Position numbers and translations under genes: made by a program. The notes below the pieces were generated by a model that was given only the letters and a program-made list of their open reading frames with translations, searched no databases and was not told where the DNA came from. DNA of 20,766 nucleotides from a virus, in the IMG/VR virus record IMGVR_UViG_3300046009_009451, positions 1 to 20,766 of that record. One strand, given 5' to 3'. Below are positions 1 through 20,766 of the stretch, one piece after another. Position 1 is the first letter of the stretch, and every line of letters starts with the position of its first letter.

Positions 1-132
1 GGGGAAAAGCTAAGTAAAGGCAAGTTCTATTTCAAGGGAGAGGAAGTAGAGGATAAATACCAAGTGTACGAGAGATTTAACAAGTGGTTGACATTAGCTG
101 AGGATACAGCTACAATATCCAAAGATAAATAA
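1..132 (+). CDS. C-terminal fragment of an unidentified protein
   Basis: Frame 1 is open from the window edge to TAA at 130-132 and gives 43 residues of a charged, hydrophilic C-terminus (KFYFKGEEVEDKYQVYERF, then KWLTLAEDTATISKDK). The start lies outside the window. I do not recognise the family. In T4 the sliding clamp (gp45) and clamp-loader large subunit (gp44) lie just upstream of gp62, so one of these might be expected near here. The fragment carries no motif that identifies either, so this is position only. Confidence 0.6.
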   Translation, partial: GEKLSKGKFYFKGEEVEDKYQVYERFNKWLTLAEDTATISKDK

Positions 133-151
133 ATAAAAAACAAATATTATA

Positions 152-403
152 ATGCAACAACAACAGCAAGGACCCCAAGTCGATATTACAGCTACAACAG
201 AAGTATTATGTGAATGTGGTAATCCATCATTTAAAGAAGTAATGTATATGCGCAAAGAATCTAGATTAATGTCAGGTTTACCTGAAGATAGATTAGTTCC
301 TATTCAGCTTATTGCTTGTGATAAATGTGGAGTTTTAGTTGAGAACTTTATTCCAGCACCATTAAAACAATTTTATGGTAAAGATGCTATCCAATCTTTT
401 TAA
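152..403 (+). CDS. Small zinc-ribbon protein
   Basis: An 83-residue protein with two cysteine pairs, CEC near residues 20-22 and CDKC near 56-59, separated by about 35 residues. This layout suits a single zinc ribbon. No other domain is visible. It starts at ATG in the context AATATTATAATG with no Shine-Dalgarno box. Its 3' end overlaps the next gene by 20-29 bases, so the two are probably translated together. Zinc-ribbon miniproteins are common in T4-like phages, as transcription or replication accessories or with no known role. The function here is unknown. Confidence 0.75.
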   Translation: MQQQQQGPQVDITATTEVLCECGNPSFKEVMYMRKESRLMSGLPEDRLVPIQLIACDKCGVLVENFIPAPLKQFYGKDAIQSF

Positions 404-632
404 TAAGCGTAAGCGTGAAATAGAGCGTTTAGATCGTGTTATAATATCTTTAGAATTAACAAAAGCTACGGTTGAAATGAATTTCCGTGTGGAGCGAGCT
501 AAAAACGCTTTATTAGAACGTGAAAAAGACAATTTAATTAATAGAATAAAAGATTATGATACGCAAGTAAGAAAACTTAACTTGGTAATAGACGATCTTA
601 CTAGAACAGATAACAGCTCAAAATCCTACTAA
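375..632 (+). CDS. Small coiled-coil protein of unknown function
   Basis: An 85-residue, highly charged protein, mostly predicted helix, with hydrophobic residues spaced in a heptad-like way (RLDRVIISLELTKATVEMNF, then LIDDL-type repeats near residues 55-77). It looks like one long coiled coil. Two in-frame ATGs are possible, at 375 and 384. Both overlap the preceding gene, and 384 would shorten the overlap from 29 to 20 bases. The stop TAA at 630-632 overlaps the next ATG at 632 by one base (TAATG). I do not recognise a family. Its place just before the clamp-loader-like gene suggests, no more, a replication accessory role. Confidence 0.65.
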   Translation: MVKMLSNLFNKRKREIERLDRVIISLELTKATVEMNFRVERAKNALLEREKDNLINRIKDYDTQVRKLNLVIDDLTRTDNSSKSY

Positions 633-1006
633 TGAATATATTTGATCATATTAAAAACATTACAACTAATAAGGGTACTTATTTAGGCGATGAAGGTTGG
701 AATAACTGGATGATTAATCGCTTCTTAAGTATGGATCCTGATTATTGTGAGGTAGTTAATGTAGTTCAAAAGAATACCTGGCAAATGAAAGGTGAGTACC
801 TATACAATCTGTATAAAGATCTTATACCTAAACAATACAAGTATTTAAAATATATTAAATCTACTAAGAAACATGAGTATGATTTAGATCAAGTAGAGGC
901 AGTAGCTACTTATTTTGAAGTAAGTAAAAAGGAAGCTAAACAATATATTGATATGCTACCTAAAGATGAATTAAATAATATAACAGCACAAATTAATGGA
1001 AAATAA
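632..1006 (+). CDS. 62: Clamp-loader small subunit, T4 gp62-like
   Basis: A 124-residue protein that looks like the gp62-type (phage clamp loader A) subunit of T4-like phages. In T4, gp62 joins a gp44 tetramer to load the gp45 sliding clamp for DNA polymerase gp43. The most telling stretch is WNNWMINRFLSMDPDYC (residues 23-39), matching the 'xxWxxNRxLSM' N-terminal segment typical of marine and cyanophage gp62 proteins. A helix with a conserved YLYNLYKDLIPK follows, and then a C-terminal helical part with alternating Y/F and K. T4 gp62 is 187 residues, so this is a short version, like many gp62 homologues outside the coliphages. gp44, gp45 and gp43 are not visible and would be expected upstream or elsewhere. 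Identification is by motif recall, not alignment. Confidence 0.72.
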   Translation: MNIFDHIKNITTNKGTYLGDEGWNNWMINRFLSMDPDYCEVVNVVQKNTWQMKGEYLYNLYKDLIPKQYKYLKYIKSTKKHEYDLDQVEAVATYFEVSKKEAKQYIDMLPKDELNNITAQINGK

Positions 1007-1205
1007 ACTAGATTCAGTTGTTACGTCAATTATAGAACAATTTACAAAACGCGCTCAATTTGGTAAGGCAAAGTACGGTGTTGACCTTGATCGTACCGAT
1101 TTATCATTAATCGAATGGATTGAGCATGCTAAACAAGAACATATGGATGCTATTCTGTATTTAGAAAAAATTAAACAAATAGCAAGTGCCGAAAAAATTA
1201 TCTGA
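996..1205 (+). CDS. Small dGTP-diphosphohydrolase/MazG-like phage protein
   Basis: A 69-residue protein with the signature FTKRAQFGKAKYG, LDRTDLS, EWIEHAKQEHMDA and YLEKI. It resembles the N-terminal dATP/dGTP diphosphohydrolase-type helical domain found in many phages (all-alpha, MazG-like NTP pyrophosphatase relatives). EWxxHxxxExxDA supplies acidic residues that could bind Mg2+. The known activity of relatives is hydrolysis of dNTPs to dNMP and PPi, which shapes the nucleotide pool or destroys a base pool. At this length it may be a minimal or regulatory version. It overlaps the gp62-like gene by 11 bases and the nuclease gene by about 20 bases, so translation is probably coupled. Confidence 0.6.
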   Translation: MENKLDSVVTSIIEQFTKRAQFGKAKYGVDLDRTDLSLIEWIEHAKQEHMDAILYLEKIKQIASAEKII

Positions 1206-2127
1206 GGTAGAACTTAAAGTAAAGAACTACCAACCACAAACAATGAACTACGCCTATCAGCGTAGTATTTCTTACTCCCAATATGCTATGTGGGCTTCAT
1301 GCCCTTATAAGTGGTATCTTACTTATGTAGAGAATAAACAACCATACCAAGCTAGTATTTATACTGTGTTTGGAACAGCAATGCATGAAACAATGCAAGA
1401 TTACATTACAATAATGTATAATGAAAGCGGAGCTAATGCTGATAGAATGGATTTGTTATCTTTATTTCAAACTAAATTTTCAGAAATATATGCTAAGGAA
1501 TATAAAGCAGCAGGCGCTCATTTTACTACACCACAAGAAATGGGTGAATTTTATGAGGATGCTGTTGCGATACTTAACTTTGTTAAAAAGAATAGAAATA
1601 AATTATTCACTATTCGTAAAGTAAAGTTGTTAGGCATAGAGATTCCATTACTTTTAAATGTAGCCAATAATGTATTTTTAAAAGGCTATATTGACTTTGT
1701 GTTATATGACCTTGAATTAGACAAAATTTACATATATGATATCAAAACTTCAACCAGAGGGTGGAATGACACCGAAAAAAAAGACGATAGTAAAATTGCT
1801 CAAATCTTACTATACAAGGAGTACTTTTCAAAACAATTTGAAGTCGATGTTGAAAAAATCGAAGTCGAATATTTCATCGTTAAACGAAAACTCTACGAGC
1901 AATCAGAGTATAGTATCCCCAGAACTCAACACTTCAAACCAGCAAGTGGGAAAAATAAGCGTAAACAAGCCGTAGATAATCTTAATAACTTTATTAAAGA
2001 TTGCTTTGATGAGAGTGGCAAACCGCAAGTAAAGTCGTATATTAAGAATGTAGGTGAAAGCAGTTGCAAATGGTGTCCTTATAAAGACAAACCAGAACTT
2101 TGCGATAAAGTTGCGGTTTCTGCTTAA
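1186..2127 (+). CDS. RecB/Cas4-type PD-(D/E)XK nuclease with Fe-S cysteines
   Basis: A 313-residue exonuclease-like protein of the RecB/AddB/Cas4 superfamily. Visible motifs in order (numbered from the GTG): GTAMH 63-67 (motif with His67), GYID 167-170 (Asp170), DIK 185-187 (the D-x-K catalytic pair) and QILLY 206-210 (QxxxY motif). Cys39 near the N-terminus (SCPYKW) and the C-terminal trio Cys294, Cys297 and Cys306 form the four-cysteine pattern that binds a 4Fe-4S cluster in AddB and Cas4. It probably degrades or resects DNA in phage recombination or host-DNA breakdown. The long frame begins at GTG 1186, overlapping the previous gene by 20 bases. ATG 1243 (residue 20) is an alternative start that keeps every motif. 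No CRISPR array or other cas gene is near. Confidence 0.88.
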   Translation: MPKKLSEVELKVKNYQPQTMNYAYQRSISYSQYAMWASCPYKWYLTYVENKQPYQASIYTVFGTAMHETMQDYITIMYNESGANADRMDLLSLFQTKFSEIYAKEYKAAGAHFTTPQEMGEFYEDAVAILNFVKKNRNKLFTIRKVKLLGIEIPLLLNVANNVFLKGYIDFVLYDLELDKIYIYDIKTSTRGWNDTEKKDDSKIAQILLYKEYFSKQFEVDVEKIEVEYFIVKRKLYEQSEYSIPRTQHFKPASGKNKRKQAVDNLNNFIKDCFDESGKPQVKSYIKNVGESSCKWCPYKDKPELCDKVAVSA

Positions 2128-2132
2128 GCGTA

Positions 2133-2141
2133 TATATTTAT
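2133..2141 (+). promoter_or_regulatory. Promoter-like TATATTTAT motif upstream of the RHH gene
   Basis: TATATTTAT followed by ATCAAAA lies in the 30-base gap between the nuclease stop and the ATG at 2158, with 16 bases between motif and ATG. The same 9-mer, or a one-base variant, recurs at similar spacing before the genes at 20010 and 20580. It may be a phage promoter element or an initiation signal. The AT-rich background makes chance occurrence a real alternative. Confidence 0.4.
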
Positions 2142-2157
2142 ATCAAAATATAATATT

Positions 2158-2358
2158 ATGGCAAAAGCAAACATGCAACTGACGAGCGTAAAAATCCCTG
2201 AGGATTTGTTTGAGCAGTTCAAAATAGCCTGTGTTAGATATAAATTTAGTGTTCAGAAATTAACAGAACGCACTATGTTCTTATATCTTACAAGCGATGA
2301 ATTCAGAAAACAAATTCACAACCAATTAGACACAACATTAACTAAAGAAACAGAGTAA
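2158..2358 (+). CDS. Small ribbon-helix-helix-like DNA-binding protein
   Basis: A 66-residue basic protein. The N-terminal LTSVKIPEDLFEQFKIAC (residues 8-25) has the beta-strand plus helix pattern of Arc/MetJ/CopG ribbon-helix-helix proteins (alternating 'xVxIPxxLxxxFK'), and a second helix covers FSVQKLTERTMFLYL. Such proteins bind operators as dimers or act as antitoxins. No toxin-like partner is next to it. It is the first gene after a promoter-like motif and sits directly upstream of the glycan cluster, 6 bases from the next ATG, so it could regulate the cluster or itself (inference). The start context is TAATATTATG. Confidence 0.6.
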   Translation: MAKANMQLTSVKIPEDLFEQFKIACVRYKFSVQKLTERTMFLYLTSDEFRKQIHNQLDTTLTKETE

Positions 2359-2364
2359 TTCGTT

Positions 2365-3828
2365 ATGGTAAAAGAAGGTTATATCCCGCAAGAGCAACGT
2401 AAAAAAATCCTATTATTATGTGACGATATTCGAATGACAAGTGGTATTTCCACTATGGCTAGAGAAATCGTTATTGGTACAGCACACCGTTTTAATTGGG
2501 TAAATATAGGTGGTGCTATTACACATCCCGACAAAGGTAAAAGATTTGATCTTAATGATGATACAAACAATAATGCAGGCATTACTGATGCAAGTGTTTA
2601 TCTTTATCCTGTTGATGGATATGGTTCTCCTGAACTAATTAGACAAATGATGGAAATTGAAAAACCAGATGCCATTATGTTCTTTACTGATCCAAGATAT
2701 TGGATTTGGTTATTTCAAACTGAACATGAGATTAGAAAACAAATACCAATGATTTATTTAAATATTTGGGATGACTTACCTTATCCAATGTATAATAAAT
2801 CATATTATGAATCATGTGATTCTTTATTTGCTATTAGTAAACAAACAGAAAACATTAATCGCTCAGTATTAGGACCAGAAGTAGCAGCTGAAAAAGTAAT
2901 TAAATATATTCCTCATGGAATTAATGAAAAATTATTCTTCCCTATCACTACTGAACAACCTGAGTATTTAGCATTACAAGACTTTAAAAAACAAATATAT
3001 GGAGAAAAAACTTACGATTTTACTTTACTATATAATGCGCGTAACATCCGTCGTAAATGTGTTCCTGATCTAATGTTAGCATGGAAGATATTTGTTGATG
3101 AGTTACCAAAAGAAAAAGCAGAAAAATGTGCTTTAATAATGCACACTCAAATAGTAGATGATAACGGAACTGATTTAAGAGCAGTAAAAGATATGATGTT
3201 TGGAAGAGATAGTCGATATAATATTATATTTGACCAAAACAAATATCCATCTAACATTATGAATTTACTTTATAATGCTACAGATGCTACTGCTTTAGTT
3301 TCATCTAACGAAGGATGGGGATTATCATTAACAGAAGCAATGATGTGTGGTAAACCAATTATAGCTACTGTAACAGGTGGAATGCAAGATCAAATGCGTT
3401 TTGAAGATGAGAATGGTGATTGGATTAAGTTTACAGAAGAATTTGGATCAAACCATAGAGGTAAATATAAAGAATGTGGCGAATGGGCATTTCCAGTATT
3501 CCCATCAAATTTAAGTATTGTTGGATCAGTTCCTACACCTTATATCTTTGATGATAGAGCAGAGCCATTTGATATAGCTAAACAAATTACAAATTTATAT
3601 AAAATAAAAACTGAAAAACCAGATTATTATAAATCTATTTGTAAATCAGCATATGAGTGGGTAACTTCAGACGAATCAATGCAATCAGCTAGATGGATGT
3701 CTAAAAACATCATTGAGGGTATTGAAGAAACATTCGCTAAGTGGGAACCTAGATATCAATTTGAATTAATTGATGTAAAACCATTAGAACAACCTAAACA
3801 CTTTGTAAAACACGTTATCGCAAAATAA
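2365..3828 (+). CDS. GT-B glycosyltransferase, GT4-like
   Basis: A 487-residue glycosyltransferase. The N-terminal part has KKILLLCDDIRMTSGISTMA (residues 13-32), the glycine-containing acceptor/donor loop seen at the start of GT4 proteins. The C-terminal Rossmann half has SSNEGWGLSLTEAMMCGKP (313-331), in which Glu316 and Glu324 form the E-x7-E motif that contacts the nucleotide sugar. IATVTGG follows at 333-339. It transfers a sugar from an NDP-sugar with retention of configuration, but the sugar and acceptor cannot be read from sequence. It is cytosolic, with no signal peptide or membrane helix seen. It is the first enzyme of the cluster, one base upstream of the next glycosyltransferase in a TAA-T-ATG junction. 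Confidence 0.88.
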   Translation: MVKEGYIPQEQRKKILLLCDDIRMTSGISTMAREIVIGTAHRFNWVNIGGAITHPDKGKRFDLNDDTNNNAGITDASVYLYPVDGYGSPELIRQMMEIEKPDAIMFFTDPRYWIWLFQTEHEIRKQIPMIYLNIWDDLPYPMYNKSYYESCDSLFAISKQTENINRSVLGPEVAAEKVIKYIPHGINEKLFFPITTEQPEYLALQDFKKQIYGEKTYDFTLLYNARNIRRKCVPDLMLAWKIFVDELPKEKAEKCALIMHTQIVDDNGTDLRAVKDMMFGRDSRYNIIFDQNKYPSNIMNLLYNATDATALVSSNEGWGLSLTEAMMCGKPIIATVTGGMQDQMRFEDENGDWIKFTEEFGSNHRGKYKECGEWAFPVFPSNLSIVGSVPTPYIFDDRAEPFDIAKQITNLYKIKTEKPDYYKSICKSAYEWVTSDESMQSARWMSKNIIEGIEETFAKWEPRYQFELIDVKPLEQPKHFVKHVIAK

Positions 3829-3829
3829 T

Positions 3830-5134
3830 ATGAAACCATTAATTTTTATAAGCTGTCCTATTGATACATTTTCTGGCTATGGTGCTAGATCAAGAGATAT
3901 TGCTTTAGCCCTTATTAAATCTGAAAAATATAATGTACAGATTACTCCTCAACGTTGGGGATCAACTCCATTTGGATTCTTACAAGCTAACAATCCTGAC
4001 CATAAACTAATAATGGATTGCATTTGGAGACAACCACAATTACCAAAACAACCAGATATTTGGATTCAAATTACAGTACCAAATGAATTTCAAACTGTAG
4101 GTAAATTTAATATTGGTATTACAGCAGGTATTGAAACTACAATATGTGCTCCACAATGGCTTGAAGGATTAAATAGAATGAATTTAAACCTAGTATCTTC
4201 AGAGCATTCTAAAAAAGTATTTCAAGAATCTAGATTTGAAAAACGTAATTCACAAACACAACAAATAGAAGGTGTTATTGAATTAACAGCACCTGTAGAA
4301 GTATTATTTGAAGGTGCTAATACTGATATCTATAAAAAATTAGATGATGTTATTGAAGGTAGTGGTGTAAATGATGTTTTAAGTAGTATTAAAGAAGAAT
4401 TTAATTACTTATTTGTAGGTCATTGGTTACAAGGTGAAATTGGACAAGACAGAAAAGATGTAGGTATGTTGATTAAAACATTCCTTGAAACATTCAGAAA
4501 TAAAAAATCAAGACCAGGTTTAATTCTTAAAACATGCTCTGGTAATTATTCTATTATGGATAGAGATGGTATATTAGATAAAATTAGAGCTATTCAAGAA
4601 TCAATAACAGGCGATTTACCAAGCATTTATTTATTGCATGGTGAATTTAGTGATGAAGAAGTAAACGAACTATACAATCACCCTAAAGTAAAGGCATCAG
4701 TGTCATTTACTAAAGGTGAAGGATATGGCCGCCCATTACTTGAAGCATCAATATCTCAAAAACCAGTTATTGCTAGTGGATGGAGTGGTCATACAGATTT
4801 CCTAGACCCAGAAATGGCAATATTATTACCAGGTGCCGTTGTACAAATACACCCTTCAGCTGTAGTGCAAGATATGTTAATAGCTGAAAGTGGATGGTTT
4901 ACTATTGATTATAGTGCTGCTGCTAAAGCGTTAGAAGATGTTTATAAGAATTATAAAAAGTGGATTGATAAATCAAAAAGACAAGCGTATCGTTCACGTA
5001 CTGAATTTAGTTTAGATAAAATGGGAGAAAAATTATTATCTATTATTGATAATAAAGTACCTATAAAGGTAGAATTAAAATTACCTCAACTAAAGAAAAT
5101 TTCATTACCTAAATTAAAGAAAAATGACGAATAA
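3830..5134 (+). CDS. Second GT-B glycosyltransferase, GT4-like
   Basis: A 434-residue protein of the same general design as its upstream neighbour. It opens with PLIFISCPIDTFSGYGARSR (3-22), a glycine-rich donor loop. Near the C-terminus is SFTKGEGYGRPLLEASISQK (292-311), with Glu297 and Glu305 forming E-x7-E, then PVIASGWSGHTDFL. The middle domain contains GHWLQGEIGQDRKDVGMLI (197-215), in the usual place of the linker to the second Rossmann fold. The last 25 residues are lysine-rich with repeated LPKLKK-like units and look like a flexible basic tail. Tandem GT4 genes suggest sequential addition of sugars or a paralogous pair. The substrate is unknown. Confidence 0.85.
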   Translation: MKPLIFISCPIDTFSGYGARSRDIALALIKSEKYNVQITPQRWGSTPFGFLQANNPDHKLIMDCIWRQPQLPKQPDIWIQITVPNEFQTVGKFNIGITAGIETTICAPQWLEGLNRMNLNLVSSEHSKKVFQESRFEKRNSQTQQIEGVIELTAPVEVLFEGANTDIYKKLDDVIEGSGVNDVLSSIKEEFNYLFVGHWLQGEIGQDRKDVGMLIKTFLETFRNKKSRPGLILKTCSGNYSIMDRDGILDKIRAIQESITGDLPSIYLLHGEFSDEEVNELYNHPKVKASVSFTKGEGYGRPLLEASISQKPVIASGWSGHTDFLDPEMAILLPGAVVQIHPSAVVQDMLIAESGWFTIDYSAAAKALEDVYKNYKKWIDKSKRQAYRSRTEFSLDKMGEKLLSIIDNKVPIKVELKLPQLKKISLPKLKKNDE

Positions 5135-5178
5135 TACTGGTGGAGTAATATTTACATTTCAAAATAATACATCAAACT

Positions 5179-5580
5179 ATGAAAGAATCATTTATAATAT
5201 GTCCTAAATGTGGTGGTGACGCTTGTAGCGAAATCACAAACGGAATAGTAACAATATGGATCTGTATGGGTTGTGGATTTACTTCCAACAACACTATTAC
5301 TGATACTAATATCACTGAAATGGAAGCCACATTACCAGAACTATATAAAGCGCTTAGATTTAAGGATAAAGATGGTAAATATTGGTATCCTAATAGCGTA
5401 ATATTAGATGATAAATCAATGGTGTTTGCTGAAGGTAATAGTGTTCAAGATTGGAAATGGTCAGCTGTACAAGCTAAAGATGGTAAGACAGATATGACTA
5501 CTAAAAAAGAATACGAAATAAATGAATTTATGGATGCCTTAGAATATATAGGTTATTTTAAATACGCTCAACAAGAATAA
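5179..5580 (+). CDS. Zinc-ribbon protein of unknown function
   Basis: A 133-residue protein with an N-terminal zinc ribbon, CPKCGG at residues 8-13 and CMGCG at 29-33 (C-x2-C, about 17 residues, C-x2-C). A globular C-terminal part with several Trp/Tyr (DGKYWYPNSVILDD, QDWKWSAVQA) follows. I do not recognise the C-terminal family. It separates two glycosyltransferase genes and is one of the few cluster genes with a sizeable leader (44 bases), which contains a weak AATATTTAC motif. It could be an imported regulatory or structural gene unrelated to sugar metabolism. Confidence 0.7.
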   Translation: MKESFIICPKCGGDACSEITNGIVTIWICMGCGFTSNNTITDTNITEMEATLPELYKALRFKDKDGKYWYPNSVILDDKSMVFAEGNSVQDWKWSAVQAKDGKTDMTTKKEYEINEFMDALEYIGYFKYAQQE

Positions 5581-5584
5581 TATT

Positions 5585-6190
5585 ATGCCTTCAATTAGTT
5601 ATGCAATCACAGCTTGTAATGAGCACGTTGAATTAGAAAGACTATTAAGTCAACTTACAGAATATATTCGTCCTGAAGACGAAATAGTAGTACAAATGGA
5701 TATTACTGCTACTGATGAAGTAAAAGATGTAGTTAACAAATATAAGTTAATGAATTACTTTCATCCATTAAATAAAGACTTTGCTACATTTAAAAATAAT
5801 CTTAAAGGTCTATGTACTAAAGACTATATCTTTCAAATTGATGCTGATGAATATCTATCAGACGATTTACTAACATGGCTTCCAGACATGTTGTTTGATA
5901 ATAATACTGTTGAAATGTTTTCAATACCACGTATTAATACAGTAGAGGGTTTAACTGAACAACATATTAAACAATGGGGTTGGAGAGTAGACGAAAAAGG
6001 TTGGGTTAATTATCCTGATTATCAAAATCGTATACTTAAAAATAAACCTGAAATATGTTGGAAAAATAAAGTACATGAAGTATTAACTGGAGCTAGAACC
6101 ATAGCATCTCTCCCTCCAGGATTTGACTTAATACATCCTAAAACAATAGACAGACAAGAAAAACAAAACAATTATTATAATACAATATGA
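5585..6190 (+). CDS. Family 2 (GT-A) glycosyltransferase
   Basis: A 201-residue GT-A enzyme. The N-terminus SYAITACNEHVELERLL matches the 'xxxxxxNExxxLxxxL' opening of GT2 proteins. FQIDADEYLSDDL (83-95) contains Asp86-Ala-Asp88, the DXD motif that binds metal and NDP-sugar. WKNKVHEVL near residues 159-167 matches the conserved 'xxxVHE' segment found in WaaE/KdtX-like and related GT2 proteins. The length is short for the family (about 250 is usual), with a truncated-looking C-terminus but an intact catalytic core. It starts four bases after the previous stop, in the same TAATATTATG context as the gene at 2158. Confidence 0.85.
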   Translation: MPSISYAITACNEHVELERLLSQLTEYIRPEDEIVVQMDITATDEVKDVVNKYKLMNYFHPLNKDFATFKNNLKGLCTKDYIFQIDADEYLSDDLLTWLPDMLFDNNTVEMFSIPRINTVEGLTEQHIKQWGWRVDEKGWVNYPDYQNRILKNKPEICWKNKVHEVLTGARTIASLPPGFDLIHPKTIDRQEKQNNYYNTI

Positions 6191-6233
6191 AAACAATAAA
6201 CACAACATACAATAAAATAACAAGACAATTTAT

Positions 6234-6851
6234 ATGATAGATATTGTAACAAATATAGATAATTTGATAATAAGTATTATACAAAAATATAATGGAGATA
6301 ATATTGATATTTCTGATAATAGTTTAAGAGATAATTTAAAAAAAATATATAATTCTGAATTAGTTAGTAAATTAATTGAATATATAATTACTTTAACAAT
6401 TAATGATTTAGATGTAGGAAAAGCTTACTATAATAAAACAGAAGGAGAACTTACAGTAAAAAAACTTATGATAAATGAGCTTAAATTACGACAAGCTAAT
6501 GAAAGTAGAAGTAATATGAAAAACCAAATAGATAAAACATTACTTCACATGTCAGGTAAATCTTCATCTAAAACAGTTAATATTAGAATAACTAATATAG
6601 ATTCATTTAGTGCTTATATAGATAGATTAATAACTGAAAGAATAAAAGAATATCATTTTAAAAATAAACAAAATAAACTAAACGAAGCTTTACACCAAGT
6701 AGAAATAATAAAAATTATACTATATAAGATAGTTAATTTATTAGAAGAAATAAATATTCAAAATGGTTATGCTTATATAGGTGAAAAAAGAACATTTGAT
6801 GAAGAAAAAATAACAAATGATGTTAATAAATTATTAAAAGAACTAATATGA
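6234..6851 (+). CDS. Uncharacterised helical protein with an IDRLxxxxxKE motif
   Basis: A 205-residue, almost entirely helical, very Ile/Lys/Asn-rich protein. I do not recognise it with confidence. The segment IDRLITERIKE (129-139) resembles IDRLSITQLKE (14-24) in the unrelated-looking 134-residue protein encoded at 8740. It also recalls the 'DRLSIxxIKxxH'-type helix of uncharacterised proteins found in polysaccharide gene clusters (weak recollection). Its DNA is among the most AT-rich in the window; 6661-6720 holds 12 G+C in 60. It ends in an ATGA overlap with the GT17 gene, so the two are likely translationally coupled and perhaps work together. Confidence 0.6.
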   Translation: MIDIVTNIDNLIISIIQKYNGDNIDISDNSLRDNLKKIYNSELVSKLIEYIITLTINDLDVGKAYYNKTEGELTVKKLMINELKLRQANESRSNMKNQIDKTLLHMSGKSSSKTVNIRITNIDSFSAYIDRLITERIKEYHFKNKQNKLNEALHQVEIIKIILYKIVNLLEEINIQNGYAYIGEKRTFDEEKITNDVNKLLKELI

Positions 6852-7705
6852 ATAAAGTTATAGATTGTTTAATGTTTTATAATGAATTAGACATGTTAAA
6901 GTTTCGACTAGAACATCTTAATGATGTCGTAGATTATTTTGTTATAGCTGAAGCAACTGTAACTCATCAAAACAGTGAAAAAAAATTATTTTTTGAAGAA
7001 AATAAACATTTATTTAGTGAATACTTAGATAAAATAATACATGTTGTTGTAGAGGATATGCCTGGAGGTTATTCATCTGCTGATAATTGGGCTAGAGAAA
7101 AACACCAAAGAATATCCTTAATAAAAGGGGTTGAAAAATTAAATCTTAATCCAACAGATATAATAATGTTAAGTTGTTGTGATGAGATTCCTAATAATAA
7201 AATAGTAAAAGAAATAAAAGAATATGGAATAAACATATTCCAATCAGATGAAAATTTAAAATATAAACCAGGCCATACTACTATTAATGATTATAATAAT
7301 GGTATTTCTCTTTTTTATATGGACATGTATTGGTTTAATTTAACAACTAAAAGTAAATTTGGATGGACTTTATCTAGAGCTTGTACTTATGAAAAACTAT
7401 TAGAAATGGGAGGATTCCAACCTTTTATTGATAATAAAACTGATATTTACTATATACAAGGTGGGTGGCATTTTACTTATTTTGGAAGTAAAGAATTTAT
7501 GATAACAAAAATTAAAAGTTTTGCTCATGATGAATATAATAAAGATGAATACTTGGATATAAATAAACTAGATAGAAAAATAAAAAGTAAACAAGATATT
7601 TTTAATAGACCTCATGAAGAACTTTTTAATATAGAAATATTAGATAATAATTTTCTTCCAAGTAACTATAAATTTCTATTAAATAATAAAAATTTTGAAA
7701 ATTAA
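6848..7705 (+). CDS. GT17-family glycosyltransferase (GlcNAc-transferase-like)
   Basis: A 285-residue protein with clear GT17 hallmarks: VIDCLMFYNELDMLKFRLE (4-22), VVDYFVIAEATVTH (27-40), WAREKHQR (81-88) and SCCDEIPN (109-116). The founding members are beta-1,4-mannosyl-glycoprotein N-acetylglucosaminyltransferases. Bacterial, phage and giant-virus homologues occur in surface-glycan clusters, mostly without proven substrates. The central acidic motif is usually S-D-x-D-E-I-P in relatives as I recall them; here Cys110 replaces the first Asp while Asp112 and Glu113 remain. That could change metal binding. It overlaps the upstream helical protein by four bases. Confidence 0.85.
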   Translation: MNKVIDCLMFYNELDMLKFRLEHLNDVVDYFVIAEATVTHQNSEKKLFFEENKHLFSEYLDKIIHVVVEDMPGGYSSADNWAREKHQRISLIKGVEKLNLNPTDIIMLSCCDEIPNNKIVKEIKEYGINIFQSDENLKYKPGHTTINDYNNGISLFYMDMYWFNLTTKSKFGWTLSRACTYEKLLEMGGFQPFIDNKTDIYYIQGGWHFTYFGSKEFMITKIKSFAHDEYNKDEYLDINKLDRKIKSKQDIFNRPHEELFNIEILDNNFLPSNYKFLLNNKNFEN

Positions 7706-7720
7706 TAATATAAAAATAAT

Positions 7721-8743
7721 ATGAAAACAGCACTAGTATTAGGGGCAGGTGGTTTTATTGGTTCGTATTTAGTGCATCAACTAAAAGAAGAAGGATATTG
7801 GGTACGAGGAGTTGATTTAAAACACCCAGAATTTAGTAGAACATCAGCTGATGATTTTATTATTTGTGATTTACGTGATCCTAAAAACATAGAAAAAGTA
7901 ATAAGATTAGAAGCCTATATGGGTAATCCTTTACCTAGCAGAGGAGCTTCATACCCATTTTCAGATAAATTATCATTTGATGAAGTTTATCAATTAGCAG
8001 CCGACATGGGAGGAGCTAGTTACATCTTTACAGGGGAAAATGACGCTGATGTAATGTATAATTCAGCAATGATTAATCTAAATGTTTGTAATGAATCTGT
8101 TAAACAAAAAATTAAAAAAATATTTTACAGTTCATCAGCTTGCATTTATCCTGAATATAATCAATTAGACCCAGAAAATCCTAACTGCGAAGAATCATCA
8201 GCATATCCTGCTGAACCTGATTCTGAGTATGGTTGGGAAAAATTATTTAGTGAGCGTTTATATTTAGCATATAAAAAAAATTATGGGTTAGATGTTCGTA
8301 TAGCCCGTTTTCACAATATATTTGGGCCATATGGGACATTTGAAGGTGGTAAAGAAAAATCACCTGCGGCATTATGTCGTAAAATAGCTCAAGCATTAGA
8401 TGGAAGTGAAATTGAAGTATGGGGTGATGGTTTACAAACAAGATCATTCTTGTACATTGATGAATGTATTGAGGGAGTAAGACGATTAATGGAATCTGAT
8501 TTTGAAGGACCTGTTAATATAGGTAGCGAAGAAATGGTAACTATTAATGAATTAGCTGAAAACATAATTGATATTAGTGGTAAAAACATTACTATTAAAA
8601 ATATTCCTGGCCCAACAGGCGTCAGAGGGCGAAATTCAGATAATAAATTAATAGAAGAAAAATTAGATTGGGTTCCCATTCAACCATTATATGAAGGCCT
8701 AATTGAAACATACACTTGGATAGAAAAACAAATAAATAAATGA
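7721..8743 (+). CDS. GDP-mannose 3,5-epimerase (extended SDR)
   Basis: A 340-residue extended SDR with very strong resemblance to plant-type GDP-mannose 3,5-epimerase, which converts GDP-D-mannose to GDP-L-galactose (and GDP-L-gulose). Matches include the NAD motif GAGGFIG (8-14), LAADMGG (92-98), SSACIYPE (138-145), the Y170xxxK174 pair, RFHNIFGP (196-203), GGKEKSPAALCRK (209-221), WGDGLQTRSFLYIDECIEGV (234-253) and IPGPTGVRGRNSDN. Cys141, Tyr170, Lys174 and Lys213 each lie four positions below Cys145, Tyr174, Lys178 and Lys217 of the Arabidopsis enzyme, the known catalytic set. An insert of about 25 residues (roughly 63-87) separates DLR from LAADMGG. GDP-mannose would have to come from the host or from genes outside the window. 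Confidence 0.92.
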   Translation: MKTALVLGAGGFIGSYLVHQLKEEGYWVRGVDLKHPEFSRTSADDFIICDLRDPKNIEKVIRLEAYMGNPLPSRGASYPFSDKLSFDEVYQLAADMGGASYIFTGENDADVMYNSAMINLNVCNESVKQKIKKIFYSSSACIYPEYNQLDPENPNCEESSAYPAEPDSEYGWEKLFSERLYLAYKKNYGLDVRIARFHNIFGPYGTFEGGKEKSPAALCRKIAQALDGSEIEVWGDGLQTRSFLYIDECIEGVRRLMESDFEGPVNIGSEEMVTINELAENIIDISGKNITIKNIPGPTGVRGRNSDNKLIEEKLDWVPIQPLYEGLIETYTWIEKQINK

Positions 8744-9144
8744 AAGAAAGAAAGTACCTCCCTACATTAAGTGAATTAATCGATAGATTAAGTATTACAC
8801 AGTTAAAAGAAGTGTTCATCACAGAGCACAAAGCAGAATATGCAGCCGAAATAGCTGATATCGTACATGATATTCAATTACATCTTAACGAGAGTAAAGA
8901 ACCAATTACAGCAGAAACAATTAGAGCAATTGTAGTATTATCACAAATGAATTTACACATCTGGCATAACGAATCAAATGTGAGAAGTGGTAAGTCTGGA
9001 ACAAATGCATTAGCATTAACTCATGGTTTAAACGGTATTCGTAATACCGCTAAAAACCAAATTCAAGAGATAATGGGTGGGCGTAAAGACTATAAAATTG
9101 ACTGCTTAGCAGCTGACTTTAAAGATTGGGAAATATCATGGTAA
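8740..9144 (+). CDS. Uncharacterised helical protein with an IDRLSITQLKE motif
   Basis: A 134-residue helical protein of unknown function. It begins with a short basic tail, then TLSELIDRLSITQLKE (9-24), a long helix, and SQMNLHIWHNE (68-78). The IDRLxxxxxKE unit is shared with the 205-residue protein at 6234-6851. The two may belong to one loose family linked to glycan clusters, but the rest is too different to judge by eye. It overlaps the epimerase upstream by four bases (ATGA) and the next epimerase by seven. Its start and stop are thus locked into the sugar-nucleotide operon. Confidence 0.65.
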   Translation: MKERKYLPTLSELIDRLSITQLKEVFITEHKAEYAAEIADIVHDIQLHLNESKEPITAETIRAIVVLSQMNLHIWHNESNVRSGKSGTNALALTHGLNGIRNTAKNQIQEIMGGRKDYKIDCLAADFKDWEISW

Positions 9145-10157
9145 AAAAAATACAAATGAAAGAAATAATATTAATAACAGGAGTAGCGGGACTATTAGGT
9201 AGTAGATTAGCAGATTGGCTTATTGAAAATCATCCTGAATATGATGTAGTTGGAATAGATGATTTAAGTGGTGGATATATAGAGAATATTAATCCTAAGG
9301 TTATTTTTTGGAAAGCTAATCTTACTGATTCAACAATAGATAATTGTTTTGAAATACATAAACCTAAATATGTTTTTCATTTTGCAGCTTATGCGGCTGA
9401 AGGTTTATCTCCCTTTATTAGAACATTTAATTATACTAATAATTTAGTAGCAACGGCCGCTATAGTTAATAATTGTATTAAATATGATATTAAACGTTTA
9501 GTATTTACATCAACTATGGCTGTTTATGGTTATGGAGAAGGAGGTATTTTTCATGAAGATATGAAACGAAATCCTATTGATCCATATGGTGTAGCTAAAT
9601 CTGCTTGTGAACTTGATATTGAAATTGCAAATAAACAACATGGTTTAGATTATTGTATTATTCGTCCACATAATGTATTTGGTATTAAACAAAATATTTG
9701 GGATAAATACAGAAACGTGTTAGGAATATGGATGTTCCAACATATGAATAATGAGCCTATGTTTATATTTGGTGATGGCAAACAAACTAGAGCATTTAGT
9801 TATATAGATGATAGTTTAGAACCTTTATGGAATGCTGCTATTACTCCAAATGCATCTAAACAAATAATAAATTTAGGAGGAATAAATGAGTATAGTATCT
9901 TAGAAGCAAATCAAATTTTAAGAGAAGTAATTGGTGGAGGAGAAATTGTTTTTAAAGAACAAAGACATGAAGTAAAATACGCTATCCCAACATGGCAAAA
10001 ATCAGTTGATATATTAGGATTTAAACATAAAATAGATTTAAAAGAAGGTCTTATTAAAATGTGGGAATGGGCCCAACAACAACCAAAACGAGAAAGATTT
10101 ATTTGGTCTTCATATGAATTAGATAAAGGAATTTATAATTTTTGGAAAAATGAATAA
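9138..10157 (+). CDS. NAD-dependent sugar-nucleotide epimerase (GalE-like SDR)
   Basis: A 339-residue extended SDR. It has the NAD motif TGVAGLLG (14-21), GIDDLSGG (39-46) where UDP-glucose 4-epimerases carry 'xDNLxxG', HFAA (81-84), TSTMAVYG (124-131), catalytic Y150xxxK154 (DPYGVAK), RPHNVFG and GDGKQTRAFSYIDD. A C-terminal extension (QQPKRERFIWSSYELDKG) is unlike classical GalE. It probably interconverts the C4 configuration of an NDP-hexose, but the substrate is not proven. The frame is open upstream to a TTG at 9126. I prefer ATG 9138, which overlaps the previous stop by seven bases; ATG 9156 is also possible. Confidence 0.82.
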   Translation: MVKKIQMKEIILITGVAGLLGSRLADWLIENHPEYDVVGIDDLSGGYIENINPKVIFWKANLTDSTIDNCFEIHKPKYVFHFAAYAAEGLSPFIRTFNYTNNLVATAAIVNNCIKYDIKRLVFTSTMAVYGYGEGGIFHEDMKRNPIDPYGVAKSACELDIEIANKQHGLDYCIIRPHNVFGIKQNIWDKYRNVLGIWMFQHMNNEPMFIFGDGKQTRAFSYIDDSLEPLWNAAITPNASKQIINLGGINEYSILEANQILREVIGGGEIVFKEQRHEVKYAIPTWQKSVDILGFKHKIDLKEGLIKMWEWAQQQPKRERFIWSSYELDKGIYNFWKNE

Positions 10158-10160
10158 AAA

Positions 10161-11078
10161 ATGAAAATAAAAATATCATATCATATAATGCCTTGGGAAA
10201 TTGATTATGCTTTTTTATCATTCACCCAATTAAAAAAAACTTCATTTTATTTATCCAAAGATGTAGAAATAAAAATAGATGTTGCTTTAAATTGTTCTAA
10301 TTATCTTATAGATTGGGATAATACTAAAATACCTAAACAATTTTTTATAGATAAATTTAATAATTTATTAGTTTTACTTAAAGATTATACTGTTAATCCT
10401 ATAATATATCAGGGTGATGAAAATTATGGGTTTTTTGATGTACAAAAAATAGCATATGAAAAAGATATAGATTATTATATAGGGTTATGTCCTGATATAT
10501 ATTTTAGCGAACATACTATTCCATTACTTATAGAAGCCGCTCAACAAACAGATAATAAATACTTTGTAATTACCCCAGAAATATATAAAATGTGGGATCA
10601 TACATGGGATGAAATCACAAATCAAAAATTTATTAATGTTCCATACAATGAATGGAATGAAGGCGATATATTTAAAATTAGATATGAAGTAAAAAATAAT
10701 CTAAATGAAGCTTTTTTAGAGGAAACAAAATTAAGTAAATGGGCATGGTGGTGTGATATATACAGTAAAGAGTTTTATGAAACAATTGCTCCTATCCCTG
10801 AAGAATGGATTGGTTATGGTGGGTGGGATTTTTATTCTATGATTATAAGTGAATATATAAAATCTAAAGGAGTTGATTTTAAACAATATGTTTTAAGAGG
10901 ACAAACTATATTTGAATACCCTATAGGTCCTTTAAAAGCAAGAGGATTTACTGGTTATTATAAAGATTATTTTACAATTAAAACTGATGCTCCAAACCAA
11001 AGAAAAATTTTTGAAGAAAATCTCCCTTTATTTTTAAAACAACAAATTAAAACATTACATAATAAAAAAATAATTTAA
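10161..11078 (+). CDS. Probable GT-A-like glycosyltransferase, family not assigned
   Basis: A 305-residue protein. YYIGLCPDIYFSEHTIPLLI (105-124) has the hydrophobic strand, acidic residue and following helix typical of the DXD region of GT-A enzymes, though with C-P-D in place of D-x-D. EWIGYGGWDFYSM (215-227) resembles the 'GxGGxDxD' C-terminal segment of galactosyltransferase-like GT2/GT7 proteins. Several Trp-rich stretches (KWAWWCDIYSKEF) lie between. The assignment rests on these two segments and on the surrounding glycosyltransferase genes. It is AT-rich like the GT17 and GT10 genes. The stop and the next ATG overlap by one base. Confidence 0.6.
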   Translation: MKIKISYHIMPWEIDYAFLSFTQLKKTSFYLSKDVEIKIDVALNCSNYLIDWDNTKIPKQFFIDKFNNLLVLLKDYTVNPIIYQGDENYGFFDVQKIAYEKDIDYYIGLCPDIYFSEHTIPLLIEAAQQTDNKYFVITPEIYKMWDHTWDEITNQKFINVPYNEWNEGDIFKIRYEVKNNLNEAFLEETKLSKWAWWCDIYSKEFYETIAPIPEEWIGYGGWDFYSMIISEYIKSKGVDFKQYVLRGQTIFEYPIGPLKARGFTGYYKDYFTIKTDAPNQRKIFEENLPLFLKQQIKTLHNKKII

Positions 11079-11968
11079 TGCATATATTTGCTAATTTTAG
11101 AAATCCTATAAGTGATCCTTATTTGCTTTATATAAAAGAAAAATTTGGTAATAAACCAATTACTTTTTGGTATGATAAGTTTCCTGAATCTCAAGATCAA
11201 TTAAATATAAATCCTTATAATTTTTTGTTTATACATGAACCTAATGAATTTTTTGGGTATGCAACACCTGCTATAAAATTTCAAGATTTATACACTGCTA
11301 TACTATCCTGGGATCAAAATATTTTAGATAATTGCCAAAATGGAGTTAAATTTACCTATAATGGTGCTACTTTAGACCCTGATTATATAGAGCAAATAAA
11401 AGATAAAGAAAAGCAATTTCAAATTAGCTTTCTATGTGGTAATAAAAACATGGTTGAAGGGCATATATTAAGACATAAAGTTTATGGATTAGATAATAAA
11501 ATAATTATTCCTAAAAAATGGTATTATGTTTTAGAAGACTTTGATACAGAGAATGGAGTTAGACCTGGCTATGACAACTACAATAAAGATTTATCACATA
11601 TCCCTTCAGGAATAGATGTGATTGGATATGGTCGTAGGGTTTTATTTGATGACAGTATGTTTAATGTTGTTATAGAAAATGTAAATAGTTTAAATTGGTA
11701 TAATAAAATAGGAGATGCTTTTTTAAGCAAAACTCTTCCCGTATATTGGGGTTGTTCAAACATAAGTGAATTTGGTTATGATGAACGAGGTATTATTAGA
11801 TTTAATAATGAAAAGGAATTATTAGATATTATAAATAATTTAACTCCTGATTTATATAATAAAATGAAACCTTATATTGATTATAACTATGAAGTAGCTA
11901 AATTAGATTTTTTTGAAGATAGAATAAGTGAATTCTTTAATGAATTTATTAAATTGAATAATATATGA
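11078..11968 (+). CDS. GT10-family (alpha-1,3-fucosyltransferase-like) glycosyltransferase
   Basis: A 296-residue protein whose C-terminal half carries the GT10 signature: MFNVVIENVNSLNWYNK (194-210), then IGDAFLSKTLPVYWG (211-225). This matches the 'FxxxxEN...xEKxxxAxxxGxxPVYWG' motif that binds the GDP part of GDP-fucose. The N-terminal half is divergent, as usual in the family. Known members transfer L-fucose from GDP-L-fucose. Because a GDP-L-galactose-forming enzyme is encoded in the same cluster and L-galactose is 6-hydroxy-L-fucose, GDP-L-galactose is a possible donor (inference). The TGA stop overlaps the next ATG. Confidence 0.83.
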   Translation: MHIFANFRNPISDPYLLYIKEKFGNKPITFWYDKFPESQDQLNINPYNFLFIHEPNEFFGYATPAIKFQDLYTAILSWDQNILDNCQNGVKFTYNGATLDPDYIEQIKDKEKQFQISFLCGNKNMVEGHILRHKVYGLDNKIIIPKKWYYVLEDFDTENGVRPGYDNYNKDLSHIPSGIDVIGYGRRVLFDDSMFNVVIENVNSLNWYNKIGDAFLSKTLPVYWGCSNISEFGYDERGIIRFNNEKELLDIINNLTPDLYNKMKPYIDYNYEVAKLDFFEDRISEFFNEFIKLNNI

Positions 11969-12447
11969 TATTTCCAGAAGTAAAAATATATACACCAGAC
12001 GTTTACACTGATTTTAGAGGTGACTTATGGACATTATGGAATAAAGATAAATTCGAACCTAAATTAGATTTTAATCACGATAAAATATCTACATCAAGAA
12101 AACACGTATTAAGAGGCATCCATGGCGACGATAAATCATGGAAACTAATTACATGTTTATATGGTGAAATGTACTTTGTAGTAGTAGATAATAGACCTGA
12201 TTCTCCAAACTATTTAAAATGGGATTGGCTAATACTAGATGATAAAACTAAAAAATCAGTATTAGTACCTCCTATGTTCGGAAATGGATTCTTAGTACTA
12301 AGTAACCATTCAGTATTCCATTATAAATGGGCTTACGAAGGAGAATATGCTGATGTAGGTCAACAATTTACATTGAAATGGAACGCGCCACAAATAGGTA
12401 TTGATTGGCCTATTGATAACCCAATATTACAAAAACGAGACAAATAA
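11965..12447 (+). CDS. RmlC-like sugar-nucleotide 3,5-epimerase (cupin)
   Basis: A 160-residue cupin with the RmlC pattern: DFRGDLWTLW (16-25), STSRKHVLRGIHGDD (42-56) with the likely catalytic His53, the GEMYFVVVDNRPDSPNYLKW strand region, VPPMFGNGFLVLS (101-113) and YKWAYEGEY (120-128). RmlC-type enzymes invert C3 and/or C5 of 4-keto-6-deoxy sugars. The usual 'PxGFAHGF' is changed to 'PPMFGNGF' here. No RmlA, RmlB or RmlD partner is recognisable, so dTDP-rhamnose synthesis is unlikely. A GDP-linked 4-keto substrate from the 17372 enzyme is possible, as in the RmlC-like epimerases of GDP-heptose modification pathways. Confidence 0.8.
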   Translation: MIFPEVKIYTPDVYTDFRGDLWTLWNKDKFEPKLDFNHDKISTSRKHVLRGIHGDDKSWKLITCLYGEMYFVVVDNRPDSPNYLKWDWLILDDKTKKSVLVPPMFGNGFLVLSNHSVFHYKWAYEGEYADVGQQFTLKWNAPQIGIDWPIDNPILQKRDK

Positions 12448-12448
12448 T

Positions 12449-13045
12449 ATGAGAAAAAGCTACACAGTACAAGAGTTAATTGACTTTGAAACTAGAGTAA
12501 AGGAAGCATATGAAGTTGGACAAATTAAAGGTCCTGTTCATTTATCTAGAAACAATGAGCTAAAGTTAATTGAATTATTTCAACAAATAAGTGAGAATGA
12601 TTGGGTATTTTCTGCTTGGAGAAACCATTATCATGCTTTACTTCATGGGGTTGATCCTGAATATCTGTTTAAGACAATTAGTGAAGGTAAAAGTATGGGT
12701 ACTAACAACATTGAACCTAACTTCTATGCTTCATCAATTGTAGGTGGTATTATTCCTATTGCTTTAGGAGTAGCACAAGCACTTAAATTAAAAAATTCAC
12801 CAAATAAAGTATGGTGCTTTATAGGTGATATGACAATGGAAACAGGAGGTTTTTGGGAGGCTTATAAATACTCTCGTAACTTCAATTTACCACTTCAATT
12901 TATAGTTGAAGATAATAATTTGAGTGTTCACACACCAACAACAACTGCTTGGAATAAAAGAATGAAAGTACCTGAAGGGGTAATTTATTATGATTATGAA
13001 ATGCATTATCCACATCATGGAACTGGTAATTGGGTTAACTTTTAA
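12449..13045 (+). CDS. TPP-dependent enzyme, PP-domain subunit (E1-alpha-like)
   Basis: A 198-residue protein equal to the pyrophosphate-binding half of E1-alpha/transketolase-type thiamine-diphosphate enzymes. Visible parts are SAWRNHYHALLHGVD (55-69), ASSIVGGIIPIALGVAQALK (94-113) and CFIGDMTMETGGFWEA (123-138) with Gly126-Asp127, then FIVEDNN with Asn156/157. Gly-Asp and the downstream Asn are the Mg-diphosphate ligands of the family. The frame extends upstream to a TTG at 12401, but ATG 12449 in a TAA-T-ATG junction with the RmlC-like gene is the better start. It needs the next gene's product for the other half of the active site. Confidence 0.85.
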   Translation: MRKSYTVQELIDFETRVKEAYEVGQIKGPVHLSRNNELKLIELFQQISENDWVFSAWRNHYHALLHGVDPEYLFKTISEGKSMGTNNIEPNFYASSIVGGIIPIALGVAQALKLKNSPNKVWCFIGDMTMETGGFWEAYKYSRNFNLPLQFIVEDNNLSVHTPTTTAWNKRMKVPEGVIYYDYEMHYPHHGTGNWVNF

Positions 13046-13054
13046 AATTAATAT

Positions 13055-13591
13055 ATGAAATATAGAGACGAATTAATTAGAGCAATGGAATGGTTAGGTG
13101 AAAAACCTAATACTGTATTTACAGGACAAGCAATCGCCCTTAGTGGCCATGCAATTTCAGGAACAATGGCAAAGGTTCCAAGTGAAAAACGTATTGAACT
13201 TCCTGTACTTGAAGAAACACAACTAGGAATGGCAACAGGTTTAGCATTAGAAGGATTTGTTCCTATTACATGTTATCCTCGTTTTGATTTCTTTATTTTA
13301 TCAATGAATCAATTAGTAAATCATTTAGATAAAATAAGAGAAATGACTGAAAATAAAATGCAACCTAAAGTAATTATTAGAGTTGCTGTTGGATCTAAAA
13401 AACCATTTTCAGCAGGCCCTCAACACACTCAAGATCATACTGAGGCTATGAAATTAATGTTAACTGACATTGACATAATTACATTAAATGAACCAGAAGA
13501 TATATTTCCTGCTTTTGAAAAAGCATATGAACGCACAGATGGAAAATCAACTTTAATAATCGAATACGCAGACTACTATGGAACAAAATAA
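13055..13591 (+). CDS. TPP-dependent enzyme, Pyr-domain subunit (E1-beta-like)
   Basis: A 178-residue protein equal to the aminopyrimidine-binding half of E1-beta/transketolase. It contains LPVLEETQLGMATGLALEG (49-67), with Glu53 aligned to the glutamate that activates thiamine diphosphate, then ITCYPRFDFFILSMNQLVNH. Classical E1-beta is about 325 residues and transketolase has a third C-terminal domain. This protein ends after the Pyr domain, so the pair is a minimal PP + Pyr enzyme, like sulfopyruvate decarboxylase in layout. It lies 9 bases after the PP gene in the same frame, separated by two in-frame TAA codons. Likely chemistry is decarboxylation or two-carbon transfer to a keto sugar (inference). 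Confidence 0.83.
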   Translation: MKYRDELIRAMEWLGEKPNTVFTGQAIALSGHAISGTMAKVPSEKRIELPVLEETQLGMATGLALEGFVPITCYPRFDFFILSMNQLVNHLDKIREMTENKMQPKVIIRVAVGSKKPFSAGPQHTQDHTEAMKLMLTDIDIITLNEPEDIFPAFEKAYERTDGKSTLIIEYADYYGTK

Positions 13592-14768
13592 ATTTAGTTG
13601 GCCGTTAATTAACGACAATATTACTCAAAAGGATAGATCAGTATTAGCTGATTTCTGTTTAAACGGAGAACGCTTTACTAATGGAGCTAAAGTAAAAGAA
13701 TTTGAAAAACAATGGTCTGAATGGCTTGGAGTTAAACATTCAGTAATGGTTAATTCAGGTGCATCTGCTAATTTTATTTCTATTGCAATGGTAAAAGAAT
13801 TATTAGGTGTGGGTGAAGTAATTGTTCCTCCAATTGGATGGGTTTCAGATATTTCATCTGTAGTACAATTAGGAATGACACCTGTATTTGTAGATGTTGA
13901 TATTAACAATTTTAATATTACTGCTGAAAACATTAAAGCAGCTATTACTAAAGATACTAAAGCAATTGTATTAGTTCATACATTAGGATTTAATGCTATG
14001 ACTGATGAAATTATTCAAATAGCAAAAGATAATGATATTATATTAATTGAAGACTGCTGTGAGGCACATGGTGCTAAATTTGGAGATAAAAGAGTAGGAT
14101 CAATTGGTGATATTAGTTTATTCTCATTCTACTTTGGACACCACATTACAACTATTGAAGGTGGTATTGTATGTGTTAATAATGATAAATTATATGACTT
14201 AGCTAAATTATTCCGTTCACACGGTATGACTAGAGAAGCATCACTTGAATTACAAACAGAATACCAACAAAACCATCCAGACTTAAATCCATTATTTACA
14301 TTCGCCGTAGCTGGATTTAACATGAGGTCAACTGAGCTTAATGCTGTATTAGGATTAGAACAACTGCAACGTTTAGATTATAATATTGAGCGTCGTAGAG
14401 ATAATCTTGATATTTGGTTAAAACATCTTGATCCATCTAAATTTAAAACATCATTTAATGTAGAAGGTAATAGTAACTTTGCTTTACCATTGGTAATGCA
14501 AGAAAGTTATAGAAATTCTTTAAAAATTAATGATGATTATAGCAGTGTATGCGATGTTTTAGATTTAAACGGTGTTGAATATAGATTAGGAACAGCAGGT
14601 GGTGGTAATCAAGCTAGACAACCATACCTTAAAAACTACCCATATAGAATAAGTGGAGAATTGAAAAATGCTGATTATATTCACGATAATGCACTTTATA
14701 TAGGTAATCATACTGATTTAACTAAAGAGCAAATTATTAACTTATGTAAAAACTTAAATAATGTTTAA
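13578..14768 (+). CDS. ColD/E1-like PLP-dependent sugar 3-dehydratase (DegT fold)
   Basis: A 396-residue DegT/DnrJ/EryC1-fold protein. VNSGASANFISI (58-69) binds the PLP phosphate and IEDCCEAHGA (157-166) supplies the aspartate for the pyridine nitrogen. The position normally held by the Schiff-base lysine reads FSFYFGHHITTIEGG (182-196), with His188-His189 where aminotransferases such as ArnB have K-N. A Lys-to-His change here is the hallmark of sugar 3-dehydratases: ColD (GDP-4-keto-6-deoxy-mannose 3-dehydratase, His188) and E1 of CDP-ascarylose synthesis. The product would be a 4-keto-3,6-dideoxy sugar nucleotide. It overlaps the TPP Pyr-subunit gene by 14 bases and the next SDR gene by 8, so the set is co-translated. 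Confidence 0.85.
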   Translation: MEQNKFSWPLINDNITQKDRSVLADFCLNGERFTNGAKVKEFEKQWSEWLGVKHSVMVNSGASANFISIAMVKELLGVGEVIVPPIGWVSDISSVVQLGMTPVFVDVDINNFNITAENIKAAITKDTKAIVLVHTLGFNAMTDEIIQIAKDNDIILIEDCCEAHGAKFGDKRVGSIGDISLFSFYFGHHITTIEGGIVCVNNDKLYDLAKLFRSHGMTREASLELQTEYQQNHPDLNPLFTFAVAGFNMRSTELNAVLGLEQLQRLDYNIERRRDNLDIWLKHLDPSKFKTSFNVEGNSNFALPLVMQESYRNSLKINDDYSSVCDVLDLNGVEYRLGTAGGGNQARQPYLKNYPYRISGELKNADYIHDNALYIGNHTDLTKEQIINLCKNLNNV

Positions 14769-15732
14769 AGATCAAAATGTATTAGTAACAGGTGGTGGTG
14801 GGATGATTGGCCGCTCATTAGTTAGATTATTATTAGAACGTGGGGCAAAAATTACAATTGCTGATTTAACTGAACCTTCTGATTTGCCTGAAGGAGTAAA
14901 TTGTATAAAAGTTGATCTTAGATATTTCAACCAATGTGAAGAAATTTGTCAAGGCAGAGATTATATCTTTAATCTTGTAGGTATTAAAGGTTCACCTAAA
15001 ATGTGTGCTGAACAACCAGTTGACTTTATGGTTCCAATGTTGCAATTTAATACCAACATGATGGAAGCAGCTCATAGAGCAAAAGTTAAATGGTACTTAT
15101 ATACTAGCTCAGTTGGCGTTTATGCTCCAGCAGATGTATTTTATGAAGATACAGTTTGGAGTACAATGCCGTCTCCAAATGATAGATTTGCAGGTTGGGC
15201 TAAACGTATTGGTGAATTACAAGCTGAAGCTTATGGCATACAATATGGTACAAAAAATATATCAATTGTAAGACCTGCTAATGTGTTTGGTGCTTATGAC
15301 AATTTCAACCCAGCAAACGCAATGGTTGTTCCTTCATTAATTAGAAAGGCACAAGAAAATGATGTATTAGAAGTATGGGGTGATGGTTCAACAATTAGAG
15401 ACTTCATTCATGCTGATGACGTTGCTTTAGGTATGATATATGCTGTTGAAAAACAGATAACTGAGCCGATTAACCTAGGATCAGGTAAGGGGTACTCAAT
15501 TAAGGAAGTCGTTGATATGGTCGTTAAACATTCAGGTAAACAACTTGAAGTAAAATGGTTAACAGATAAACCAGCAGGCGATAAAATCCGTTTATTTGAT
15601 ATGGCTAGAGCTAAATCTTATGGATTTGATATCTCAGTATCATTAGAAGAAGGAATTAAAAGTACTACTGATTGGTTCCTAAACAATAAAGAAATATTAG
15701 ATAAAAGATATAACGCGTTTGTAAATCACTAG
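14761..15732 (+). CDS. Extended SDR lacking the YxxxK tyrosine
   Basis: A 323-residue NAD-dependent epimerase/dehydratase relative. It has TGGGGMIG (10-17) for NAD binding, DLRYFNQC, YTSSVGVYAP (114-123), IVRPANVFGAYDNF and WGDGSTIRDFIHADDV. The usual catalytic Y-x-x-x-K reads FAGWAK at 143-148: Lys148 is present but Ala144 replaces the Tyr, with Phe143 next to it. The NFNPANAMVVPSLI segment resembles the GDP-fucose-synthase side of the family. It follows the ColD-like gene with an 8-base overlap and probably acts on the same intermediate. Whether it is a reductase, an epimerase or altered in activity cannot be told. Confidence 0.78.
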   Translation: MFKDQNVLVTGGGGMIGRSLVRLLLERGAKITIADLTEPSDLPEGVNCIKVDLRYFNQCEEICQGRDYIFNLVGIKGSPKMCAEQPVDFMVPMLQFNTNMMEAAHRAKVKWYLYTSSVGVYAPADVFYEDTVWSTMPSPNDRFAGWAKRIGELQAEAYGIQYGTKNISIVRPANVFGAYDNFNPANAMVVPSLIRKAQENDVLEVWGDGSTIRDFIHADDVALGMIYAVEKQITEPINLGSGKGYSIKEVVDMVVKHSGKQLEVKWLTDKPAGDKIRLFDMARAKSYGFDISVSLEEGIKSTTDWFLNNKEILDKRYNAFVNH

Positions 15733-15734
15733 TT

Positions 15735-16439
15735 ATGGCAAAATATTTGGTTACGGGAATTAAAAGTGGCTTAGGTAAATATCTTTACGAAAATTTACCT
15801 GATGCTCATGGGTTAGATAGAGGTGGATTTAATTTCATTAAAGATGAAGATTACGATACTATTATTCATTGTGCCTTCAATAAAGCACAATCATCAGTAG
15901 ACATAGGAGATTATTACAGTTATCTAGAAGATAATATATTATTAACTCAAGATTTATTAAAGTTAAAATATAGAAAATTCATCTACATTTCAACAATTGA
16001 TGTTTATCCTACTACATTAAGTACTTATGGCTTATTTAAAAGATTCGCTGAATCTATAGTTAAACAAAAACCAGGTACTATCATCTTAAGATGTTCAATG
16101 ATGTTAGGAGATAATACTAAACCAAATCATATTACCAAACTAAAAGATGGTATTGATCGTCTTACATTAAGTGGTGAATCTAAATTTAATTATATTTTAA
16201 ACAGTGATATTCTTAAATTTGTAGAATCATATTCATTAAGATGCCCTGAAGGAATTATAGACTTCGTATCTAATGAATCAGCTAAATTGAGTGACGTAGC
16301 AGCGATAATATCTCCATCTACGGAATTATTAAGTTATACCTATGACGCTGATCACAAATGGGTTAATCCAATATACGACACATACGAAGAATTTAACAAA
16401 TCATCAATAGACAATTTAAACCAATACTTAAATGGCTAA
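15735..16439 (+). CDS. Short SDR-type sugar-nucleotide reductase/epimerase
   Basis: A 234-residue SDR, well below the 310-340 usual for extended members. Its NAD motif TGIKSGLGK (7-15) follows GxxxGxG, the classical SDR pattern, rather than the GxxGxxG of its neighbours. YISTIDVYPT (84-93) and STYGLFKRFAE (96-106) give catalytic Tyr98 and Lys102. The C-terminal substrate domain is reduced. It may be a reductase completing a 4-keto sugar (inference). It sits two bases after the previous stop and overlaps the next gene by eight. Confidence 0.72.
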   Translation: MAKYLVTGIKSGLGKYLYENLPDAHGLDRGGFNFIKDEDYDTIIHCAFNKAQSSVDIGDYYSYLEDNILLTQDLLKLKYRKFIYISTIDVYPTTLSTYGLFKRFAESIVKQKPGTIILRCSMMLGDNTKPNHITKLKDGIDRLTLSGESKFNYILNSDILKFVESYSLRCPEGIIDFVSNESAKLSDVAAIISPSTELLSYTYDADHKWVNPIYDTYEEFNKSSIDNLNQYLNG

Positions 16440-17379
16440 TTTATTAATCTGTGGAGCAACAGGATTCATAGGTAGAAATCTACTAGAATACTTCCACAAA
16501 CAAGGAGAACACAAAATCAGAGCAGTTCATTACAACAGACCTGCTTTAACACAATATGAAGGAGTAGAATGGGTAAATGTAGACCTAAGAAATCCGGAAA
16601 GTGTAAAAAATGTACTTAACGGAATCGATATTGTACTTCAGTTCGCTGCTACAACATCAGGTGCTAAAGACATCGTTACACGTCCATTCATCCACGTTAC
16701 TGATAACGCGGTAATGAACAGCTTAATACTTAGAGAATGCTACGAACAAAGCATTAAACACTTCGTATTCCCAAGCTGTACAGTAATGTATCAACCATCT
16801 CAAGTAGCATTAGATGAAACTGACTTTGATGCTAATGAACCTCTTCTACCAGTATACTTTGGAGTAGGTAATACTAAGTTGTATATTGAGAAAATGTGTG
16901 AATTCTTCTCCCGCTTAGGTAGAACTAAACACACAGCAATTAGACACTCTAACATGTATGGTCCTTACGACAAATATGATTTAGAACGTTCTCATATGTT
17001 TGGTGCTACAATCACTAAAGTAATGACTTCAACAGATGGAAAAATTAATGTTTGGGGAACAGGGGAGGAAGCAAGAGATTTATTATATGTAGAGGATTTA
17101 GTTAAATTTGTAGATGCTGCTATTACTAAACAAACAACACCATATGAATTATTTACAGTTGGTGTTGGTAAAGCAGTTAAAGTAAAAGAAGTAATTGAAA
17201 AGATTATCAAATATTCAGAACGTGAATTAGAAATGGTTCATGATTTAACTAAACCTACAATACCAACTTCACTATTTTTAAATTGTAATAAAGCAAAAGA
17301 AGTGTTAGGTTGGGAACCTGAAGTAGATTTAGATAATGGAATTATTAAAACAATAAATTGGTATAAAGAAAATGTATAA
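16432..17379 (+). CDS. GDP-fucose-synthase-like SDR with altered catalytic motif
   Basis: A 315-residue extended SDR with GATGFIG (8-14), FPSCTVMYQP (113-122), NMYGPYDKYDLERSHMFGAT and WGTGEEARDLLYVEDLV. The last two resemble 'NLYGPxDNFDxxxSHVxPA' and 'WGTGxxxREFLxxDDLA' of GDP-L-fucose synthase (4-keto-6-deoxymannose 3,5-epimerase/4-reductase). Ser115 and Cys116 match its S-x-C active-site region. The YxxxK tyrosine is missing: the segment reads VYFGVGNTK (141-149), with Val145 four residues before Lys149. The first part of the gene is richer in G+C than the last part, hinting at a recombination joint. It overlaps both neighbours by eight bases. Confidence 0.72.
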   Translation: MANLLICGATGFIGRNLLEYFHKQGEHKIRAVHYNRPALTQYEGVEWVNVDLRNPESVKNVLNGIDIVLQFAATTSGAKDIVTRPFIHVTDNAVMNSLILRECYEQSIKHFVFPSCTVMYQPSQVALDETDFDANEPLLPVYFGVGNTKLYIEKMCEFFSRLGRTKHTAIRHSNMYGPYDKYDLERSHMFGATITKVMTSTDGKINVWGTGEEARDLLYVEDLVKFVDAAITKQTTPYELFTVGVGKAVKVKEVIEKIIKYSERELEMVHDLTKPTIPTSLFLNCNKAKEVLGWEPEVDLDNGIIKTINWYKENV

Positions 17380-18382
17380 CGTATTAATTACAGGAATTAC
17401 AGGAATGGTCGGCTCACATTTAGCCGACTATCTATTAGAAAACACAGATTGGAAAATATATGGTTTAGCTCGTTGGAATGACTCCCTAGAAAACATTGAG
17501 CATCTATCAGCTGAAATCAATAGTAAAGAGCGTATTGAATTAGTATATGGTGATTTAAATGATTTAGCATCATTATTAGCTGCTGTAGATAAATCAAAAC
17601 CAGGTTATGTATTTCATTTAGCAGCACAATCATATCCACAAACGTCATTTGATTCACCTATTGAAACACTTCAAACTAATATTTTAGGAACTACTAACTT
17701 ATTAGAGGCTCTAAGACGTTCAAAATATAAAGAAGCAGTAATTCACGTTTGTGCTTCAAGTGAAGTATTTGGACGTGTACCTAAAGAAAAATTACCAATT
17801 AACGAGGAATGTTCATTCCATCCAGCTTCACCTTATGCAATATCTAAGGTTGGAACTGATTTAGTTGGTCGTTATTATGCTGAGGCATACGGTATGAAAA
17901 TTATGACTACTCGTATGTTTACTCATACTGGTCCTAGACGTGGTGATGTATTTTCAGAATCAACATTTGCTAAACAAATTGCAATGATTGAAGGTGGATT
18001 ACAAGAGCCAAAAATATATGTTGGTAATTTAGAATCATTAAGAACATATGCTGATGTTAGAGATGCTGTTAAAGCGTATTATATGCTAGTAACAATTAAT
18101 CCAATTGGAGGTGAGTATTATAACATTGGTGGTACTTATACTTGTAAAATAGCAGATATGCTTAATTATTTAATTAGCAAATCAACAGTACCTAATATTG
18201 AGATTGTAACTGATCCTGAACGTTTAAGACCAATAGATGCTGATCTACAAGTACCAGATATTACTAAATTCAAAGCTCATACAGGTTGGGCTCCTGAAAC
18301 CCCATTTGAAAAAACAATGGATGATTTATTAGAATATTGGAGAGCCAAAGTAAAATCAGGCCGTAAATTTTTAAAACGATAA
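17372..18382 (+). CDS. GDP-mannose 4,6-dehydratase-like SDR
   Basis: A 336-residue extended SDR. It has TGITGMVGSHLADYLLE (7-23), YGDLNDLASLL (59-69), FHLAAQSYPQTSFDSP (81-96), CASSEVFG (127-134), SPYAISK (153-159, Tyr155 and Lys159) and THTGPRRGDVF. In GDP-mannose 4,6-dehydratase the catalytic set is Thr, Glu, Tyr, Lys. Here Ser129 replaces Thr while Glu131, Tyr155 and Lys159 remain, which favours a dehydratase over a 4-reductase. The ending (DPERLRPIDADLQVP, TGWAPETPFEKTMDDLLEYW) is shared with RMD-type reductases, so that is the alternative. It could feed GDP-4-keto-6-deoxy-mannose, or the heptose equivalent, to the ColD-like, RmlC-like and reductase genes upstream. Confidence 0.75.
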   Translation: MYNVLITGITGMVGSHLADYLLENTDWKIYGLARWNDSLENIEHLSAEINSKERIELVYGDLNDLASLLAAVDKSKPGYVFHLAAQSYPQTSFDSPIETLQTNILGTTNLLEALRRSKYKEAVIHVCASSEVFGRVPKEKLPINEECSFHPASPYAISKVGTDLVGRYYAEAYGMKIMTTRMFTHTGPRRGDVFSESTFAKQIAMIEGGLQEPKIYVGNLESLRTYADVRDAVKAYYMLVTINPIGGEYYNIGGTYTCKIADMLNYLISKSTVPNIEIVTDPERLRPIDADLQVPDITKFKAHTGWAPETPFEKTMDDLLEYWRAKVKSGRKFLKR

Positions 18383-18383
18383 T

Positions 18384-19121
18384 ATGAAGATATTAGTTAT
18401 AGGAGATAGCTGTACCGATATATTTCGTTATGGTAAAGTAGAAAGACTAGCACCCGAAGCACCAGTACCAGTAATTATACCTGAAAAGGAAACATCATCT
18501 CCAGGAATGGCTGGTAATGTAGTTAGAAATCTTGAGGCGTTAGGTGCTGAAGTTGACTTTATTACTAATAGAGTAGAAATTAAAAAAATAAGATACGTTT
18601 GTTCTAAGTATAATCATTTACTTTTAAGAGTAGATGAAAATGACAAATGCGAACCAATATTAGAAACAACTATTGGTGATATAAATTGGAGTGAATATGA
18701 TGCCGTTGTAATAAGTGATTATTGTAAAGGATTCGTTCATGAATTAGATATCGAATACATTTCAAAACAACACCCATTAGTATTCTTAGACACTAAGAAA
18801 ATATTAGGTAAATATGCTCATGATGTTAATTGTATTAAGATCAATTATAATGAATGGCAAAATAATCTAAGCGTAATGGTAGCAGATAAAGTTATAGAAG
18901 ATAAAGTTATCGTTACTAGAGGTAAATACGGATGTAATTTTAGAGGAGTAAATTATCCAACACAAGAAGTACCTGTAAAAGATATTTCTGGAGCAGGAGA
19001 TACATTCTTAGCTGGGTTAGTAGTAGAATATATTAAAACAAAAGACTACGAAAAGGCAATTGCATTCGCTCAAGAATGTACAACAATAGTAGTTCAAAAA
19101 TCAGGAGTATCAACAATATAA
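18384..19121 (+). CDS. Short PfkB-family sugar kinase, HldA/HldE-like
   Basis: A 245-residue PfkB-fold kinase resembling the heptose-7-phosphate kinase domain of HldE/RfaE. VIGDSCTDIFRYGKVERLAP (5-24), EAPVPV (25-30), PGMAGNVVRNLEALGAEV (40-57) and DISGAGDTFLAG (200-211) are visible, with catalytic Asp206. Usual HldA kinases are about 310-330 residues. The segment between ALGAEV and KIRYV, which normally holds the rest of the lid and sugar-binding region, is shortened by roughly 35-40 residues. No nucleotidyltransferase domain follows. If active it would phosphorylate C1 of a sugar phosphate. It is joined to both neighbours by TAA-T-ATG junctions. Confidence 0.8.
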   Translation: MKILVIGDSCTDIFRYGKVERLAPEAPVPVIIPEKETSSPGMAGNVVRNLEALGAEVDFITNRVEIKKIRYVCSKYNHLLLRVDENDKCEPILETTIGDINWSEYDAVVISDYCKGFVHELDIEYISKQHPLVFLDTKKILGKYAHDVNCIKINYNEWQNNLSVMVADKVIEDKVIVTRGKYGCNFRGVNYPTQEVPVKDISGAGDTFLAGLVVEYIKTKDYEKAIAFAQECTTIVVQKSGVSTI

Positions 19122-19122
19122 T

Positions 19123-19977
19123 ATGAAAACAGCCGCACTATTATATGTAAGAAACGATAGTTATAAAGAAAATAATAGAGTAATAGTATGTTTATCATCT
19201 ATGTTAGATACATTTGATGAAGTAATTTTACTAGATTGGAACTCTCCTGAAGATAAAGGACCTTTATTTTGGGAGATTAAAGATAAATTACCTAAAACAG
19301 GAAGACTTAAACATTATGTTATTCCTCCTGATGCAGCCGCTACATTAACATACAATGATCCTAATGCTCAGGTATGTACTCAAGTAATATCATCTAATTT
19401 AATGTTAAGAAGATGTGATGCTGATTGGATAGCAGCTACAACAATTGATATTATAGCTCCAAATAAAGAAAAATTTGCTAACTTTATTAATCAATGTTCA
19501 CAAAATACCTTTTATACATTATCAAGAAGAGATTTTGAAATAGAAGAATTAGAAAAATTTGGATTTGATAAATGGAAAGAATATAGAGATCATTTAGATA
19601 CTGTATCAGAACCTCGTTATTTTCCAACAAAAGTAAGCCCAAATGATGATTATAGCATTTTTAATTGCTGTGGTGATTTTCAGTTTGCTCATAAATCTGT
19701 TTGGAAAAATATTAAGGGATATGAAGAAAAAATGATGTATGCTTGCTTTCAAGATACTAATATACAGAAAAAAGCAGTATTAAATGGGTTTGGACTAGAA
19801 CCTATCTATGACTTACCTCTTTACCACATGTCTCATAAAGGAATGGGTAATGACGGATCATCCCCTTCAAAACAACATTATAACGATGTGTGGGATTGGG
19901 TTGAGTGGTTTAAAGAATCACAAAATAACGATTCATGGGGATTCGCAGATACTGAAATCGAATTTGAAGTATTCTAA
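19123..19977 (+). CDS. Probable GT-A glycosyltransferase
   Basis: A 284-residue protein. LLYVRNDSYKENNRVIVCL (7-25) and FDEVILLDWNSPED (31-44) resemble the start of GT2-like enzymes, with DADWIAATTIDII (99-111) at the DXD place. GDFQFAHKSVWKNIKGYEEK (184-203) followed by CFQDTNIQKKA and LPLYHMSH (231-238) matches the C-terminal galactosyltransferase-like segment ('GxxxxxxRxxxxxxxGFDExxxxxxxEDxDxxxR...xxHxxH'). The exact family and sugar are not assigned. It is the last gene of the glycan cluster. The 32-base gap after it holds a promoter-like motif for the protease gene. Confidence 0.72.
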   Translation: MKTAALLYVRNDSYKENNRVIVCLSSMLDTFDEVILLDWNSPEDKGPLFWEIKDKLPKTGRLKHYVIPPDAAATLTYNDPNAQVCTQVISSNLMLRRCDADWIAATTIDIIAPNKEKFANFINQCSQNTFYTLSRRDFEIEELEKFGFDKWKEYRDHLDTVSEPRYFPTKVSPNDDYSIFNCCGDFQFAHKSVWKNIKGYEEKMMYACFQDTNIQKKAVLNGFGLEPIYDLPLYHMSHKGMGNDGSSPSKQHYNDVWDWVEWFKESQNNDSWGFADTEIEFEVF

Positions 19978-19986
19978 AATAGGTCT

Positions 19987-19995
19987 TATATTTAT
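19987..19995 (+). promoter_or_regulatory. Promoter-like TATATTTAT motif upstream of the ClpP-like gene
   Basis: TATATTTAT followed by CAAAA lies in the 32-base gap between the last glycosyltransferase gene and ATG 20010, with 14 bases between motif and ATG. It is identical to the 9-mer at 2133-2141, including the following CAAAA one or two bases later. Confidence 0.42.
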
Positions 19996-20009
19996 CAAAA
20001 AATACGTTT

Positions 20010-20552
20010 ATGTCAAGAGAGCGCCGTTCCAAACTGGATCCGTTAAGTCGAGTTATAACATTGGGGTACATTGATGGCATAACAGTTAACGAGATCATAC
20101 AGGATATTTACGAGATTAATGCTGAGGACGCTAAAAAGCAAACAGTAGAACCAATAAAACTCATTATTAACTCACCTGGAGGAGAGATATATAATGGAAT
20201 GGCTTTAATTGATGTAATTGATTCCTCGCAGACTCCAATCCACACAATATGTCATGGTCATGCAATGTCAATGGGGTTAGTAGTATTCTCGGCGGGCCAT
20301 GTTAGACAGGCTAGCAAATATGCTACATTCATGTACCACGAGGGTAATTATGAGGTTGAAGGTAAAGTAGCATTTCATAAACAAGAATTAGCTGAGTGTG
20401 TGCGTATTGATAAAGTGTGTGATACTTACTTCATGTCTAAAACAAAATTCACAGATAAGATATTAAAACCACATAGGGATAGACAAGCTGAATGGTATTT
20501 CGATGTTAAAACAGCACAGAGATATGGCTTAGTAGATGAGATCCTTGAATAA
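20010..20552 (+). CDS. ClpP-family serine protease, phage-encoded
   Basis: A 180-residue S14 peptidase relative. LIINSPGGEIYNGMALIDVI (51-70) is the ClpP 'xxINSPGGxxxxGxAIYD' handle. GHAMSMG (83-89) places nucleophile Ser87, and FMYHEG (107-112) places His110. In ClpP the third residue is the Asp of the 'DTERD' segment. Aligning the C-terminal YGLVD, the phage sequence RDRQAEWYF (156-164) puts Glu161 at that position, with Asp157 nearby. No propeptide or Clp ATPase gene is seen. Phage ClpP-like enzymes can act as capsid-maturation proteases or with host Clp chaperones. Its place at the return to phage genes, next to another promoter-like motif, favours a virion-assembly role (inference). Confidence 0.87.
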   Translation: MSRERRSKLDPLSRVITLGYIDGITVNEIIQDIYEINAEDAKKQTVEPIKLIINSPGGEIYNGMALIDVIDSSQTPIHTICHGHAMSMGLVVFSAGHVRQASKYATFMYHEGNYEVEGKVAFHKQELAECVRIDKVCDTYFMSKTKFTDKILKPHRDRQAEWYFDVKTAQRYGLVDEILE

Positions 20553-20557
20553 CTTCA

Positions 20558-20566
20558 CATATTTAT
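20558..20566 (+). promoter_or_regulatory. Promoter-like CATATTTAT motif upstream of the last gene
   Basis: CATATTTAT, a one-base variant of the motif at 2133 and 19987, followed by ATATAAA. It lies in the 27-base gap before ATG 20580, with 13 bases between motif and ATG. Two consecutive genes, the protease and this one, each have the element at nearly the same distance. Confidence 0.4.
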
Positions 20567-20579
20567 ATATAAACGTACT

Positions 20580-20766
20580 ATGGCCGAGATGCAACCAAAA
20601 TTAAAGATAGATGTAAACCATAATCCAACTAAAAAGGGTATTAAGGTTCAATTCGTGTTACCTCAAACACTTGAAGGTGATGCTAAAACAACTATGACTC
20701 AAAAATTACAATCTAGACTAAATTCAGGTTTAGCTCAATATAATTTAACAGCAAATGCTGATACTG
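20580..20766 (+). CDS. N-terminal fragment of an unidentified phage protein
   Basis: An ATG at 20580 opens a frame that runs off the window after 62 codons (MAEMQPKLKIDVNHNPTKKG, then VQFVLPQTLEGDAKTTMTQKL). It is soluble, with no signal peptide or membrane helix. The charged helix with glutamines is unremarkable and I do not recognise the family. Its own promoter-like motif and its place after the ClpP-like gene suggest a phage structural or assembly gene, but nothing in the residues proves it. Confidence 0.6.
   Translation, partial: MAEMQPKLKIDVNHNPTKKGIKVQFVLPQTLEGDAKTTMTQKLQSRLNSGLAQYNLTANADT

Follow-up and report, generated by a model that had tools for sequence, protein, structure and literature searches.

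The window analysed here is a stretch of 20,766 nucleotides from IMGVR_UViG_3300046009_009451, a phage contig with clamp-loader, exonuclease, and head-protease matches. Every open reading frame named in a preliminary description of this DNA is present on the plus strand at its assigned position. Ten genes on this strand are tightly packed between 11078 and 19121; neighbors overlap by up to 14 bases or lie at most 9 bases apart, and this close spacing makes a single operon likely. The preliminary description had placed GMD-like, ColD-like, and split TPP (ThDP) genes in one operon, which the reading frames, their families, and their spacing confirm. It had also proposed a search for the same gene order in other genomes; the order is seen again in about 20 further IMG/VR contigs. 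A chance neighbourhood was rejected because the order recurs and because the slot of the ThDP enzyme is refilled with other ThDP enzymes.

The first gene (11078-11968), whose last four bases overlap the start of the 11965 gene, encodes an uncharacterised protein that gave no Pfam match and is kept at the same position in related loci; judged only by its place, it may be glycosyltransferase-like. The last gene (18384-19121) encodes a short, 245-residue heptose-7-phosphate-kinase-like (PfkB) protein that matches rfaE_dom_I (1e-38), with HldA (4e84) as its sole PDB match. It resembles HldE, which serves ADP-heptose, and not HddA, the GDP-route kinase. No GmhA, HddA, or HddC was found within the 20.7-kb contig, and the heptose may be supplied by the host or by the unsequenced remainder of the genome. 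The preliminary description mentioned neither the phage origin, the heptose-type epimerase at 11965, nor this kinase-like protein.

Sugar Substrate of the Operon

The 17372 product (17372-18382) had been described as GMD-like, a label that holds at the level of the GDP_Man_Dehyd superfamily (1e-75) and no further. Against the TIGR01472 gmd model it scores 176.7 bits, 238 bits under the curated cut-off of 415 bits, which places it outside the GMD family; by contrast, the phage GMD of locus L235 scores 546.5 bits. The nearest PDB entry is 7us5, the Campylobacter jejuni GDP-heptose 4,6-dehydratase (365 bits, 52.7% identity), while the next protein, RMD, reaches 195 bits and the best GMD 145.5 bits. 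The catalytic residues S130, E131, Y155, and K159 are kept in 105 of 105 homologues. Its nearest relative and these S/T-E-Y-K residues mark the protein as a probable GDP-heptose 4,6-dehydratase of the 7us5 type, which would dehydrate GDP-D-glycero-D-manno-heptose. The 11965 product (11965-12447) has an RmlC fold, and its eight best PDB matches are all C. jejuni heptose-pathway epimerases (160-166 bits; 49.7% identity to 8db5), compared with 85 bits for the best true RmlC. Its His/Tyr dyad, H53 and Y120, is present in 132 of 132 homologues. We propose that it is of the GDP-heptose 3/5-epimerase type and would carry out C5 or C3/C5 epimerisation of a 4-keto heptose.

Elsewhere among the ThDP loci, the place of the ketone-forming enzyme is taken by a protein with 54.8% identity to PDB 6vo6, which we take to be the GDP-heptose 4-dehydrogenase Cj1427. 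The activity of Cj1427 as a GDP-heptose 4-dehydrogenase has been described (PMC10680097). Either a 17372-type dehydratase or a 6vo6-like protein occurs in 61 of the 69 distinct ThDP-alpha loci, and HddA-like heptose kinases adjoin the ThDP pair in bacterial relatives. E. coli ColD acts on GDP-4-keto-6-deoxymannose, and this substrate, together with the superfamily of 17372, favors the version given in the preliminary description, in which GDP-mannose is the starting point, GMD and ColD yield GDP-4-keto-3,6-dideoxymannose, and this hexose receives its branch from the ThDP pair. That version is nevertheless very improbable: 17372 falls under the gmd cut-off and shares 53% identity with a heptose enzyme, 11965 is likewise nearest to GDP-heptose enzymes as a heptose-type epimerase, GMD was found in none of the 69 ThDP-alpha loci, and the sole intact phage GMD-ColD set without a heptose enzyme (L235) has no ThDP enzyme.

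The ThDP Pair and Its Neighbors

The ThDP enzyme is encoded as two shortened subunits. The alpha subunit (12449-13045, 198 aa) is the diphosphate-binding domain of an E1-alpha (E1_dh, PF00676, 1e-13), and the beta subunit (13055-13591, 178 aa) comprises only the pyrimidine-binding domain of an E1-beta (Transket_pyr, PF02779, 2e-7); it gave no match to PF02780 (transketolase_C), and the beta C-terminal domain is absent. The cofactor residues are invariant, with G126, D127, and N156 of 12449 kept in 134 of 134 homologues and E53 of 13055 in 121 of 121. Structure models of the two subunits (pLDDT 91 and 90) have PDH E1-alpha as the nearest fold of 12449 and give TM 0.84-0.86 to E1-beta for 13055, with about half of the target covered. 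In both sequence and fold, the subunits are nearest pyruvate and branched-chain E1 and not transketolase. The E1 of a pyruvate dehydrogenase complex was rejected because no lipoyl E2 or E3 gene is found among the window reading frames searched, and a YerE-type enzyme because the protein is two short E1-like subunits and not a single-chain member of the acetolactate-synthase family. A plasmid search with 12449 turned up nothing but ordinary E1 relatives (about 30% identity), and the one match in a viral structure library was weak, to a protein of Campylobacter phage CP21 that is named as a transketolase.

The adjoining 13578 product (13578-14768) is probably a ColD-type PLP-dependent C3-dehydratase of the DegT family (3e-78), and its best PDB matches are ColD (194 bits) and then a CDP-type 3-dehydrase (168 bits), the E1 kind that depends on an E3 reductase; the margin between the two is modest. 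H188, which aligns to ColD H188, replaces the PLP-binding Lys of the aminotransferases in 98 of 98 homologues; a DegT aminotransferase is eliminated because this change of the catalytic Lys to His is found in every one. Characterised ColD is only distantly related to 13578.

Three SDR genes complete the operon. The extended SDRs encoded at 14761-15732, which is nearest to GDP-fucose synthase, and at 16432-17379, which has a displaced Tyr (YxxVGxxK), both lack the tyrosine at the usual YxxxK position. The small SDR encoded at 15735-16439 keeps the Y and K of an intact YxxxK in 30 of 30 homologues and occurs in 22 of 45 minimal-ThDP loci versus 1 of 18 full-length-ThDP loci; it is a candidate reductase of the branch ketone. 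These genes bear on another reading, in which the product of the ThDP pair is an acyl or acyloin group, a separate enzyme attaches this group elsewhere on the sugar, and 14761 or 16432 reduces the C4 ketone to give an acylated, unbranched 3,6-dideoxyheptose. The C. jejuni route does finish with C4 reductases (PMC10440746), and the kinship of 14761 with GDP-fucose synthase agrees with such a role, but no acyltransferase was recognised within the operon and the tyrosine position is missing in both SDRs, which leaves acylation distinctly unlikely.

ColD-ThDP Coupling and Exchange in the ThDP Slot

ColD loci were collected with an alignment; the window protein by itself, whose patterns are not conserved, recovered only 2. 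Counts cover 50 distinct ColD loci of phages in which the flanks are intact. A ThDP enzyme is present in 49 of these, and a GDP-heptose 4-keto-forming enzyme in all 49. The one exception, L235, has a true GMD, a fucose-synthase-like gene, and no heptose enzyme, which is the ordinary colitose set. Comparative genomics thus strongly backs the coupling of ColD and ThDP enzymes and, with it, the earlier proposal that a ColD-type 3-deoxy-4-keto sugar nucleotide feeds a two-subunit ThDP enzyme. Locus L132 holds DdahA, a 17372 homologue, with ColD and no ThDP enzyme. Many minimal-pair loci are without ColD, and therefore ColD is not always needed. The idea that the ThDP step is dispensable where the minimal pair is absent was rejected, as most such loci hold another, full-length ThDP pair.

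Four kinds of enzyme occupy the ThDP slot: the minimal pair, a full-length E1 pair (as in L107), a split transketolase, and an acetolactate-synthase-like enzyme beside PanB (as in L155). Members of the acetolactate-synthase superfamily, relatives of YerE/ErwE, hold it in phage loci L155 and L222. The type of 14761 switches together with the kind of ThDP enzyme; on the 14761 tree the ThDP form changes 2 times, versus 14 on the 17372 tree and 11 on the ColD tree. Heptose synthesis starts from sedoheptulose-7-phosphate, and with split transketolases in the slot of L219, L226, and L243 one might take the ThDP pair for a small transketolase or similar enzyme that works on free sugar phosphates, perhaps as a source of sedoheptulose-7-phosphate, and leaves the sugar nucleotide untouched. 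We consider this unlikely, given that both subunits are nearest pyruvate/branched-chain E1 in sequence and fold, that an acetolactate-synthase-like enzyme can also fill the slot, that L085 and L238 hold a split transketolase and the minimal pair together, and that 14761 switches with the ThDP kind. Gene co-occurrence and co-switching are observed here, as are gene identities, active-site residues, and operon structure.

Proposed Pathway and Known Systems

This phage-borne operon probably serves the synthesis of a deoxy sugar nucleotide that is branched and of higher carbon number, made by a GDP-heptose route with ThDP branching at C4; we infer all of the reactions and their order, along with the donor, the carbon that is attacked, and the use of the sugar. 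The 13578 enzyme would remove the C3 hydroxyl with PLP and glutamate, and 11965 would epimerise beside the ketone. The 12449/13055 pair would decarboxylate a 2-oxo acid, of which pyruvate is the most likely, and place the two-carbon unit on the C4 ketone to give a 4-C-acetyl-3,6-dideoxyheptose, whose branch 15735 and/or 14761 may then reduce or trim before phage glycosyltransferases use the finished sugar. The most likely end product is a GDP-3,6-dideoxyheptose that bears a carbon branch on C4.

More broadly, the chances seem about even that aquatic phages possess a modular system for the assembly of branched, GDP-heptose-based sugars of nine or more carbons, in which four ThDP carboligases swap in one slot, each makes its own branch, a matching 14761 swaps along, and the sugar varies a phage-made surface or virion glycan. 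Every reaction type has precedent, and the literature searched gave no description of phages that branch GDP-heptose with a ThDP enzyme. If correct, the proposal would join two known processes, GDP-3,6-dideoxyheptose synthesis and ThDP keto-sugar branching, in one phage pathway, predict unreported sugars, and make these phages a source of undescribed branched sugars. It would also provide a natural set of carboligases that accept a complex ketone, among them a two-subunit form of very small size, and a testable case of phage glycan diversification in which the branch should follow the ThDP enzyme in the slot.

The colitose pathway of E. coli O55 consists of GMD, ColD, and ColC; it shares with the phage operon a ColD-type dehydratase with an active-site His and differs in its true GMD, its hexose, and the lack of a ThDP enzyme. 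YerE and ErwE, of yersiniose and erwiniose synthesis, likewise branch a 4-keto-3,6-dideoxy sugar at C4, but are single chains of the acetolactate-synthase family that act on CDP-hexoses (PMC12247030), whereas 12449/13055 is an E1-like pair. E1-like pairs, AHAS/YerE-like enzymes, and split transketolases are all classes with known or proposed roles in keto-sugar branching (PMC12247030). The preliminary view that a two-subunit TPP enzyme for sugar branching would be new was too strong, since the two-subunit E1-like AviB1/B2, EvdU5/S3, KbDH-alpha/beta, and aldgamycin enzymes are known or proposed to put C2 branches on keto sugars (PMC12247030, PMC4753412, PMC10338323). These actinobacterial alpha-KADH2 enzymes resemble the phage pair in having separate E1-alpha/E1-beta-like subunits that adjoin sugar-nucleotide genes, with a keto sugar as the proposed acceptor (PMC12247030, PMC10338323). 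Compared by their descriptions, the pair differs in its far shorter subunits of 198 and 178 aa, its place in a phage, and GDP-heptose as the proposed substrate. The phage pair has the separate E1-like subunits and ThDP residues of that class and lacks its full-length subunits with a beta C-terminal domain; it may work like alpha-KADH2, but we do not file it as a member because its 178-aa beta subunit is about half of an E1-beta and has no PF02780. A parallel for the sugar itself is the GDP-3,6-dideoxyheptose pathway of C. jejuni HS:5/HS:11, where a GDP-heptose 4,6-dehydratase, a PLP C3-dehydratase, and an RmlC-like C5-epimerase are common to both systems (PMC10440746), a route proven in HS:5, and the first- and third-step enzymes of the phage operon are related to those of C. 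jejuni. There a C4 reductase acts last and no ThDP enzyme is present (PMC10440746), whereas in the phage a ThDP enzyme stands between the epimerase and the C3-dehydratase.

Phage setting of the operon

All 20,766 bases of the window belong to one virus record in IMG/VR, and they encode a clamp-loader subunit, a PD-(D/E)XK exonuclease and a ClpP-like head protease. The stretch from 1186 to 6190, with an exonuclease, two glycosyltransferases, a small protein and a family-2 glycosyltransferase, is syntenic with Flavobacterium phage immuto (36-58% identity). Because of this synteny, and because the start codons lack obvious Shine-Dalgarno sequences, we infer that the host is likely a member of the Bacteroidota. 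In SAR11 myophages, phage glycosyltransferases have been proposed to change the host O-chain (PMC7029224). We note that the 134-aa protein at 8740-9144, which matched nothing in Pfam or PHROG, shares 67-96% identity across roughly half of the phage loci with ThDP genes and is more conserved than most neighbouring enzymes.

Every ORF named in the preliminary description was recovered at its coordinates. The region that it singled out also contains three SDR genes (14761, 15735 and 16432) and the RmlC-like 11965, and is followed directly by the heptose-kinase-like 18384. From 11078 to 19121, adjacent genes overlap or are separated by at most 9 bases.

Identity of the GDP-sugar

The 17372 product had been read as similar to GDP-mannose 4,6-dehydratase (GMD), which placed the pathway on GDP-mannose. 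That reading is not supported: the protein scores 177 bits with the curated gmd model, below the cut-off of 415, and its nearest relative is the GDP-D-glycero-D-manno-heptose 4,6-dehydratase 7us5 (365 bits, 52.7% identity), compared with 195 bits for a GDP-4-keto-6-deoxyhexose reductase and at most ~145 bits for GMDs. The eight highest-scoring PDB hits for 11965 are epimerases from heptose pathways (160-166 bits; top RmlC, 85). The two proteins thus point independently to the same kind of sugar, most probably a heptose. C. jejuni makes GDP-3,6-dideoxyheptoses with a GDP-heptose 4,6-dehydratase, a PLP C3-dehydratase, an RmlC-like C5-epimerase and a C4 reductase (Ghosh et al., PMC10440746).

The nearest PDB match of 13578 is ColD (194 bits; CDP-type dehydrase, 168), and the His that aligns with ColD H188 is kept in 98/98 homologues. 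By this active-site criterion 13578 is a predicted dehydratase, though distant from characterised ColD. The 18384 product is HldE-like and short, and its role in a GDP route is uncertain. This protein (18384-19121) is ~245 aa in all close relatives, shorter than the usual 315-aa fold by a segment from its middle.

ThDP enzymes and their genomic partners

The 12449 and 13055 products are relatives of pyruvate dehydrogenase E1-alpha and E1-beta, which are also the best matches of their predicted models (pLDDT 91 and 90), each model spanning only about half of its E1 relative. The ThDP diphosphate-site residues G126, D127 and N156 of 12449 are present in 134/134 alpha homologues, and the activating Glu of 13055, E53, in 121/121 beta homologues.

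Among 69 distinct loci from a scan seeded with the ThDP alpha subunit, 61 carry a 17372 homologue or a second ketone-forming enzyme, and none carries a GMD. The second enzyme shares 54.8% identity with 6vo6, which we take to be Cj1427. Cj1427 is a GDP-heptose 4-dehydrogenase (PMC10680097). The minimal pair also occurs in cellular loci, where the assignment of the kinases as HddA-like was separately checked: in SAR11 (L085) it lies beside such a kinase and a 17372 homologue (62% identical), and in Verrucomicrobia (L097-L099) and Acidimicrobiales (L092) kinase, pair and ColD stand in a row. In L098 and L092 these genes adjoin genes identified by eye as flagellin or FlgK-like, an arrangement suggestive of flagellin glycosylation. 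The SAR11 cluster (L085, 3323-12616), a surface-sugar cluster beside groEL, holds a split transketolase together with the minimal pair and lacks ColD. In cyanophages S-SM2 (L002, 14989-16197) and P-TIM68 (L003, 15064-16209), alpha and beta are fused in a single chain adjoining a zinc alcohol dehydrogenase, a heptose kinase and a phosphoheptose isomerase, and ColD is absent. ColD is missing from many minimal-pair loci, which means that a 3-deoxy acceptor is not necessarily the rule in all of them.

From at least 590 relatives, a scan seeded with a ColD alignment kept 80 loci; 70 are distinct, and 50 of these have intact flanks. A ThDP enzyme is present in 49 of these 50 nearest, phylogenetically non-independent relatives, and a GDP-heptose ketone-forming enzyme in 49/49 of those; in two (L226, L243) the only ThDP enzyme is a split transketolase. 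The sole exception, L235, lacks a ThDP enzyme and combines a true GMD (546 bits) with a GDP-fucose-synthase-like gene, which is an ordinary colitose set. L132, outside the 50, likewise lacks a ThDP enzyme; its set includes ColD and a 17372 homologue.

A 17372-seeded scan yielded operons otherwise like that of the window with a different 3.3-kb block between RmlC and ColD, encoding a DJ-1-like protein, a cupin, a HAD-like protein and a full-length E1-alpha/E1-beta pair. In an alignment by eye, the full-length E1-beta (L107, 6014-6940) apparently has Asp at the expected activating-Glu position (27/27 sequences). We counted changes of ThDP form, minimal versus full-length pair, on quick-search trees built from the window and 63 distinct loci: there are 14 on the tree of 17372, 11 on that of ColD and two on that of the extended SDR 14761. 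These trees neither establish nor reject one clade that unites the full-length-pair loci (p 0.07). Among loci whose 17372 shares at least 84% identity with that of the window, the identity of 14761 to its window counterpart falls into two ranges, 82-89% in loci with the minimal pair (n=13) and 61-64% in those with the full-length pair (n=11), a division absent from ColD and 18384. Thus 14761 goes with the ThDP enzyme, as would be the case if it acted on the ThDP product. Both 14761 and 16432 lack the usual YxxxK tyrosine: 14761 (14761-15732) has F/Y/H and an additional residue ahead of the Lys (93 sequences), and in 16432 (16432-17379) the Tyr lies three residues further away (~42 homologues).

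Proposed chemistry

The simplest common reading of these gene sets is that the ThDP enzyme in the slot would carboligate onto the C4 ketone of a GDP-heptose. For the window pair 12449/13055, pyruvate may be the donor, by analogy only. In L155, which came from the 17372-seeded scan, an acetolactate-synthase-like enzyme adjoins PanB, which scores above its curated cut-off and could supply a 2-oxo acid donor. This pairing was seen in phage sugar clusters at L155 1512-4375 and L222 7216-9995, and in L204 and L207. The product of PanB is a 4-hydroxy-2-oxo acid. ErwE prefers 4-hydroxy-2-oxo acids as donors (PMC12247030), which would explain PanB beside the acetolactate-synthase-like enzyme. Three ThDP classes are known or proposed to branch keto-sugars, namely YerE-like decarboxylases, two-subunit E1-like enzymes and split-gene transketolases (PMC12247030); here all three are found in one slot, the two-subunit E1-like class in two forms.
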